A stretch of 64,000 nucleotides of DNA from Chloroflexota bacterium (GTDB taxonomy: Bacteria; Chloroflexota; Anaerolineae; UBA2200), in NCBI GenBank assembly GCA_030607875.1, contig JAUWJD010000001.1, positions 1-64,000 on the forward strand. The letters are read 5' to 3'. Numbering within the stretch: the stretch's first letter is position 1; every line of letters starts with the position of its first letter. Below, in pieces: positions 1-64,000 of this stretch. A model generated the notes under the pieces. It ran no database searches. It had not been told where the DNA came from and saw nothing but the letters and a program-made list of their open reading frames with translations. The translations under genes and the position numbers were made by a program.

Positions 1-295
1 GGATCGGCTCAAAGTTCACCTTGATGTCGGGATAGTGCTGACTGAAACGGGCGATGGAATCGCGCACGACGTTCTGCTCCGACTCGCCACCCCAGCCCGA
101 CACCGTCAGCTCCGCGCCTTCCTCAGGGCAGAGGTCTCCCATGCATTCAACACCAGGCACAGGGGTCGCGGGTACTTTGGTGGGCGCCGGCCTGGGCGTG
201 GGTGTAGGCGTGGGTGTTGCCGCTGGCGCACAAGCACTCACCGCAAGGATCACCGCCAGAAGCACACCGATCAAACTAAACCACTTGTTTTTCAT
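1..295 (-). CDS. Sugar ABC transporter substrate-binding lipoprotein, N-terminal part (cut by window edge)
   Basis: Only the first 98 codons lie in the window. The start is the ATG at 295, seven bases after a strong AGGAGGAGAG ribosome site. The product begins with a short basic segment and hydrophobic core (about residues 3-19), then a lipobox AVSAC, so the protein is probably lipid-anchored through Cys. A Pro-Thr linker (TPTPTPTPRPAPT) follows, and then mature sequence with ELTVSGWGG and a segment like the N-lobe of family 1 sugar-binding proteins. It lies downstream of the LacI/GH65 genes on the same strand. The inferred role is capture of a disaccharide for the GH65 phosphorylase. The substrate is not visible, and the 3' end and permease genes are outside the window. 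Confidence 0.75.
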   Translation of the reverse strand, partial: MKNKWFSLIGVLLAVILAVSACAPAATPTPTPTPRPAPTKVPATPVPGVECMGDLCPEEGAELTVSGWGGESEQNVVRDSIARFSQHYPDIKVNFEPI

Positions 296-308
296 CTTAC
301 TCTCTCCT

Positions 309-430
309 CCTGAGTAGATCGTTCTTGGTCATCACCTTCAACAGTTTGGTTTGCTTGAAGCACATCTCTTTCTCTCTGACCGATAAGACCTCACCTCCCT
401 CCGTTCTCATCCATGTCACATCTACTCAGG
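309..430. repeat. 11-bp inverted repeat in the leader of the lipoprotein gene
   Basis: CCTGAGTAGAT at 309-319 is the exact reverse complement of ATCTACTCAGG at 420-430, 100 bases away. The inner copy touches the ribosome site of the sugar-binding lipoprotein gene, so a long-range RNA stem could hide it. It may also be chance. No AAACGTTT-type LacI operator was found in the 257-base gap between the two genes. Confidence 0.3.
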
Positions 431-552
431 GGACTTTATCCGAGTATGATATTGCTGTCCTGTTCCCTGCCGATGTAGCCTAGGGGCAGCCATCTGTCAG
501 ACCTGCAACCAGGCACACCAGCCGGCTCCTCACTTGTGCGCCAAGGCTCCCC

Positions 553-3378
553 CTACTCTGCAGCCCGCGTCAGGCGGGTAAGCAATTCCTTCCAGCGCAC
601 GCCTTCCAGACTGGGCAGCACCACGTGAGCCACACCTACCCGCTCCTCCGGTCCCAACCCAACTGTCCACATACCGGCCGCCAGGGCTGCTTCCACGCCC
701 GAGGCGGCGTCCTCCACGACCAAACACTGCGCTGGTGCCAGGCCCAGTTGCGCCGCCCCGTCCAAAAACAGGTCGGGCGCTGGCTTGTGCCGCTGAACGC
801 TGTGCCCGTCGGAAATCGCATCGATGAGGTCAGCGATGCCCAGTATTTCGATCACCGTTCGCGCGTTCTTGCTGGCCGAGCCAATGGCCACCTTGATTCC
901 TGCGGACCGCAGTTGCTCCAGTGACTCCAAGGCGCCAGGCAGCAGATTGGCTGGCGTCACCCCTTCAATGTACTCCAGGTAGTAGCGGTTCTTGCGCGCC
1001 ATCATCTCCTGGATCTGCTCTTCACTCGCTGGGCGATTGCCCAACAAGAGCAGCAATGAATCCCGACGGGACACGCCCCGCAGCGCCTCGTTGGCCTGCC
1101 GGTCAAAGGGAATGCCTTCCTCGTCGGCCAGCCGCTTCCAGCCCAGATAGTGGTATTCGGACGTGTCGGTCAGCACACCGTCCAGGTCAAAAATGACGCC
1201 GCGAATCTCCACGTCCGCGTGGGACGGCCGTAAGTCAAAGTCATACCATTGCCCACGCCAGCACAGTCGAAACTTGAGCCGCGTCCAGCCCGGCGGCAGG
1301 CGGGGATCGGCGACTGGCCCATCCCCGGTCAGGCGGATGCCGCCGAAACCAAAGACGACTGCCTGCCACAGCCCACCGGCCGAAGCCGCGTGGATGCCGT
1401 CTGCGGTGTTGCCCCGTACATCCTCCAGGTCTACCAGTGCCGCACGCATAAAGTGCTCGTAGGCCTGTTCTGGGTAGCTCAACTCGCTGGCCAGGATAGC
1501 GTGGATCGCTGGGCCAAGGGACGAGCCATACGCATGGTCGGTACGCGGAGCGTAGTAGTCCCAGTTGGTTTGTAGCGTCTCACGATCGTACCGGTCGCGC
1601 AGCAAGTAGAGGAGCATCAGCACGTCGGCCTGTTTCAACACTTGTCGCTTGTTGGCCCCATCGATGCCCAGAATAGCCTGCATGGACTGCTTGCGGGGCT
1701 CGTAATCGGCCAGGTTGATGTCTTCCAGATCAAAGAAACCTTCGAACTGCTCAATCAGGCCATTTTCAGGGTCGTGAAGCACCCACATACACTCAATGAT
1801 ATCGGCCCAATGCCTGAGCCGAGCGGGGGTCAGGTCCAGTTGGAGCTCCAGTTCGGTGGCCCGGCCGGGGCACTCTCGTCGCAGCCAGGCTAGCACCTCC
1901 AGCGCCGTCTCCAGGTGCCATTGGACCATGCGGTTGGTGAAGGCATTGTTATCCACATGCTCGTGATACTCGTCTGGGCCGATGATCTCGTTGATCTCGT
2001 ACCGGGCCCGTTCGGCGATCCACTCGGCGCGGCTGCCCCAAAAGACGGCCGTATCGAGAATGATCTCCGCCCCGTAGTCACGCAGAAAATCGTCGTCACC
2101 AGTGGCTCGCCAGTAGTGCCAGAGGGCGTAGGCCACATCGGCGCTGATGTGCAACTCGATGTCGCCAGGCCAAATGCGTACCAGTTCTTCACCTTTCGGA
2201 CCGGGCACCCAACGAGGCGTGACCTCGTCTCCCATTTCGGCGCTCTCCCAAGCGAACATGGCCCCCTTGTAACCTTCAGCCTTGGCCTTGCGTCGCGCTC
2301 CGTCCAGGGTGTGGTAGCGGTAGGCCTGCAGGTTGCAGGCCAAGGCAGGCTGGGTGTAAGCGAGGAAGGGAACAATGAAGATGTCCGTGTCCCAGAAGAC
2401 GTGGCCCCGATAGCCAAAGCCAGACAGTGTCTTGGCTGGAATACTAACCCGTTCATCGCAACGCGGCGCGGCGATCAGTATCTGAAAGAGGTCATAACGG
2501 ATGGCCAATTGAGCTGTGGAATCACCCTCTACGAGCACATCACTGGCCTGCCACACCTCTTCCCAGGCTGATTCGTGAGCGGCGAACAGTGCCGTGTAGT
2601 CAGACAGGCTGGCTAACTTTTCCCGGGCGGCCCGCGCAGGCGCGTCGGTCTCCCGCGAGGTGAAGATGGTCACCTGTTTGTCCAAGGTGATGGCCTGGCC
2701 GGGCCGGGCTCGGAAGGTTGTTATCAGTGTCGGGTAACCTTGGCAGCCGCAGGCATCTATGCGGGCCTCGGCTCCACCCACCACCAACCGGGCAGCCATG
2801 CCCAGGTCGATGGATGAATGGCGGGTGCGGACGTGCAGCCAGACTGTGTCGTTCGCTCCACCCTGGTCCTGCCACTCCCAGTGCATCATACCCAGGTTGT
2901 GCGCGTAGCTGTTGAGACCGGCCTGGATTTTGATGTGGCCCTCAAAGTCCAGCGGCGTAACCTGACATCGAATGGTGAGCACGTGTGGGTCGGCCAGGCT
3001 GCAGAAGCGTTCAAAGTGCAGATCGACCGTGTGGCCGGCCGGGCTGCGCCAGCGCACATCGCGGCTGAGCAGGCCCCGCTGTAAGTCGAGCCGCCGCTGG
3101 TAGCGCAAGATCTGGCCCCGGTCGAGCCGGAAGCGTTCGCCTTCGACAAGTATGGCCAGCGGCAGCCAGTCAGGACAGTTGACCAGTTCGGTGTAGACAA
3201 TGGGAACATCATCGTACACACCGTGTACAAGAGTGGCGGGCCACGCACCGGGATAGCCTTCTTCGAAGGCACCTCGGGTGCCTAGATAGCCGTTGCCCAG
3301 GGTGAACACCGTTTCGTGGTGGTGCAGCCGAATTGGATCAAATTCGTCTTTGGTGACCACCCATCCGGCTTCGTTCAC
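553..3378 (-). CDS. GH65 disaccharide phosphorylase fused to beta-phosphoglucomutase
   Basis: This 941-aa fusion has a family 65 glycoside phosphorylase at about residues 1-715 and a HAD-type beta-phosphoglucomutase at about 727-941. Visible GH65 signatures are RGHVFWDTD (324-332), GPDEYHEH with the probable general acid Glu470, and the phosphate-site region KQAD (582-585). The second domain opens with GVIFDLDGVLTDT, with nucleophile Asp731 and acid/base Asp733. The family phosphorolyses maltose, trehalose, kojibiose or similar to beta-glucose 1-phosphate plus glucose, and the fused mutase would convert that to glucose 6-phosphate. The start is a GTG preceded by GAGGTAAG, just 15 bases after the lacI-type stop, so the two genes form an operon. 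The protein lacks a signal peptide and is cytoplasmic. The disaccharide specificity cannot be read from sequence. Confidence 0.92.
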   Translation of the reverse strand: MNEAGWVVTKDEFDPIRLHHHETVFTLGNGYLGTRGAFEEGYPGAWPATLVHGVYDDVPIVYTELVNCPDWLPLAILVEGERFRLDRGQILRYQRRLDLQRGLLSRDVRWRSPAGHTVDLHFERFCSLADPHVLTIRCQVTPLDFEGHIKIQAGLNSYAHNLGMMHWEWQDQGGANDTVWLHVRTRHSSIDLGMAARLVVGGAEARIDACGCQGYPTLITTFRARPGQAITLDKQVTIFTSRETDAPARAAREKLASLSDYTALFAAHESAWEEVWQASDVLVEGDSTAQLAIRYDLFQILIAAPRCDERVSIPAKTLSGFGYRGHVFWDTDIFIVPFLAYTQPALACNLQAYRYHTLDGARRKAKAEGYKGAMFAWESAEMGDEVTPRWVPGPKGEELVRIWPGDIELHISADVAYALWHYWRATGDDDFLRDYGAEIILDTAVFWGSRAEWIAERARYEINEIIGPDEYHEHVDNNAFTNRMVQWHLETALEVLAWLRRECPGRATELELQLDLTPARLRHWADIIECMWVLHDPENGLIEQFEGFFDLEDINLADYEPRKQSMQAILGIDGANKRQVLKQADVLMLLYLLRDRYDRETLQTNWDYYAPRTDHAYGSSLGPAIHAILASELSYPEQAYEHFMRAALVDLEDVRGNTADGIHAASAGGLWQAVVFGFGGIRLTGDGPVADPRLPPGWTRLKFRLCWRGQWYDFDLRPSHADVEIRGVIFDLDGVLTDTSEYHYLGWKRLADEEGIPFDRQANEALRGVSRRDSLLLLLGNRPASEEQIQEMMARKNRYYLEYIEGVTPANLLPGALESLEQLRSAGIKVAIGSASKNARTVIEILGIADLIDAISDGHSVQRHKPAPDLFLDGAAQLGLAPAQCLVVEDAASGVEAALAAGMWTVGLGPEERVGVAHVVLPSLEGVRWKELLTRLTRAAE

Positions 3379-3393
3379 AGCTACTTACCTCGG

Positions 3394-4419
3394 TCAAGAC
3401 CTGACACTGAGAGCCGTCGAATCGCGCACGATCAGGCGCGGTTTGAGCAACACCTGGGCCGGCGAGGGCGTCTCGCCGTGCAGCAGGTCTATCAACATGC
3501 TCACCAGCCGCTCCCCCACCCCAGCGATTGGCTGGCGCAGGCTGGTGAGCGGGGGACGCAGATAGTCGGTGATGGGGGCGTCGTCAAAGCCAACCACCGC
3601 CAAATCAGGGCCAACCTCCAGCCCAGCGTCGGCGGTGGCGTTCATCACGCCAATGGCCATCAAGTCGCTGAGGGCGACCACTGCCGTAGGCCGCTGATTG
3701 GATGGCAGGGCCAGCCAGGGCTGGGCAGCCCGATAGGCCTCCTCATAGTCGTTTTGACTGCGGGTGATCCAGCCCTGGTCCACACGCAAACCGGCGCTGG
3801 CCATCGCCTTCCCGTAGCCGGCCAACCGATACTGGCCAGTGAGCGAGTCCTCAGGCCAGGCCAGGCAGGCAATGCGCTGGTGACCCAACTCCAGCAGGTG
3901 GGCCACTGCTAGTTCTACGCCGTTGCTGCCGTCTACATCCACCCAGTGGAAATTCCATTCCGGGTTGGAGCGGCCAAAGGCCACGAAGGGAAAGCCCACG
4001 TCCAGCAAATAGCGGATGCGCCGGTCGTCCAGGTTGGTGTTGGACAGGATGAAACCGTCCACCCGGTCCCGTTCCACCATCTCGCGGTAAACACTTATCT
4101 CGTTGTAGGGTTTGGGACAAGGGAAGGTCAGGACATGATAGTCGTGTCGGCCGGCAGCGTCAGCCACACTTTTGATGAACTTGTCCAGGATAGGGTCGAA
4201 CTGATTCGGGAGCACGGGGTGCCAGGAATAGCCTATCATGCGGCTTTCGTTGGCCTGAAGTCCCTTGGCGAGGACACTGGGACGGTAGCCCAGTTTCTCC
4301 ACGGCCCGCAGCACGCGCTGGCGCGTCCCTGCGCTCACGGAACCGCTGTTGTTGAGAACGTACGAAACTGTGGCGACAGAAACGCTCGCTTCCTTCGCTA
4401 CATCTTTTATTGTGGGCAT
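3394..4419 (-). CDS. LacI-family transcriptional regulator
   Basis: This 341-aa protein starts with the classic LacI helix-turn-helix and hinge (TIKDVAKEASVSVATVSYVL, with a hinge near residues 48-60), followed by a periplasmic-binding-protein-like effector domain (about 60-335). It is the first gene of the transcript that continues into the GH65/mutase fusion, so it very likely controls disaccharide use. A perfect 12-bp palindrome with central CG lies between its promoter and its start codon, consistent with autoregulation. The effector is inferred to be the disaccharide or a sugar phosphate derived from it. Confidence 0.93.
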   Translation of the reverse strand: MPTIKDVAKEASVSVATVSYVLNNSGSVSAGTRQRVLRAVEKLGYRPSVLAKGLQANESRMIGYSWHPVLPNQFDPILDKFIKSVADAAGRHDYHVLTFPCPKPYNEISVYREMVERDRVDGFILSNTNLDDRRIRYLLDVGFPFVAFGRSNPEWNFHWVDVDGSNGVELAVAHLLELGHQRIACLAWPEDSLTGQYRLAGYGKAMASAGLRVDQGWITRSQNDYEEAYRAAQPWLALPSNQRPTAVVALSDLMAIGVMNATADAGLEVGPDLAVVGFDDAPITDYLRPPLTSLRQPIAGVGERLVSMLIDLLHGETPSPAQVLLKPRLIVRDSTALSVRS

Positions 4420-4431
4420 CCCCGTCTCCGC

Positions 4432-4443
4432 TTAAACGTTTAA
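4432..4443. promoter_or_regulatory. Palindromic LacI-type operator TTAAACGTTTAA
   Basis: This is a perfect 12-bp palindrome with a central CpG, typical of LacI/GalR-family sites. It sits 13 bases before the regulator ATG and about 50 bases after the predicted transcription start. The arrangement suggests roadblock-type autorepression of the regulator-phosphorylase operon. Confidence 0.75.
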
Positions 4444-4498
4444 ACCCCGTTGCCAAAAAAAAGAGCGGCACACACCTGCTGACGCCTTGAACATCTAA

Positions 4499-4527
4499 AT
4501 CATATTACAATTTTGGAAATTTGTCAA
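4499..4527 (-). promoter_or_regulatory. Sigma-70-type promoter of the lacI/GH65 operon
   Basis: On the minus strand TTGACA (4527-4522) and TATGAT (4504-4499) are separated by exactly 17 bases. The predicted start, near 4492, gives a leader of roughly 73 bases that contains the palindromic operator. Confidence 0.75.
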
Positions 4528-4673
4528 ACCAGCACTGTGCGTCTGGAGGAAGAATCCGTACACGAGTTACACACACAGAAGCGCAAGACCAGCCGCGGCA
4601 AACATGCGGCGGCATCCTTTGAATACGCCCTGGCCGACAACCTGCTGGAATTCTCGTGCACAAGGGACCATGG

Positions 4674-5336
4674 TTAGGAAATGCCTCGCCCCTGCACTGA
4701 AGGCTGCGCTTCCTTGGCCTTGCGCACGGCAGCATTGGCGTCCTGCCCGAAAACGTCAGCCCCGATGTCGTCTGCAAAGCGCTGAGTGACTGGTGCCCCT
4801 CCCACCATCACCGTGATCCTGTCGCGCAAACCTGCCTTCTCGATGGCCTCGATCGTGGATTTCATCGACATCATCGTGGTGGTCAACAGGGCGGACATGC
4901 CCAGCAACTGAGGGGAATGCTCGCGTATCGCCTGCACAAATGTCTCTGCTGAAACATCAACACCCAGATCGATCACCTGGAAGCCAGCGCCTTCCAACAT
5001 CATGACGACCAGATTTTTGCCAATGTCATGCAGGTCCCCTGCCACAGTCCCGATGACCACGGTACCCACGGACCCGACACCTTCCTCGCCCAACAGGGGC
5101 CGCAGCACTGTCACGCCTGCTTTCATGGCCCGGGCGGCGACAAGCATCTCCGGCACAAAGAACTCGCGTTTCTCGAACCGGTCCCCAACTTCGGCCATCG
5201 CCGCGACCAGGGCCTCGTTCAACGGCTCTTCAGGCGACAGGCCCTGCTCGAGCGCCTGGGAGATCAATGTGCTCACACCCTGAGCATCTCCGGCGATTAC
5301 TTTGTCGTAGATCTCCCGCTTTACTGCTTCGTGCAT
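4674..5336 (-). CDS. Corrinoid (B12-binding) methyltransferase-associated protein
   Basis: This 220-aa protein has a helical cap domain (about 1-85) followed by a Rossmann-like cobalamin domain with the DxHxxG motif as GDLHDIGKN, where the His is the lower cobalt ligand. The family (MtbC1/MtmC-like, MetH-like module) carries methyl groups between a substrate methyltransferase and an acceptor. No partner methyltransferase is in the window. The ATG at 5336 follows an AGGGGGG ribosome site. The frame stays open 43 codons upstream, but that part is a dispersed repeat and not protein-like. The first codons (MHEAV) themselves lie in the conserved box of the repeat. Confidence 0.88.
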   Translation of the reverse strand: MHEAVKREIYDKVIAGDAQGVSTLISQALEQGLSPEEPLNEALVAAMAEVGDRFEKREFFVPEMLVAARAMKAGVTVLRPLLGEEGVGSVGTVVIGTVAGDLHDIGKNLVVMMLEGAGFQVIDLGVDVSAETFVQAIREHSPQLLGMSALLTTTMMSMKSTIEAIEKAGLRDRITVMVGGAPVTQRFADDIGADVFGQDANAAVRKAKEAQPSVQGRGIS

Positions 5337-5397
5337 CAGTTGCTGACCCCCCTTTGGCGCGATTATGGCATAAAAACGGCTGCCTGAGTTTAGCAAT
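5322..5397 (-). repeat. Dispersed leader repeat, copy 1
   Basis: Read toward the corrinoid gene, this copy contains ATTGCTAAACTCAGGCAGCC, then CGCCAAAGGGG and the terminal box GCACGAAGCAGTA, shared with copies near 13.4, 20.8-21.3, 31.0 and 31.3 kb. Here the box has become the start of the coding sequence (ATGCACGAAGCAGTA). The pairing arm opposite GCTAAAC is degenerate (GGTCAGC). Confidence 0.7.
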
Positions 5398-5440
5398 CCC
5401 GTCGAGCCATCCCGTCGGTGCGGGACCCTTCGGCTGTCGC
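5397..5440. repeat. GC-rich intergenic repeat unit C, copy 1
   Basis: About 44 bases starting CCCGTCGAGCCATCCCGTCG are almost identical to 31418-31461. The unit contains a small hairpin (CCCG..CGGG). It lies in the gap between the ABC exporter gene and the corrinoid gene, and it accounts for the spurious open frame upstream of the latter. Confidence 0.75.
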
Positions 5441-5461
5441 CTTCGCTGTTTGCGTTATGAT

Positions 5462-7285
5462 TCACTCTATTTCTTCGACGAGAAGCCGGGCCTGCTCGAT
5501 GTACTCCAGAGACTGGTGACGGAAGTAAGTGTTGTACAGCTCAGCGTAGTGGCCGCCAGCAGCCAGCAGCGATTCGTGGTCTCCTTCCTCGATGATCTCT
5601 CCATCGCGCAGCACGATGATGCGATCCGCATTGCGTACTGTGGACAGACGGTGAGCAATCACCACTGCCGTTCGCCCGCGCATCACCACCTCCAGCCCCT
5701 GCTGGATCTGCGCTTCGGTGAATAGATCGACGCTGGCCGGGGCCTCGTCCAGGATGAGTATGGCCGGTTCCTTCAGCAACACACGCGCCAGGACGACCAG
5801 TTGGCGCTGGCCCATGGAGAGGTGTGCCCCCCGCTCACCAACGTCGGTATCCAGTCCAGCGGTGAGGTCGTCCAACCATTCGCCGTTGCCAATGCCTAGC
5901 GCTGCCTCGCGCACCTGTGGATCAGTCGCCTGTGGGCAGCCGTAGCGGATATTATCCCGTACCGTACCGGAGAAGAGGAACGGCTCCTGCGGCACCAGCC
6001 CGACGTGCTGCCGGTACTGGCTCAGCTCCAGACGGCGGATATCGCGGCCATCGATCAGCAGCTCTCCGCCCTGGAATTCGTAGAATCGCGCTATCAGGCG
6101 CGCCAGGCTTGACTTGCCTGCCCCAGTGTGGCCTACCAGTGCTATGGTCTCCCTGGGTTGAATCTCCAGACCAAAGTCCGGCAGCACAACTTCCTCGCCG
6201 GTATAGGTGAACTCCAGGTGGCGGAACTCGATTCGGCCATCCAGTGCTTCTACTGGCTCGGCTGCCGTCTGCACAACCTTGGGCTCGGCGTCAATCAGGG
6301 CGAACACGCGCTCCGAGGCTGACAGGCCATCCTGGAACTGGCTCCAGAAGGAGGCGATACCCATGATCGGAAACCAGTAAAAGCCCACGGTCTGCATAAA
6401 CAGCACCCAGTTGCCGGGGCTTACCGCGCCCCCGCGGATGGCCAGCCCGCCAGCGTACACCAGTAGGGCTATCCCCACGCCTTGGGCGATGCCCATGATG
6501 GGGAAAACCGTGACAAGCGTCATACCACGCCGCAATCCAACGCGAAAAGCTTGCTGATTCTTGGCCTCGAAGGTATCGTACACGGCCTGCTCCTGGCGAA
6601 AGCTCTTGGCAATCATGATCCCGCTGATCGACTCCTGGATCTCGGCATTGATCTTGGCCGTAACCCGTCGGGCATGCCGGGTGACAGTGCGCGCAACACG
6701 GCGGAAGCTGAGCGCGATGGCGGCAGCAATGGGCGTCATTCCCAGCAGCAACAGCGTCAGCAGGGCATCGACTCGCAGCAGCCAGATGGACAGCAACACC
6801 ACCAGCAACACCTGGCTGAACAGGTCTATGGTCAGGGTCACTACGGTGCTAAAGTCCTGCGTGTCCGACGTCACGCGGCTGACAATCTTGCCCGAGGGGT
6901 GCTCATCGAAGAAAGAGAGGTCATGCCGGATGGTAGCATGGAATACGTCCTCCCGCAGCTTGAGCACCACATTGCCCACGACGCGGGCGGAGAATAACTG
7001 GCGGATGTAGTTAAAGACCCAACCTGACACTCCCAACAGAAGCACGCCGCCTGCCAAGAACCACATAACCTGCGGCGAAGGATCTGTGATCAACTGATCA
7101 ATGGCCCTGGAGATCAGGATGGGCCCACCCATTCTCATCAGCGAATTCAACGTCAGCATGACGGCAACGAGAACCATCTGGCGAGCGTATGGTCGGAAAT
7201 AGCCTACGATCCGTCCGAGTAGTTCCCTATCGCTATAGTTTCGGTCATAAGCCTCTGTGTCGAGGCCACCCATTACGAAAGGCAT
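5462..7285 (-). CDS. ABC exporter half-transporter, catalytically competent subunit
   Basis: This 607-aa protein has an N-terminal six-helix exporter domain (about 35-320) and a C-terminal ATPase domain (about 360-595). Walker A is GHTGAGKSS, the signature is the altered LSMGQ, and Walker B ends ILILDEAPASVD with the catalytic Glu intact. It follows the sister half-transporter by 23 bases. Together they match the asymmetric heterodimer type (TM287/288, BmrCD), where one ATP site is degenerate. Substrates of such exporters are lipids, drugs or peptides and cannot be deduced here. The gene is the last of a three-gene unit starting with the GH15 enzyme. Confidence 0.92.
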   Translation of the reverse strand: MPFVMGGLDTEAYDRNYSDRELLGRIVGYFRPYARQMVLVAVMLTLNSLMRMGGPILISRAIDQLITDPSPQVMWFLAGGVLLLGVSGWVFNYIRQLFSARVVGNVVLKLREDVFHATIRHDLSFFDEHPSGKIVSRVTSDTQDFSTVVTLTIDLFSQVLLVVLLSIWLLRVDALLTLLLLGMTPIAAAIALSFRRVARTVTRHARRVTAKINAEIQESISGIMIAKSFRQEQAVYDTFEAKNQQAFRVGLRRGMTLVTVFPIMGIAQGVGIALLVYAGGLAIRGGAVSPGNWVLFMQTVGFYWFPIMGIASFWSQFQDGLSASERVFALIDAEPKVVQTAAEPVEALDGRIEFRHLEFTYTGEEVVLPDFGLEIQPRETIALVGHTGAGKSSLARLIARFYEFQGGELLIDGRDIRRLELSQYRQHVGLVPQEPFLFSGTVRDNIRYGCPQATDPQVREAALGIGNGEWLDDLTAGLDTDVGERGAHLSMGQRQLVVLARVLLKEPAILILDEAPASVDLFTEAQIQQGLEVVMRGRTAVVIAHRLSTVRNADRIIVLRDGEIIEEGDHESLLAAGGHYAELYNTYFRHQSLEYIEQARLLVEEIE

Positions 7286-7308
7286 CGCTTTCCTTGTCCA
7301 GCTTTTTG

Positions 7309-9063
7309 CTACTCGTAGCGTGCAAAGATACGCCGGTAGGCTTCGCTGCGTTCGAACAGCTCTTCGTGCGTTCCTTGGTCTACCAATTCTCCCTGGCGCA
7401 GCACCAGGATACGATCAGCCCAGCGGATTTGGCTCAACCGGTGGGTGATCAGAAAGGTCGTCCGCTGGCTGCTGATGCGCCACATGGCACGCTGAATCTG
7501 GTCTTCAGTGGCACTGTCAATGGCACTGGTGCTATCGTCCAGGATCAATATGCGCGGGTTGGTGAGAAAGGCCCGAGCGATGGCGATGCGCTGCCGCTGC
7601 CCACCGGAAAGGGTCACACCCCGCTCACCCAGTTCGGCGTCGTAGCCCACCGGCAAGCAGGCGATGAACTCGTGTGCTTGGGCTTCGCGGGCAGCGTGCT
7701 CAATCTCGGCCTGGCTGGCGTCCGCGCGCCCGAAGGCGATGTTCTCCCGAACTGCGCGTGAAAACAGGAACACATCCTGCTCGATGGTGGAGATCTGCGA
7801 ACGCAGCGCTTCCAGGCTCCAATCACGCACGTCCACCCCATCCACCAAGACCCGCCCGCTGTCCACATCGAAGATGCGGTTGATAAGCCGCGTGAGCGTG
7901 GTCTTGCCAGAGCCTGTCTGTCCCACGATGGCAATGGTCTCTCCCGGCTGCGCGCAGAAGCTGACATTCTTCAGCACCGGTTTGCTATCGTAGCTGAAGC
8001 TGACGTTCTTGAAAACCACTTGGCCGCGAATGGGACGGGCAACACCGGCCTTATTTTCATCCAGCTCTGTCTCGGTGTTGATCAGCTCCAGGATGCGCTC
8101 GGCAGAGGCAGCCCCTAACTGCACCAGGTTGAAGGAGAAGATGGAAATGAAGGTTGGGAAGCGCAGCGCCCCCATCAAGCCCAGGAACGCGACCATCTGA
8201 CCCAGGGTAATGGCGTCCCCGCGCCAGAGCGATATGGCATGCAGCAAGGCGACAGCCCAGGCCACGCTGAAGGCTAACATCGGCAGATAGCGAGCCTGGA
8301 TCTCGCCCTGCTGTACGAAGTAGTCGCGATACTGGCGCGCATCCGCGGCAAAGCGGGCCCATTCCTGCTTTTCCTGGACGCTCGCTTTGACCACCTCTAT
8401 TCCAGCCACGGCCTCGGCCAGACCTGCATTCATTTCTCCGAATTGCTCGCGCATGGCCAGGCTCACTGGTTTGAGCTTGCGGTTATAGTCGGCTACAGTG
8501 ATGACCAGCAGGGCGACGAAGATGAGCGGCACAAGCAGCAGCTCAGTTTTGAGCCGTGCAATCAAAGTAAGCGGGACGATGGTGGACATGACTGAATCTG
8601 CGATCAGCATCACTCCCGGGCTGAACATCAGGTTGAGCATGTGTACGTCGTTGGTAGCACGGGCCATAATGTCGCCGATGCGCTGCCGACCGTGAAAGGT
8701 CTGGCTCTTGCCCAGCAGGCTGATGTAGAGCTCCTGGCGGGCGTCCCGCTCAATGTGCTGAGCCAGGAACTCCATAGAATAGTTGCGCAGCAAGCCGGTC
8801 AGACCCTGTCCAACTCCACAACCCACCACGCTCAGTGCCAGGCTCAGCAGGGCGGCCGTTCGCCAATCAGGCGTGGTGATCAGGTCGAATCCTCGCCCGA
8901 CAAAGATCTGGATGTAGCTGTAGAACAAATTGTTCAGAACAGTAGCAACGACCGTGAGCAGCGGCAGGTAGGGGTAGCGCAGCAGGTGGGAAAAAATCCA
9001 ACGCATCGGCCCAGAGCGGTTGTAGCGGTATTCGTTTTCGACGGTGAACTCGCGCTTTTCCAC
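7309..9063 (-). CDS. ABC exporter half-transporter, subunit with degenerate Walker B
   Basis: This 584-aa protein has a six-helix exporter domain (about 20-320) and an ATPase domain (about 335-580). Walker A is GQTGSGKTT and the signature is canonical LSGGQRQR. Walker B reads ILILDDSTSAID, with Asp where the catalytic Glu should be. This complements the next gene, which has a canonical Walker B but altered signature, so the pair should form a heterodimer with one weak ATP site. The start is GTG at 9063, 12 bases after the GH15 stop, without an obvious ribosome site, which suggests translational coupling. Confidence 0.92.
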   Translation of the reverse strand: MEKREFTVENEYRYNRSGPMRWIFSHLLRYPYLPLLTVVATVLNNLFYSYIQIFVGRGFDLITTPDWRTAALLSLALSVVGCGVGQGLTGLLRNYSMEFLAQHIERDARQELYISLLGKSQTFHGRQRIGDIMARATNDVHMLNLMFSPGVMLIADSVMSTIVPLTLIARLKTELLLVPLIFVALLVITVADYNRKLKPVSLAMREQFGEMNAGLAEAVAGIEVVKASVQEKQEWARFAADARQYRDYFVQQGEIQARYLPMLAFSVAWAVALLHAISLWRGDAITLGQMVAFLGLMGALRFPTFISIFSFNLVQLGAASAERILELINTETELDENKAGVARPIRGQVVFKNVSFSYDSKPVLKNVSFCAQPGETIAIVGQTGSGKTTLTRLINRIFDVDSGRVLVDGVDVRDWSLEALRSQISTIEQDVFLFSRAVRENIAFGRADASQAEIEHAAREAQAHEFIACLPVGYDAELGERGVTLSGGQRQRIAIARAFLTNPRILILDDSTSAIDSATEDQIQRAMWRISSQRTTFLITHRLSQIRWADRILVLRQGELVDQGTHEELFERSEAYRRIFARYE

Positions 9064-9075
9064 GGATTGTATGTT

Positions 9076-11058
9076 CTACTGACCTTCTCTGATCGCCCGT
9101 TGCTGGGCCAGGTATTCCCGCACAGTCAGCACCAGCGTGGCATGGCTCCACGTCAGCGGGCTGACGGACAGTGGTTTGTTGGTGTATGGATGCACTTGCT
9201 CGGCCATGACGCCGCTGGGCAGGGCATGGTCGGCTGCCCAGTTCAGAATCTCCAGCGCAGGTTGGAGGTCGGCCATGGTCTTGGCGATGGCGATGTACCA
9301 CTGAGCCAGCCACAGGGTGCAGACAAACCACGGGTTGCCGGGTACCTTTTCAATATCCTCAGTGACCTGGTGGTAGCGATCGTTTTCGTAGCGAGCTACG
9401 CCCCCCACGTCCGTTTTCACCGACAACCGGTCTCGAACCGCCTCCATGGCCGCCACAATCCGCGGCTCATCAGGAGCGTACATGCCAAAGTACCACAGGC
9501 CCGTAAGCGAAGCATCCACCGTCGAATCCACATCCCAGCCACCGTCATCCCGCCGGTTCAGCATCCGCGCGAAGCAGTGGCGGTCCGGCGCCCACAGGCG
9601 CGCATCCGCCGCCGCCATGATCTCCTCCATCGCCTTGCGGTAGGTGGCAGCCAGTTCGCGTTCGCCAAAAGCGTCGCTGAAGTTGGCGGCGGCCTCCAGC
9701 CCAGCGCAGGTGGCGCCTACTGTCCAGGCGAGCACCCCTCGACGCTCTTCCCACAAGTCCCAGGAGGGCAGCGGCAGGCCGCTGTCACCATCCCGGTAGG
9801 CAACCCGCCAGTCAGCCGCGCGGACCACCAATCCCCGGTACAGGGGCTTGATGAATTCCACGTCACGGAAGCGCTGAAAGTGCCGCCAAAGCGCCCACAG
9901 CACCAGCGCAGTTTCGTCCTCCTGCACTGGCAGCTCTTTGTGCCCATCTCGGTACCAGCCATGCCACGAGGAGGCCAAGGAGCCGTCAGGATTGTACTTG
10001 TGCAGCAAATATCCATCGTCGGTGATGACGCGGTGGCAGAAATTGAAAAAGCGGCGCGTCAATTCAGAGTACCCAGCAGCGATGAGCGCAGCGGCCACCA
10101 GAGCGCCATCGCGCGGCCACATGTATGAGTAAGTGTCACGAGCGAAATGTGCGATGTCATAATCATTGGCAGCAATGATCGCGCCGTCGTTGTCAATCTG
10201 GGTGCGCAGGACCAGCAAACTGCGCCGATACAGATGGCAGATTGGATGGGGCAGATCCAAGTGTTCCCTCTCTTTTCCGCCCCACAGCATCCAATAGTGG
10301 TCGGTGCGCTTGAGAAAAGTCGCTGGGTTCCTGGCACGCACGATGTTGTCCAGGCGCGCCACGGCGTTGAGATCTTTCCCTACTGCAATCCAGTACCAGG
10401 CGATCGCCTCCCCTCGCGGAGGAAGCTCAAGTTGTAATGCCACGGCCGAATCCACGCTTCCCTGGGCCACGGGATTGCCGGACAGTTGTCCATCCTCAGC
10501 ATCCCGCCAGGTACCCTCCTTGCAGTCAGCTTCCTTCACGCCAACGGCCCACTGGTCTACTCCGAACTCCCAACCTCCTGGCTGCTCCTTCGCCGCATCG
10601 ATCAGGAACCAGCGTTGTCCCTTGTAGTGGATCACGGCGCTGCGGTTCGGTTCGTAGTAGGCAGAATCGCCCACTTCGTAGCTGCTGATGTGCAAGTCCA
10701 GGGCGAAGAAGAGCCGCACTTTGCGTTCGCGATTGGCCCTATTGTGCACAACCACCCTGCGCAGGTACAGATCCTCGTGAAAGTCCACGACGTCATTGCA
10801 GACCAACTCCAGATTCAAATCGGGATGCTTCAGAGTGACCTCAGTGACAAGTGTGTCGTGCACATAGTCCAGAGCGCGTTGCCAGCCAGCGTCGCTCACC
10901 CAACTGAACTTCCCGTCAGCCCACACACCAAAACGGCATGGGTGGCCGATGGTGTGATTCTCCTGACCCACGTGCGGCCAGTACAGATCACGCAGAGCGT
11001 AATCGGCATCAAAGTTCACCAGAAGTGAACCATTGCCTACAGGAATGTCACGCGGCAT
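9076..11058 (-). CDS. GH15 glucoamylase/glucodextranase-like glycoside hydrolase
   Basis: This 660-aa protein has the bacterial/archaeal GH15 layout: a beta-sandwich N-terminal domain (about 1-270) and an (alpha/alpha)6 barrel (about 285-655). The barrel includes YMWPRDGALVA, SWDLWEERRG with the probable general acid at Glu437/438, and VMAEQVHPY with the probable base Glu620. The family removes glucose from non-reducing ends of alpha-glucans or related oligosaccharides. No signal peptide is seen, so it probably acts in the cytoplasm on glycogen-like or imported oligosaccharides. ATG 11058 is preferred because AAGGAGAG lies seven bases before it; an ATG ten codons upstream has no such site. 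It leads an operon with the ABC exporter pair. Confidence 0.9.
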   Translation of the reverse strand: MPRDIPVGNGSLLVNFDADYALRDLYWPHVGQENHTIGHPCRFGVWADGKFSWVSDAGWQRALDYVHDTLVTEVTLKHPDLNLELVCNDVVDFHEDLYLRRVVVHNRANRERKVRLFFALDLHISSYEVGDSAYYEPNRSAVIHYKGQRWFLIDAAKEQPGGWEFGVDQWAVGVKEADCKEGTWRDAEDGQLSGNPVAQGSVDSAVALQLELPPRGEAIAWYWIAVGKDLNAVARLDNIVRARNPATFLKRTDHYWMLWGGKEREHLDLPHPICHLYRRSLLVLRTQIDNDGAIIAANDYDIAHFARDTYSYMWPRDGALVAAALIAAGYSELTRRFFNFCHRVITDDGYLLHKYNPDGSLASSWHGWYRDGHKELPVQEDETALVLWALWRHFQRFRDVEFIKPLYRGLVVRAADWRVAYRDGDSGLPLPSWDLWEERRGVLAWTVGATCAGLEAAANFSDAFGERELAATYRKAMEEIMAAADARLWAPDRHCFARMLNRRDDGGWDVDSTVDASLTGLWYFGMYAPDEPRIVAAMEAVRDRLSVKTDVGGVARYENDRYHQVTEDIEKVPGNPWFVCTLWLAQWYIAIAKTMADLQPALEILNWAADHALPSGVMAEQVHPYTNKPLSVSPLTWSHATLVLTVREYLAQQRAIREGQ

Positions 11059-11157
11059 AGTGCGCTCTCCTTCGTCGTGTAGCGCCACAGAGCAGGGGCA
11101 TCTGTGAATTGGCTGTGCTGTCAGCTCGCACAGACTCTGAAACAGTTCAAAGCACTG

Positions 11158-12330
11158 TCAGCGACCGCCGCGCATACTTGCAAACTCCTCGCCGACTCGC
11201 TGGAAGAGGTCAGGATCTAACCACAGGTCCAAGCAGGTAGCAGCCAACGCCCTAGCGGCTGCGAGCATCGCCTGGCGGGCACCCTCTGAACAAGCAGCCT
11301 GTGCAAACTCTCGCGAATGGAGAGGGATATCTCCCTCTGTGATGCGCACTTCTGGATGAATGGCTGGCACCTCCCAGGAGACGTCTCCCATATCGGTCGA
11401 GCCCAGGCCGCCCTGGAGTTCCTCGACGGGGTAACCCAGCGCTTTGATGTAGCGGCGAAATGTCTGTCCCATCGCCTGGTTGGCATGCATGGCTTTGTAC
11501 TCATGGCCCGTTTTGCGAAAGGATAGCTCTGCCCCGGTGGCGAGGGCTGCTCCTTGAGCGCAGCGCTCCAGCTTGGCCACTAGCTCGTCCCGGTAGTCAC
11601 TATCAGCAGCGCGCACGTAGAAGCGAGCAGCGGCATGTTCGGGAACGATGTTGGGTTTTTGTCCCCCATCGGTGATGATTCCATGAATGCGCGCCCCATC
11701 CCGGAGGTGCTGGCGCAAGGCATTAAGGGAGTTGAAAGTCTGGATCACCGCATCCAGAGCATTCACCCCGTGCTCAGGCTGTGCAGAAGCATGGGCTGCT
11801 CTGCCGCGGAATGAAATCGCCACTTCGCTGACAGCCAATGACCCTTTTCCCACATGAGTGCGAGACCCGGGGTGAACCATCATAGCCGCGTCAATGTCAC
11901 GGAACAGCCCCGCGCGGATGAAGAAAACCTTGCCACCGCCGCCCTCCTCCGCCGGAGTGCCCAGCACGAGGAGACGACCAGGGAGATCTGCTTTGTGCAG
12001 AGCCAAACCGAGCGCAGCGCCCACGGCGATGGCCGCGATAAGGTTGTGTCCGCAGGCATGTCCCAGTTCGGGCAAGGCATCATACTCCGCCAGGATAGCC
12101 AACGCAGGGCCATCGTTCTGCGCAGGATGAACGGCCTGGAAAGCAGTGGGCAGCCCCGCTACCGCTCGCTCCACTGAGAATCCTTCCTCCTCAAGCATTT
12201 GGGTGAGCCAGGCAGCAGCCTTCTCCTCTGCAAAGGCACCCTCGGGATGCCCGTGGATCCTCAGGGCGAGATCCCAGAGTTTGCCCTGCAATTGGTCAAT
12301 CCTAGACCAAATTCTGTCGCGCCATTCCAC
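11158..12330 (-). CDS. M20-family amidohydrolase/peptidase (AbgB/ACY1L2-like)
   Basis: This 390-aa zinc amidohydrolase has EYDALPELGHACGHNL (metal ligands Asp and His), the catalytic/metal pair EEGGGG, and a lid (dimerisation) domain around residues 175-285. It resembles the M20D/AbgB branch that hydrolyses N-acyl or p-aminobenzoyl amino acids. The exact substrate is unknown. The GTG at 12330 with GGGAGAG is chosen because a plausible promoter (12403-12375) places transcription downstream of the more distal ATG at 12384. It is divergent from surE. No signal peptide is present. Confidence 0.85.
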   Translation of the reverse strand: MEWRDRIWSRIDQLQGKLWDLALRIHGHPEGAFAEEKAAAWLTQMLEEEGFSVERAVAGLPTAFQAVHPAQNDGPALAILAEYDALPELGHACGHNLIAAIAVGAALGLALHKADLPGRLLVLGTPAEEGGGGKVFFIRAGLFRDIDAAMMVHPGSRTHVGKGSLAVSEVAISFRGRAAHASAQPEHGVNALDAVIQTFNSLNALRQHLRDGARIHGIITDGGQKPNIVPEHAAARFYVRAADSDYRDELVAKLERCAQGAALATGAELSFRKTGHEYKAMHANQAMGQTFRRYIKALGYPVEELQGGLGSTDMGDVSWEVPAIHPEVRITEGDIPLHSREFAQAACSEGARQAMLAAARALAATCLDLWLDPDLFQRVGEEFASMRGGR

Positions 12331-12374
12331 GATTCTCTCCCTGCTACGATGATTGTCCCGGCAATCGTGTGCGC

Positions 12375-12403
12375 AGTGTAACACAAGGTCCTGCAGCAGT
12401 CAA
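12375..12403 (-). promoter_or_regulatory. Probable promoter of the M20 amidohydrolase gene
   Basis: On the minus strand TTGACT (12403-12398) and TACACT (12380-12375) are 17 bases apart, and the -10 is preceded by TGT, an extended -10 feature. The predicted start near 12368 gives a leader of about 38 bases. Confidence 0.5.
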
Positions 12404-12517
12404 GAGAACGGCGTGCTGCAGAGCGTGATTCACTGGCAGGAGAATTTGACAAAAGCAGACAAATCCCCGAAGATATGTGGCATCCGAGCAGAGCGAATCT
12501 TTAGCAGGGAGACAGAA

Positions 12518-13342
12518 TTGAGCAGCGAAAACCAGACCCTAATCCTCATGACCAACGATGACGGCGCTGCCTCGCCAGGTCTGCGGGCGGCTGTCCGGTG
12601 CGTGATCGGTTTGGGAGAGGTTTGGATCGTTGCTCCGCATGCACAGCAATCAGGCAGTGGCCGCAGCTTCCCCACCCACAGCACGATGCGGGTCTGGGAG
12701 AGCACCCTCGACCTGGATGGCATCCAGGTGCCCTGCTTTGCCCTGGACGCGTCACCTGCGCAGGCTGTGCGGCAGGCTATTCTGCGCTTTTTGCCGCGAG
12801 TGCCGGACCTGACGATTTCAGGCATCAATTACGGCGAGAACCTCGGTGGGTCCGTCACCGTCTCAGGGACAATCGGCGCCGCGATAGAAGCAGCCAGTTT
12901 TGGAATCCCAACCCTGGCGGCTTCACTGGAGACGGCCCGCAAGTACCACTTCAGCCACAGCACAGAAGTCGATTTTAGCACTGCTGCGCTAGTCGTGCGC
13001 CGGTTCGCCAAGTATCTGCTCACACACGGTATGCCAGAAGGAGTGGACATCCTGAAACTCGACGTACCCTGCGATGCGCGACCAAATACCCCGTGGAGAA
13101 CAACCCGAGTCTCCCGTCAGCAATACTTTGTCACCCCCGTAATGATCGACGAGCAAGGCCAGAAACACGTGTCCGGGTACGTAAGGGAGATTGATTTGGA
13201 CACGCTGGAAGCTGATTCCGATATCTACGCCATAGCTGTAGATAGAGTGATCTCCGTTACTCCTCTGACCACCGACCTCACTGCCAGAGTGGACCCGCAG
13301 CAATTGCAGGACATCCTTTCTGCAGACCATGCAGCTTCCTGA
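12518..13342 (+). CDS. surE: SurE-like 5'-nucleotidase / survival protein
   Basis: This 274-aa protein begins close to the SurE signature ILMTNDDGAASPG (metal Asp14, Asp15) and carries SGINYGENLGG and the TIGAAIEA segment typical of the family. SurE enzymes are metal-dependent phosphatases that remove phosphate from nucleoside 5'- and 3'-monophosphates in the cytoplasm. The start is inferred to be the TTG at 12518, preceded by AGGGAGAC. The frame is open further upstream but that part crosses the divergent promoter region and is not SurE-like. Confidence 0.9.
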   Translation: MSSENQTLILMTNDDGAASPGLRAAVRCVIGLGEVWIVAPHAQQSGSGRSFPTHSTMRVWESTLDLDGIQVPCFALDASPAQAVRQAILRFLPRVPDLTISGINYGENLGGSVTVSGTIGAAIEAASFGIPTLAASLETARKYHFSHSTEVDFSTAALVVRRFAKYLLTHGMPEGVDILKLDVPCDARPNTPWRTTRVSRQQYFVTPVMIDEQGQKHVSGYVREIDLDTLEADSDIYAIAVDRVISVTPLTTDLTARVDPQQLQDILSADHAAS

Positions 13343-13355
13343 AACGGCATACTAC

Positions 13356-13471
13356 AGAGTACTGCATCAATCGCTAAACTTGAGCACCTGTTCTCACGTC
13401 GTTCACCCCGCCTGACGGGGCAACAAACCGACCAAAGAGGTTTAGCCACCTTCGGTGCACAAAGCAGTAAG
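13356..13471 (+). repeat. Dispersed leader repeat, copy 2
   Basis: This copy reads ACAGAGTACTGCATCAATCG, then the arm GCTAAAC (13373-13379), a CCCCG/CGGGG hairpin, the opposite arm GTTTAGC (13440-13446), and the box CTTCGGTGCACAAAGCAGTA. It occupies the surE-to-S2P gap and points toward the S2P gene, as the other copies point toward their next gene. Confidence 0.7.
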
Positions 13472-13515
13472 AAGAGACACTGATTGACGCAGGAGCAACA
13501 AAGGGACAAGCCAGA

Positions 13516-13544
13516 TTGTATGAAATCGCATTTAATGCTACAAT
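13516..13544 (+). promoter_or_regulatory. Possible promoter of the S2P protease gene
   Basis: TTGTAT and TACAAT are separated by 17 bases, and the TTG start codon of the protease is about 50 bases beyond the expected transcription start. The -35 box is weak. Confidence 0.4.
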
Positions 13545-13601
13545 ATACCAACAAAGCGGTCTGACATCGGATACTGGCCATCCAAGCACAAGGGGTAAGC
13601 T

Positions 13602-14669
13602 TTGACCACTGTATTCGCAGTCATCATAGTACTGAGTTTGCTCACCTCCATCCATGAATTTGGTCACCTGATCTTTGCCAAATGGGCCGGCCTGCGCGTT
13701 GAAGAGTTTGGGCTGGGATACCCTCCACGTCTACTCACTCTTTTCCGCCACGGAGGGACAGAGTACACCCTCAACCTGATCTTTTTCGGGGCCTTTGTCC
13801 GCTTGGCAGAGCAGGGAGAATTGGGAACGCTCTTCGCAGACAAGCGCAAGCGCGTACGTGCCCTGTTCCTGGCCGGAGGGCCGCTGCTCAACCTGTTGCT
13901 GTCGGTGGTCCTTTTTAGCATCTGTTTCGCCACTGGCTGGCCAGTAGCACACGACCGGGCCGTGGGTGTGGATAAAGTCTGGCCAGGCTCCGTGGCAGAA
14001 GCCGTGGGCTTCCAGGTCAACGATCTAATCCTGGCCGCTGATGGCCAGGAAGTATCGAGTGTACTGGACCTCATCGTCTATTCCAGAGCGGTACGCGGTG
14101 ATGTCAGAACCGTGACCATTCGCCGGCGGGGCCGGACCTCCTCTCTTGCCCTGCCGCCCGGAGGCGCCTGGTTCATCAGACCCGAGACGCGCGGTGTGCG
14201 CTTGCGCAACGATGCTGGCTGGGTGGAGATCAAACCCTACATATGGCCAGAAGCCATTCGCAATGCGGTGACTGAAACACTCGACTCTGTGTTCGCCCTG
14301 TTTGCCCTTCCCTTCAGGATCCTGCGTGGCCGGGTTCCTGTAGATATGGTACGCCCAGTAGGCCCGGTGGGCATTGCTCAACTAACCGGGCAAGCTGCAC
14401 AGCAAGTGGCAGCCAGCGGATGGTGGTTCCCCTTGCTGCAGCTTACCGCGACTCTGAGCGCTGCACTGGCAGCGACAAACCTCCTGCCCCTCCCTAGTTT
14501 CGATGGTGGCCGTCTGCTCTTTATCGCCATCGAAGCCCTGCGCGGCAAGCGCCTGGCCGCGGAAAAAGAGAACCTGGTGCACACCGTCGGCATTGTGCTC
14601 ATGCTCGTGCTCATTCTTGTCGTAACCTATTACGACATTACCACACCCTATCCCTTTGGCCCACGTTAG
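13602..14669 (+). CDS. RseP/S2P-type membrane metalloprotease
   Basis: This 355-aa membrane protein has the site-2 protease zinc motif HEFGH (His18-His22) in its first transmembrane segment and a second motif NLLPLPSFDGGR near the C-terminal membrane segments. Between them lies a PDZ domain (about 120-200, with GSVAEAVGFQVND). Family members cut membrane-spanning anti-sigma factors or leftover signal peptides inside the membrane. The start is a TTG with AAGGGGTAAG upstream. It directly precedes the secreted protease genes, so a role in envelope quality control or surface-protein signalling is plausible but unproven. Confidence 0.9.
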   Translation: MTTVFAVIIVLSLLTSIHEFGHLIFAKWAGLRVEEFGLGYPPRLLTLFRHGGTEYTLNLIFFGAFVRLAEQGELGTLFADKRKRVRALFLAGGPLLNLLLSVVLFSICFATGWPVAHDRAVGVDKVWPGSVAEAVGFQVNDLILAADGQEVSSVLDLIVYSRAVRGDVRTVTIRRRGRTSSLALPPGGAWFIRPETRGVRLRNDAGWVEIKPYIWPEAIRNAVTETLDSVFALFALPFRILRGRVPVDMVRPVGPVGIAQLTGQAAQQVAASGWWFPLLQLTATLSAALAATNLLPLPSFDGGRLLFIAIEALRGKRLAAEKENLVHTVGIVLMLVLILVVTYYDITTPYPFGPR

Positions 14670-14677
14670 CTCATGGC

Positions 14678-14706
14678 CAGTAGTCGGTACGTGTTGTACA
14701 CTACTG
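14678..14706 (+). terminator. Hairpin after the S2P gene
   Basis: CAGTAGT (14678-14684) pairs with ACTACTG (14700-14706), and GTAC pairs with GTAC inside, with a two-base bulge. It begins nine bases after the stop codon. No T-run follows, so it may be a processing site and not a strict intrinsic terminator. Confidence 0.4.
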
Positions 14707-14811
14707 ACAAGCGAAAGAAGGTGATCACCAAGAGTACAATCTGCACAGATTGAAAATCGGAACGCACAAACCTCACCGCAGCAGAACCTAAACTGAGAAA
14801 GGGGAACCAAA

Positions 14812-17800
14812 ATGCGAAAGACTGTGATGAAAGGTTGCGCAGTGTTGACCCTACTGGCTATGCTGGCCTCCCTGTGGCCAGTCGCACTGTCTGCCCAGCC
14901 ACCGGCGCCACCCAAGGCGAAACCGCTGGTCAAGACAGCAGTGGACAAGGCTATGGCCAAGGTGGAACCTAGCCTGCGCCCCCAGGCGGCTGCTGGCGGC
15001 GCAGAGCTGATCAGCATCTCCGTGACGGCTCTGCAGGGGACGGATGTCAGCAAGTACATGGTGGAATCACTGACCCGCCCCTTTATGGACGCTGGGGAGC
15101 AGACCACCTTTGGCAAGGCCAAAGCCGGCAGCATCCTTAAGATTGCCTCTTTGCCCGAAGTGAGCGTGGTTCAACCCCTCACCTTCGCTCCCAACGCCGC
15201 ACCGCCTCCCCCGCCCGATGGCCATATAAGGGAAGTCCCTTCCCTGGAAGTGCTGCGAGGGAGGATAGAGGAACTCAAGGCCATTGATGTGCCCTGGTCT
15301 GCCACGGCCGAGGCCGCCGGAGTTCCCCTGCCGACAGGCTGGTTCGACGTGCTGGACAGCCACAAGTCCTCCAGGGCCTGGGCCAAGGGCTATCAGGGTG
15401 CGGGCGTGCGGGTGGCTGTCGTTGACGACAGCATTGATTTCGCCCACCCCGACCTGATGGGTACCCAAGCCACAGTTAAGGATGAGGCCTCGCCCTACTA
15501 TGGCTGGCCCATGGCCTTCAATCCCTATTCCATGCTCCAATTCGCCTATGACCAGTATCTGGGCTACACCTATGTGGCTGATGGTGCCAGTTGGTACGCT
15601 GACACCAGCGCGACGCCACACGTAGTCCGCAGTTTGCAGGACTTTGAAGATGGCACGGCTAGGCTCTCCTACACCCCCTTGGCTGGTTCCTATGGTGAGA
15701 GGAGCAACGAACATGAGTACATCTTCAACGACACTAGCCAGAGTGGCGTCTACCACATCGGCAGCCACCCCGACGACGCCTTGCTGGATATCTTTGGCGA
15801 GCGGGTGGCGGTGTTAGTGGTGGACGAGAATGAGGAAGGCGTCTACGACACCGTCTATGTGGACGTGGACAACGACTATGACTTGCGAGACGAGAAGCCG
15901 GTCACCAGGGATTCCCCCGTCAGCTACCGCGATATGGATGGCGATGGCTATGCCGACATGTCCGGCGGCATGGTCTACTTCATCGCCGATGGGGGCAACC
16001 CCCTCCCTATTGCCGACTGGTTCTGGGGCCTGGGCTCCGCTGGCAACGGTGAGCAGGACCCTGGCGAACCCGATAACGGCAGCCTGGTTGCCTTCCACGG
16101 CGCTCTGGACGGCTTTGGCTGGGACCATGGCACCCTCTGTGCTTCCAACGTGGTAGGCCAGGGAGTGATTAATGGCGGTGCTCCAGACTATAAGCCGGCC
16201 TATGACGGCCCAGGCACCGGCATGGTGCTCGGTGGGGCGCCGAAAGCGGAGATGGTAGGCATCTCCAACATCTACTACGACTTTTACAACTCGATCCTCG
16301 ATGCCTACACCTTCAGCGTGTATGGCTACGACGGCGTGCCCGATAGCGGCGATGAGATGCAGGTCATCTCGAACAGCTACGGCAACTCGGATATCGACAA
16401 CGATGGCTGGGACTATAACTCGCGCTACATTGCCCGTCGTCAAAGGCTGTATTCGCCCACCACCAGCTTCATCTTCTCCACCGGCAACGGCGCGCCTGGC
16501 TACGGCACGACCGCTCCCCCCTCCCCACCTACGGCCATTGCTGTCGGTGCCTCCACGCAGATGGGCTCCACCGGTTGGGATTCCATCGCCAGCGTAGACC
16601 AGATCACGTACAATGATGTCCAGTCCTGGTCCAACCGTGGTCCCGGTGCCAGGGGAACCGTCGGCGTCCACGTAGTAGCTGAGGGAGCCTACGGAGCTGG
16701 CGCTGTGCCGCTCAATGTGAGCGGCTTCGATGGCTGGAACGCCTGGGAGACTTGGGGCGGCACCAGCCGTTCCGGTCCAGTGGCCATGGGCAACCTGGCC
16801 CTGGTCTACCAGGCCTACAAGAAGAGGACAGGTGACTGGCCTACGTATGAGGAAGCTCGTCAGCTCCTGATGTCTGGCGCCACCAACGTTCACAACGACG
16901 TCTTTACCCAGGGCGCTGGGTCCGTCAACGCCGACCGCGCCACAGATGTGGCTGGCGGCCACTACGGCGTCTACATCGGCCCTGACAACTGGACTGCTGG
17001 CGACTACCGCGGCACGGAGTACGGTGGCTTTGCCAATATCGTGCACCCAGGCAATACCGCCAGCCAGACCTTCACTATCTACAACCCCAGCTCCCGCGAC
17101 ATCACTGTTTCCCTCTCTCGTGACACCTTGGTCAGGGTTGGGGAAATGGACTTTGACTTCACCACCGACGACATCTCCAAAGAAGACGAGTTCGAGGGCC
17201 GAGAGGATCCCCCTCAGTACATCGTCCGGAACGTGACCGAGGACATCCCTGCGGGGACAGACCTCTTGGTGATACGCATGAGGTATGACTACGCCAACTT
17301 TGACGTTGATGGCGATTACAATGTCGACAACAACTGGTGGTTGGTACCCTATGACTGGACGGACGTGAACGGAGACGGAGAGTGGTGGGAGGATCTAGAC
17401 GGCAACGGCGTGCTCAACTATGGGGAGATGGCCCCAGGGGAGTTCGTCCGCTTTGCCCACAACGGCAACGACAACACCGTCAAAGAGGTACGGGTGCAGC
17501 AGCCGCTGGAGCGCATGCACGACGGCATCCTGGTAGGTGTGATCCACGATGTCAAGACTGAGGCTGTGCCCACCACCATGCTCCATTTCAAGCTAGAGTT
17601 TTACCAGCACAGTGACTGGGATATGCTGAGCTTGAGCGATGCTACCCTCACCGTGCCTGCGGGTAGCTCGGCAACCTTTGATGCCACCGTCAACGTCCCG
17701 GCTGACACGGCGATCGGGCTCTATGAGGGGGCCATCCTAGTCGATGACCCTGGCTTCCTTCACAAGATCTACTTGCCCATCGTCCTCAAGGGAAGCGGGA

Positions 17801-20724
17801 TGGGCGGTGCCGCTGCGGCAGCCGCTCAGCCTCCAGCTCTCACGCCAGCCAACTCGCACCAGACCGTAGTTCCCGTGGTGGTCAACGTGGCTGCGGAGTT
17901 CACCGATGTCCTGGAGCTGGGTGGCGCGGCGGCCGATACCCCGGACTTGCTCTACAACAACGGTGCGGTAGGTGGCCACTTTACCTGGAACTGGCGTGCC
18001 GAGTCGGGTGATTGGCGCTTCTTCTTCTTCGACGTTGCTACTCCCCCAACGCCCGGCACCAAGCTCATCGTCCGCGATGTGTGGGTGGATGACAGCCCGC
18101 CGACGGATCTTGACACCTTGATCATGGGGCCCACCAGCGACCGCTTCAGCGATCCCGGTCATCCCGACAATGCCCGCTATGACTGGTCGGATCCAGACTA
18201 CTACGGCCCCTACACCCTGGACACTGCGGGCAATAGCCCCAACACGTACATGGGTAGTGGCAAGTGGCGCTTCGATACAGCCACCGGCAGCGCCGAGGAA
18301 TGGGTCACAGCTCCGCTGCAGGAGGGCCTGCACCTTATCGCCGAGCACAACGTGCTCTTCTCTGGCGAAAAGTTCTTCGTGCCCTTCAGCAAGACGGTAG
18401 CTACCGTCTCCGTCGAGCCTGGGGAGATCGAGATCACCACCCCAGCAGACAACGGCTCTGTTCCCATCACTTTCATCTCGGGCATTGAGTTGGCCGGCCT
18501 CGCTGTAGATGCCTACGGCCTGAGCATCCCAGAGGTCTTGGAAGATCAGGAAGCCTACCAGGACGATCCTGGTGACCCGGCGACAGCCAGCTACAGCTAC
18601 GTCTTCACTGTAGACCACGCGTCCTCACTGGCTGTGAGCAGCGGCGACGCACCTGGTCAGGACTTGGACCTCTACGTGTACTACGATGCCAACGGTGACA
18701 GTGTCTTCGACTATCCCGGCGAGGTGATCGCTTCATCCACCACGCCCACTGATGAAGAGTTCGTGTCAGTAAGGCTCCCCGCCGATGGCCAATACATGGC
18801 CGCCGTCCATGGTTGGGAAGTCAGCCCCAGCCCCAGCACCTTCACCCTCGTCATGGATATCGCACAGGGCTACGACTTGAGCATTGGCGGCTTGCCCAGT
18901 GGCACCATCCCAGCCGGCACACCCATCGTGCTTCAGATGGGCTACAACAAGCCTATGGCAGTAGGTGAGACCTGGAAAGGCGAGGTCCTCCTCGGACCGA
19001 CGGCGGCGCCAGCAGCTCTGAGTATCCCGGTGACCATCCATCGGATAGCGCCGTCCCTCACCATACTACACAACAACGACGGTGAGTCTGACCTGCTGGG
19101 CGATGACGACTTTGGTGGCGTAGCCCGCTTCGCCACCGTGGTTGATCAGGTCCGTATCGAGGTGGGTGAGTCCCATCCGTTGCTCCTGGTCACCTCTGGC
19201 GACAACTTCCTGGCCGGGCCGGAGTGGACAGCGAGTCTGGAGAAGGGCGTGCCCTTCTATGACTCCATCGCCATGGACCTCATCGGCTACGACACCATGT
19301 GCATCGGCAACCACGACTTTGACTTCGGCCCGGACACGCTGGCCGACTTTATCGAAGGCTTCACTACCTCACAGGTGCCCTTCCTGAGCGCCAACCTCGA
19401 TTTCACCGCCGAGCCACGACTGCAAGCGCTGGTGGACACCGGCCGCATCGCGGCGAGCGTGGTTATCGAGGTGGGGGGCGAGGAGTTCGGTATCGTCGGG
19501 GCCACCACGCCCAACCTGACCTTCATCTCCAGCCCGCGCAACGTCGTGGTGGGCCAGGATGTGCAGGCCGCTGTACAGGCGGAGATAGACGCGCTCGAGG
19601 CGGGAGGAGTGAACAAGATCATCCTCATCAGCCACTTGCAGGGCATCGAGGAAGACATGATGCTGGCACCACAACTCAGTGGTGTGGACGTCATGATCGC
19701 CGGCGGCGGCGACGAGTTGCTGGCTAACCCCGGCGACCTGCTTGTCCCCAACGGCGACATCTACGGGTCCTATCCCATCATCGTCCAGAACGCCGACGGT
19801 GCCGACGTCCCCGTCGTCACCACCGCCGGCCAGTACCAGTACCTCGGCCGGCTGGATGTGCTTTTTGACGACGACGGGAATGTCATCGCCTTCGGTGGCG
19901 GTCCAATCCGCGTAGCCGGTGGCGAGCAACCCGACGCAGTCGAGCCCGATCCAGACGTGCAAGCCCAGGTCACTGATCCTGTCGCAGCCTTTGCAGCAGG
20001 CCTGGCGGAGAACGTGATCGCCACCTCTGAGGTGCCCCTCGATGCTCAGAAGAACTTTATCCGCTCGCAGGAGACCAACGAGGGCAACCTGATCACCGAT
20101 TCCTTCCTCTGGCAGGCCATGCGGCTCTACGCTGACTACGGCGCACCCGAGCCTGACATCGCCCTGTGCAACGGTGGCGGCATCCGCAATGACAGCACTA
20201 TCCCGGCTGGCGAGATCACCGAACTCGACACGTTCAATATGTTGCCCTTCCCCAACTTCCTCACCATCGTACCCGACGTGACCCCTGAGGACTTTTGGGC
20301 GCTGCTGGAGAACGCTGTCTCGCGCATCAATGCTGAGGGTAATCGGGAAGGCTCTGGCACCGGGCGATTCGCTCAGATCGCTGGCTTCAGCTTCACTTAC
20401 GACTCCCGCCGCGACGAGGGGAGCCGGGTGCTGGAGGCAGCCCTGGACGACGGCACGGTGATGATCGAGAGTGGGGCGATCGCTCCCACCGCGCGCAACG
20501 TCAATGTGACCATCGTGGACTTTCTGGCACGAGGCGGCGACGAGTACTTCGGCGGGCCTCCAGGCCGGAGCGAGTTCTTCATCCTGGGTACGTCCTACCA
20601 GCAAGCTCTGGCCGACTACATCCAGGCATCCGTCGCCGAAGGCGGCCTGGGTGGGCTCATCTCCGCTGCTCAGTACCCAGAGGGCGGCGAAGGGCGCATC
20701 ACCAATCTAGCGCTCAGCCCATAG
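14812..20724 (+). CDS. Secreted subtilisin-like (S8) protease fused to 5'-nucleotidase
   Basis: This 1970-aa protein starts with a Sec signal (MRKTVMKG... LSAQ, about 30 residues) nearly the same as that of the next gene. A subtilase domain spans about 190-710, with probable triad Asp205 (VAVVDD), His439 (WDHGTLC) and Ser652 (GGTSRSGP). About 230 residues separate Asp and His and include an Asp-rich stretch resembling calcium sites. Beta-rich domains follow to about 980, then YLPIVLK (987-993), an Ala-rich linker and more beta domains. From about 1415 a metallophosphatase starts (HNNDGESDLL, SGDNF, GNHDFDFG), followed by the 5'-nucleotidase C-terminal domain (ETNEGNLITD, NGGGIRND). A ribosome site AAAGGGGA precedes the ATG. 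The protein is predicted to be extracellular, cutting proteins and releasing phosphate from nucleotides. The fusion is unusual. Confidence 0.88.
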   Translation: MRKTVMKGCAVLTLLAMLASLWPVALSAQPPAPPKAKPLVKTAVDKAMAKVEPSLRPQAAAGGAELISISVTALQGTDVSKYMVESLTRPFMDAGEQTTFGKAKAGSILKIASLPEVSVVQPLTFAPNAAPPPPPDGHIREVPSLEVLRGRIEELKAIDVPWSATAEAAGVPLPTGWFDVLDSHKSSRAWAKGYQGAGVRVAVVDDSIDFAHPDLMGTQATVKDEASPYYGWPMAFNPYSMLQFAYDQYLGYTYVADGASWYADTSATPHVVRSLQDFEDGTARLSYTPLAGSYGERSNEHEYIFNDTSQSGVYHIGSHPDDALLDIFGERVAVLVVDENEEGVYDTVYVDVDNDYDLRDEKPVTRDSPVSYRDMDGDGYADMSGGMVYFIADGGNPLPIADWFWGLGSAGNGEQDPGEPDNGSLVAFHGALDGFGWDHGTLCASNVVGQGVINGGAPDYKPAYDGPGTGMVLGGAPKAEMVGISNIYYDFYNSILDAYTFSVYGYDGVPDSGDEMQVISNSYGNSDIDNDGWDYNSRYIARRQRLYSPTTSFIFSTGNGAPGYGTTAPPSPPTAIAVGASTQMGSTGWDSIASVDQITYNDVQSWSNRGPGARGTVGVHVVAEGAYGAGAVPLNVSGFDGWNAWETWGGTSRSGPVAMGNLALVYQAYKKRTGDWPTYEEARQLLMSGATNVHNDVFTQGAGSVNADRATDVAGGHYGVYIGPDNWTAGDYRGTEYGGFANIVHPGNTASQTFTIYNPSSRDITVSLSRDTLVRVGEMDFDFTTDDISKEDEFEGREDPPQYIVRNVTEDIPAGTDLLVIRMRYDYANFDVDGDYNVDNNWWLVPYDWTDVNGDGEWWEDLDGNGVLNYGEMAPGEFVRFAHNGNDNTVKEVRVQQPLERMHDGILVGVIHDVKTEAVPTTMLHFKLEFYQHSDWDMLSLSDATLTVPAGSSATFDATVNVPADTAIGLYEGAILVDDPGFLHKIYLPIVLKGSGMGGAAAAAAQPPALTPANSHQTVVPVVVNVAAEFTDVLELGGAAADTPDLLYNNGAVGGHFTWNWRAESGDWRFFFFDVATPPTPGTKLIVRDVWVDDSPPTDLDTLIMGPTSDRFSDPGHPDNARYDWSDPDYYGPYTLDTAGNSPNTYMGSGKWRFDTATGSAEEWVTAPLQEGLHLIAEHNVLFSGEKFFVPFSKTVATVSVEPGEIEITTPADNGSVPITFISGIELAGLAVDAYGLSIPEVLEDQEAYQDDPGDPATASYSYVFTVDHASSLAVSSGDAPGQDLDLYVYYDANGDSVFDYPGEVIASSTTPTDEEFVSVRLPADGQYMAAVHGWEVSPSPSTFTLVMDIAQGYDLSIGGLPSGTIPAGTPIVLQMGYNKPMAVGETWKGEVLLGPTAAPAALSIPVTIHRIAPSLTILHNNDGESDLLGDDDFGGVARFATVVDQVRIEVGESHPLLLVTSGDNFLAGPEWTASLEKGVPFYDSIAMDLIGYDTMCIGNHDFDFGPDTLADFIEGFTTSQVPFLSANLDFTAEPRLQALVDTGRIAASVVIEVGGEEFGIVGATTPNLTFISSPRNVVVGQDVQAAVQAEIDALEAGGVNKIILISHLQGIEEDMMLAPQLSGVDVMIAGGGDELLANPGDLLVPNGDIYGSYPIIVQNADGADVPVVTTAGQYQYLGRLDVLFDDDGNVIAFGGGPIRVAGGEQPDAVEPDPDVQAQVTDPVAAFAAGLAENVIATSEVPLDAQKNFIRSQETNEGNLITDSFLWQAMRLYADYGAPEPDIALCNGGGIRNDSTIPAGEITELDTFNMLPFPNFLTIVPDVTPEDFWALLENAVSRINAEGNREGSGTGRFAQIAGFSFTYDSRRDEGSRVLEAALDDGTVMIESGAIAPTARNVNVTIVDFLARGGDEYFGGPPGRSEFFILGTSYQQALADYIQASVAEGGLGGLISAAQYPEGGEGRITNLALSP

Positions 20725-20751
20725 GCCGCGCACGCTGGCCGAAGATGCAAT

Positions 20752-20777
20752 GACCCCGCCCCCATGGGGGCGGGGTC
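20752..20777 (+). terminator. Perfect 26-bp palindrome after the subtilisin-nucleotidase gene
   Basis: The arms GACCCCGCCCCC and GGGGGCGGGGTC meet around a central AT, 27 bases after the stop codon, and are followed by a pyrimidine tract (CTCTTCC). This is probably a transcription terminator. Confidence 0.65.
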
Positions 20778-20819
20778 CTCTTCCAGAATGATGAAAGCGT
20801 TCCGCCACGCGGTTCTCTT

Positions 20820-21281
20820 ACAGAGTACGCGTTCAATCGCTAAACTTAAACAGCCGTCTTCATATCGGTCATCCTGGCAGCAGTCGGCCGGGACAGCAAC
20901 ACCTGCACTTGCGCCGGAGCGCAGCACAGGCCGTCTCGCTCTCGCGTAGCATCTCCGGCGGTTGCCCTGTCTTACCTTTGTCGTTGCGCCACCTCGGGTC
21001 TTTACGCCAGAGGCGTAAACGAGGACAACACCTTCGGTGAGGCGACGGACGGCGGCGGGCCGTTCGTCCCCGCTTGATCGTTCATCCCGCCGAAGGTCTT
21101 GGCGAAGACAAGGTCGCAGGCAATGGCACCGACGGGATGGATTGAGGGGACGGGGGTGCAAGTGTCCGACCAAAAAGTTTAGCCATCCCATCAACGCGGT
21201 CGCCCGTCGCCCGCAGGTGCCCACGGGGCATGCAGAGCACATGCAGAGCACGAACTGTTGCTGCACGAAGCAGTAAGAAAG
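20820..21281 (+). repeat. Dispersed leader repeat, copy 3 (interrupted)
   Basis: The left part (ACAGAGTACGCGTTCAATCG, then arm GCTAAAC at 20839-20845) and the right arm GTTTAGC (21177-21183) match copy 2, but they are 331 bases apart instead of about 60. The box GCACGAAGCAGTAAGAAAGG at the right end runs directly into the ribosome site of the M6 protease gene. The extra DNA suggests insertion within a copy. Confidence 0.6.
21201..21257 (+). repeat. GC-rich intergenic repeat unit B, copy 1
   Basis: CGCCCGTCGCCCGCAGGTGC through GAACT recurs nearly unchanged at 31091-31141 and 31461-31531. It contains a TGCCC/GGGCA hairpin and a tandem CATGCAGAGCA. It lies inside leader-repeat copy 3, between its right arm and its terminal box. 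Confidence 0.75.
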
Positions 21282-21291
21282 GGGAAAGAAA

Positions 21292-24200
21292 ATGAGAAAG
21301 ACTCTGAGCAAGGGCTTGGCAGTGCTGACCGTGCTGGTCATGCTAGTCTCACTATTCCCAGCCACACTGTCAGCCCAACCTCCTGTTCCGGAGGACAAGC
21401 CGATGCACCTGGCCAAGACGCGATACCTCAAACCGAAAGATGCGCCCAATCCGATCGACTACCGGCGACTGCGCAAACGTGAGAACCTGTTGATGCAAGG
21501 GCGCACAGCCGAGGCAGCAGCCCTGGCCAAGACAGGCAGCGACAACTTGTTGGTCATCCTGGTCGAGTTCGCAGGCATAGACACCGCGACCTGGAACCCG
21601 GGCGACATCTGGGATCCCATCGGCGACCCCGCCGCAGTAGATTACGAAGACTATGGCGATTGTTCGGGCATCATTACCGAGGCGCAGACCTTCACCTACA
21701 GCGGACCGCTGCACAACGAACTGGTCAAGCCCACTTCACGAGACCATGCTGGCTACAACGCCATCTGGACCGAGGACTTTGGCCGCAGGCACTATGAGGA
21801 CATGCTCTTCGGCGATGGCGTGTACATCGAATACGCCATGGACAACGGCGAAGAGGTAGTCATTGACCTGCGGGGCTACAGTCTGAGGCAGTACTACGAA
21901 GAGCAGTCTCAGGGCATGTACACCGTAGAGGGTGATGTCGTTGGTTGGGTGCAGGTGCCCCACTCTGAGGCCTGGTATGGTGCCGACATGTGCCCTGGCG
22001 CTCGTTCCGTTGGTCACTCGCCACTCGCGGACGGCTTTTTCCCTGACGGGGGCGACGAACGCAGCCTGGTGCGGGACGCCATCGATGCCTGTGTGGCCAC
22101 CTACCCGGACTTTGACTGGGCCAAGTACGACCAGGATGGTGATGGTCTACTCGATCGGGTGATGATCGTACACGCCGGCTATGGGGAGGAAGACAGCAAG
22201 ACTCTGCTCTGGGAATCCGGCGTCGGTGAACATGCCATCTGGTCACATAGCTGGACGGTATTGCCGTACTATGACATCGGTGATACCGGCCTGCAGATCG
22301 GTCCCTACACCATGATGGCCGAGAACGGTACTGTGGGTCTCTTCGCTCACGAATTCGCCCACAACCTGGGTACCATTGACCTCTACTCCTATGGTCCTGG
22401 TGAGACATCGGCTGGCTTCTGGAGCCTGATGGCCGATGACTGGGGCGGAGGCTGGCCGCAATCTGCCGTCCCACCGGGGTTGGATCCCTGGCACAAGTAT
22501 CTCCTGGGCTGGACCGATCCCGTCGTGCTGAACACCATGAGCCCCGTGACTGAAGTAACGGTCGGTCAGGCCTGCATACCCCCCGAAGGAACGGAAGACG
22601 CAGTGCTGATCAACCTGCCACCACAGATCGAGCAGCCTGTACCGCCAGCCAGTGGCGAGTACATGTGGTGGAGCGGCAAGGAGAACTGGCTCGATGTCAA
22701 GCTGACTCTGGCCGCACCTCTCGATCTCACAGGGGCAATGTCCCCCACACTGACCTTCAAGACGTTCTATGACATCGAAGAAGGCTGGGACTTTGGCTTC
22801 GTACAAGTGTCCACCGACGGCGAGACCTGGACCTCGCTTCCAGGCACAACTACAACGGACGAGCACGACCCAGACTGCTTCTTCATCGACGAGATGCCCG
22901 GCTACACTAGCTTTAGTGGAGACTGGCTCGACGAAACCGTAGACCTGAGCGACTATATCGGCGAAAGCAGCGTCTGGATCCGCTTCCGCTACGAGACAGA
23001 CCCATATACTCTCGGCCAGGGCTGGTACCTGGATGACATCGCCATCACCGCAGACGGAGAGGGCATCTTCTCCGACGATGTCGAGATGATGGACAGCAAG
23101 TGGGTCGTCGAAGAGTGGGGCCGCACCGACGGTTATGTCACCTATCCCCACTACTATCTGGCTGAGTGGCGTAACGCCAGCGGGTTCGATGCTGGCCTGG
23201 TCACTGGCCGCTACAACATCAAGGACTTTGGCATGTTGCTGTGGTACCGCAACCTCAAGTACACCGGAAACGAAGTCTTTGACTATCTGGCCGACGGCCC
23301 AGCCTTTGGTCCCAAGGGTGCCTGCGTGCTGATAGACGCGCATGCTGAGCCCTGGCGCTCCTCAACCTCGGACTATGTCAATGAAGCAGCCAACGTGCAC
23401 GGTCGTGTGCAGATGCGCGATGCTGCCTTCGGCCTGCGCGATACGCAGCCCTTCCAGTTGACTGAGCGTTGGCGCAACCTTAACCCTGACGAAGAGTTCG
23501 GTTCACGGCCTGCTGTACCGGCCTTTCACGACTCCCTAGGCTACTATCCTGGCCTGGAATACGTGCAGCGCGGGCCAAGCGCCGCGAGCATCCAGTGGTT
23601 CAGCAAAGACTGGGATGCCAGCGCCATTGTGCCAGCCAGAGCGCACTATGGCATCGCACCGCCCAAGTACTCCGAAGGTGAGCCATTGCGCTTCGGCGGC
23701 GAGCCTTATCCCGGTGGCCGCTCTGCCTGGTGGTGGTACCCGATGGGCGTGGGCTTTGGTGGCACGACAGGCAATCCGGGTGAGCACTGCTACGGCGTGC
23801 ACATCAAGGTCGTCGAAGAAGCACAAGACCTCTCCTGGGGCAAGCTGAAAGTCTGGAACAACACCGACACCTTCCTCGGCTGGATGATGGTTGACAAGGA
23901 GCAGGCTGTTCCGGGCGATGTCCTGACCTACGTGCTGCACATCAAAGATGCTGCCAGCACCAAGGCTCTGACCACGGTTGACATCCCCATTCCCCAGGGT
24001 ACTACCTTCGTCGAAGGCTCTCTGACCGGCGCCAAGTTCGTCGTCGATCACGCGCATAGCCAGTTGCACGACAGAGGACGCATCATCTGGGGAGGCCGGG
24101 CAGGCGGCAAGGCATTGCGCATGCCGGATGCTCACATCATCTACCAGGTGCAGATCGACCCGGATATGCTAGGCTCGATCGAGAACGAAGCGCTCGTGAC

Positions 24201-24570
24201 CATCGAAGGGCGCAGGAGCTACTCCTGGAAAGCGATGACCACCCTGCCGTTCGTAGAAGTCTCTCTGGCCGCTCCGAGTTACGTCGGCACCAGATCTTCA
24301 ATCCGCTACACCATCTCCGTCACGAACGAGGACGTGGGCACGCTGGAGGACGTGGAGGTGATTGCTTCCTGGACAGGGGGAGCCTACATCGTCTATCCGA
24401 ATCCCAACTCCTGGGTGATCCCCAGCCTGGCTGCTGGAGAAACGTGGACCAAGGATTTCACCTTGCAAACCTTCTCCACAACCACCGGCGAGGTGGTCGC
24501 CAAAGTCGAGGTATCACACCCCTGGATCGAGACAGTCACAGCCAGCGCGACGACAGCCATCGTGCGCTAG
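21292..24570 (+). CDS. Secreted M6-family (immune inhibitor A-like) metalloprotease
   Basis: This 1092-aa protein has a Sec signal peptide closely related to that of the preceding gene (MRKT.SKGLAVLTVL...LSAQ). The peptidase M6 domain covers about 70-430, with zinc motif HEFAHNLGTID (His353, Glu354, His357, Asp363). An InhA-type MAM-like region follows (about 455-600, with GWDFGFVQVSTDGETW and SVWIRFRYETD). The C-terminal 250 residues contain two beta-sandwich repeats like DUF11 (GDVLTYVLHIKDA, YTISVTNEDVG). It probably degrades extracellular proteins. Unlike the neighbouring exported proteins it lacks the Tyr-Leu-Pro tail and ends in ATTAIVR. The ATG follows AAGAAAGGGG supplied by the leader repeat. 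Confidence 0.9.
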   Translation: MRKTLSKGLAVLTVLVMLVSLFPATLSAQPPVPEDKPMHLAKTRYLKPKDAPNPIDYRRLRKRENLLMQGRTAEAAALAKTGSDNLLVILVEFAGIDTATWNPGDIWDPIGDPAAVDYEDYGDCSGIITEAQTFTYSGPLHNELVKPTSRDHAGYNAIWTEDFGRRHYEDMLFGDGVYIEYAMDNGEEVVIDLRGYSLRQYYEEQSQGMYTVEGDVVGWVQVPHSEAWYGADMCPGARSVGHSPLADGFFPDGGDERSLVRDAIDACVATYPDFDWAKYDQDGDGLLDRVMIVHAGYGEEDSKTLLWESGVGEHAIWSHSWTVLPYYDIGDTGLQIGPYTMMAENGTVGLFAHEFAHNLGTIDLYSYGPGETSAGFWSLMADDWGGGWPQSAVPPGLDPWHKYLLGWTDPVVLNTMSPVTEVTVGQACIPPEGTEDAVLINLPPQIEQPVPPASGEYMWWSGKENWLDVKLTLAAPLDLTGAMSPTLTFKTFYDIEEGWDFGFVQVSTDGETWTSLPGTTTTDEHDPDCFFIDEMPGYTSFSGDWLDETVDLSDYIGESSVWIRFRYETDPYTLGQGWYLDDIAITADGEGIFSDDVEMMDSKWVVEEWGRTDGYVTYPHYYLAEWRNASGFDAGLVTGRYNIKDFGMLLWYRNLKYTGNEVFDYLADGPAFGPKGACVLIDAHAEPWRSSTSDYVNEAANVHGRVQMRDAAFGLRDTQPFQLTERWRNLNPDEEFGSRPAVPAFHDSLGYYPGLEYVQRGPSAASIQWFSKDWDASAIVPARAHYGIAPPKYSEGEPLRFGGEPYPGGRSAWWWYPMGVGFGGTTGNPGEHCYGVHIKVVEEAQDLSWGKLKVWNNTDTFLGWMMVDKEQAVPGDVLTYVLHIKDAASTKALTTVDIPIPQGTTFVEGSLTGAKFVVDHAHSQLHDRGRIIWGGRAGGKALRMPDAHIIYQVQIDPDMLGSIENEALVTIEGRRSYSWKAMTTLPFVEVSLAAPSYVGTRSSIRYTISVTNEDVGTLEDVEVIASWTGGAYIVYPNPNSWVIPSLAAGETWTKDFTLQTFSTTTGEVVAKVEVSHPWIETVTASATTAIVR

Positions 24571-24594
24571 CCAACTGCAGCTATACCTAGCACG

Positions 24595-24633
24595 AAGAGG
24601 GGACTGATGGGCACAGTCCATTGGCCCCCTCTT
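24595..24633 (+). terminator. Terminator hairpin after the M6 protease gene
   Basis: AAGAGGGG (24595-24602) pairs with CCCCTCTT (24626-24633). The loop carries a smaller GGACTG/CAGTCC hairpin. It is 24 bases after the stop codon. Confidence 0.6.
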
Positions 24634-24677
24634 TCCACACTGGGCAAGCCCAAGCAAGCACATCATCAGGAAACCCC

Positions 24678-26180
24678 ATGCAACATAGAAAGCTAAAAAG
24701 GAACAGTCCCTTCTTGTTCATGCTGGTCTTGACAGGCGCCATCGCGTCGATGGCGCTCGCTGGGTCTGCTGGCGCGCTACACCCGCCAAGGCTGCCCCCG
24801 ACCAACGCGCCAGCTCGCCACGTTCTGAGTGAGGGCTGGATGCCCCTGAGCCACTCACCAGGCCAAATCCTGGTGAGACACAGGCGGCCTGAGGCACCAT
24901 CACACCTTCTGGCGGCCACAGCCAAGTGGCATACGCAGATCCTGGGACAGCTTCCACAGCTCGGCGCTATACTACTCCAAGTCCCCGCAGGAGCGGAAAA
25001 GGCAGTGATGGCACAATTACAGCGCCATCCGCTTGTGCAGTACGTGGAATGGAACTACCGCGTACATGCTCTGGAGACGCCAGACGATGAAAGATGGTCC
25101 GAGCAGTGGGCCCTGCACAAGATTGGCGCTCCTCAGGCCTGGGACATTGCCCACTGCCAGGGAACCATCGTGGCGATACTGGATACGGGCGTACACCTGG
25201 AGCATCCCGACCTGCGCAAGGCCCTGTGGACCAATCCGGGCGAAATCCCCAACAATGGTATCGACGACGATGGCAACGGCAAAGTGGACGATGTCCACGG
25301 CTGGCATTTCTACCAGAACTGCAGCACTGGCCCCTGCATACCGTACGAGAACCGCATCATCCAGGATGACAATGGGCACGGCACCCACGTCACCGGCATA
25401 GCAGCAGCGGAAACAGACAACGGCATCGGAATTGCCGGTGTTTCCTGGGGCGCTCAGGCTATGATTGTCAAGGTCCTGGATCAGCACGGCGATGGTTACT
25501 ACTCTGACGTTGCTGCGGGAATCGTCTACGCCACAGACAACGGTGCTCAGGTGATCAATCTGAGTCTAGGAGGGGAACAGTCTTCGCAGTTGCTCCAGGA
25601 TGCAGTCAATTATGCCTATCAAAGAGGGGTTCTAGTGGTAGCCGCATCGGGAAACGACGGAGGCAGCGTCCTTCATCCGGCTGCATGTGAGAATGTTGTG
25701 GCCGTGGCGGCTACCGATAGGGATGACCAGCGGCCAGGTTACTCCAACCGTGGGCCAGAGGTGGACATCGCCGCGCCAGGGCACAACATCGTCAGCACCT
25801 GGCCGTGGCTGAACGGGTATTATTACAAGCGAGGCACCTCCATGGCTGCCCCTCACGTGTCAGGCTCAGCCGCACTACTGTGGAGTTGGCGACCCGACTA
25901 CACCAACGCTCAGATACAGCGCAGACTGGAAAGCCAGGCCGACGACGTCAACGCAGACACCTATCCGGGCCATGACCCCTACCTGGGCTGGGGCAGGCTG
26001 AACGTGCGCCGCGCGCTGGCCGGGCTGCCGCCTGGCCCTACCCCCACGCCTACTCCATCACCTACGATGACGCTTACGCCCACCACAAGGCCTACAGCGA
26101 CGCCAACGCTGACCAATACTCCCACGCCAACCCGTTACATCTACTATCTGTTGCCGGTCTTTAAGAATTTCCAGTGGTAG
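24678..26180 (+). CDS. Secreted subtilisin-like serine protease with Pro/Thr stalk and Tyr-Leu tail
   Basis: This 500-aa protein has a signal peptide (about 1-33), a propeptide of the inhibitor I9/fervidolysin type (about 60-130), and a subtilase domain with the complete triad: Asp169 (AILDTGVH), His234 (DNGHGTHV) and Ser388 (GTSMAAPHVSG). A stalk of Thr-Pro repeats (about 455-485) leads to the last eleven residues YLLPVFKNFQW. The ATG at 24678 is chosen because AGGAAA precedes it and a hydrophobic signal follows directly. An ATG 19 codons upstream would bury the signal peptide. It is a predicted extracellular endopeptidase, perhaps retained at the surface through its tail. Confidence 0.92.
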   Translation: MQHRKLKRNSPFLFMLVLTGAIASMALAGSAGALHPPRLPPTNAPARHVLSEGWMPLSHSPGQILVRHRRPEAPSHLLAATAKWHTQILGQLPQLGAILLQVPAGAEKAVMAQLQRHPLVQYVEWNYRVHALETPDDERWSEQWALHKIGAPQAWDIAHCQGTIVAILDTGVHLEHPDLRKALWTNPGEIPNNGIDDDGNGKVDDVHGWHFYQNCSTGPCIPYENRIIQDDNGHGTHVTGIAAAETDNGIGIAGVSWGAQAMIVKVLDQHGDGYYSDVAAGIVYATDNGAQVINLSLGGEQSSQLLQDAVNYAYQRGVLVVAASGNDGGSVLHPAACENVVAVAATDRDDQRPGYSNRGPEVDIAAPGHNIVSTWPWLNGYYYKRGTSMAAPHVSGSAALLWSWRPDYTNAQIQRRLESQADDVNADTYPGHDPYLGWGRLNVRRALAGLPPGPTPTPTPSPTMTLTPTTRPTATPTLTNTPTPTRYIYYLLPVFKNFQW

Positions 26181-26190
26181 AAACCAATCA

Positions 26191-26221
26191 GGTGCGTGGC
26201 ACTTCTCAAGTGCCACGCACC
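26191..26221. terminator. Perfect 14-bp stem hairpin between convergent genes
   Basis: GGTGCGTGGCACTT and AAGTGCCACGCACC flank a three-base loop. It lies between the second subtilisin gene (+) and the 1561-aa protein gene (-). Its shape also resembles repetitive extragenic palindromes known in many bacteria. Confidence 0.65.
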
Positions 26222-26236
26222 TCAATGTCTCAACAC

Positions 26237-26276
26237 AAGACAGGCCCTCGTCAGCGAACTGACGAGGCCCCGTCTT
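26237..26276. terminator. Second hairpin between the same convergent genes
   Basis: CTCGTCAG (26247-26254) and CTGACGAG (26259-26266) pair around CGAA. The stem continues through GGC/GCC and AAGAC/GTCTT with small bulges. On the minus strand it lies 25 bases after the 1561-aa gene's stop and probably ends that transcript. Confidence 0.6.
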
Positions 26277-26300
26277 GGATCTGCGAAGGCGGTAGTCGAG

Positions 26301-29300
26301 CTACCGCGTAGCCCGCCGCATGATGATGGGCAGATAGATGTACCTCACCTCTGGTAGCTCCGCAAAGAACACGTAGCTATACCCCTGGCGGCTATTGGAC
26401 ACCACAATGGCTCGCACCAATGCTGTACGAGGCACCGTATCAGAGACCAGCCTAGTAAAAGCATAGCCGTTGATATCGGTGGACGTCGTGTAGGCTGTGC
26501 CCATACTCTCGTAAAAATGTCCATAGTCGGTGACGAACTCTATCTCCACACCATCGAGGACGTGGTTGCGGAACTCATCCATCACCAACGCCGAAACCTG
26601 TGAGATCGACCTTCCATCAGCGTAGATGGTCTGCGGGATTCCCCAGACCTCGACCAGCCAGGGTTCACCCGGCAGGAAGAGCACGTTGGTCGTGGTCACG
26701 ACTGAGTCTGCTGTTGCCGTCAGAGTGACCGTCCCCGCGATAGACTGCGAAGTCAGTGTCCCAGTTACCAGGCCACCCACTGTCCAGCGAGGCAGAGTTC
26801 TCATCCCCGACTCGCGGAAGATGCCCAGATCAGTCTCCAACGTCACCAGCGTGCCGTCCTCGACAACGGTGTCGCTGCAATCTTCCACCCTGGCTACGAC
26901 GATGATGTCGTAGAAATTCACATCCCCGTTGATCGGTATCTGGCCTGGGTCGGCCGTGATTTGGACATCTTCTGACAGGCCAGGCAGGATGTTGAGGTTG
27001 GTAAAGCCTGGGAAAGCAGGGGGAGAGACCACGTCAATCTGTTCCAGAGTAACCGGCCACGTTGTCAAGAGCTTGTCCAAGGAGGTGACCGTCGTGGAGA
27101 CCACGCCCCCGCGCGTGTAGGCCATTTCAGGCGAAGCACGCACATAGTTGTACTGTGATGCAAACTGTACAGGTGTGCCATCCTTGACTAGGTTGCCACA
27201 GATATCATACACCATTGCCTCGATCACCGCCTGACCACCGCAGTTGCGGATGCTGGGCGGAACCGGCGCAGCCACACTGATCAGATCAGCGGGGCCTGGC
27301 TCAAGCATCAAACTCGTGATAGCGACAATGGAATCAGCCGTAGCGCTGATCACTGCCGTGCCCATGGTGCAGTCCGATTTGAAGGTGGTACGAGCCACGC
27401 CGTTCGTCGTGCTCACGACCGACGGCGTCGTGAAGGTGCCCAAGCCGTTCACCGTAAACGTGACCACCGTACCATCCTGCACGTTATTGCCACCGCAGTC
27501 GCGGACTACTGCCCGGATCTCGGCGTAGAAACCACCCACCTGCAGCACGTCCGGCGAAGAGCTGAGGCTAATGGTATCTGGCAGGCCTTCCTCCAGGTCG
27601 ACCGTGATCAAATCGGTCGCCTCCTGGGTCTCACGCCGAGCCAGGATGTATACGTGCAGTACGCGCGGCCCAAAAAGGTACCCCTTGGTGCGCAGCGTCG
27701 AGGTAGCGACGCCATTGACCGTTGCGGTCAGCCTGGGGTACATGTCCCCACGCTCACCTTCCACCACGTTAAAGTTCACCTCCGTACCGTCTTCAACCAG
27801 GTTGCCAAAGGCATCCCTAACGGTAGCCGTGACCACTGCCTCATCGCCACAAAGGCGGATGAGTGTAGGATACCACGTTGAAGTGATCACGTCAGGAAAG
27901 CCAGGCAGGAACTGCACCTGCACCGTGTCCGTAGGCATACCCGCACACGCCGGCATGACCTGTGCTGTTACCGTCGCAGTGGTGACCGTCATACTAGAGG
28001 CCAGCGCAGCGAATGCTACACCATTCGTCGTCGTAGCAACGAGCGTAGTGTCACTCGAAACCGGGAAGGACCCTGCAGTAGTGGTCAGGGAAACTGGCAC
28101 GCCATGCACCAGATTGCTGTTGCTGTCGGTGACGGTGATGCGTAACGTCGTGGTCACTGTGCCATTGCTGACCCCGATTGCCGGTGGATGAGCCGAGATA
28201 CCCACCAAAGTCGGTACCACTACGGAGACCCACACCTGGCCACTGCTGTTATTGCCGGCCGCAGGATCTGGAACACTTGAGACAATCTCAGCAACGTTCG
28301 GGCGGTTGACAGGAACACACCAGGACGACGACTGATCAGGCCGCGCCACCAGGGTGATCACACCCGTTGCACCAGGAGCCAGATCACCGACGTCCCACAC
28401 CCATTTGCGCGGCGCGACCAAAGTCGGAGGCTCATTATCGGGTGAGGAACTGGAACGCACGCGCAGGAAATTGACCGGCAGCGTATCGGTGATCGTGGTA
28501 TTGGTTGCTATCTCCGGCCCGCTGTTGCCGTAGGTGATGGTATAGGTCACTTCCTGACCAGAGTTCAGCGACGTTGGGAACGCGCTCTTGGAGATGTACA
28601 GGTCTGCGGCCTGGAAAGTGACGGTTGTCGTATCCGTAATGATGGGATAGAGCAGCGCAGACGTGGGCGTGATGATATGACCATCATACACCGTGGCCCA
28701 GATGTTCGCAATGCCAGGAGTCGTGGTTGTGGTGAGCGTAGTGGTGATCCGCCCCTGTGTTGCCACTACGCCACCCGAGCGGAAGGCATCAATAAAGACT
28801 GGAGCGCCACCAACCGGACGCACCTCGATGGTGTGCGCGCCCACGCTGGGCCAGGTAGCGATGACATCCTCAACGCGGAACTCGTTCACCACAGGGCTGG
28901 CCATGTTGATGGTCGTCACCAGACCGCCATCAACGTACACATCTGCCGAACCAGCGGTCGTGCGCTTCATGTACAGCAATGACACTGCTTGGCCGGTAAA
29001 GCCCCACGAGATACTCTCTGAGCTAACTGATGCTCGGGCAACCGCACCGCCACTAGCACGCTGGTAAGGTGGGGTGCTCAGAATCGTCCAACCGGCAGTC
29101 CTTGTAACAGCACCGCCTTCGGCCTCAGCGTAGCCATAGGGCACGCTGCCCAGACTGGTGGTGATGCCGATCATTGTGCCTGGCTGCGCACGGGTTCCAG
29201 CTACGTCGCGAACGGTGGCCGTGATCGCGGATGTGGACATGCCGTCCGCAGGCAGGCTGGTTGGATCAGCTTCAACGGTAATGGTATACGGCACACAGAG

Positions 29301-30986
29301 GGCCGGGTCATAGATCACAGTTCCCAATGGCGCCGGGTTGTCATAGTCATGCCAGATCTCGTCCTCGATTGCACGATAGGTGCCCACGCCCCAGTAATTG
29401 TACGTGGCCGTAATGTCGGCGCGGTATCTGTACAATTCTAGCTCATAACCACTGTCGCCATAGACCTGATTGGCATTGGCGACACTGCCGCCGATGATCA
29501 ACTGCCGCCCAGCCCAAGTCCAGGGTGCACCGATATCCCGCCCGACGTGAATACCCCTGGTGCCACCAGTGATGGTGTTCCCATGCACATCCACAGTCTG
29601 CGCGCTGAGGGCGACGAGTGACTCCTGCCAGATGCGGACGCCCTGCTCACAGCCGGTGATGCTGTTCGCAGACAGGGTCAGGCCTGCGGCGTCATCGCGT
29701 ACGTAGATACCCGCTTCGCCTGCCGCACCTGAGCCGGTGATGGTGTTGCCAGAGACCACCGAGCCCGCATAGGACTCCGCAACGAGGATGTCATAGTCGT
29801 AACCGGCAGTACCGCCGTTTGAATAGAAAGTGCTGCCAGAGACTGTGGTTGGTGCCGTTGAAGCACCAGTTGGGTCTTCCAGCCATACCCCCACCCTGGC
29901 GTTGTTGTAGACGGTGCTGTCACTGATTACGCCGCTGGAACCCCGCAGCCGCATGCCGTAATTGAAACCATGGATGACGTTGTTCTCGATGCGATAGCCA
30001 GTCAGAAACACCCAAGGAGGCCCAGTTGCGATATCAAAGTTTCGAATGCCGTATGTCGCCCCGGAGCTCTGGATGGTAAAACCCGATATGTTAACGTCGC
30101 TGGACAGCAACTCGACCGCCGTATTGACCGCAGGCAGCACGGTGATGATTGTGGTAGCTGGACTTGCCCCGGACAGGCTGATGGGCTTGGTCACCGTGAT
30201 ATACTGATTGTATGTGCCCGGCCGGACAGTGACGGTGCCATAGTCAGCCACGGCCGCAATGCCGTCGCGAATGCTGTTGAACGCGGTGACACCCCACAGG
30301 TGACCATCATTGGTACCGGCCGAGGTATAGCCATCGTCCACCCAAACGCGCGTCGGCAAGAAGCGGACTGCATCCGCCACCACATTGTTGCCTGTGCCCC
30401 CTACGGTAGTGGAATCGTCCAATTCCACGTATCCCACGGTGCCCCTGACGAACCGATAGCGTCCCAAGGTGAGCCATCCAGAGTCCGCGCCGCCGGGGGC
30501 AGCAGTCCCGTCCGCCTTTTGCTGCTGGTTCACGCGGTGGCTTGCAGTGCCTCCGTCGTAGTAGATGGTGTAAAGGGCATCGTCCCTTTGCGTGCCAGCG
30601 GTCGAGTTGGCCCAATAGTGCACCTGTACTTGATACCTACCCTCGTCCAGATCAGGCCGCCATTCGGCAACGTCTGCACTGTCATCCGCAGCCGTATAAA
30701 TACAGTCTCCCTGATATCCGCCAGCACCAAAGGCCAGCCAGTTGCCCGTAGGATAGGGCGGAGGAGGACTGAAGCCTGGTACATCGCCATCATCGATCAC
30801 GTAACCGGTCGTTGACGGCAGTGCCTGAATACCGGCGTCAGGCCCAAAGGGCTCATCAGGCGCAGCCCATCCACTTTCTGGTCCCTGCGCCCAGGCGGGA
30901 AGCAAAGCCAGTGCCCCGAAGAGCGCACCGACCAAGAAAAAGAATGCGAGCACTGACTTGAGAATGCATAGTCCACGACGATTCAT
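26301..30986 (-). CDS. Secreted modular adhesin-like protein (golvesin, beta-helix, DUF11, invasin Ig domains)
   Basis: This 1561-aa protein reads, from the N-terminus: signal peptide (1-35); golvesin-like beta domain (about 59-213, VIDDGDVPGF to DAVRFLP); right-handed beta-helix of NosD/Pbh1 type (about 215-546); an invasin Ig domain carrying an inserted carbohydrate-binding-like module (about 568-760, WGFTGQAVSLLY to FIDAFRSG); a DUF11 domain (about 796-923); six tandem invasin-type Ig domains (about 925-1545); and the tail YLPIIMRRATR. The ATG at 30986 is preceded by AGGAGGGG. An upstream in-frame ATG would start inside leader-repeat copy 4. The protein is predicted to be extracellular and to bind surfaces, glycans or cells. 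No enzymatic motif was recognised. Confidence 0.82.
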   Translation of the reverse strand: MNRRGLCILKSVLAFFFLVGALFGALALLPAWAQGPESGWAAPDEPFGPDAGIQALPSTTGYVIDDGDVPGFSPPPPYPTGNWLAFGAGGYQGDCIYTAADDSADVAEWRPDLDEGRYQVQVHYWANSTAGTQRDDALYTIYYDGGTASHRVNQQQKADGTAAPGGADSGWLTLGRYRFVRGTVGYVELDDSTTVGGTGNNVVADAVRFLPTRVWVDDGYTSAGTNDGHLWGVTAFNSIRDGIAAVADYGTVTVRPGTYNQYITVTKPISLSGASPATTIITVLPAVNTAVELLSSDVNISGFTIQSSGATYGIRNFDIATGPPWVFLTGYRIENNVIHGFNYGMRLRGSSGVISDSTVYNNARVGVWLEDPTGASTAPTTVSGSTFYSNGGTAGYDYDILVAESYAGSVVSGNTITGSGAAGEAGIYVRDDAAGLTLSANSITGCEQGVRIWQESLVALSAQTVDVHGNTITGGTRGIHVGRDIGAPWTWAGRQLIIGGSVANANQVYGDSGYELELYRYRADITATYNYWGVGTYRAIEDEIWHDYDNPAPLGTVIYDPALCVPYTITVEADPTSLPADGMSTSAITATVRDVAGTRAQPGTMIGITTSLGSVPYGYAEAEGGAVTRTAGWTILSTPPYQRASGGAVARASVSSESISWGFTGQAVSLLYMKRTTAGSADVYVDGGLVTTINMASPVVNEFRVEDVIATWPSVGAHTIEVRPVGGAPVFIDAFRSGGVVATQGRITTTLTTTTTPGIANIWATVYDGHIITPTSALLYPIITDTTTVTFQAADLYISKSAFPTSLNSGQEVTYTITYGNSGPEIATNTTITDTLPVNFLRVRSSSSPDNEPPTLVAPRKWVWDVGDLAPGATGVITLVARPDQSSSWCVPVNRPNVAEIVSSVPDPAAGNNSSGQVWVSVVVPTLVGISAHPPAIGVSNGTVTTTLRITVTDSNSNLVHGVPVSLTTTAGSFPVSSDTTLVATTTNGVAFAALASSMTVTTATVTAQVMPACAGMPTDTVQVQFLPGFPDVITSTWYPTLIRLCGDEAVVTATVRDAFGNLVEDGTEVNFNVVEGERGDMYPRLTATVNGVATSTLRTKGYLFGPRVLHVYILARRETQEATDLITVDLEEGLPDTISLSSSPDVLQVGGFYAEIRAVVRDCGGNNVQDGTVVTFTVNGLGTFTTPSVVSTTNGVARTTFKSDCTMGTAVISATADSIVAITSLMLEPGPADLISVAAPVPPSIRNCGGQAVIEAMVYDICGNLVKDGTPVQFASQYNYVRASPEMAYTRGGVVSTTVTSLDKLLTTWPVTLEQIDVVSPPAFPGFTNLNILPGLSEDVQITADPGQIPINGDVNFYDIIVVARVEDCSDTVVEDGTLVTLETDLGIFRESGMRTLPRWTVGGLVTGTLTSQSIAGTVTLTATADSVVTTTNVLFLPGEPWLVEVWGIPQTIYADGRSISQVSALVMDEFRNHVLDGVEIEFVTDYGHFYESMGTAYTTSTDINGYAFTRLVSDTVPRTALVRAIVVSNSRQGYSYVFFAELPEVRYIYLPIIMRRATR

Positions 30987-31000
30987 CTTCACCCCTCCTG

Positions 31001-31079
31001 CTACTGCTTCGTGCACCGAAGGTTGCTAAACCCCTTGGGCTCGATTGTCACATAGAAACGCGTGCCTGAGTTTGACAAT
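31001..31079 (-). repeat. Dispersed leader repeat, copy 4
   Basis: Read toward the 1561-aa protein gene it contains ATTGTCAAACTCAGGCACGC, GGGGTTTAGCAACCTTCGG and GTGCACGAAGCAGTA, then immediately the ribosome site AGGAGGGG. CTTCG and CGAAG can form a small stem around GTGCA. Confidence 0.7.
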
Positions 31080-31090
31080 CCCGTCGAGCG

Positions 31091-31141
31091 ATCGCCCGCA
31101 GGTGCCCACGGGGCATGCACAGCACATGCAGAGCACGAACT
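31091..31141 (+). repeat. GC-rich intergenic repeat unit B, copy 2
   Basis: It matches 21205-21257 except for single-base changes, and contains TGCCC/GGGCA and the tandem CATGCA-type repeats. It lies upstream of leader copy 4 when read toward the 1561-aa gene. Confidence 0.75.
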
Positions 31142-31340
31142 GTCGACGCAACACCCTGTGGATGGTGCACTGCGTGTTATCCATTGCCGATGACGTGACA
31201 GATTTTCAAAAGATACGGCTCATTTTCCGCGCAGACGGATGCCTGAATTGGCAAACTTCGGAAGTCTGGCCAATGGCTTTTGCCGCTGAGCGCGCACGTA
31301 AGCACGCAGAGACAGGGAGGTCACCTTTGGCCTCCCTTCT

Positions 31341-31421
31341 CTTACTGCCTCGTGCACCGAAGATTCCTAAACCCCTTTGGCTCGATTATCACACAAGAAC
31401 GACTGCCCGAGTCCAGCAATC
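31341..31421 (-). repeat. Dispersed leader repeat, copy 5 (orphan)
   Basis: It has the same order of elements as copy 4, with GGGGTTTAGGAATCTTCGG and GTGCACGAGGCAGTAAGAG. In the small CTTCG stem an A-to-G change is tolerated as a wobble pair. No gene starts behind it, so it may be the remnant of a deleted gene's leader. Confidence 0.65.
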
Positions 31422-31531
31422 CCGTCGAGCCATCCCGTCGGTGCGGGACCCTTCGGCTGTCGCCCGTCGCCCGCAGGTGCCCACGGGGCATGCAGAGCAC
31501 ATGCACAGCCAGGGCATGCAGAGCACGGACT
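31418..31531. repeat. Repeat unit C (copy 2) followed by unit B (copy 3)
   Basis: 31418-31461 repeats 5397-5440 nearly base for base. It is directly followed by unit B (31461-31531), which here has an extra internal segment ending GGGCATGCAGAGCACGGACT. The same strand orientation is kept as in the other B copies. Confidence 0.75.
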
Positions 31532-31593
31532 TTTGACGCAGTACCCTGTGCCTCACCTCTGCGAGCTCTGCGCTCTCCGAGGTGCTTCCCAGA

Positions 31594-34500
31594 CTAGCGA
31601 TAGCGATTCTTCACGATGATCGGCAGGTACGCCTTCCAGCGCATACTGGGCGGCGGCGTAGGCGTGGGCTCGAAGTAAAAGTCCACGTAGGTTTCGGCAC
31701 GCCTGCCGCCAGCTGTGGCCGCCACACGTGCTATGCCAGGTGTGGTACTGGAGATCAAGACAGCGCTGGCCCTGCCGCCCAGGGTAGATGTGCTGTACGA
31801 TATCCCGGTTTCGAAGCGGCCCAGATCGGTGGAAAAGACCACTGCCGTCCTATCGGCGACATGATTGCCAAAGAGATCCTTTATCTCCGCACTGATGGTG
31901 GAAGTATACACACCATTGGCCGGAATAGACCAGGGATCAGCCGTGAGCAAGATCTCAAAGGGCGGACCGGGGATGTATTCGACAACCACGTTGGCCTCGC
32001 GCTCGCCAGAGGTCACCCGGATGATTGCTGAGCCAGCCACCTCAGGTGAAGTCAGGGTTGAGAATGCCCAACCGCTGGCGGTGGTCGTCGATTGCGGCGT
32101 TAAGCTGCCCTGACCAGAAGCGATGGTAAAGGTAACCAGCGTGCCATCCGTCACCGGATAGCCGCCACAATCCAAGACGCGCACCCTGACCGTTGCCCGG
32201 CTGCCACCCGCCATCAGCCGCGGCGGTTCCACTGATGCCTCTATGTAATCAGGCGGGCCGACCAGGAAGGTGATCCCGTACTGATCAACCACCGAAGTCC
32301 GGTACCGCTCTGGCCAAGCCCACACCGTAGCCGGACCTGGTACGGTGCCAGCGGATATGATGGCCTGCGCCACGCCGTTGGTCGTACGCCCGCCGTCTAT
32401 CGGTTCGACATCGCCCTGTGGTGTCACATCAAAGACGACCACCGTTCCATCTGTGACGAAATTGCCATAGCGATCTTTCACTACCACTGTCGCCAGGGCC
32501 GTGCCCACACAGCCGGGAATGACGCCCGGCTCGACCGAGATGATCTCGATGGAATGGGGTTCACCAGCGCTGAAGGTCACAGCCACAGCAGCTGAATCCG
32601 CTCCTACTGCCCCTCTGACGATCGCTGTGCCAACCACTCTCGAGGTCAATAGAACGTCGGCCACGCCGCCCAGCGTGTTGCCGAAGGTCGTGCTGATCAT
32701 CGTATCCGTGAAGTAACCAAAGCTCGTGGTAAATGTCACCACGGTCCCATCCAGGACGGGGTTACCGAATTCGTCTGTGGTGATCACAGTGATAGCCGAG
32801 TTGTTGCCTACCGTCAGGTCGGTCGGATCGGCGGTAATGGTCACCCGTGGTTCACCAGGTACGAAGCGCACCGTGGTGGTGCCAACGGCCGAACCAGCAA
32901 ACGCTGATACGGTGGCTGTAACTGCCGCTGCGCCTGAGGTCAGAACAGTGGAAGCGCGGCCTTGCACCGTGGGGACAACCAGCGGAGCGATGGTGCCATC
33001 CGTGGTCGCAAAGGCCACCGAAGTGCCATCCGTAACCGCGTTGCCAAGCCGGTCAACAACCACAGCCTCGATGATAGAAGTAGCCCCTCCTACCACTATT
33101 TCATCCGGGTCAGCGGTAAGCGTGATCCTGCGTGGATTGAGTGGCGTAAAGACCACCTGCGTCGTAGCGCTGATCGAATCCACAGTCGCCGTGATTATCG
33201 CGGTTCCGGCCACTGTTCCCGAGGTCAGATTGACTGCCACCGCGCCATCAGTTGTGTAACGCACCCGCTCCTGGGCCGCTGGGAACCCTCCCAAGCTGGT
33301 CTTGAACGTTACAGGCGTCCCATTGGCTATCGGATTGCCGTACACGTCCCAAATCGTAGCGCGGAGCAGAGAGGTGTTGCCGTCCACCGGAATGCTGCCT
33401 GGCATCGCTGTCAGCGTCATGGTCACCGGCACGCCTGGCACGATGGTGGTCGTGATCCTCCTGGTATTGTTGCCTCTTCTGGGGTCAACGGTGCGCGACT
33501 CGATGACCGCCGTGTTGGTGATCACTGTCTCAGATGGCCAGAAGCGGTTCTCGGCCACGATACCACCAAAGACAATGATCCCGCTTTCTCCAGATGCCAG
33601 GGAGCCCAGCGGCCACTGATACTGCAGGTGTGGTATCACCGTCACCGGTGTCGTGTTGAAGAAAGCATCGCGCAGCCAAGCACTATCGAGCACGCCGTCC
33701 TCGATGACATCGTCAAGGTAGGCATTAGTGGCGGTGATCGGGCCTAGGTTCTGATACTCGATGGTAAAGGTGATGCGGTGTCCGACAGACACCGGGTCCG
33801 TTGGCTGAATCGTCTTGGTGATGATCAGATCAGCCGGATCAAAGCGCACGTCGGCAAAGCCGTGCAGCAAAACTGGGACGGCGGTGACCGTCTCCGACAC
33901 GGCGGTAGCGGCTACTGTAGCGATACCCACAGTTGTCTCAGAGGTCAGCACAGCCAGGGCCTGCTCACCGCTGGTGGTCAGACCGGAGCGGAAAGCATCC
34001 ATCCAGATTCGCCCAGTGCCCACACGATGCGTCAGTCGCAGTAAGTGCGTGTCGGTGGGGCTGCCACTCCAGGTGAAGGTTCTTTCAGCCCGCCAGGTGA
34101 GCGGACCGCTCATATCGATGCTGCCCAGGAAACTGCCGTCCACGTACACGTCACCGATTCCACCAGCTGGTGCCAGGCGGTAAACGATGGAGGCGCCGTT
34201 CCCACGGAAATTCCAATAGACGGAAGCACCATCCACCGTTGTACCGATGTAGCTGCCACCACTCGCCGCAGCGTGAGAACTGGTGGGCCAGCTACCGGGT
34301 GGCGACTGGTTCACGTCCGCGTCCTCCGCATATCCGTAAAGCATTGAGCCGAGGGACGTGGTGAAACCAACGAAGAAGCCATCCAGCACCGGATTCCCGC
34401 CGGTATCCAGCACCACTGCCGTGATCGTCGAGGTGGACAGGCCATCAGCCGGGATGGCCGGAGGATCAGCCTCGGCCAGACATTGCTGCGCGGGGCCAAC

Positions 34501-37500
34501 ACCGACGATCACAGTACCCAGGCCGGTAACGCTGCCGGCGGTGGCACTGATCGTCGCTGTACCCCTGACCGGCGGCCGGCTCCAGAAGGTCAGCGTGATA
34601 CGGCCATTGGCGTTGGTGGTACGTGTCCTATGTGTCACCGTACCGGCCGCATCGAAGGCACCCAGGTTTGTGGTAATGTATACTGTCCACGCGGAAACCG
34701 GATTGCCACAGTGGTCGGTGACCGTGATGCGAATCGTTGAAGACGAGTCAACCAGAATGCTCGGTGGCTGGGCGGTAACGGTCACCATGGCTGGCTCATC
34801 CGCGACGAGGCTCACCCAGGCAGATGCGTCGTTATCCGCCAGGTTCAGATCCGCCATCGGCGAGCCGATGGAGACGGTATTGGTAACTATCCCGCGCCAG
34901 TCTATGCAAGGGCGACGCGCAGTAAGCGTGATGACCCCAGTACCACCAGGCAGCACATCACCTGCCTGCCAGACCCATACATCGCTGCTTGGGCTCTGCG
35001 GCGCACCCAGATAAGGCGACGATTGCGAACTGACGTAGATCAGTGGCATCGGCAAGGTATCGGTGATACGCGTGTCCGTAGCCACGGCCGGACCTACGTT
35101 GGCATAGGAAAGCGTGAAGGTCACCAACGCATCAGGCAGTACGTCCACCGGGGAAGCCTGCTTGGAAATCGTCAAGTCTACACACTGAAATTCCACCGTC
35201 GTCGTGTCGTATGGAGGACCGTAGATGGCCTCCACGCGGGGATCTACAGCGGTGCCTGTAATGGTCGCCGTAGTGCACATCTGCTCCGAGGTCAGCACCG
35301 CCGTGGTCACGCCGTTTGTTGTGTCGACGCCCGAACGCAACGCGTCCACATAGATCGGGCCGGTATCGCACTTGACGTCGATGTAGTGTGTCACAGCAGG
35401 GTCGAGCCCGGTGACGATCGCCGTCTCCCGTTGCCACTCCGTGGAAGCAGCCGACATGTCCAGGGTCTTTCTAATTACACCATCCACAAACACCTGAGCC
35501 TGACCACCGGTTGTGGTACGCCGATAGATCAGTGACACCGCACTGCCAGTGAACTCCCACTGCAGCAAAGCGCCTGGCGTACTGGTGCGCAGATAGTAGC
35601 CACTGCTGGCATTTGCATTCGCCACGAGTGTCCAGTCTCCGGTGGAGGTGATTACCTCCGAAGACTCGGCTTCCACGTATTCGTACGGTAACGTGCCATA
35701 ATCGGTTGCAAATCCGACCATCGTGCCATCATAGGCCAGGTTGCCACACTGGTCATACACGGTCGCCGTGATGATCGCCGTGGACACACCGTTCGCCGCG
35801 ATCCCCGTCGGAGCGCGCTGCAAGAGCACACTTGCCGGCACCGAGGGCATGATCTCCACCGGTACCGAGCGGGACAAACTCCCTACGGTGGCCGTCACCG
35901 AAACCGTGCCAGCGATGTCGCCAGAGTCGAGGATGGTCAGGTGATAGCCATTCGGATCTAGAGTGCCATAACGCCACTCTAGGTGCTCGCCCAAAGCACC
36001 ACTCACGGTCCACGTGATAGACTCCCCAACGTTCGGGTTGCCGAACTGGTCCGTAACGGTCACTGCAATCGTCGATTTCCTGGGGTATCCGGCGGGCCGG
36101 CAGCTCCACACCCAGATACTGTGTGGTGCAGCCGAGAAGGTCATTGAGTAAGGCAGCCCGGGCTCGATCTGTACAGTCGTCGTCACAACTCCCGCGTTTG
36201 CTACAGTAGCAGTGATCGTCGCCGTCCCCACCATGCTCCCGGGCGTGAACATCGCCACAGCCTGGCAGCCACCCGTGTGAGCCACCACACTCGATGCTGG
36301 AGGACCGCCCAGCCCACCCAGGTCCGTCTCAAAGGTGACCGGTGTGGTGTCAAGGAGACAGCAGCCTCCTCCACGACCTTCGGCTGTGATCGCAATGGCC
36401 GGACCACCTGCATGCACGGTAGGTTGTGCCGGCGTCAAGGTCAGTGCGATGGCAGGATTCCAATCCACGTTCATCGGTGTCGGACGATGGATATCCTTCG
36501 GCGGGACCGTTCCTCTGGTCGGCGGTGGCTGGCGCCCCCACCAGTTGCCTTCAGCATCGACGATTGCGGTAGCGGCTGGTGGGACACTCCTCAATCCAAA
36601 GCGCCCATTACCATAGATATGGTTGCAGTTTATCAGCGGTGGCCAGTTGAAGGCCGCTAGCAGCACGCCGTCGTTGCTGTTGTCCAGGATGCGGTTGTAG
36701 CGGATCACACCGCCTGCATTCGTGCCGCCGACCCAGATGCCCGCCGTGTCGGTGCTGCCGCCAGCCGTACCAACGTCGTAAACCGTGTTGTATTCAACGG
36801 TCGTGTTGGTCGTGGAGTAGAGCACGATGCCACCCTCGTTGAAACCGGATGGACTGTTGACCTGGTTGGTGCCATACACTGTGTTACTCACCACTTGCGT
36901 ATTGACACAGTTCAACCCGGCAACGATGCCGTTCCAAGAGACGTCGTAGATACGGTTGTCGGACACCACGTTTCCGGTGCTTGTGCCCCCCGAGCTGAAC
37001 ACACGCAGGCCGAAGCCATCGTTGTCATAAATGTGATTGTGCGAGATCATGTTGTTGCTGCCAGTGTGCAGGTCGAAACCGAAGCCACTGTTGTTGTCAA
37101 GTGAGTTGTCTGCAAAGTAGCCGTCGTTGACGTAGGTTGCCGTGATGGCACCTGTCACGCACTGATCGATCACGTTGTCAGTTACGCTGACTCCATCGAG
37201 GCTGTTGGCACTGCGGCCATCTAGCTTCAGGCCATAGCCCCAGTTGCGAATCAAGAAGCCTTCGATGGTCGTCCCATCGGCAAACCGCGTGACGAGGATG
37301 CCGTTGCCTGTGCCAGAGCCGACAAGCGTCGAAGTAGCGCCACTTCCATCGCCATCGAGGTACAGCGGCTTGTTGATGGTGACCGGAAGCGTATACACAC
37401 CGCTCAGCACGTGCACCGTGCCCCCGCTGCGCACTACAGCTATCCCATCCGGCATGTTACTGAAAGCGTCAAAGCCCCAGATGTGGCCGTCATTGAGGCA

Positions 37501-40500
37501 GGTGGCACAGTAGTCATCGTCCACCCACACTTCGATGGGTTCCACGAACTGCACCGTTGTCGTAGCCACGGGGAACGTGCCGCCGATTCCCGTTGCCCAC
37601 ACCACTGCCGTGGCTGGCGGCAGCAGTTGCGAGGTCAGTGTGGCCACAGCCCGGCCACCCGAAGTGGCCGCAGCAGAGCGGAACGCATCCAACTCTACCC
37701 GCGCCGCATCGAGACAGAGCACGGTGATGGTATGCGCAGCGCCCGCGCTGAGGTTGGTAGCCATGATATCCTCAATCCACATGCTCGCCCCGTTGGTGTC
37801 AATGGTGCGCACCGCCCCACCATCAACCCGCACCTGTATGCGGCCATTGCCTGAGCGCTGTCTATAGCGCAGCGAAACGGCCTCACCACGGAAGCTCCAG
37901 GCTGCTTCGTCACCAACAGTGGTCGTCCGGATGTACTGGCCATTGCTGGCGTTAAGGTGGGATTGCGTGGTCCAGCTCCCCACTTTGGCTACCGGTGGGT
38001 CTTCCGCTTCGACGTAATCGTAGATCAGCGAGCCAGCGGTAGTAGTAAAGCCAACCCCTGTCCCATCGGGTACGGGGTTGCCAAATTGATCCACCACGTC
38101 GACAGCGATCAGCGACGTGGAGACGCCATCAGCCAGGATGGCGCTCGGATAGGCTACCATTGAAGTGATGGTGAATGGAGGCCCGGCCAGAATCTGCACG
38201 TCCCTGGTGCCAAAGACTGCACCATGCCAAGCCCGGACCGTGGCGGTGCCTGGAATGGCCCCAGCGGTGAGCGTGCTGGTAGCTACGCCATTGCTCGTAG
38301 TGTTAGAAACCGGGTTGATAAAGCCAAGCGACGTACTGAAGTCGATTCCCGTGCCATATGCAACCTTGTTACCGTAGATGTCCTGGACGGTGGCGGTAAT
38401 CGCTGACGTTCCAGTGCCCACAACGATAGTGCCGGGGTTGGCACTCACGCTGATAGAAGCAGGGCCCAGTGGCTGGATGGTCACCGTAGTGGTAGCCACC
38501 CCGTTGTTGGCCAGCGTGCCAGTGATGGTGGCTACACGACGAACCGTCCCTGGCGTGAACATCACTGTAGCCTGACCACCGATCATCACATCAGCCACAC
38601 TGGAGGCTGGCGGGCTGCCCAGACCACTTCCACCGACAATGTCTGTGGTGAAGGTAATCGGCGTGTTGTCGAGGATACAGCAACTTGTGTCGCAGGCTAT
38701 AGCCGTAATGACAATAGCTGGCCCGCCAGCACTGACAGTCGTCGCAGCAGGTGTCAGGGTCAGTGTGATGGGCGGACTCCAATCCACGTTCATGGACGTG
38801 GGCCTGTAGATATCCTTGGGAGGCGATGTCCCGCGAGTGGGCGGGCTGCGCCCCCACCAGTTATCCTCAGCGTCGACAACAGCAGTTGCAGCTGGCGGGA
38901 TGCTCCTCAAGCCGAAGCGTCCATTGCCATAGATGTGGTTGCAGTGGATCACTGGCGGCGAACCCGCATTAAAGCTCCACAACAGGATGCCGTCATTGTC
39001 GTTGTCCAGGAAGTGGTTGAACTGGATTGTGGCACCTGCATCCGTACCACCAACCCAGATGCCCGCCGTGTCCGTACTCCCTCCAGCCGTACCAACGTCA
39101 GAAACCATGTTGTGTTCGACAGTCGTATTGCTCGAGGAATAGAGCACGATGCCGCCTTCGTTGAAACCGGAGGGACTGTTGCTCGAGTTCGTCGTGGTGA
39201 TGCTGTTGTGCGACACGCTCGTGTTCACACAGTTCGCCCCCACAATCAGGCCGTTCCAGGCAACGTCATAGATAGTGTTGTAGGACAACACATTGCCCGT
39301 GCTCGTGCCCGCCGAACTAAACACACGCAGGCCAAACCCGCCGTTGTCATAGATGTGGTTATTCATGATCCGGTTGTTGTCACCGGTCTGCAGATCGAAG
39401 CCAAACCCGCTGTTGCTGTACAGGTCGTTATCAGCGAAGTAGCCACCGTTGACGTACGTCGCCGTAATGGCACCGGTGACGCTTTCCGTGATCACATTGT
39501 TGACAAAAGTGACACTGTCGAGAGAATTGCCGCTCCGGCCATCCAGCCAGACGCCGTAGTCAAAGTCGCGGATGGCGAAACCTTCAATGGTTGCGTTGTC
39601 ACTAACAGCACGCATGCGGATACCGTTGCCCGAACCGGAGCCGATGATGAAGGTGTTAGCACTGCCATCGCCCAGCAAGTTCATCGTCTTGGTGATGACA
39701 ATCGGCGCGCCAGCGACCGATTCCGGATAGTCACCCGCGAGCACACGCACTGTACCACCCGTCTTGACCGCAGTGGCTCCTTCAGGAATGGTATCAAAAG
39801 CATCAACACCGATTCCTGCTGTGCCGCCAGGCACGGTGACCGGGGTTCCATCCGGCAAGCCGGCCCAGTCATCGTCTACCCAGATAATGTCGGCCTGGCC
39901 GAAACAGACGGTGTCAGTCACGACCAGGCTGGGCGGTGACTCAATGCGCGTCGTAGCATGGACGGTGGCTGTATGCACCTCAGTCGGGCTCATGATGGCC
40001 AAGGCCGGCGCACGCAGGATGGCCGTGGCGACTCCCCCACTGGCTGCCGCGCCGGAGCGGAAGGCGTCGAGGCGGATGGTGCTGCCCGATTGATGGACCA
40101 CCTCGAGCTCATGGACAGCGGCCGGGTCTAGATTGGTAGCAACAACCTCTTCTACCCACGCGGCGGGAGTGCCACTGGTGCCGATGTCTCTGGGCACACC
40201 GCCGTCCACGCGCACACGCAGCACGCCGCCACTGCTGTAGCGTCGGTAAATCAAGGAAACCGCTCCGCCCCTGAAGAGCCAGTGAGCAGCAGAACCCGGC
40301 GAATTGCTGCGGATGTACTGACCACCGCTCGCCGTTGCAGCGGCTACGGTCGTCCAGCTTCCCGAAGTGAAGACGTCGGCGGATTCGGCCTCCACGTATT
40401 CATGGTCCAAGATCGTGCCCAGCGTAGTGGTAAAGCCCACCATCGTACCATCTGCCACGGGATTGGCAGCGCAATCGGTCATGGTCACTGTAATAACGGA

Positions 40501-43500
40501 GGTGATTACGCCGTTGGCTGGCAGTATAGTTGGACAGCCTGGATCTGCCGTGATGGTCGGGGTAACAGGTGGCCCAGCCGTGACATTGACGTTCGTTGAA
40601 GCAGTGAGTGTTACCCCGGCTGCGCCGGTCACAGTGGCCACGCCGGTGAGCAGGTCCGCGGTAAGGGTCGTCGTCGCAACACCGGTTCCATACATGGTCG
40701 TGGCTGATGCGGGGAAAACGAAACCTGGGCCACTGCTGCTGAAGGTTATCGGTACGTTCGGGACGGGGTTGCCGTAGACATCCCATACGGTGAAAGTCAC
40801 ATAAGACCGGTTGCGCAGAGTGTCGCAGGCGTTGAAGATCGTTTGCGGATAGGCAGCGATAGCAACGCTGTGCGGAGCGTTGACGGCCAAAGTCATGGTC
40901 ACCGCTACACCGCAACGGCCGGGCTCGGCCGTGCCGGTAATCGTCGCCACGCCAGCGATGGTCCCCGCCGTCAGGATGGCGTTCGCCTGCCCACCTGCGA
41001 ACACCGTCATCGTTGGAAAGATGACCGAATTCAGGTCGCTGCTGAAAGTGATCCACGTGCCGTCCAGGATATTGTAGCCATAACCAGAGGCCATGGCGGT
41101 GACATCAGCGGTGCTGGTGCCGTTGGCCGGGATTGAGGCTGGCGCCGTGGTCAGGCTGACCGAGATAGGCGGCGACCAGAAGGCACTGCCTGCGTTGCGG
41201 ATGTCTCCCGGCTCACCTGGACCAAAGGCCAGAGTGTTGCATCCCCACCAGTTGCCTTCGACATGCACATTGGCGGCCAGTTGGTTGCTCAGGCCAAAGC
41301 GGCCGTTGCTGTAAATGCTATTGCCGTGCACGGTGGCAACGCCACCACCTGGCGGTATGTGGATGCCATGCCCTACGCAGTTCTCGATCAGGTTGTTTTC
41401 AATGCTGATTGGCGCCGTGTTGCTGCGCAAGGATACGCCGGCAGCGTCAGCACGATTGCCGCCAGCGTTGGATACGTCGGCAATCCGGTTGTCATACACC
41501 GAGCTATTGGTCGTACCGATCAACACAACGCCGCCCCTGTTGTGGTTGGCATCGGGCGGGCCACTGGCATTCAGCCACGATAGGTTAGTACGCTCAATGA
41601 TGTTGGCCCCCACGTCAACGGTCGAGGTGCCGGTGCCGTTGACCAGCACCCCATCCCAGGCCAGATCGTGGATCACGTTGCCATAGACACCGTTGCGCAG
41701 CGTGGTCCCAGCCAGTTCAACGCCCACGTCCTGATTGTCATGAATGTTGCAGTTGTCGATCGAGTTGTCGTTGCCGGTATTGATCGTGACCGCAACGCCC
41801 GAGTTATCGTAAATGTCGTTGTAACAAATGGTCGTGCCATCGACATACTGCAAATAGATGCCATGGTGCCCAATGGTGATATCGTTGCTGCAGATCGTAC
41901 TGGTGTAGACATAGATGCCGTACATAGCGTAGGAACTGCTGCCGACACTGTTGCTCTCGAAAGCGTTGTACACGATGGTTGCATTGTAGACCCGGTTGCC
42001 GCTGGTACCATCCAGGTAGATGCCCTTCTCAAAATCCTGAATATTGACTCCACTGATGGTTACATTGTCCGCACGGTCAACGTAGAACCCGCGGCTGCCA
42101 GGTGCATCGCTGCCCTGGACAAATACAACACCGTTTCCGGCTCCGTCAAGGTATAGCGGCTTGTCAACGGTCACGTTTCCGGCATAGATGCCCGCCAAGA
42201 CATGAACAGTGCCTCCGCTCAGGACCCTATCCACTCCACCCTGGATAGTATCAAAGGCGGTATAGTCCCAGATGTGCCCGTCGTTAGGGCAAGTGCTGCA
42301 ATAGTCGTCATCTACCCACACTTCCGCCGGCCCCGGGAACGAAACTGTGGTCTGACCGTAGGGCCAAGTGGGAGCAGAACCGGTGGAGCCAGCGCCAATG
42401 CCTACTGCACCCACAGTGGCAGTGCCGGGGACAAGTGGCGCAATCAAGGTGGCCGTAGCCACACCACCAGTCGTAGTAGTACCAGAACGGAAGGCATCCA
42501 GCCAGATTGGCCCCACACCCCCATTGCGCACACGGATGGTGTGCGTACCTGAGGACAGGGCAGTGGTGAACTGCCGTTCAACTTGCCACTGCGTAGACGC
42601 ACTGGCAAAGTTGATCGTTGTTACATAAGTCCCGTCAACGATGACGTCGGCGACGCCGCCAGTTGCAGCCGTGCGATAGATCATCGAGATGGCTTCGCCT
42701 TGGAAGGTCCAGGATACCTCAGCCCCGAAGCTGCTAGAACGGATGTGAGAGCCATCACTTGCATTGGCATTGGCAAGAGTGGTCCACGAGCCCAGTTTGG
42801 TCACCGGCGCGTCCTCTGCTTCAGTGTACGCGTAAGGCAACGTGCCCAACGTGGTAGTAAGGCCGACCATGGTGCCATCATTCACCATGTTTCCATACTT
42901 GTCCGTGACCGTCACCGCAATCGTCGAGATTGAGGCACCATCGGACGGCAGCTCTGTTGGATCAGCCGAGATGGTCAGCGCATACGGTGGGCCTGACACG
43001 CCAAGAAGCTGCACCCAGCGCACTGCGTCAGCACAGGTATCGCCTGTACTGGAGGTATTCAGCTCCACGTACGCGCCAGTAGTGGTATAAGTACCAGCCC
43101 GGAACGGATACACCCCCAGGCTATGCCAGCCCGATGGGGAGAAATCGGCAACTGTAGCCCCAGTTGCATCCTTGGTTTGATCAACGTAAACGGTGACCAC
43201 GCCACCATCGTAGTGGATTTCATAGGGGACGGCCTCCGGACGTGCTGAATGCACACTCCAGTGCGTCTGCAGGTCGTACATACTGTCTACCAGTATGGGA
43301 TCAGCTTCGCACGGCCCCCAACGTGCCGTGGCCGTCAGCACGCTGGTGCTTTCGTACTCATAGTTCCCACCGTAACCGCCGGTTGTACCCGTCTGCCACA
43401 CGCCGCTGGGCGGACTGTGGCTGTAGCAGGCAGACGTCTCGTCCAGCACAACTCCCGGAGCAGGCGTAGTGGTGGGAGTCGGCGTGGGCCCCGGAGTACC

Positions 43501-44394
43501 CGTCTGTGTCGGAGTAGGAGTGGGCGTAGGTGATACTGGTTCGAGGGTCCAGCTAATGACCAGCTGGGGACGCTGGACATCTGTATTCCATTCGGAACTG
43601 CGATAGTAGTAAATCACAGCAGGATCAGGCCCAATGAGAATGAATCCCTCGTTGTTCGCTGGATTCGACACCCAGTCCTGAACAATCGTAGCCACGTCGA
43701 AGTAGTGGAAGTCATTGCGCGCAAAGAGGCTTCTAGTCATGGACGCAGTAGGCATACGGTCTGTAGTGGTCTGGTCACATCCTTCGATATCCCAGAAGTC
43801 AGCGTTGGTCGCTTTGTACCAAGTTGCCTCTGACTCTTCCCAATGGCGTACGACCTGATAGACCTGACCTTCCATTTCGCGGAAAATATTGCGCGCATAG
43901 CAGTAGATGCCCAGCTCCGCACTGATGATGGTGGCAGAAGAGGGTATCGCCGCAGCGGCCAGGTCAAAGTAGACAAGCGGACGATAGGCACGGCTCTGCC
44001 CAAACATAAGCCGTGCTTCCCCACCCATGTTATTGGTAGGCTTCCAGCGGTTAATGTAGGTATCCTTCGTGCCCGTGTAGGGAGAGCCCACTGGAACGCC
44101 ATTAATCAGAGGGGCCCGGCCCTGCTGCAACACCACGTCCGTGACGACCTGCGAAGCGTGCACGTCAGGGAAATGCGCGCCAGCCCCGCCAACCAGACCA
44201 GCAATATCCATAGGACCTGTCATCAGCCGCAAGGCTAAGGCAGGACCGGCAAAGAGCACGGCAAAGGAAAGCACAAAAACGGCCAGCGATAGGATGACGC
44301 CGCGAGAAATCGGAATAGATCGCTGCTCTTTGTCGGGGCACAGTTCAGGCCGCTGCATGTCCTGAGGGGAATCTGTGAGGATCATCTCTTCCAT
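31594..44394 (-). CDS. Giant (4266-aa) surface adhesin-like protein with repeated beta-helix and nested Ig/carbohydrate-binding modules
   Basis: A hydrophobic export segment lies at 33-55 behind a 32-residue N-terminal region. Then follow a DNRLRE-type domain (about 95-285), a Thr-Pro linker, a golvesin-like domain (about 315-460) and three large modules. Each module has an invasin Ig domain with an inserted carbohydrate-binding-like domain (inserts near 520-635, 1330-1443, 2127-2239) and a right-handed beta-helix (about 690-1068, 1503-1872, 2289-2644) ending near NWWG. Two more nested inserts (about 2902-3019, 3350-3472) alternate with DUF11 domains (about 3072-3202, 3519-3652). Six tandem invasin Ig domains, a Pro-rich stretch and YLPIIVKNRYR close the protein. 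The ATG at 44394 follows AGGGAGG. It is probably a fibrous cell-surface or sheath adhesin. The second and third helix modules are about three-quarters identical, so the assembly deserves checking. Confidence 0.82.
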   Translation of the reverse strand: MEEMILTDSPQDMQRPELCPDKEQRSIPISRGVILSLAVFVLSFAVLFAGPALALRLMTGPMDIAGLVGGAGAHFPDVHASQVVTDVVLQQGRAPLINGVPVGSPYTGTKDTYINRWKPTNNMGGEARLMFGQSRAYRPLVYFDLAAAAIPSSATIISAELGIYCYARNIFREMEGQVYQVVRHWEESEATWYKATNADFWDIEGCDQTTTDRMPTASMTRSLFARNDFHYFDVATIVQDWVSNPANNEGFILIGPDPAVIYYYRSSEWNTDVQRPQLVISWTLEPVSPTPTPTPTQTGTPGPTPTPTTTPAPGVVLDETSACYSHSPPSGVWQTGTTGGYGGNYEYESTSVLTATARWGPCEADPILVDSMYDLQTHWSVHSARPEAVPYEIHYDGGVVTVYVDQTKDATGATVADFSPSGWHSLGVYPFRAGTYTTTGAYVELNTSSTGDTCADAVRWVQLLGVSGPPYALTISADPTELPSDGASISTIAVTVTDKYGNMVNDGTMVGLTTTLGTLPYAYTEAEDAPVTKLGSWTTLANANASDGSHIRSSSFGAEVSWTFQGEAISMIYRTAATGGVADVIVDGTYVTTINFASASTQWQVERQFTTALSSGTHTIRVRNGGVGPIWLDAFRSGTTTTGGVATATLIAPLVPGTATVGAVGIGAGSTGSAPTWPYGQTTVSFPGPAEVWVDDDYCSTCPNDGHIWDYTAFDTIQGGVDRVLSGGTVHVLAGIYAGNVTVDKPLYLDGAGNGVVFVQGSDAPGSRGFYVDRADNVTISGVNIQDFEKGIYLDGTSGNRVYNATIVYNAFESNSVGSSSYAMYGIYVYTSTICSNDITIGHHGIYLQYVDGTTICYNDIYDNSGVAVTINTGNDNSIDNCNIHDNQDVGVELAGTTLRNGVYGNVIHDLAWDGVLVNGTGTSTVDVGANIIERTNLSWLNASGPPDANHNRGGVVLIGTTNSSVYDNRIADVSNAGGNRADAAGVSLRSNTAPISIENNLIENCVGHGIHIPPGGGVATVHGNSIYSNGRFGLSNQLAANVHVEGNWWGCNTLAFGPGEPGDIRNAGSAFWSPPISVSLTTAPASIPANGTSTADVTAMASGYGYNILDGTWITFSSDLNSVIFPTMTVFAGGQANAILTAGTIAGVATITGTAEPGRCGVAVTMTLAVNAPHSVAIAAYPQTIFNACDTLRNRSYVTFTVWDVYGNPVPNVPITFSSSGPGFVFPASATTMYGTGVATTTLTADLLTGVATVTGAAGVTLTASTNVNVTAGPPVTPTITADPGCPTILPANGVITSVITVTMTDCAANPVADGTMVGFTTTLGTILDHEYVEAESADVFTSGSWTTVAAATASGGQYIRSNSPGSAAHWLFRGGAVSLIYRRYSSGGVLRVRVDGGVPRDIGTSGTPAAWVEEVVATNLDPAAVHELEVVHQSGSTIRLDAFRSGAAASGGVATAILRAPALAIMSPTEVHTATVHATTRIESPPSLVVTDTVCFGQADIIWVDDDWAGLPDGTPVTVPGGTAGIGVDAFDTIPEGATAVKTGGTVRVLAGDYPESVAGAPIVITKTMNLLGDGSANTFIIGSGSGNGIRMRAVSDNATIEGFAIRDFDYGVWLDGRSGNSLDSVTFVNNVITESVTGAITATYVNGGYFADNDLYSNSGFGFDLQTGDNNRIMNNHIYDNGGFGLRVFSSAGTSTGNVLSYNTIYDVAWNGLIVGANCVNTSVSHNSITTTNSSNSPSGFNEGGIVLYSSSNTTVEHNMVSDVGTAGGSTDTAGIWVGGTDAGATIQFNHFLDNDNDGILLWSFNAGSPPVIHCNHIYGNGRFGLRSIPPAATAVVDAEDNWWGRSPPTRGTSPPKDIYRPTSMNVDWSPPITLTLTPAATTVSAGGPAIVITAIACDTSCCILDNTPITFTTDIVGGSGLGSPPASSVADVMIGGQATVMFTPGTVRRVATITGTLANNGVATTTVTIQPLGPASISVSANPGTIVVGTGTSAITATVQDIYGNKVAYGTGIDFSTSLGFINPVSNTTSNGVATSTLTAGAIPGTATVRAWHGAVFGTRDVQILAGPPFTITSMVAYPSAILADGVSTSLIAVDVVDQFGNPVPDGTGVGFTTTAGSLIYDYVEAEDPPVAKVGSWTTQSHLNASNGQYIRTTTVGDEAAWSFRGEAVSLRYRQRSGNGRIQVRVDGGAVRTIDTNGASMWIEDIMATNLSAGAAHTITVLCLDAARVELDAFRSAAATSGGRAVATLTSQLLPPATAVVWATGIGGTFPVATTTVQFVEPIEVWVDDDYCATCLNDGHIWGFDAFSNMPDGIAVVRSGGTVHVLSGVYTLPVTINKPLYLDGDGSGATSTLVGSGTGNGILVTRFADGTTIEGFLIRNWGYGLKLDGRSANSLDGVSVTDNVIDQCVTGAITATYVNDGYFADNSLDNNSGFGFDLHTGSNNMISHNHIYDNDGFGLRVFSSGGTSTGNVVSDNRIYDVSWNGIVAGLNCVNTQVVSNTVYGTNQVNSPSGFNEGGIVLYSTTNTTVEYNTVYDVGTAGGSTDTAGIWVGGTNAGGVIRYNRILDNSNDGVLLAAFNWPPLINCNHIYGNGRFGLRSVPPAATAIVDAEGNWWGRQPPPTRGTVPPKDIHRPTPMNVDWNPAIALTLTPAQPTVHAGGPAIAITAEGRGGGCCLLDTTPVTFETDLGGLGGPPASSVVAHTGGCQAVAMFTPGSMVGTATITATVANAGVVTTTVQIEPGLPYSMTFSAAPHSIWVWSCRPAGYPRKSTIAVTVTDQFGNPNVGESITWTVSGALGEHLEWRYGTLDPNGYHLTILDSGDIAGTVSVTATVGSLSRSVPVEIMPSVPASVLLQRAPTGIAANGVSTAIITATVYDQCGNLAYDGTMVGFATDYGTLPYEYVEAESSEVITSTGDWTLVANANASSGYYLRTSTPGALLQWEFTGSAVSLIYRRTTTGGQAQVFVDGVIRKTLDMSAASTEWQRETAIVTGLDPAVTHYIDVKCDTGPIYVDALRSGVDTTNGVTTAVLTSEQMCTTATITGTAVDPRVEAIYGPPYDTTTVEFQCVDLTISKQASPVDVLPDALVTFTLSYANVGPAVATDTRITDTLPMPLIYVSSQSSPYLGAPQSPSSDVWVWQAGDVLPGGTGVITLTARRPCIDWRGIVTNTVSIGSPMADLNLADNDASAWVSLVADEPAMVTVTAQPPSILVDSSSTIRITVTDHCGNPVSAWTVYITTNLGAFDAAGTVTHRTRTTNANGRITLTFWSRPPVRGTATISATAGSVTGLGTVIVGVGPAQQCLAEADPPAIPADGLSTSTITAVVLDTGGNPVLDGFFVGFTTSLGSMLYGYAEDADVNQSPPGSWPTSSHAAASGGSYIGTTVDGASVYWNFRGNGASIVYRLAPAGGIGDVYVDGSFLGSIDMSGPLTWRAERTFTWSGSPTDTHLLRLTHRVGTGRIWMDAFRSGLTTSGEQALAVLTSETTVGIATVAATAVSETVTAVPVLLHGFADVRFDPADLIITKTIQPTDPVSVGHRITFTIEYQNLGPITATNAYLDDVIEDGVLDSAWLRDAFFNTTPVTVIPHLQYQWPLGSLASGESGIIVFGGIVAENRFWPSETVITNTAVIESRTVDPRRGNNTRRITTTIVPGVPVTMTLTAMPGSIPVDGNTSLLRATIWDVYGNPIANGTPVTFKTSLGGFPAAQERVRYTTDGAVAVNLTSGTVAGTAIITATVDSISATTQVVFTPLNPRRITLTADPDEIVVGGATSIIEAVVVDRLGNAVTDGTSVAFATTDGTIAPLVVPTVQGRASTVLTSGAAAVTATVSAFAGSAVGTTTVRFVPGEPRVTITADPTDLTVGNNSAITVITTDEFGNPVLDGTVVTFTTSFGYFTDTMISTTFGNTLGGVADVLLTSRVVGTAIVRGAVGADSAAVAVTFSAGEPHSIEIISVEPGVIPGCVGTALATVVVKDRYGNFVTDGTVVVFDVTPQGDVEPIDGGRTTNGVAQAIISAGTVPGPATVWAWPERYRTSVVDQYGITFLVGPPDYIEASVEPPRLMAGGSRATVRVRVLDCGGYPVTDGTLVTFTIASGQGSLTPQSTTTASGWAFSTLTSPEVAGSAIIRVTSGEREANVVVEYIPGPPFEILLTADPWSIPANGVYTSTISAEIKDLFGNHVADRTAVVFSTDLGRFETGISYSTSTLGGRASAVLISSTTPGIARVAATAGGRRAETYVDFYFEPTPTPPPSMRWKAYLPIIVKNRYR

Positions 44395-44467
44395 AAAGTA
44401 AGCCTCCCTGTGGGTCAATGGCTGCTTCCTTCGGCTCGACGAGGTGCCTGCGGCACCACTGAGAGTT

Positions 44468-44497
44468 ATTATACGCTGAATAGTCCTATACTGTCAA
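44468..44497 (-). promoter_or_regulatory. Consensus sigma-70 promoter of the giant adhesin gene
   Basis: On the minus strand a perfect TTGACA (44497-44492) and perfect TATAAT (44473-44468) are spaced by 18 bases. The expected start near 44461 gives a leader of about 67 bases before the ATG at 44394. Confidence 0.8.
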
Positions 44498-44616
44498 AAC
44501 GAGAACATAGCAGTTGCCTGAAGCTTGCATCCACGAATTCTTGTTTGGATTCAGGCCCGTGGTAGGTCTGACAGAGGTTCTCACTTGGCACGGCCCTACC
44601 CGAAGGGTAAGTAAAG

Positions 44617-44649
44617 AAAAAGGAGAACGGGATAAACCCCCTCCTTTTT
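44617..44649. terminator. Terminator-like hairpin with T-run in a divergent interval
   Basis: AAAAAGGAG (44617-44625) pairs with CTCCTTTTT (44641-44649), with GGG/CCC inside, and T residues continue on the plus strand. No annotated gene runs into it from either side. It could insulate the adhesin promoter or end a small plus-strand RNA. Confidence 0.55.
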
Positions 44650-44855
44650 TTCAAGACGCAACAGCCAAGCAAAAGATACGCGAGGGCCAACAGTTGCAGG
44701 CACTGGGAGGATGAATAGACGCCATTTCATGGCCATCAGCAGACATCTCCAGTTCGGCCCAGGCAGGGGATTCACTGCGCACCCGTCCGATGCGGCCGGC
44801 CCGAGTGACAAACGCCCCTGGGAAACGCCAATTTTATGCCAGATGCGCATACCTG

Positions 44856-44861
44856 TATAAT
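44856..44861 (+). promoter_or_regulatory. Possible -10 box of the FemAB-like gene
   Basis: TATAAT lies ten bases before the ATG at 44872, with no good -35. If it is used, the mRNA would be almost leaderless. Confidence 0.35.
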
Positions 44862-44871
44862 GGTATGCATT

Positions 44872-45945
44872 ATGCGTATCTGCTCATCCGCTGAACAAGA
44901 CTTCTTGTCTCCCCAGGAATGGGATGAAGGGGTCAAACGCTTGCCGACAGGCCACTTGCTGCAATCCTGGACGTGGGGAGAATTCAAAGCCCGCTTCGGA
45001 TGGCAACCCTTGCGTATAGCAGCCATCGAAGGCAATTCGATCCTGGCTGCGGCGCAAGTCCTGTTTCGGCCCTTGCCGGCCAGCCGACTGACTACCGCAT
45101 ACATCCCCAAGGGTCCTTTAGTCCACCGCTGCCCACCCCTCGCAGCTCCTACTGCCGCCTTGCTCTCAGCACTGCACGATATTTGCCGTCGCAAGCGTGC
45201 TCTCTCTCTCAAGGTAGAACCAGACTGGGAGGACGGCACAGAGGAACACAATTGGCTGCTGGCACGAGGCTTTGCTCCAAGTGAACAGACCGTCCAGCCA
45301 AGGCGTACGGTGGTGATTGACCTGACACTGGGCGAAGAGGCCATCCTGGCTCAGATGAAATCCAAGACCCGCTACAATGTCCGCCTGGCACAACGCAAAG
45401 GGATTTCTGTACGGCTGGGGACAGCAGACGATCTGCTAACCTTCTACGAACTACTGAAGGCCACCGGCCAACGTGCGGGGTTTGGCATCCACACGCAGGC
45501 TTACTACGCGCAGGCCTGGCACCTTTTCGCTGCACAGGATGCAATCGCTCTTCTACTGGCACAGTACGAGGGCAAGACCCTGGCCGCGATAATGGCCTTT
45601 GCCTGGGGCAGGAAAGCTTGGTACATGTATGGCGCTTCTTCGGACGAGGAAAGGCAGCGCATGCCTACCTATCTCCTACAATGGGAGGCAATGCGTTGGG
45701 CCAGAGCACGCGGTTGTGAAACGTACGATCTATGGGGTATACCGGACGTAGACGAAAGCAAAATCGGTCCGCACATCGCCGACGCTGAAGAACACGGCGT
45801 GCTCAGCACAGGCATGGGAGGGTTATATCGCTTCAAGCGCGGCTTTGGTGGCCGAGAGATACGCTACGTCGGCGCCTATGACTATGTCTACAGCAAACCC
45901 CTCTACCGACTGCTGACCGCCGTCTGGAACTGGCGGCGCAGATAG
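44872..45945 (+). CDS. FemAB/FemX-like aminoacyltransferase (GNAT fold)
   Basis: This 357-aa protein matches the peptidoglycan bridge-forming FemA/FemB/FemX group. It contains LPTGHLLQSWTWGEFKARFGW at the N-terminus, a first GNAT-like half with KSKTRYNVRLAQRKGI near the middle, and a second half ending in GGLYRFKRGFGGREIRYVGAYD. The family uses aminoacyl-tRNA to add amino acids to lipid-linked peptidoglycan precursors in the cytoplasm. Some relatives act on other acceptors. The ATG at 44872 is preferred over one 12 codons earlier, which overlaps the -10 box. It is transcribed divergently from the giant adhesin gene. Confidence 0.87.
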   Translation: MRICSSAEQDFLSPQEWDEGVKRLPTGHLLQSWTWGEFKARFGWQPLRIAAIEGNSILAAAQVLFRPLPASRLTTAYIPKGPLVHRCPPLAAPTAALLSALHDICRRKRALSLKVEPDWEDGTEEHNWLLARGFAPSEQTVQPRRTVVIDLTLGEEAILAQMKSKTRYNVRLAQRKGISVRLGTADDLLTFYELLKATGQRAGFGIHTQAYYAQAWHLFAAQDAIALLLAQYEGKTLAAIMAFAWGRKAWYMYGASSDEERQRMPTYLLQWEAMRWARARGCETYDLWGIPDVDESKIGPHIADAEEHGVLSTGMGGLYRFKRGFGGREIRYVGAYDYVYSKPLYRLLTAVWNWRRR

Positions 45946-45946
45946 C

Positions 45947-45979
45947 AGAAACCCGTTTTCCGGGAGAAAACGGGTTTCT
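45947..45979. terminator. Bidirectional terminator between the FemAB-like and HerA-like genes
   Basis: AGAAACCCGTTTT (45947-45959) and AAAACGGGTTTCT (45967-45979) form a perfect 13-bp stem with a seven-base loop. It starts two bases after the FemAB-like stop and lies 12 bases beyond the end of the convergent ATPase gene. Confidence 0.8.
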
Positions 45980-45990
45980 CCCGGATTCAA

Positions 45991-48513
45991 TCAACGCTCA
46001 ACGGGATATGCAGATCCGCCTTTGTACGCCGGGAGCATGGTTGTCTGCACTGCACCCGAGGCATCCTCGAATGAGACCTGCCAGGAAGGGACCCAGGCCA
46101 CACCAAAAACGGCCAAATCGATGTCCGACTTCCTGGGTTTGATCTGGACTTGATCAATCTGGCGTGACACATCGGCCACCTGGGCAGCCAGATCCTTCAG
46201 TGCTTCATCCCATTTCTGGCGAAGCTCCTCAATCTGCTGTTCCAATTCGCTGATCACCTGCTCCGACTCCTCGACGTCTGCTCGAGACTGGGAGGTCAAG
46301 CGACGCCTGCGGCTCACCTCAGTGAAAGCACGCGAGCGGCGGCGCCCGGTGAACAGTCCCAACACCGATTCGCCCAGAGTGAGCGTTTCTTCCCGCTTCC
46401 TGCCCTCGTACTCGATGCGATCCGCGTGCAACTCTCGCTCTTCGCGCTGCAAACGGTCTTTTAGACGGGCGAGGCGCGACTCAAACTTGGCATTGAGCTT
46501 TTCTTCCTTGGCCTCCCATAACTCAGCGGCCTCCTCCTGGCAGCGTTGCACGAACCGGCCCTCTGACTCACCAACCTCCGAGTAGAGCCGGAGCGGCTTG
46601 TTGTGAAACAGGGTCAAGCGAGCCTCGCGGTACAGAAAGTTCACAAAATCTTTCTCCAGAGCCTTCCACTTCTTGGCGTCGCCCAGGCTCGGTGGCACAT
46701 CAGCATATCGGGCATCAGCAGGCGGCGTGCTCTGCAGGTCATCCCGCTCAAGAGCAACTCTGCTCCCTGCCCAGTCCACCCATGCTAGACCTTCCGGCAC
46801 GGGAAGTAGATAGCTGTGTTCCTCGCTGTGTGCAACCTTGCGCCGCGCATCGTGAAAGTGCACAGTGGCCCAAGCCAGGATGGCTGCCTGATACACTTTC
46901 TGTGTCGAACTGGGCCTGAGCAGAACCCCACGACGCTGTTCTTCCTGACGCACCGCACGCTCCAACGGTGTATCCGCCAGCAGGAAATACTGTGTGACGC
47001 TGGACCTCAGACGCGCGGGCACAGCCGAGAAAGCAGATTCAGGCCCTGACGGTGACGCTTCCGATGGCTGAGCCGGCTTGGGTTCCGCTGCCAGCAATTG
47101 CTCTTTGTGAGATTCCATCAGGATACGGATCTGGCGCTTGGTCAGCGGACCGCGCAAATAGGACATCGCCCAACGAGTCATAAAAACGACCGGCTTGTCC
47201 TCGTGCACGTTGTGCAGTATAAAAACGCGGGAATCAAGCGAAGAAATCAGCCGGTCAAAATAGGAGCGACCCGCAGCAGCGCCGGCCGCACTGTCGAGGC
47301 TTTCCAGTCCCTCCAGCACGCGCATCTTGTCGCGATCGGTCTGCAACTTGCCGATAAACCACGTTCCCGCGTTGGTCAGCCCCTTGTAGTCCAGATCCAC
47401 AGGATTCTGCGTGGTCAGCATCAAACCCACGCCAAAGGCCCGTGCCTGCTTGAGCAGCCGCAGCAAGGGCAGCTTGGAAGGCGGGTTGGCTGGATAGGGC
47501 GGGAAGTAACCAAAAATCTCGTCAAAGTACACGATGCAGCGCAAGCTCGTAGTGCCTGATTGCTTGCGCGTCCAGGCCTCGACCTGGGCCAGCAACAGGG
47601 TCACGAAGAACATGCGTTCTGCATCACTCAGATGCGCCAGGGAAAAGATGCTGACGCGCGGCTGGCCATCGCTACGGTAGAGCATCTGGTCTATGTCCAG
47701 CGGCTGGCCTTCCAGCCAATTCTCAAAGCTCGGGGAGGCGATAATGTTGTTGAGTGCGACCGCCAGGGCAAAGCGCTCCTTGCTGGGGAAGAAGGTCTCT
47801 ACGTCAAAAACGCCCAGCTTCCTGACCGGAGGATCCTGAATCTGCGCAATCAGCTTGGCCACGTCCAGATCCTCACCGGCGCGCCAGGCGTGCTCAAAGA
47901 GGTTGGCCAGCAAGATATGCTCGCGGCTCTTGACCGGATCGGATTCGACGCCAACCAGTCCCAACAACGCAGAGACCGTGGCCTGCACTTTCTCCCGCAA
48001 GGTCTCTTCCTCATCCTCCCAGGACAATGCCGGGGCTTTGAGGGTCTGCATAATATTCACCGAAAGACCAGCATCGCTCCCCGGTGTGAAAATCAAGAAC
48101 TCGGCGGCATCACGCAGCCTCTGAATGCGCTCAGGCGACTGCCCCCACTCAGCCAGCCCTTTGGCCCACTTCTGCGCTATCTGTTCTGCGTACTGCGCGA
48201 CGCTCAACCCTTTGCGCCGGGCGTCATCGACGTTGACCCACGGCTGGAAGTCACTGGGCCGCAGTTGGGGAAATGTCAGCAGCAGATTGCTCACATCGCC
48301 CTTGGGGTCAATCACAATGGAAGGTATGCCATCCAGAGCAGCCTCCTCCAGCAGGTCGATGCACAAGCCAGTCTTGCCGCTGCCTGTCATGCCCAGGCAA
48401 ATGGCATGGGTGGTCAGATCGCGCGCGTCATACATCACTGGCTTTGGCAGCACTTTGCTCTTGCGCACATCGTACTCTTTCCCCAGGTAGAAACTCGCCA
48501 GTCTCTCTTCCAT
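45991..48513 (-). CDS. HerA/DUF87-type ATP-binding protein with coiled-coil C-terminus
   Basis: This 840-aa protein has Walker A GMTGSGKT (41-48) and a Walker B-like CIVYFDEIFGYFP near residues 325-335, in a FtsK/HerA-type ATPase core of about 450 residues. The Arg/Glu-rich stretch from about 620 to 800 is predicted coiled coil (RLKDRLQREERELHADRIE, EQVISELEQQIEELRQKWD). HerA-like ATPases are ring motors acting on DNA or protein. No NurA partner or toxin gene is adjacent, so the role is unknown. The ATG at 48513 has AAGGAG at correct spacing; the ATG six bases earlier would abut that site. Single gene, with terminators on both sides. Confidence 0.82.
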   Translation of the reverse strand: MEERLASFYLGKEYDVRKSKVLPKPVMYDARDLTTHAICLGMTGSGKTGLCIDLLEEAALDGIPSIVIDPKGDVSNLLLTFPQLRPSDFQPWVNVDDARRKGLSVAQYAEQIAQKWAKGLAEWGQSPERIQRLRDAAEFLIFTPGSDAGLSVNIMQTLKAPALSWEDEEETLREKVQATVSALLGLVGVESDPVKSREHILLANLFEHAWRAGEDLDVAKLIAQIQDPPVRKLGVFDVETFFPSKERFALAVALNNIIASPSFENWLEGQPLDIDQMLYRSDGQPRVSIFSLAHLSDAERMFFVTLLLAQVEAWTRKQSGTTSLRCIVYFDEIFGYFPPYPANPPSKLPLLRLLKQARAFGVGLMLTTQNPVDLDYKGLTNAGTWFIGKLQTDRDKMRVLEGLESLDSAAGAAAGRSYFDRLISSLDSRVFILHNVHEDKPVVFMTRWAMSYLRGPLTKRQIRILMESHKEQLLAAEPKPAQPSEASPSGPESAFSAVPARLRSSVTQYFLLADTPLERAVRQEEQRRGVLLRPSSTQKVYQAAILAWATVHFHDARRKVAHSEEHSYLLPVPEGLAWVDWAGSRVALERDDLQSTPPADARYADVPPSLGDAKKWKALEKDFVNFLYREARLTLFHNKPLRLYSEVGESEGRFVQRCQEEAAELWEAKEEKLNAKFESRLARLKDRLQREERELHADRIEYEGRKREETLTLGESVLGLFTGRRRSRAFTEVSRRRRLTSQSRADVEESEQVISELEQQIEELRQKWDEALKDLAAQVADVSRQIDQVQIKPRKSDIDLAVFGVAWVPSWQVSFEDASGAVQTTMLPAYKGGSAYPVER

Positions 48514-48610
48514 TGCCATCTCCTTGTTTCCGCTACCCTACAGAGCAAACGGACAACCCTGATATGATCAACTTATTCTACTCTATGCTGCTGGCCCGCA
48601 AAACTCAAGA

Positions 48611-48637
48611 GAGGCGAGGCTGTGATGCCCTCGCCTC
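48611..48637 (-). terminator. Terminator hairpin after the inositol-phosphate synthase gene
   Basis: GAGGCGAGG and CCTCGCCTC form a 9-bp stem with a nine-base loop. It begins 22 bases after the stop codon on the minus strand and is followed by TCTTGAGTTTTG. Confidence 0.7.
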
Positions 48638-48659
48638 CCTGTCCAAGCATTTACCCCTA

Positions 48660-49733
48660 CTATCCATCGCCAGCGATGAAGGCCTCGACCATTGTCCTCG
48701 CCTGGTCATCCGGATACTGCACAGGCGGGGACTTCATGAAATAGGCCGAGGGCCCAATCAGGGTGCCGCTCACTTTCCGATCCAAGGCCAACTTGCAGCA
48801 ACGGATGGCGTCAACAACCACCCCAGCGGAGTTGGGTGAATCCCACACTTCCAGCTTGCACTCTACGTTTAGCGGGACGTTGCCAAAAGTCGTCCCCTCC
48901 ATGCGGATATAGCACCACTTGCGATCGGTCAACCACGGCACATAGTCACTGGGGCCGACATGTATGTTCTCCGCACCGATGTCATAGTCTAGCATACTGG
49001 TGACAGCATTGGTCTTGGAGATCTTTTTCGATTCGAGGCGATCCCGCTCCAGCATGTTATAAAAGTCCATGTTGCCGCCAAAGTTAAGTTGATAGCTGCG
49101 CTCCAGACGGACACCGCGATCCCGGAAGAGCCTGGTTAGCATGCGATGGGTGATGGTCGCCCCGACCTGAGATTTGATGTCGTCGCCAATGATGGGCAGC
49201 CCGCGCTCCCTAAAGCGCCTCTGCCAGTAGTCCTCCCGGGCAATAAAGACCGGGATACAGTTCACCAAACCACAGCCGGAATCGAGGACTTGCTCCACGT
49301 ACCATTTCGTAGCCATTTCACTGCCCACGGGCAAGAAGCTGACCACCACATCCGTCTTGGTCTCTTTCAGGATGCCGATCACGTCCGATGTCGCACCGGG
49401 AGCTTTGGTGATCACTTTCTTGAGGTACTTTCCCAAGCCATCATGGGTCATGCCGCGCGAAACGGGTATACCCATGTGCGGCACATCGCAGAACTTGATG
49501 GTGTTGTTCGGCGGCATGAAGATTGCCTCTGAGAGGTCCTTGCCCACCTTATTCCGATCAATTTCGAAGGCGGCGCTGAACTCGATCTCCCCAATGTGGT
49601 ATCCACCCAGGCGGACGTGCATCAGACCTGGTACCAGTCCATCCTCGCTGGCATTCTTGTAGAAATGCACACCTTGTACCAGAGACGATGCGCAATTGCC
49701 CAGACCAATCACTGCTACTCTTATCTTACCCAA
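48660..49733 (-). CDS. ino1: Inositol-3-phosphate synthase
   Basis: This 357-aa enzyme of the short prokaryotic MIPS type has an NAD-binding start [19 protein letters not shown], the PVGSE segment, and the catalytic-domain stretch [19 protein letters not shown]. It converts glucose 6-phosphate to inositol 3-phosphate, the first step to inositol lipids or inositol-based solutes. The preferred start is TTG 49733, eight bases after AGGAG. A GTG three codons earlier overlaps that ribosome site. A 7-bp-arm palindrome TGTGTGCCGCACACA (49811-49825) in the gap upstream could be an operator. It lies 160 bases downstream of rfbB and probably has its own promoter. Confidence 0.93.
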
Positions 49734-49810
49734 CGAACTCACTCCTTTCGCACTGTGGCGACATGTTCTTCGCGGACACAGAAGCCTGACCCGTCTGCTC
49801 TAGGGCAAGC

Positions 49811-49825
49811 TGTGTGCCGCACACA
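49811..49825. promoter_or_regulatory. Palindrome upstream of ino1
   Basis: TGTGTGC and GCACACA flank a single C about 80 bases before the ino1 start. It might be a regulator site or a small hairpin in the rfbB 3' region. Confidence 0.3.
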
Positions 49826-49893
49826 ATGCGGGAATTTACCACATATGCGCAGAATCCTCAAAGCCGGGGCGATTTCATCCTGGCTGACAGCGA

Positions 49894-50925
49894 TTACTTA
49901 CCCTCCAGCACCTCTCGCTGCCCGTAGTTGCGCTGGTAGTACTGGCGGTAGTGTTGGCCCGACTTGATCTTGCGCCACCACCACTCGTGGTCGACGTACC
50001 AGCGCACGGTGGCGCGAATCGCCTCCTCGTGGTCATGACGGGGCTGCCAGCCCAGTGCTTTGAGCTTGGTCACATCCAGGCAGTAGCGCCGGTCATGGCC
50101 AGGTCGGTCGGTAACATGTTGGATCAGGCTGCGCGGCTTGCCCAGTTCGTGCAGCAGGATTTCGACCATGGCCAGGTTCTCCATCTCGGCACCGGTGCCT
50201 ACGTTGTAGATCTCGCCGATTTTGCCCCGGTGTAGCACCAGATCAAGTGCCTCGCAGTGGTCCAGCACGTGCTGGTAGTCACGGCGCTGCTTGCCATCGC
50301 CGTAGACGGGCAGCGGCAGGTCGTCAATGGCGTTGGTGGCAAAGAGTGGGACTACTTTCTCTGGATACTGGTACGGTCCAATGTTGTTGGCGCCACGGGT
50401 GAGCGTCACCGGCAGACCGTAGGTGACGTGGTAGGCAATAGTCATCAGATCGGCACTGGCCTTGCTCGCGGCATAGGGACTGCGTGGGGCCACCGGGTCG
50501 GTCTCCAGCGAGCGGTGCTCACCCGGCACATGCCCATACACTTCATCAGTCGAAACCTGGTGAAAACGCTCCAACCCGAACTGCCGTGCTGCCTCCAGCA
50601 GCACATAGGTGCCGTAGACGTCGGTCTGGATGAAGGCGTCCGGATCCATGATGGAACGGTCCACATGGGTTTCCGCTGCAAAGTTGATCACCGCATCAAT
50701 CTGATATGCCTCAAGGGCCTTTGCCACTGCCTCGGCATTGCAGATGTCACCATGCACAAAGGCATAGCGCGGATCACCTTCGAGACCCTTTAGATTGTCC
50801 AGGTTGCCTGCGTAGGTCAGTTTGTCATAGACCACCACGCGGTAGTCTGGGTACTTGGGCAGAATGTAGTGCACAAAGTTGCTGCCGATGAAGCCGGCAC
50901 CGCCGGCGATCAGTAGGTTGCGCAA
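49894..50925 (-). CDS. rfbB: dTDP-glucose 4,6-dehydratase
   Basis: This 343-aa short-chain dehydrogenase of the RmlB family has NAD-binding GGAGFIGSNF, the catalytic couple Tyr151/Lys155 in YAASK, and DEVYG earlier in the chain. It converts dTDP-glucose to dTDP-4-keto-6-deoxyglucose, precursor of rhamnose and other deoxysugars. The start is TTG at 50925, five bases after the stop of the radical SAM gene, so the genes are co-transcribed. RmlC and RmlD are not in the window, so the final sugar is unknown. Confidence 0.93.
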   Translation of the reverse strand: MRNLLIAGGAGFIGSNFVHYILPKYPDYRVVVYDKLTYAGNLDNLKGLEGDPRYAFVHGDICNAEAVAKALEAYQIDAVINFAAETHVDRSIMDPDAFIQTDVYGTYVLLEAARQFGLERFHQVSTDEVYGHVPGEHRSLETDPVAPRSPYAASKASADLMTIAYHVTYGLPVTLTRGANNIGPYQYPEKVVPLFATNAIDDLPLPVYGDGKQRRDYQHVLDHCEALDLVLHRGKIGEIYNVGTGAEMENLAMVEILLHELGKPRSLIQHVTDRPGHDRRYCLDVTKLKALGWQPRHDHEEAIRATVRWYVDHEWWWRKIKSGQHYRQYYQRNYGQREVLEGK

Positions 50926-50930
50926 GTTTC

Positions 50931-52322
50931 CTATCCTCTCATGCTAAGCATCTGCCGCAGTTTGCGCGCAATCCTTTTCGGCTGCGCGTAGCGCTTCCAG
51001 TAGTAACGCACCTGGCGCTGTAATCGGTTGGGCCAGGTGCGGCGCTGTGATTCGGCCAGCGCCCATTGCAGCCACTCATAGTCCACACCTTTGATCTTGG
51101 CCTCGTCCGGATTGCGGCGGTAACTGTCGTGGCTCTTGAGCAGCGAAAGGTCATGCTCCATGCAGTATGTGTACAGATCGCTGCCCGGATGCGGGGTATA
51201 GAAAGCCGGGCTGTAGTAGTCGGGGTCGATCTGCTTCAGCATGTGAATGGTCTCCATGACCTCTTCTTTGGTTTCGGTGGGCAGGCCCAGCATGTAGTTG
51301 GCCCAGATGGCAATGCCATGCTTCCTGCAAATGCGCGCGGCTTCTAGATTCTGCCAGCACTTGGTGCCCTTGCGAATGAACTTGAGCACGCGGTCGCTGC
51401 CGCTCTCAAAACCGATCAGATAACCGCGCAGCCCCGCTTCGACCATCATCTTGACCATGTCCTCATTCTTGACGATAATGTCAGCGCGGCTCTGGCAGAA
51501 GAAGGGCTGGGTGAAACCTGCAGCACGGTAAGCCTGACAGAACTTGATGACCCACTCGCGGTCCTCGGTCAGGCAATCGTCGTGGAACATGAAGCTGTTG
51601 AAATGGTAGCGCTGGTGCAATTCCTGCAGCTCGGCCATGACGTTGGGCACGCTGCGCCGTCGCACCTTGCGCCCAAAGATGATGCGCTCTGCAGGCTGGC
51701 AGTAGCTGCAGTTGTAGATGCAGCCGCGTCCAGCGATGATGGTGACAAAGGGCGGCGGAAGTTCCGGAACGAAAGGGGCTTCGGGGGAATTTGAATCATA
51801 GCCCCACTTGCGCCACTCTTGCAGGAAGAACTCGTGATCAGTCAAGGGCAGAGCATCCAGATCCGGACGCACCGCAGGGATAACACGCTGCGAGGATTCG
51901 CCCCGTTGCCGCCGAGCCAGGAACTCGGGAAAGGTGATCTCAGCCTCTCCCAGAAAGATATGGTCAATAATCGGGTCGTCCTTGACTTCATCCAGCATCA
52001 GCGTGGGGTGCGGACCGCCCACAACAGTCACAGCGTGGGGCAAAATCTGGCGAACGATTTCCAGGCATTGCCGCGCTGGATTATAGTCCACGCTCATCAT
52101 GCTCACGCCGACCACGTCCGGCCGGCGGGCCAGCAACTCTTCGCGGTAGCGGTCCCAGCCGCTCAAGGCACGCAAGTCGAGCAAGTCAACAGCGAACCCC
52201 CTCTCCTTGGCGCAGGCGGCCAGAATGGCCAGGCCATGGCTAATCCAACCCGAGTCCATGCCTTGCCCCAGGCTATCAAAGCCTTTGCCAGTGATACCCG
52301 GGCAGATCAGCGTCGTCTTCAC
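50931..52322 (-). CDS. B12-binding-domain radical SAM enzyme in a polysaccharide operon
   Basis: This 463-aa protein has an N-terminal cobalamin-binding Rossmann domain (about 1-150, VVGVSMMSVDYNP and VVGGPHPT) and a radical SAM barrel with the cluster motif CxxxCxxC (Cys201, Cys205, Cys208 in CIYNCSYC). The C-terminal part is basic. Such class B enzymes methylate or rearrange unreactive carbon centres. The gene is wedged between rfbA (4-base overlap) and rfbB (5 bases), so it probably acts on the nucleotide sugar, the polymer or its lipid carrier. That is inference. The DxHxxG motif of base-off corrinoid carriers is absent, as in many members of the family. Confidence 0.87.
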   Translation of the reverse strand: MKTTLICPGITGKGFDSLGQGMDSGWISHGLAILAACAKERGFAVDLLDLRALSGWDRYREELLARRPDVVGVSMMSVDYNPARQCLEIVRQILPHAVTVVGGPHPTLMLDEVKDDPIIDHIFLGEAEITFPEFLARRQRGESSQRVIPAVRPDLDALPLTDHEFFLQEWRKWGYDSNSPEAPFVPELPPPFVTIIAGRGCIYNCSYCQPAERIIFGRKVRRRSVPNVMAELQELHQRYHFNSFMFHDDCLTEDREWVIKFCQAYRAAGFTQPFFCQSRADIIVKNEDMVKMMVEAGLRGYLIGFESGSDRVLKFIRKGTKCWQNLEAARICRKHGIAIWANYMLGLPTETKEEVMETIHMLKQIDPDYYSPAFYTPHPGSDLYTYCMEHDLSLLKSHDSYRRNPDEAKIKGVDYEWLQWALAESQRRTWPNRLQRQVRYYWKRYAQPKRIARKLRQMLSMRG

Positions 52323-53383
52323 AGCAACCCGACTTTGCTGTGATCCCCCAAAGTCATCTTGTACGCCTTGGGCAACAACGGAGAGCGGACGATTTCCACA
52401 TTGCGGCCAATGAGGCTGCTCTCAATGCGCTGCGGGATGTCTACGATGCGGCTGTGCTCAAGGACAATGGAGTGCTCAATCTCGCTCTTCTCGACCAGCA
52501 CGTGGTGGTAGATAGAAGTGAAGGGCCCCACGTAGGAATTGACAATGCGTGTGTCTTCACCAATGATCGCCGGCCCACGGATGACGCTGCCAAGCACTTC
52601 GGCGCCTCTTTGTACAGTGACCTTGCCGATCAATTTGGAGTCACGGTCCACATGGCCCTCAATCCTGGGTTCGAGCTCATCCAGCACCAGCCGGTTTGCA
52701 TCCAGCATGTCGCCAGGCGCTCCGGTATCGATCCACCATCCGGTGTGGACGTAGGGATGGACAGAATACCCGTGATCCACCAGATATTGAATGGCGTCGG
52801 TGATCTCCAGCTCGTTGCGCCAGGAGGGTCGGATTTTATTCACCGCCTCGAAAATATTGTGGTCGAACATGTAGATACCGACCAAAGCCAAGTCGCTCGG
52901 AGGATCGCGTGGCTTCTCAACCAGGCGCACGACGGCTCCATTCTTGAGCACTGCCACGCCGTATTGCTGTGGGTTTACCACACGCGTCAGGACGATCTGA
53001 GAATTGTAGCCAGATGCTTCAAACTGCTGGATCAAGCTGGAGATGCCGCCCTGGATGACGTTGTCACCCAGGAACATGACAAATCGCTCTTCACCGATGA
53101 AATCCTGCGCCGTCTTGACAGCGTCAGCAAGACCGCGAGGGGATTCCTGCTGGATGTAGGTGATCTTCACATCCCAACGCGAGCCATCTCCCACGGCGTT
53201 CTTGATTTCTGCGGCAGTGTCACCCACGACGATGCCAATATCGTCTATGCCGGCTTCCTTGATCGCTTCGATCACCCGAAACAGGACCGGCTTGTTGGCC
53301 ACCGGCACCAACTGCTTGGCACAGGTATAGGTCAGGGGATACAGGCGAATGCCTTTCCCTCCACTCAGAATCAGCCCTTTCAT
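52319..53383 (-). CDS. rfbA: Glucose-1-phosphate thymidylyltransferase, long form with beta-helix tail
   Basis: This 354-aa nucleotidyltransferase has the pyrophosphorylase loop LILSGGKGIRLYPLT, the GDNVIQGG region and TGWWIDTG (about 1-240). A left-handed beta-helix of hexapeptide repeats (about 250-345) follows, as in long RmlA/StrD-type enzymes. It makes dTDP-glucose, the substrate of RfbB two genes downstream. It overlaps the genes on both sides by four bases (ATGA), which indicates tight translational coupling. Confidence 0.92.
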   Translation of the reverse strand: MKGLILSGGKGIRLYPLTYTCAKQLVPVANKPVLFRVIEAIKEAGIDDIGIVVGDTAAEIKNAVGDGSRWDVKITYIQQESPRGLADAVKTAQDFIGEERFVMFLGDNVIQGGISSLIQQFEASGYNSQIVLTRVVNPQQYGVAVLKNGAVVRLVEKPRDPPSDLALVGIYMFDHNIFEAVNKIRPSWRNELEITDAIQYLVDHGYSVHPYVHTGWWIDTGAPGDMLDANRLVLDELEPRIEGHVDRDSKLIGKVTVQRGAEVLGSVIRGPAIIGEDTRIVNSYVGPFTSIYHHVLVEKSEIEHSIVLEHSRIVDIPQRIESSLIGRNVEIVRSPLLPKAYKMTLGDHSKVGLL

Positions 53384-54081
53384 TCCTCTCCCTCTTGTCG
53401 GATGTAATAGCGCTCCAGGCTGGCATCCAGGGGCACATTCGTAAGCACCGCTCCGATCAGATTGGCATTGACTTTCTCCAGCCTGGTCTTGGCGGCCTGC
53501 ACACTGTCACGCTTCGTTTGGCCAGCGCTGACGACCAGCAACACGCCGTCTACCTTGGTGGCCAAGACAGCGGCATCGCTCACGGCCACCACCGGTGGAG
53601 CATCGAGCAACACCATGTCTGCACGTTCTTTGAGCAGATCGAGCACACGATCCATGCGCCGCGAACCCAGCAAATCGGCTGGACTCGGCGGCAAAAGGCC
53701 GCTGGCTAGAAAATACAATCCAGGTACGGCAGTCTCCTGCAGCGGAGGTTCGCTCATCGCCTCCTCCTCCACCATCATCGTCGTCAGGCCCGGTTTGGAC
53801 TCTAGGCCAAGAAGCTTGTGCAAGCTTGGACGCCGCAGGTCACAATCGACCAGGATCACCCGTTTCTCCCCCTGGGCCATCGCTACAGCCAGGTTGGCCA
53901 GCATGGTGGACTTGCCTTCCTCAGCTCCAGGCGAGGTGACCAGCAGCGTTCGCAACGGCTTGTCCAGACTGACAAACTGCAGGTTGGTGCGCAGGGTGCG
54001 GTAAGCTTCGCTGATCGGCGAGCGAGGCCTGGAGAGAGTGACAAGCAAATCGCTTGGTTTTATGTTCCGGTTCTTGGTCAT
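53380..54081 (-). CDS. CpsD/CapB-like tyrosine autokinase of polysaccharide export
   Basis: This 233-aa cytoplasmic P-loop kinase of the bacterial tyrosine kinase family has Walker A SPGAEEGKST (about residues 49-58), Walker A' VILVDCDLRRP, and Walker B MVLLDAPPVV. The N-terminus carries the interaction helix SPISEAYRTLRTNL. The usual C-terminal Tyr cluster is reduced to RYYIRQEGEE, with two adjacent tyrosines. Such kinases cycle with a Wzz-type membrane activator to control polymer length; two Wzz-like proteins are encoded just upstream. Confidence 0.9.
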   Translation of the reverse strand: MTKNRNIKPSDLLVTLSRPRSPISEAYRTLRTNLQFVSLDKPLRTLLVTSPGAEEGKSTMLANLAVAMAQGEKRVILVDCDLRRPSLHKLLGLESKPGLTTMMVEEEAMSEPPLQETAVPGLYFLASGLLPPSPADLLGSRRMDRVLDLLKERADMVLLDAPPVVAVSDAAVLATKVDGVLLVVSAGQTKRDSVQAAKTRLEKVNANLIGAVLTNVPLDASLERYYIRQEGEE

Positions 54082-54152
54082 CTGAGCTCAACTCCTCATT
54101 CAAGCGTGCATAGGCTCGACGAATATCGTGCGCAGACGTTGCTTTAGTGGCT

Positions 54153-54818
54153 CTACTTCGACCTGGGACTGGCTGGTATGGAACCCAAGACAGTCAGCCC
54201 GCTGTAACGTTCGATGTCCCGACTCTGCCGAATGACGTCTGCGGCCAGTCGCTCCAGGCCAAGCACTACTAGTGCGCCAGCCAGCAAACCGAATAGACCG
54301 CCTGCCACAACGAGCAGACCGATCTTGGGCCAAAACACTCGTGCAGGCGTGGCGCTGTCGCGTATGCTGACATCCAGGCGATCGTGCTTATCCTGCTCCA
54401 ACATCTGCACCCTCTTGTCTTCGACAAAGATCTCGGCTGCAGTCTGAGCGATCACTTGAGCACGGGTGGGATCAACGTCATCTACGTCAATCTGCATCAA
54501 AAAGTCCGATTCGATAGGGCTGACGGTCATTTTGGCCAGCAGGTCGTCAACCGTCAGATCCAGTTGTCCGCGGTTGATGACTTTCTGCGCCGTGTCGCGG
54601 GACCTGATCTCGCCACTGTAGTTGCGCATCAGGTTCCTGATAGTCTGCTGCAAGCCCCAATCCAGACGGCCAGGTATCACATTCAATTGAATGCTGGAGC
54701 GATAGACAACAGTCTGAAGTTTGCTGACAACAAAGGCGCTGCCAGCGGTGATTACCGCGACGAGCAGAATAATCCAACCGCGTTTGACCAGAACGTTGAG
54801 ATAATCTCTCAGGTCCAC
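54153..54818 (-). CDS. Wzz-like polysaccharide chain-length protein 1
   Basis: This 221-aa inner-membrane protein has two transmembrane segments (about 15-32 and 165-190) flanking an external helical domain, in the Wzz/CapA layout. It begins MDLRDYLNVLVKRGWIILLV and has a short cytoplasmic tail (SGLTVLGSIP) that would contact the CpsD kinase encoded 71 bases downstream. The external domain is short for the family. Transcription probably starts at its own promoter in the 193-base gap upstream. Confidence 0.85.
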   Translation of the reverse strand: MDLRDYLNVLVKRGWIILLVAVITAGSAFVVSKLQTVVYRSSIQLNVIPGRLDWGLQQTIRNLMRNYSGEIRSRDTAQKVINRGQLDLTVDDLLAKMTVSPIESDFLMQIDVDDVDPTRAQVIAQTAAEIFVEDKRVQMLEQDKHDRLDVSIRDSATPARVFWPKIGLLVVAGGLFGLLAGALVVLGLERLAADVIRQSRDIERYSGLTVLGSIPASPRSK

Positions 54819-54967
54819 CTAGACCTCCTCAAGACATGAAAAACCCCAATGACAACACCCGAGATCCAAACCAAGAGCAACAGCGGTTAGGACCTATCAC
54901 ATCTTGGATTCAGTCATTGGTCATTTGCCATTGCCAAGCGATCATTTGCCAACTCAGTCGGCGAGGT

Positions 54968-54996
54968 ATTTTAGCACAACACAAAGGTTCACACAA
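54968..54996 (-). promoter_or_regulatory. Probable promoter of the wzz-cpsD-rfbA-rSAM-rfbB unit
   Basis: On the minus strand TTGTGT (54996-54991) and TAAAAT (54973-54968) are spaced by 17 bases inside the only large gap of the cluster. Confidence 0.5.
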
Positions 54997-55011
54997 CTTG
55001 CACCAGACGGT

Positions 55012-55734
55012 TTAGGGCAACCGCTGCCGTGGCAGGCCAAACTTATCACGGTAGCGGAGAGGTGGGATTTCGGCGAGGACATCTACCCCACCTTGCTCCA
55101 ATTCACGCTTGCTGTGCACCGTGTCGTCCAGATAATCAAGCAGGAAGGTCAGCACCACCCCTGCGCCCAACGCCAGGAGCAAGCGGAGTGGCAGGTCAAG
55201 CTTCTGCTTCAGGCTTGCTCCGATGGCAAAGATAGCCGGCGGGTCGATCAGGCTGGCGTATACGCTGCTTGTGCCTACCTGGGCAAAGTGGCGGGAGATC
55301 TCGCCAGGCAGCACAGCCACAACTGCATTGGCGATGTCAGCCAGTTGTTCGGCATCCCCCCAGACGACGCTAACGGTCAAGACGCGGTGCAGTTGGCCGG
55401 CCTGCGTCGAACCATGGATAGCTCCGGATGGCACGCTGATACCCGTACCGGCCAGATGGCTGCTCACTGCCTGGGCAAAGGCTCCGCTGCGCACCAGTTC
55501 AGCGGCATCATCTATCAGGTACTCAGCAGTTAGCCAGGTATAGTACTTATCGTAGGTGTAGTAATCGCCGCTCTTCGCCTCGGGTTCCAGACCCATCATG
55601 AAACGCATGCTAGACTGGTAAGCCGTTGAGGGTGCACGGTGCGTGAGTATGCTGCTCACCAGCACAACGACAAACAGAACGGCTACGATCCACAATCGAC
55701 GGCGGACTATTTGCCAGTATTGACGCAGTTCCAT
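55012..55734 (-). CDS. Wzz-like polysaccharide chain-length protein 2
   Basis: This 240-aa paralogue of the next gene has transmembrane segments near 15-33 and 178-200, an external domain between them, and a cytoplasmic tail ending LPRQRLP. It starts MELRQYWQIVRRRLWIVAVL, typical of Wzz/CapA N-termini. The ATG at 55734 follows AGGAG; an ATG seven codons earlier lacks a ribosome site. It follows the glycosyltransferase by 24 bases. Two different Wzz-like partners for a single kinase could form a mixed assembly. Confidence 0.82.
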   Translation of the reverse strand: MELRQYWQIVRRRLWIVAVLFVVVLVSSILTHRAPSTAYQSSMRFMMGLEPEAKSGDYYTYDKYYTWLTAEYLIDDAAELVRSGAFAQAVSSHLAGTGISVPSGAIHGSTQAGQLHRVLTVSVVWGDAEQLADIANAVVAVLPGEISRHFAQVGTSSVYASLIDPPAIFAIGASLKQKLDLPLRLLLALGAGVVLTFLLDYLDDTVHSKRELEQGGVDVLAEIPPLRYRDKFGLPRQRLP

Positions 55735-55758
55735 GTCACCAACTCCTCTGCACAATTG

Positions 55759-56856
55759 CTATCCAGCGCGAAACGCATCATACTGTTCGCGCACGAAATC
55801 AGCGAACCTGCGCCGGAACGCAGCACAATCGAACTGGCGGGCATGCTCCCGGATCACAGCCGGGTCAAAGCGAGAGTCATCAAGGTGTTCGACTGCCTCA
55901 GCCAGCGACTCTGCGGTTGCTTCGTGGAAAAACAGGCCCGTTCTTCCTTCAATCACGGTTTCCAAGGCCCCACCTGCAGCATAGGCGATCACAGGCCGGC
56001 CTGCCGCCTGGGCTTCCAGTGGAGCAATGCCAAAATCCTCTTGCCCAGGGAAGATGAAAGCACGACAAGCGCTCAGGTAGCGCCCCAGCTCTTCATCAGG
56101 GACACGACCCAGAAAACGTACGTTCGGAGCGGCCATGCTCTCCAAAGCACGCCGGTCCCGGCCGTCACCAATGATCCACAACGGCAGGCCCAGTTCGCCA
56201 AAGGCCTGCACTGCCAGATCGATGCGCTTGTAAGGCACCAGCCTGGAGATGATCAAGAAGTAGTCTCCACGTTCCTGCGACAAGGCAAAGCGCTCCACCT
56301 CGACCGGTGGATAAATAACTTTGGCCTCACGGCCGTAGACTTGGCCGATGCGCCGCCGAACAACTCTGGAGATAGCCACAAACTCATCCACACGGCCGGC
56401 CGCCAGCCGATCCCATCGCTGCAAGTGGCGGACAGCCAACGGGATGACCAGGCGCACCAGACGGCCAAAGCCTTCTCTCTCCATATAGTTATGATAGTCC
56501 CAAAGGAAGCGGGGCGGCGTCAGACAATAGCAAATGTGCAAAGTCTTGGGACCGGTAATGATACCGTGTGCAAAGCCACTGGTCACGCTCAGCACCAGGT
56601 CATAGTCAGAGAAGTCAAACTGCTCGAACGCATACGGATAGAAGGGCAGAAACCATTGATGATGCCGATGAATCAGAGGCAGATGATTGAGAAGGGATGG
56701 CCGTACATCCCAGCCCCGACAGGAAGGCGGCAAAGCTTCTGGCCAGAAGATGGAAGTGTAAACCGGAGCCTCAGGATACATTGTATGCAGGACCTCGAGT
56801 ACCCTTTCGGCCCCTCCGTATTGATTTAACCACGAGCAGACAATGGCCACTCTCAA
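55759..56856 (-). CDS. GT4-family glycosyltransferase
   Basis: This 365-aa GT-B enzyme opens RVAIVCSWLNQYGGAERVL (acceptor-side glycine loop) and carries the GT4 donor motif EDFGIAPLEAQAAGRPVIAY near residue 285. Related enzymes are GDP-mannose- or UDP-sugar-dependent transferases of exopolysaccharide assembly. The start is taken as the TTG at 56856, where homology-like sequence begins. The frame is open back into mnmE, but that extension is antisense-quality sequence. It lies 49 bases downstream of mnmE and 24 bases upstream of a wzz-like gene. Confidence 0.87.
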   Translation of the reverse strand: MRVAIVCSWLNQYGGAERVLEVLHTMYPEAPVYTSIFWPEALPPSCRGWDVRPSLLNHLPLIHRHHQWFLPFYPYAFEQFDFSDYDLVLSVTSGFAHGIITGPKTLHICYCLTPPRFLWDYHNYMEREGFGRLVRLVIPLAVRHLQRWDRLAAGRVDEFVAISRVVRRRIGQVYGREAKVIYPPVEVERFALSQERGDYFLIISRLVPYKRIDLAVQAFGELGLPLWIIGDGRDRRALESMAAPNVRFLGRVPDEELGRYLSACRAFIFPGQEDFGIAPLEAQAAGRPVIAYAAGGALETVIEGRTGLFFHEATAESLAEAVEHLDDSRFDPAVIREHARQFDCAAFRRRFADFVREQYDAFRAG

Positions 56857-56905
56857 AGCGAGCAACGCACCCCCAATGGACTCCACAATTCGACGGGCTT
56901 GCCAG

Positions 56906-58300
56906 TCACTTCCCGATGCAGAAGTTGCTGAAAACCGCATCCAGAACGTCCTCGCTGACCGTCTCGCCTGTAATCTCTCCCAAAGCGCTGACAGCGGCAG
57001 TGAGGTCCACGGCCAGCAGGTCTGCCCCACTGCCCAACACCGAGGGAGCTGTACCTGCCACGTGAATGCTGCTCTTGGCAGCGTTCACGTGGCCCAGGGC
57101 ACGGCGCAGGATTTCACAGTGCCGCGGATTGCTGACCACCGGCAAGTCAGACGTTTGCACCTGGCCCGAGAATATCGTCTCTACAATCGCGTCCTCAAGC
57201 AGGTCTAATCCCTCACCAGTCCGCGCAGAAAGGGGCACATGCCGAACTCGAAACAAAATTCTACTGCCATCTGCTATGGCCGGCAAATCCAACTTGTTGA
57301 CCACCACAATGACAGTCTGGTTCCGTAGCAGATCTGCGATCTCGAAATCCTCCGCCTGCAGCAGCTCACCGCCATCTATGACCATAAGGACCAAGTCAGC
57401 TTGCTGCAAAGCCTGTCGGCTGCGCTCGATCCCCAGTTTCGCGATGAAATCGGCGCTTTCGGTGATACCTGCTGTGTCCACCAGACAGAGTGGAATACCA
57501 CGCAAGTTCAAGGTTTCTTCCAAAGTGTCCCGTGTCGTGCCCGGAATGGGCGTGACAATGGCCCGGCTGGTACGAAGCAAAGCATTGAGCAGGCTGGACT
57601 TGCCTACATTGGGTCTGCCCACAATCGCGGTGCGCACACCTTGTCGGTAGACCAGCCCTTGATCGGCTCGATCCAGCAAGGTGACGATTTGTTCTCTCGC
57701 ACTTGATAGGACAGAAGCCAAATCCAAAGGCGGGATCTCATCCTCAGGGAAATCCAGGGAAGCTTCCACATAGGCCAGGGCGCCGACCAGTTCCGAGCGT
57801 ATCTTTCGAACCTCGCTCGAAACGCCCCCTTCCAGTTGCTGCATGGCCACCCGCAACCCAACCTCCGTCTTGGCACGCACAATGTCCAACACAGCTTCGG
57901 CCTGTGCCAGGTCAATACGCCCGTTGAGGAAAGCGCGCAACGTGAACTCACCCGGCTCGGCAAGGCGAGCTCCGCAGCGCAGCACGAGTTCCATGGTTTG
58001 GCGCAGGGGGACGATGCCTCCGTGGCAGTGAATCTCGGCTATGTCCTGTCGCGTGTAGGTACGGGGAGCGCGCATCAGCACCACCAGCACTTCGTCCACA
58101 GCACTATTCGAGTCTGTGTCAACAACGTGGCCGTAGTAGAAGCGATGCGATTCAGGCCCAAAATCACACGGCTGTCCAGCGGGCAAGAAAACCTGGCGGA
58201 GGATGGTTCTTGCTTCTGGCCCGCTCAAGCGCACGATGCCAATGCCACCTTCACCAATCGGTGTGGAAATAGCTGCTATGGTATCATCCAGGGCCAGCAT
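56906..58300 (-). CDS. mnmE: tRNA modification GTPase MnmE
   Basis: This 464-aa protein has an N-terminal folate-binding domain (DTIAAISTPIGEGGIGIVRL), a central helical region, a G domain with GRPNVGKSSLLNALL (about 225), the PGTTRDT switch and NKLD, and the diagnostic C-terminal FCIGK. With MnmG it modifies the wobble uridine of certain tRNAs. It starts three bases after the MFS gene stop, so it is part of the nnr-DUF951-MFS operon. MnmG is not in the window. Confidence 0.97.
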   Translation of the reverse strand: MLALDDTIAAISTPIGEGGIGIVRLSGPEARTILRQVFLPAGQPCDFGPESHRFYYGHVVDTDSNSAVDEVLVVLMRAPRTYTRQDIAEIHCHGGIVPLRQTMELVLRCGARLAEPGEFTLRAFLNGRIDLAQAEAVLDIVRAKTEVGLRVAMQQLEGGVSSEVRKIRSELVGALAYVEASLDFPEDEIPPLDLASVLSSAREQIVTLLDRADQGLVYRQGVRTAIVGRPNVGKSSLLNALLRTSRAIVTPIPGTTRDTLEETLNLRGIPLCLVDTAGITESADFIAKLGIERSRQALQQADLVLMVIDGGELLQAEDFEIADLLRNQTVIVVVNKLDLPAIADGSRILFRVRHVPLSARTGEGLDLLEDAIVETIFSGQVQTSDLPVVSNPRHCEILRRALGHVNAAKSSIHVAGTAPSVLGSGADLLAVDLTAAVSALGEITGETVSEDVLDAVFSNFCIGK

Positions 58301-58303
58301 GTG

Positions 58304-59605
58304 TCAGGCATCTCTTGGTGAGGGACGAGAGCGGAAACTGAGCAACGCACTGGTGAGCACCACAAGACTCAGTCCCATCAGCACAGCGGGAATACCGACA
58401 ACGTCGGCCAGACCACTGACGACCAACATTGGCAACAGGCCCGCTACGTTGGCGAACAGGAACTCCGCCGAGATGACCCGCCCGCGGATCTCAATTGGAG
58501 CATGCTCTTGCACTGTGGTCTGCACAGCGACCGCGGCCAGGGTCCCTCCCACTCCTAGCATTAGCGCCATACCCGCGACCAGCATGATCACCTGCTGCGA
58601 TGGCTGGGGCGGGCTGCTGGCGTGCATCTCGCTGCTCCAGGCTACGAAAGTAAAGCCCACCAGACCCAATCCGGCAATCAGCAAGCCAACGGCAGCCAGT
58701 GTCTCCCGGCGGAAGCGGTGCCCCCGTTGGCCGGTCCACAGAGTGGTCAGGAACATGCCCAGCCCTGCAGAGAAGAAGATATTGATGGCATCGGCTGGTT
58801 GCATGCCCAGTATGCGAGTAGAGAAGCCAGGCGCGAGCACCGTGATGATCATAGTCAATACAGAAATCAGAGCATGTTGGCTAATTGCAATCAGCACCAG
58901 TCGCTTGGATATGATGAACCGCCACCCCGCCTGCAACTCCTCCAGGAACTGCCGTAGGGCGTCCCCAGCGGGACGATGCTCGGACGGAGATTCGTGCACA
59001 GATATGGGCCCGATGAGCCCAGCCGTCAGCAGATAGGTCAAGGAAATTGTAGCAAAAGCACCGTCAACACCACCCAGCTTCAGGGATATGGGGGCCAGCA
59101 CCAGTAAGCCCAAGACCTGGGCGACGTTGAAAAGCAGGTGAAAGACCGAGTTCGCAGTCAGAAGTTGGTGAGACGGGACCAGCAAGGGCACCATCGCCGA
59201 TTCCGCTGGATCGGACAACTGCCCAATGGTGGACAACACGAAGGTCAAAATGTATACCGCAGTCAGGAGCCCACCGCCCCGCATGTAGCGGTTGAAGAAC
59301 ACGAAAGCAGCCACCACAAAGACACGTGATATATTGCAGAACAGGAGGATCTGCTTCTTGCGAAAACGATCGACCATTACGCCGGTGGGCAGACTGAGAA
59401 GTATCGAGGGTAAGTTGACGACCAGCACCATCAATCCTACCAGCGCGCTGGAGCGTGTCAGTTCCTCCACCATCACCAGCAGCACGAAGAAGATAGCCTG
59501 CTGCGCAGATTGCCCAAAGAGTTGGGATACCCACAACAGTCTAAAGTTGCGATTCTGGAAAATCGCCGCGAAACGGTTCTCTTCTGACGCGGGTTCAGCT
59601 TTCAT
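58304..59605 (-). CDS. MFS transporter (enterobactin exporter/EntS-like)
   Basis: This 433-aa membrane protein with about twelve hydrophobic helices resembles the EntS/DHA3 subgroup: FRLLWVSQLFGQSAQQ at the first helix and the loop motif GVMVDRFRKKQILL between helices two and three. The family exports drugs or small metabolites by proton antiport. The substrate is unknown. Its ATG overlaps the stop of the DUF951 gene by four bases, showing translational coupling. Confidence 0.9.
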   Translation of the reverse strand: MKAEPASEENRFAAIFQNRNFRLLWVSQLFGQSAQQAIFFVLLVMVEELTRSSALVGLMVLVVNLPSILLSLPTGVMVDRFRKKQILLFCNISRVFVVAAFVFFNRYMRGGGLLTAVYILTFVLSTIGQLSDPAESAMVPLLVPSHQLLTANSVFHLLFNVAQVLGLLVLAPISLKLGGVDGAFATISLTYLLTAGLIGPISVHESPSEHRPAGDALRQFLEELQAGWRFIISKRLVLIAISQHALISVLTMIITVLAPGFSTRILGMQPADAINIFFSAGLGMFLTTLWTGQRGHRFRRETLAAVGLLIAGLGLVGFTFVAWSSEMHASSPPQPSQQVIMLVAGMALMLGVGGTLAAVAVQTTVQEHAPIEIRGRVISAEFLFANVAGLLPMLVVSGLADVVGIPAVLMGLSLVVLTSALLSFRSRPSPRDA

Positions 59606-59841
59606 GAGGGGCGGTTCCCCCGTGGGTGGAATTCCTGCTCATGGTCAGACTGGGCAGCACGCGTGACAAAGGACTTGAGGCGGCGTTCAAAGGTGCTTCG
59701 CGGTAGCAGCACGCGACGCCCACAGCCCAGACACTTGAGGCCGATGTCAGCCCCAAGCCTGACAACCCGCCACTCGTAGCTACCGCACGGATGTACCTTG
59801 CGCAGACGCACGATATCACCGATGTGTACTTCAACAGGCAT
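59602..59841 (-). CDS. DUF951-family small protein
   Basis: This 79-aa protein has the compact DUF951 signature IGDIVRLRKVHPCGSYEW then VVRLGADIGLKCLGCGRRVL, with three Cys that may bind metal or nucleic acid. The function of the family is unknown. The ATG at 59841 is chosen at the conserved start, with GAGGT upstream. The last 20 residues are charged and variable. It lies 36 bases after the NnrD/E gene and overlaps the MFS start. Confidence 0.9.
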   Translation of the reverse strand: MPVEVHIGDIVRLRKVHPCGSYEWRVVRLGADIGLKCLGCGRRVLLPRSTFERRLKSFVTRAAQSDHEQEFHPRGNRPS

Positions 59842-59877
59842 AATCGGCACTACCTCTACACGACTCCACAAAGCGGG

Positions 59878-61548
59878 TCAGCCGCCGACAACACGGCGCA
59901 CGCTCAGCGGCAGCCTATCCAGCAAGTCGCCAGCTATTGCTCCCGCCAGGCCAAGTTCCTCGCTAACCATCTGCCCAGCCAGGCCATGCACATAGGCCCC
60001 AGCCACGGCAGCTTTGAGGGGCGGCAGCCCTTGAGCTAACAGACCAACAATGGCCCCGGCCAAGACATCGCCAGTGCCCGCTGTAGCCAGGGCCGGGTTG
60101 GCAAAGGGATTGATATACGCCACGCCTTCGGGCGAGGAGATTATGGTGTACGCGCCTTTGAGCACAACCACCACTTTCCACTTCTGCGCAGCACGGCGGG
60201 CCACTTCGATCCGATTGGCCTGTACCTCTGCGACTGTGGTGTCCAGGAGGCGCGCCATCTCCCCTGGGTGCGGCGTCAGCACAACGGGACCGCGCAGGGA
60301 CTTGAACCAGGCCTTGACGCCGGCCAAGGCATTGAGCCCATCAGCATCTATTACCAACGGTGGCAGCCGTGATTTGTGATCTCCTGCCGCTGTGGCTGGC
60401 TCCAGGAAGCCCAGATGGGACTTGATCCCGGGCAGCAGTAGATCCAGTAGACGTGCCACAAATCCGACGGTTTTCTCATCGCTCCCGATCCCAGGCCCCA
60501 GCAGCAGTGCATCGTAGCCCTCAAGCCGTCCTTGCAACATCCGGGCAGCCTCAGGCACCAGTGCACCCATTTCGTGCGGCAGGAGCAGGTACGTAGCCTC
60601 GCTCAGTTTGCTGGCCAAGATGGGATGTAACATCTCGGCGATACCAAGCGTCACCAGTCCCGCACCCACGCGCAGGGCAGCGCTGGCAGCCAGATATGCT
60701 GCCCCGGTGTAGTTAGCAGATCCAGCCACTACCATCGCTCTGCCAAAGGTTCCTTTGTGCCCATCCATTGGGCGCTCGGGCAGCAGAGGCCGTATGAGTT
60801 CGGAAGTACTCACTTCGAGGACAATGTTTCTGGAGAGCTTTGGCGGAATGCCAATATCCGCAATGACGAGTTCACCCACGTAACCAGCGCCTGGAAACAG
60901 GAACTGTCCGGCTTTGGGAAACCCGAATGTGACCGTCGCATCGGCTGGCAAAGTGACAGGGTCAACCGCTCCCGGGTCGCAATTCAAGCCACTCGGTACG
61001 TCAACAGCAACTACAACAGGTACAGAACCGACATGGGCTGGCTCAGTCGGTAGGACTGTCACCAATGCCAGTGGTTTCTTCTGGGCTCTTCTTCTGGTGA
61101 CCCCTTTGCGCACGATGATCAGAAGCTTCTGCAGCGTACCTGTGATGGGCCTGGACACTCCCGTCCCCAGCAGAGAGTCAAGTATCCAATCGGCCTCAGC
61201 AACCAATCGCCGCAGCCGGGCATAACGCCCGTCCTCCACGCATTGGAAAATCGGTATGCCTGCACTCTGAGCCAGATCCCAATGCTCGTCGTTCTGGGTC
61301 TCGCGCTTCCAACAGTAGATAGAAACTACCGCTCCTGCCCGATGCAAGTAGCGGGCAGCCACAAGGCCATCCCCGCCATTATTGCCCGGTCCTACCAGCA
61401 CCAGGACGTGTGTTCCGGCGATGCCTTTGTCCTCCAGCAAGGTAGCCACAGCACGGCCAGCGTTTTCCATCATCATGGCGTAGGACAGTCCCTGGGAGTC
61501 TGCTGCTTGCTCAATGGCACGCATCTGTTCAACTGTCACAACCTTCAT
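59878..61548 (-). CDS. nnr: Bifunctional NAD(P)HX epimerase/dehydratase
   Basis: This 556-aa fusion repairs hydrated NAD(P)H. The epimerase (YjeF_N) half covers about 1-245, with GPGNNGGDG and VVAVDVPSGLN. The ADP/ATP-dependent dehydratase half covers about 255-556, with GHKGTFGRAMVVAGS, VLTPHPGEM and the nucleotide motif GTGDVLAG. The epimerase half contains an extra basic segment (VRKGVTRRRAQKK and following) before the VVAVDVPSG strand, which is usually only a short loop. The start is ATG 61548 with AGAGGGGAA upstream; a TTG six bases before is also possible. It leads the minus-strand operon through mnmE. Confidence 0.93.
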   Translation of the reverse strand: MKVVTVEQMRAIEQAADSQGLSYAMMMENAGRAVATLLEDKGIAGTHVLVLVGPGNNGGDGLVAARYLHRAGAVVSIYCWKRETQNDEHWDLAQSAGIPIFQCVEDGRYARLRRLVAEADWILDSLLGTGVSRPITGTLQKLLIIVRKGVTRRRAQKKPLALVTVLPTEPAHVGSVPVVVAVDVPSGLNCDPGAVDPVTLPADATVTFGFPKAGQFLFPGAGYVGELVIADIGIPPKLSRNIVLEVSTSELIRPLLPERPMDGHKGTFGRAMVVAGSANYTGAAYLAASAALRVGAGLVTLGIAEMLHPILASKLSEATYLLLPHEMGALVPEAARMLQGRLEGYDALLLGPGIGSDEKTVGFVARLLDLLLPGIKSHLGFLEPATAAGDHKSRLPPLVIDADGLNALAGVKAWFKSLRGPVVLTPHPGEMARLLDTTVAEVQANRIEVARRAAQKWKVVVVLKGAYTIISSPEGVAYINPFANPALATAGTGDVLAGAIVGLLAQGLPPLKAAVAGAYVHGLAGQMVSEELGLAGAIAGDLLDRLPLSVRRVVGG

Positions 61549-61592
61549 CAGCAACGATTCCCCTCTGCATCTTGTCTAACGAATGCTTTGCC

Positions 61593-61628
61593 ATTGTAGA
61601 GAAGAAGGGACTTCCTGTCAAAAGTCCC
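61593..61628 (-). promoter_or_regulatory. Promoter of the nnr-DUF951-MFS-mnmE operon with overlapping inverted repeat
   Basis: On the minus strand TTGACA (61621-61616) and TACAAT (61598-61593) are exactly 17 bases apart. An inverted repeat GGGACTT (61607-61613) / AAGTCCC (61622-61628) with an eight-base spacer brackets the -35 box, a usual position for a repressor operator. Confidence 0.75.
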
Positions 61629-61672
61629 TGGCTCGTGGAAAAAGAGAATCCCACATGCTCCAATGTGCTTGC

Positions 61673-61700
61673 TTGACAACCAAGGAAAAGTCTTTATCAT
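61673..61700 (+). promoter_or_regulatory. Promoter of the HAD hydrolase gene
   Basis: TTGACA and TATCAT are spaced by 16 bases, about 55 bases before the ATG at 61756. It is divergent from the nnr promoter. Confidence 0.65.
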
Positions 61701-61755
61701 TCAGACACACATAGCCTGCGCGGGCGTGAATCGAAGCAGTGACCAGGGATACAGA

Positions 61756-62376
61756 ATGGAACACACTCTGAGGGGCATTATCTTTGACTTTGGCGGGGTC
61801 TTTACCAAGATCCGGCCTCGCAATGCGATCCTGCACCGATGCGAAGACGAGCTGGGATTGGCCAAGGGCGAGATGGCGAGCCTGCTGTTCACAGGCGAGC
61901 ACTGGTGGGATGTGTCAACAGGGAAGATCTCGGACGAAGAATACTGGCAGCATGTCACTGACGCACTTGGCGGCAGGGTGCCCGCTTTGCTCGAACCTTT
62001 CAAGCACAATTCCTTTGCCTATGAAGACCTGAACCAGCGAATGATCACCCTGGGGCGAAGACTGCAAAAGCGTTATAGAACCGCCTTGCTCAGCAATGCT
62101 ACTATTTACCTTGACACACTTCTTGCCGAGCACGGCCTCACGGCTATTTTCGACGTGATCGTGAATTCTGCCCGGGGGGGCCTGCGCAAGCCGGATCCAG
62201 AGATCTTTGAGCTGACTGTGCAGAGCATGGGGCTTGTGCCGAGGCAGTGCTTGTTCGTAGATGACAAAGTACGGAACACAATGGCAGCTCAGGCTCTGGG
62301 TCTGAGAACCATCGTGTTCCATTCTGCTGCGCATTTGATACGGCAACTGAAGACTTGGGGAATACAGCTAACTTGA
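61756..62376 (+). CDS. HAD-superfamily hydrolase (subfamily IA)
   Basis: This 206-aa phosphatase-like protein has motif I IIFDFGGVFT, motif II LLSNAT, motif III Lys in GGLRKPDPEIF and motif IV LFVDDKVRN. Its small helical cap between motifs I and II resembles haloacid dehalogenase/epoxide-hydrolase N-terminal phosphatases. The substrate is unknown. The ATG at 61756 begins just before motif I. Upstream codons in the same frame cover the promoter and are not coding. It is convergent with the ATPase-winged helix gene 39 bases away. Confidence 0.88.
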   Translation: MEHTLRGIIFDFGGVFTKIRPRNAILHRCEDELGLAKGEMASLLFTGEHWWDVSTGKISDEEYWQHVTDALGGRVPALLEPFKHNSFAYEDLNQRMITLGRRLQKRYRTALLSNATIYLDTLLAEHGLTAIFDVIVNSARGGLRKPDPEIFELTVQSMGLVPRQCLFVDDKVRNTMAAQALGLRTIVFHSAAHLIRQLKTWGIQLT

Positions 62377-62415
62377 GCACTGGAAGGCCCGCCGGCAGGC
62401 TAGATTGCCCGCCAG

Positions 62416-63798
62416 CTATGCCACCCCTCGCTGCACATCCTCGGCGACTAGCTTGTACCCTCTGCCGTGTACCGTAATGATATAGCGAGGGTCGCTTGGA
62501 TTTGGTTCCACCGCGTCACGCAGGCGGCTCACCAACTTGGCGATGCGTGAGTCATCGACCTGTTCAATGTAGCCACCACCCCAAACGTCCTCTACGATTT
62601 CGTACTTGTCGCAAATGCAGTCGGCGTTGTCGTACAGACAGAGCAATAGCTTGTACTCCAGGTTGGTAAGTGGCGGCCTGCGCTTTCCATCTACCCAGAC
62701 ATCGCCGGCTTTCTTATTCACCCGGATCCCCTTCTCCACCGGCTCTCCGGGTGCTGCTAGCGGACCACGTAGCCCGCCTACTGCCTTGTCCTGCTGCTGG
62801 ACAAAGTCAGTGAGCGCCGAGGAGAATACATGCCCATCCACAACATAACCCTTTTGCGTAAGACGGTCCAGGCTCGCATCATCAGGCGGCGCCTTGCCGT
62901 CCGCCAGGGCAACCAAGACCGCCTGTTCCTCTGGCTGTAAGTATCGCTTCCACATTCTTTCGAAATGGGGCCAGGCTTCTTCTGCGAAGCGGCGTGCGAT
63001 CTCCATTCTTTCCTTAGATGTGATCTCCCCTCTCTCTCGCCACATGTCGAAGTAGAGCGAGCAGGTCATCTGCACGTAGAAGGGAAAACGTCCCGCGAGT
63101 TCGAAAACCTCGTGTTTGTGCTCCACAATCGGAGCGCACGAGCGCTTTGATGTTTGGGCCAGAAAATGATCGAGTTCGGACTCTGTCCACGAACTCAGAT
63201 ACACCGGCCGTTGAAAGATGTTGTACAGAGGCGAGCTTTTCCACTCTCCCCAATAACATTCCCAGAGTGGCTGCATCGTGGTAGTGACATAGCACACCTC
63301 GTAGAACCCAGACAGCCCTCTCAAGAAAGTGAAGAAATCAATGGAGAAAGTGTCAGTACCGATGAGCCGCTCGAATTCGTCCACCAGCAGCACAAGGCGA
63401 CGCGGGTCGAGTTTCTTAAGCACGGACTGAATGTGCCTTCGGCTCACTTGGCCGCCTATGTCTTCTACTACGGAGGGAATCTGCTCTGCCAAAGCTTCCA
63501 CCAACTGCTGATAGAACTCCTGTGGGTCCCGTATGCCTAGTTGCGGGTCCAGATAGACAAAGATAAAGTTCTGGGGATCAAAAGAGTGGGCCCGTTGTGC
63601 AACATCCGTCATCAAGTGGTAGAGTGTGGAGGTCTTGCCACTGCGTCGCTGGCCGACGAGTGATACTGATGCCCTCTTCTGCAGAGATTCGAAAACGGCG
63701 CGTAACTGCTCCTCCCACCCGAAGAAATCCTGGGGGTCTCTGACTGGGATGCCATAGAAGTAAGGATTCACTAGCTGGGGTTTCTGCTCGATGGTCAT
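62416..63798 (-). CDS. AAA-type ATPase fused to OmpR/PhoB winged helix
   Basis: This 460-aa protein has an N-terminal ATPase domain (about 10-260) with Walker A GQRRSGKTS and Walker B LVLLVDEFERL, a helical middle region, and a C-terminal winged helix of the Trans_reg_C type (about 365-455, with LTNLEYKLLLCLYDNA and YIITVHGRGYKLV). It looks like a signal-transducing ATPase that binds DNA, not a two-component regulator, since no receiver domain is present. The ATG at 63798 follows AGGAGGCAAAGG and overlaps the preceding gene's stop by four bases, implying a two-gene unit. The signal is unknown. Confidence 0.85.
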   Translation of the reverse strand: MTIEQKPQLVNPYFYGIPVRDPQDFFGWEEQLRAVFESLQKRASVSLVGQRRSGKTSTLYHLMTDVAQRAHSFDPQNFIFVYLDPQLGIRDPQEFYQQLVEALAEQIPSVVEDIGGQVSRRHIQSVLKKLDPRRLVLLVDEFERLIGTDTFSIDFFTFLRGLSGFYEVCYVTTTMQPLWECYWGEWKSSPLYNIFQRPVYLSSWTESELDHFLAQTSKRSCAPIVEHKHEVFELAGRFPFYVQMTCSLYFDMWRERGEITSKERMEIARRFAEEAWPHFERMWKRYLQPEEQAVLVALADGKAPPDDASLDRLTQKGYVVDGHVFSSALTDFVQQQDKAVGGLRGPLAAPGEPVEKGIRVNKKAGDVWVDGKRRPPLTNLEYKLLLCLYDNADCICDKYEIVEDVWGGGYIEQVDDSRIAKLVSRLRDAVEPNPSDPRYIITVHGRGYKLVAEDVQRGVA

Positions 63799-64000
63799 AC
63801 CTTTGCCTCCTGGCTTAAGCGTAACAACATCTCGTTCTGACGCAACCACATTCTGATGAGGTCCATTTTGAAACCATATTGCAGGCTTTGTCCCATACGT
63901 CGCTCCACCACCAAGTCGCGTTCCCGCAGGGAACGCAGCGCGTCCAGCAACTGCGACTTGGGAATGTCCAAGCCATGTTTGTCCAGCACCTGCGCCACTA
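63795..64000 (-). CDS. C-terminal part of an ATPase-like protein with winged-helix end (cut by window edge)
   Basis: The last 67 or more codons are visible, with stop at 63795. The sequence (LDIPKSQLLDALRSLRERD, then YGFKMDLIRMWLRQNEML) resembles the winged-helix C-terminal end of AAA/STAND-type ATPases. It overlaps the next gene by four bases. The N-terminal part lies outside the window, so the assignment is tentative. Confidence 0.5.
   Translation of the reverse strand, partial: VAQVLDKHGLDIPKSQLLDALRSLRERDLVVERRMGQSLQYGFKMDLIRMWLRQNEMLLRLSQEAKV

Follow-up and report, generated by a model that had tools for sequence, protein, structure and literature searches.

A Chloroflexota S8 subtilase fused in frame to a variant UshA-type 5'-nucleotidase module

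Introduction

A single long gene in a Chloroflexota genome appears to encode both a subtilisin and a 5'-nucleotidase, which raises the questions of whether such a protein is real, where its two halves came from, and what they would do together. The window, by which we mean the whole stretch of 64,000 nucleotides that was analysed, corresponds to contig C49. It belongs to a metagenome-assembled genome (MAG) of 3.37 Mb, with a completeness of 84% and a contamination of 3.6%. The named relatives in the genome collection were Chloroflexota, namely Thermoflexales and Anaerolineae MAGs.

Results

One open reading frame with a signal peptide

Translation of the window gave one open frame on the forward strand (14812-20724), which runs from ATG to TAG and encodes 1970 amino acids. 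The signals around the gene and at its N-terminal end were as follows:

14795..14804, + strand: ribosome-binding-site-like sequence GAGAAAGGGG ahead of the ATG, read directly
14812..14895, + strand: signal peptide MRKTVMKGCAVLTLLAMLASLWPVALSA, residues 1-28, with a predicted cleavage site (translation and tblastn)
14896..15396, + strand: probable N-terminal propeptide, residues 29-195, putative in function, preceding the S8 domain
20752..20777, + strand: strong G+C hairpin, 28 nt past the stop, resembling a terminator but lacking a proper T run, read directly

Residues 29-195 were conserved among the relatives that align from residue 1. The terminator scan did not report the hairpin at 20752-20777, and the promoter scan gave nothing above shuffles. 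The single frame, the signal peptide, from which export is predicted, and the presence of both domains bear out the original prediction of a single secreted polypeptide.

Pfam annotation placed SurE, M20 and M50 peptidase-family genes nearby, and an M6 InhA-like peptidase and a second S8 protease downstream. The M6 gene (21292-24570) starts with a signal peptide and a leader resembling those of the fusion gene: residues 1-42 of the fusion protein had a 68% identical tblastn match at the start of this adjoining peptidase, and the two genes were 61% identical over the first 126 nt. Elsewhere in the window, on the reverse strand, a GH65 phosphorylase and a HAD hydrolase shared a single frame (553-3378), a pairing that we take to be known. 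Two giant secreted-type proteins, of 4274 aa (31594-44418) and 1571 aa (26301-31016), were also encoded on the reverse strand and contained Invasin_D3/Big_1 repeats, beta-helix, Golvesin_C and DUF11 domains.

The subtilase half carries a complete catalytic triad

The first 1410 residues, referred to here as the S8 platform, contained a full-length peptidase domain followed by a long C-terminal half:

15397..16920, + strand: Peptidase_S8 domain, residues 196-703 (Pfam PF00082, E 1e-24)
15424..15426, + strand: catalytic Asp205
16126..16128, + strand: catalytic His439
16765..16767, + strand: catalytic Ser652, in GGTSRS
16921..19041, + strand: C-terminal half of the platform, residues 704-1410, whose end point is conserved among relatives (weak fn3-like/NPCBM and PPC-like matches; comparison with relatives)
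18598-18810, + strand: weak PPC-like match, residues 1263-1333 (Pfam)

The PF00082 match scored 87.8 bits against a cut-off of 21.8 and covered profile positions 1-288 of 288. Asp205, His439 and Ser652, the triad named in the original prediction, were checked residue by residue and were each invariant in an alignment of 14 sequences, so that assignment was correct; N559, which we take as the oxyanion Asn, was invariant in the same alignment. The spacing from the Asp to the His is long, about 230 aa. By profile, the solved structures nearest to the S8 domain were the subtilisin-like 3afg, SubHal (5fax) and TPP2 (3lxu), and the S8 half shared about 50% identity with f29 and f51, its nearest relatives. 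The protease part thus looks intact, and proteolytic activity is predicted from its sequence.

The nucleotidase is attached where relatives carry other tails

The comparison covered 45 relatives whose open reading frames reach the end of the platform. In all 45, homology ended at query residue 1400-1410, beyond which the proteins either stop or bear tails of other kinds. Tail types were judged from the complete ones, as several others end at the ends of the fetched loci. The protein stops at this point, sometimes after a short YLP-type tail, in L044, L047, L127 and L133; the remaining tails were CBM96 (L126), DUF11 (L124 and L051), MAM/Cleaved_Adhesin with DUF11 (L116), and cohesin with CarboxypepD_reg and dockerin (L036 and L130, from G033 and G093, respectively). 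The tails of L036 and L130 are cellulosome-type modules carried on a protease.

19039..19056, + strand: fusion junction, residues 1410-1415, between IHRIAPSL and TILHNND (platform ends in relatives; DNA homology to genome G058 from 19055)

The nucleotidase begins at residue 1415, the same point where the platforms of relatives end and other tails attach, which indicates that the fusion used an existing module-exchange site. Large Chloroflexota S8 subtilases, such as L126, L036, L044 and those in MAG records JANWVF010000003 and JAJCYU010000164, share residues 1-1410, the triad, the long Asp-His spacing and the beta-rich C-terminal part with the window protein, but they end at the platform or bear DUF11, CBM96, cohesin-dockerin or MAM tails, and never a nucleotidase.

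The position of the junction also bears on whether the gene yields one enzyme or two. S8 proteases self-process, and the modules occur as independent units in other proteins, so the subtilisin could cut itself off after export and release two ordinary, separate enzymes from one gene. We consider such a polyprotein improbable, given that only about five residues, with no obvious linker, separate the end of the platform from the nucleotidase.

The nucleotidase half has a separate history

The second half of the protein consists of a nucleotidase module, here called NT_B:

19054..20721, + strand: variant UshA-type 5'-nucleotidase module (NT_B), residues 1415-1970 (Pfam, profile matches and tree)
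20014..20547, + strand: 5_nucleotid_C domain (PF02872), residues 1735-1912 (Pfam, E 9.7e-22)

The PF02872 match scored 78.2 bits against a cut-off of 23.6, and this half matched solved 5'-nucleotidases, including the Thermus enzyme 2z1a (1.2e-62) and CD73 (about 4e-47). The best match of NT_B, at 84% identity, was the last (second) unit of a nucleotidase-only protein encoded by G058, a genome that belongs to another family; the next-best matches were at 56-62% identity. At the DNA level, homology to the G058 unit was 82% and extended over 19055-20735, from the start of the domain to 11-12 nt past the stop. The comparison with the G058 unit gave a dN of 0.09 and a dS of 0.67, and only one of 54 clade-invariant positions is broken in NT_B, so the module looks to have been kept under constraint. 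The other unit of the G058 protein had a counterpart on contig C15 of the window's genome, at 82% identity.

A sister genome of G058, G023, encodes a signal peptide, CBM96 and two nucleotidase units without an S8 part, and this layout is plausible as the parent type. G058 was considered as a second fusion and rejected: its nucleotidase frame meets the contig start after the end of a CBM96-like domain, and no S8 part is expected upstream, since the same layout in G023 opens with the signal peptide and CBM96. Synteny with G058 was likewise rejected. S8 and M6 genes follow there as well, with only a 28-34% match to those of the window, and this indicates clustering by type rather than orthology.

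Other members of the clade of NT_B are free-standing or are preceded by either an ExeM/NucH-type nuclease or a choice-of-anchor I domain. Judged from these comparisons, the two halves of the window protein have separate histories, and the parsimonious course would be that, in the lineage of the window, the S8 platform captured a nucleotidase unit, in that direction. Among other UshA-like sequences, a frame with one in-frame TGA (G000:C6:27956-28603, locus L003) recurs in many relatives and probably belongs to one of the 'UshA-like (seleno)protein' families of NCBI.

The metal site is altered while nucleotide-handling residues are kept

The original prediction described a full metallophosphatase, and this part did not hold, since PF00149 had no match in the window protein even at E 0.1 in the Pfam search and three metal-ligand histidines are replaced. 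The alignment located the replacements in two motifs:

19078..19086, + strand: D1423-G-E1425 in place of the D-x-H metal motif
19705..19713, + strand: G1632-G-D1634 in place of the H-x-H metal motif

Under the metal-ligand assignment that we take from UshA structures, the changes in UshA numbering are H43 to E1425, H252 to G1632 and H254 to D1634. E1635 was considered as the counterpart of H254 and rejected, as the ungapped alignment places D1634 there. The UshA-numbered residues D41, D84, N116, H117, D120, H217 and the Arg pair R375/R410 are kept. In the window protein, the retained residues include the catalytic His and Asp (H1501 and D1504), N1500, D1464 and the phosphate Arg R1751 and R1792, and F1853 and Y1912 occupy the positions of the aromatics that stack the base in CD73. 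UshA/CD73-type 5'-nucleotidases (PF00149 with PF02872) resemble the module in their two domains, the catalytic His-Asp, the phosphate Arg and the stacking aromatics; the module differs in its three replaced histidines, the missing PF00149 match and its place behind a protease. The residue H117 has been described as catalytic in UshA and CpdB (PMC7922932).

In a quick tree version built from 60 aligned nucleotidase domains, NT_B fell within a clade of 31 domains with an SH-aLRT of 100, which includes domains from Deinococcus, Skermanella and Paracoccus plasmids. Throughout these 31 domains, D-x-H is changed to D-x-E (or D-x-D) and H-x-H to G-x-D or a variant of it, whereas all 29 domains outside the clade retain H252 and nearly all of them have D-x-H and H-x-H. 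The variant clade (L134-L136, L094-L103, L140, L144-L156 and window 19054-20721) spans Chloroflexota, Deinococcota and Pseudomonadota. Within it, ExeM/NucH-type proteins (such as L096, L098 and L038) also carry this nucleotidase at the C-terminal end of a secreted hydrolase, but their partner is a nuclease that produces the substrate, whereas the partner in the window is a protease.

The altered site suggests either that metal use differs in this clade or that the domain only binds, and phosphatase activity is likely but not assured because of the altered metal ligands. On the binding reading, the fusion is real and NT_B is a non-catalytic tail for nucleotides or nucleic acids that replaces the CBM96, DUF11 or dockerin of the relatives. 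The loss of three UshA-type metal ligands and of a PF00149 match is compatible with such a tail, as is the binding or structural nature of the other modules found at that site. Nevertheless, H1501, D1504, N1500, D1464, the phosphate Arg and the stacking aromatics are all kept, and mere binding makes less sense for a clade that is free-standing in many genomes or lies behind nucleases. We regard the binding tail as rather unlikely; in our view a changed use of metal by an active enzyme is more probable than a dead domain.

A broader reading, which we put forward only tentatively, is that an undescribed UshA-like clade has swapped its metal-ligand histidines for carboxylates (D-x-E, G-G-D) and may use other metals, such as Ca, Mg or Fe, and that its module has passed among secreted nucleases and CBM96-nucleotidases and now to a subtilisin, giving a bifunctional protease-nucleotidase. 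No description of the metal-site variant was found in the open-access literature, and one elsewhere is possible.

The fusion was found once among about 730 genomes

We searched for the protein in 60 relatives, in 396 genomes from the class and 400 from the phylum, and in every genome of the collection that belongs to the order or to the G058 family; together these made up about 730 different genomes. No second S8-nucleotidase fusion was found in these Chloroflexota genomes, so that both domains occurred in one frame in one of about 730. Among the open reading frames of the fetched loci, 81 had the S8 part and 57 the nucleotidase, and only that of the window had both. The S8 platform was found in no other genome of the same family, which, like the single fused copy, weighs against the explanation favoured below. 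Among plasmid records no single place covered 80% of the query, with the best listed ones covering 28%. Neither the domain libraries nor open-access papers yielded a family with this pairing, in agreement with the original prediction that no well-described one exists; one described elsewhere is possible.

A single occurrence could also mean that no such protein exists and that assembly or binning joined two genes from different genomes at 19040-19055. The contamination of the MAG and the different nearest relatives of the two halves speak for this reading. Several observations argue against such a chimera. The join keeps the frame and coincides exactly with the domain boundary, the point at which other tails follow in relatives, no exact repeat of at least 15 nt surrounds the junction in the window or at the C15 nucleotidase locus of the genome, and the junction occurs at a single place in the genome. 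The G+C content is alike on the two sides (0.607 and 0.630; neighbours 0.59-0.60), and 53 of the 54 clade-invariant residues are kept. The C15 gene, moreover, contains a unit of the type that accompanies the NT_B-like unit in the G058 protein, so the window's lineage really had such modules. An assembly chimera is therefore unlikely.

According to the original prediction, two separate genes in all relatives would refute the fusion. The two parts are indeed separate in the other genomes searched, but the position of the junction at the attachment site of relatives, its frame, the lack of such repeats and its single occurrence in the genome lead us to see in this a fusion specific to the lineage, and not an artefact.

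Discussion

The explanation that we favour, with a probability of roughly 0.6, is that an S8 platform with interchangeable C-terminal modules gained a variant UshA-type nucleotidase by in-frame fusion, giving a bifunctional enzyme for the scavenging of necromass; within it, we presume which way the module moved, that the protein is secreted and that both parts are active, as well as the metal use and a benefit of tethering. In this lineage, a secreted S8 subtilase (residues 1-1410), whose C-terminal modules are interchangeable in its class, may have captured the nucleotidase at its mobile tail site. The probable source was a gene for a secreted nucleotidase of several units, of a type that persists in G058 and partially on contig C15 of the window's genome. 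The exported protein would mature as a subtilisin and then digest extracellular protein, and the tethered domain would convert 5'-nucleotides to nucleoside and phosphate. Set among neighbouring secreted-peptidase genes, the enzyme may serve in scavenging necromass or cell debris, and protein breakdown would in that case be coupled to phosphate release.

Extracellular nucleotides need to be dephosphorylated before uptake (PMC8289736), and in other bacteria two-domain secreted nucleotidases of the same fold perform this step (PMC8475336). Fusions of the UshA-CpdB type (PRK09419/YfkN) are also fused secreted hydrolases that include an UshA unit (PMC10454023), but they combine two nucleotidases and no peptidase, and the score of the window protein falls far short of the PRK09419 cut-offs. 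Taken as a whole, the original prediction held as to a single secreted polypeptide that unites an apparently intact protease with a nucleotidase, and as to the lack of a described family in the material searched, but not as to a full metallophosphatase. The domain combination looks real, lineage-specific and new in the material searched; its parts are of known kinds, and the metal-site variant had gone unrecognised.

If real, this protein would be the sole protease-nucleotidase fusion found in the searched genomes, and a subtilase that is widespread in Chloroflexota would have at its C-terminal end a docking point for interchangeable modules, a second enzyme included. The changed metal site points to a cross-phylum clade of 5'-nucleotidase-like proteins that annotation based on PF00149 may miss, and whose metal use and activity are directly testable.
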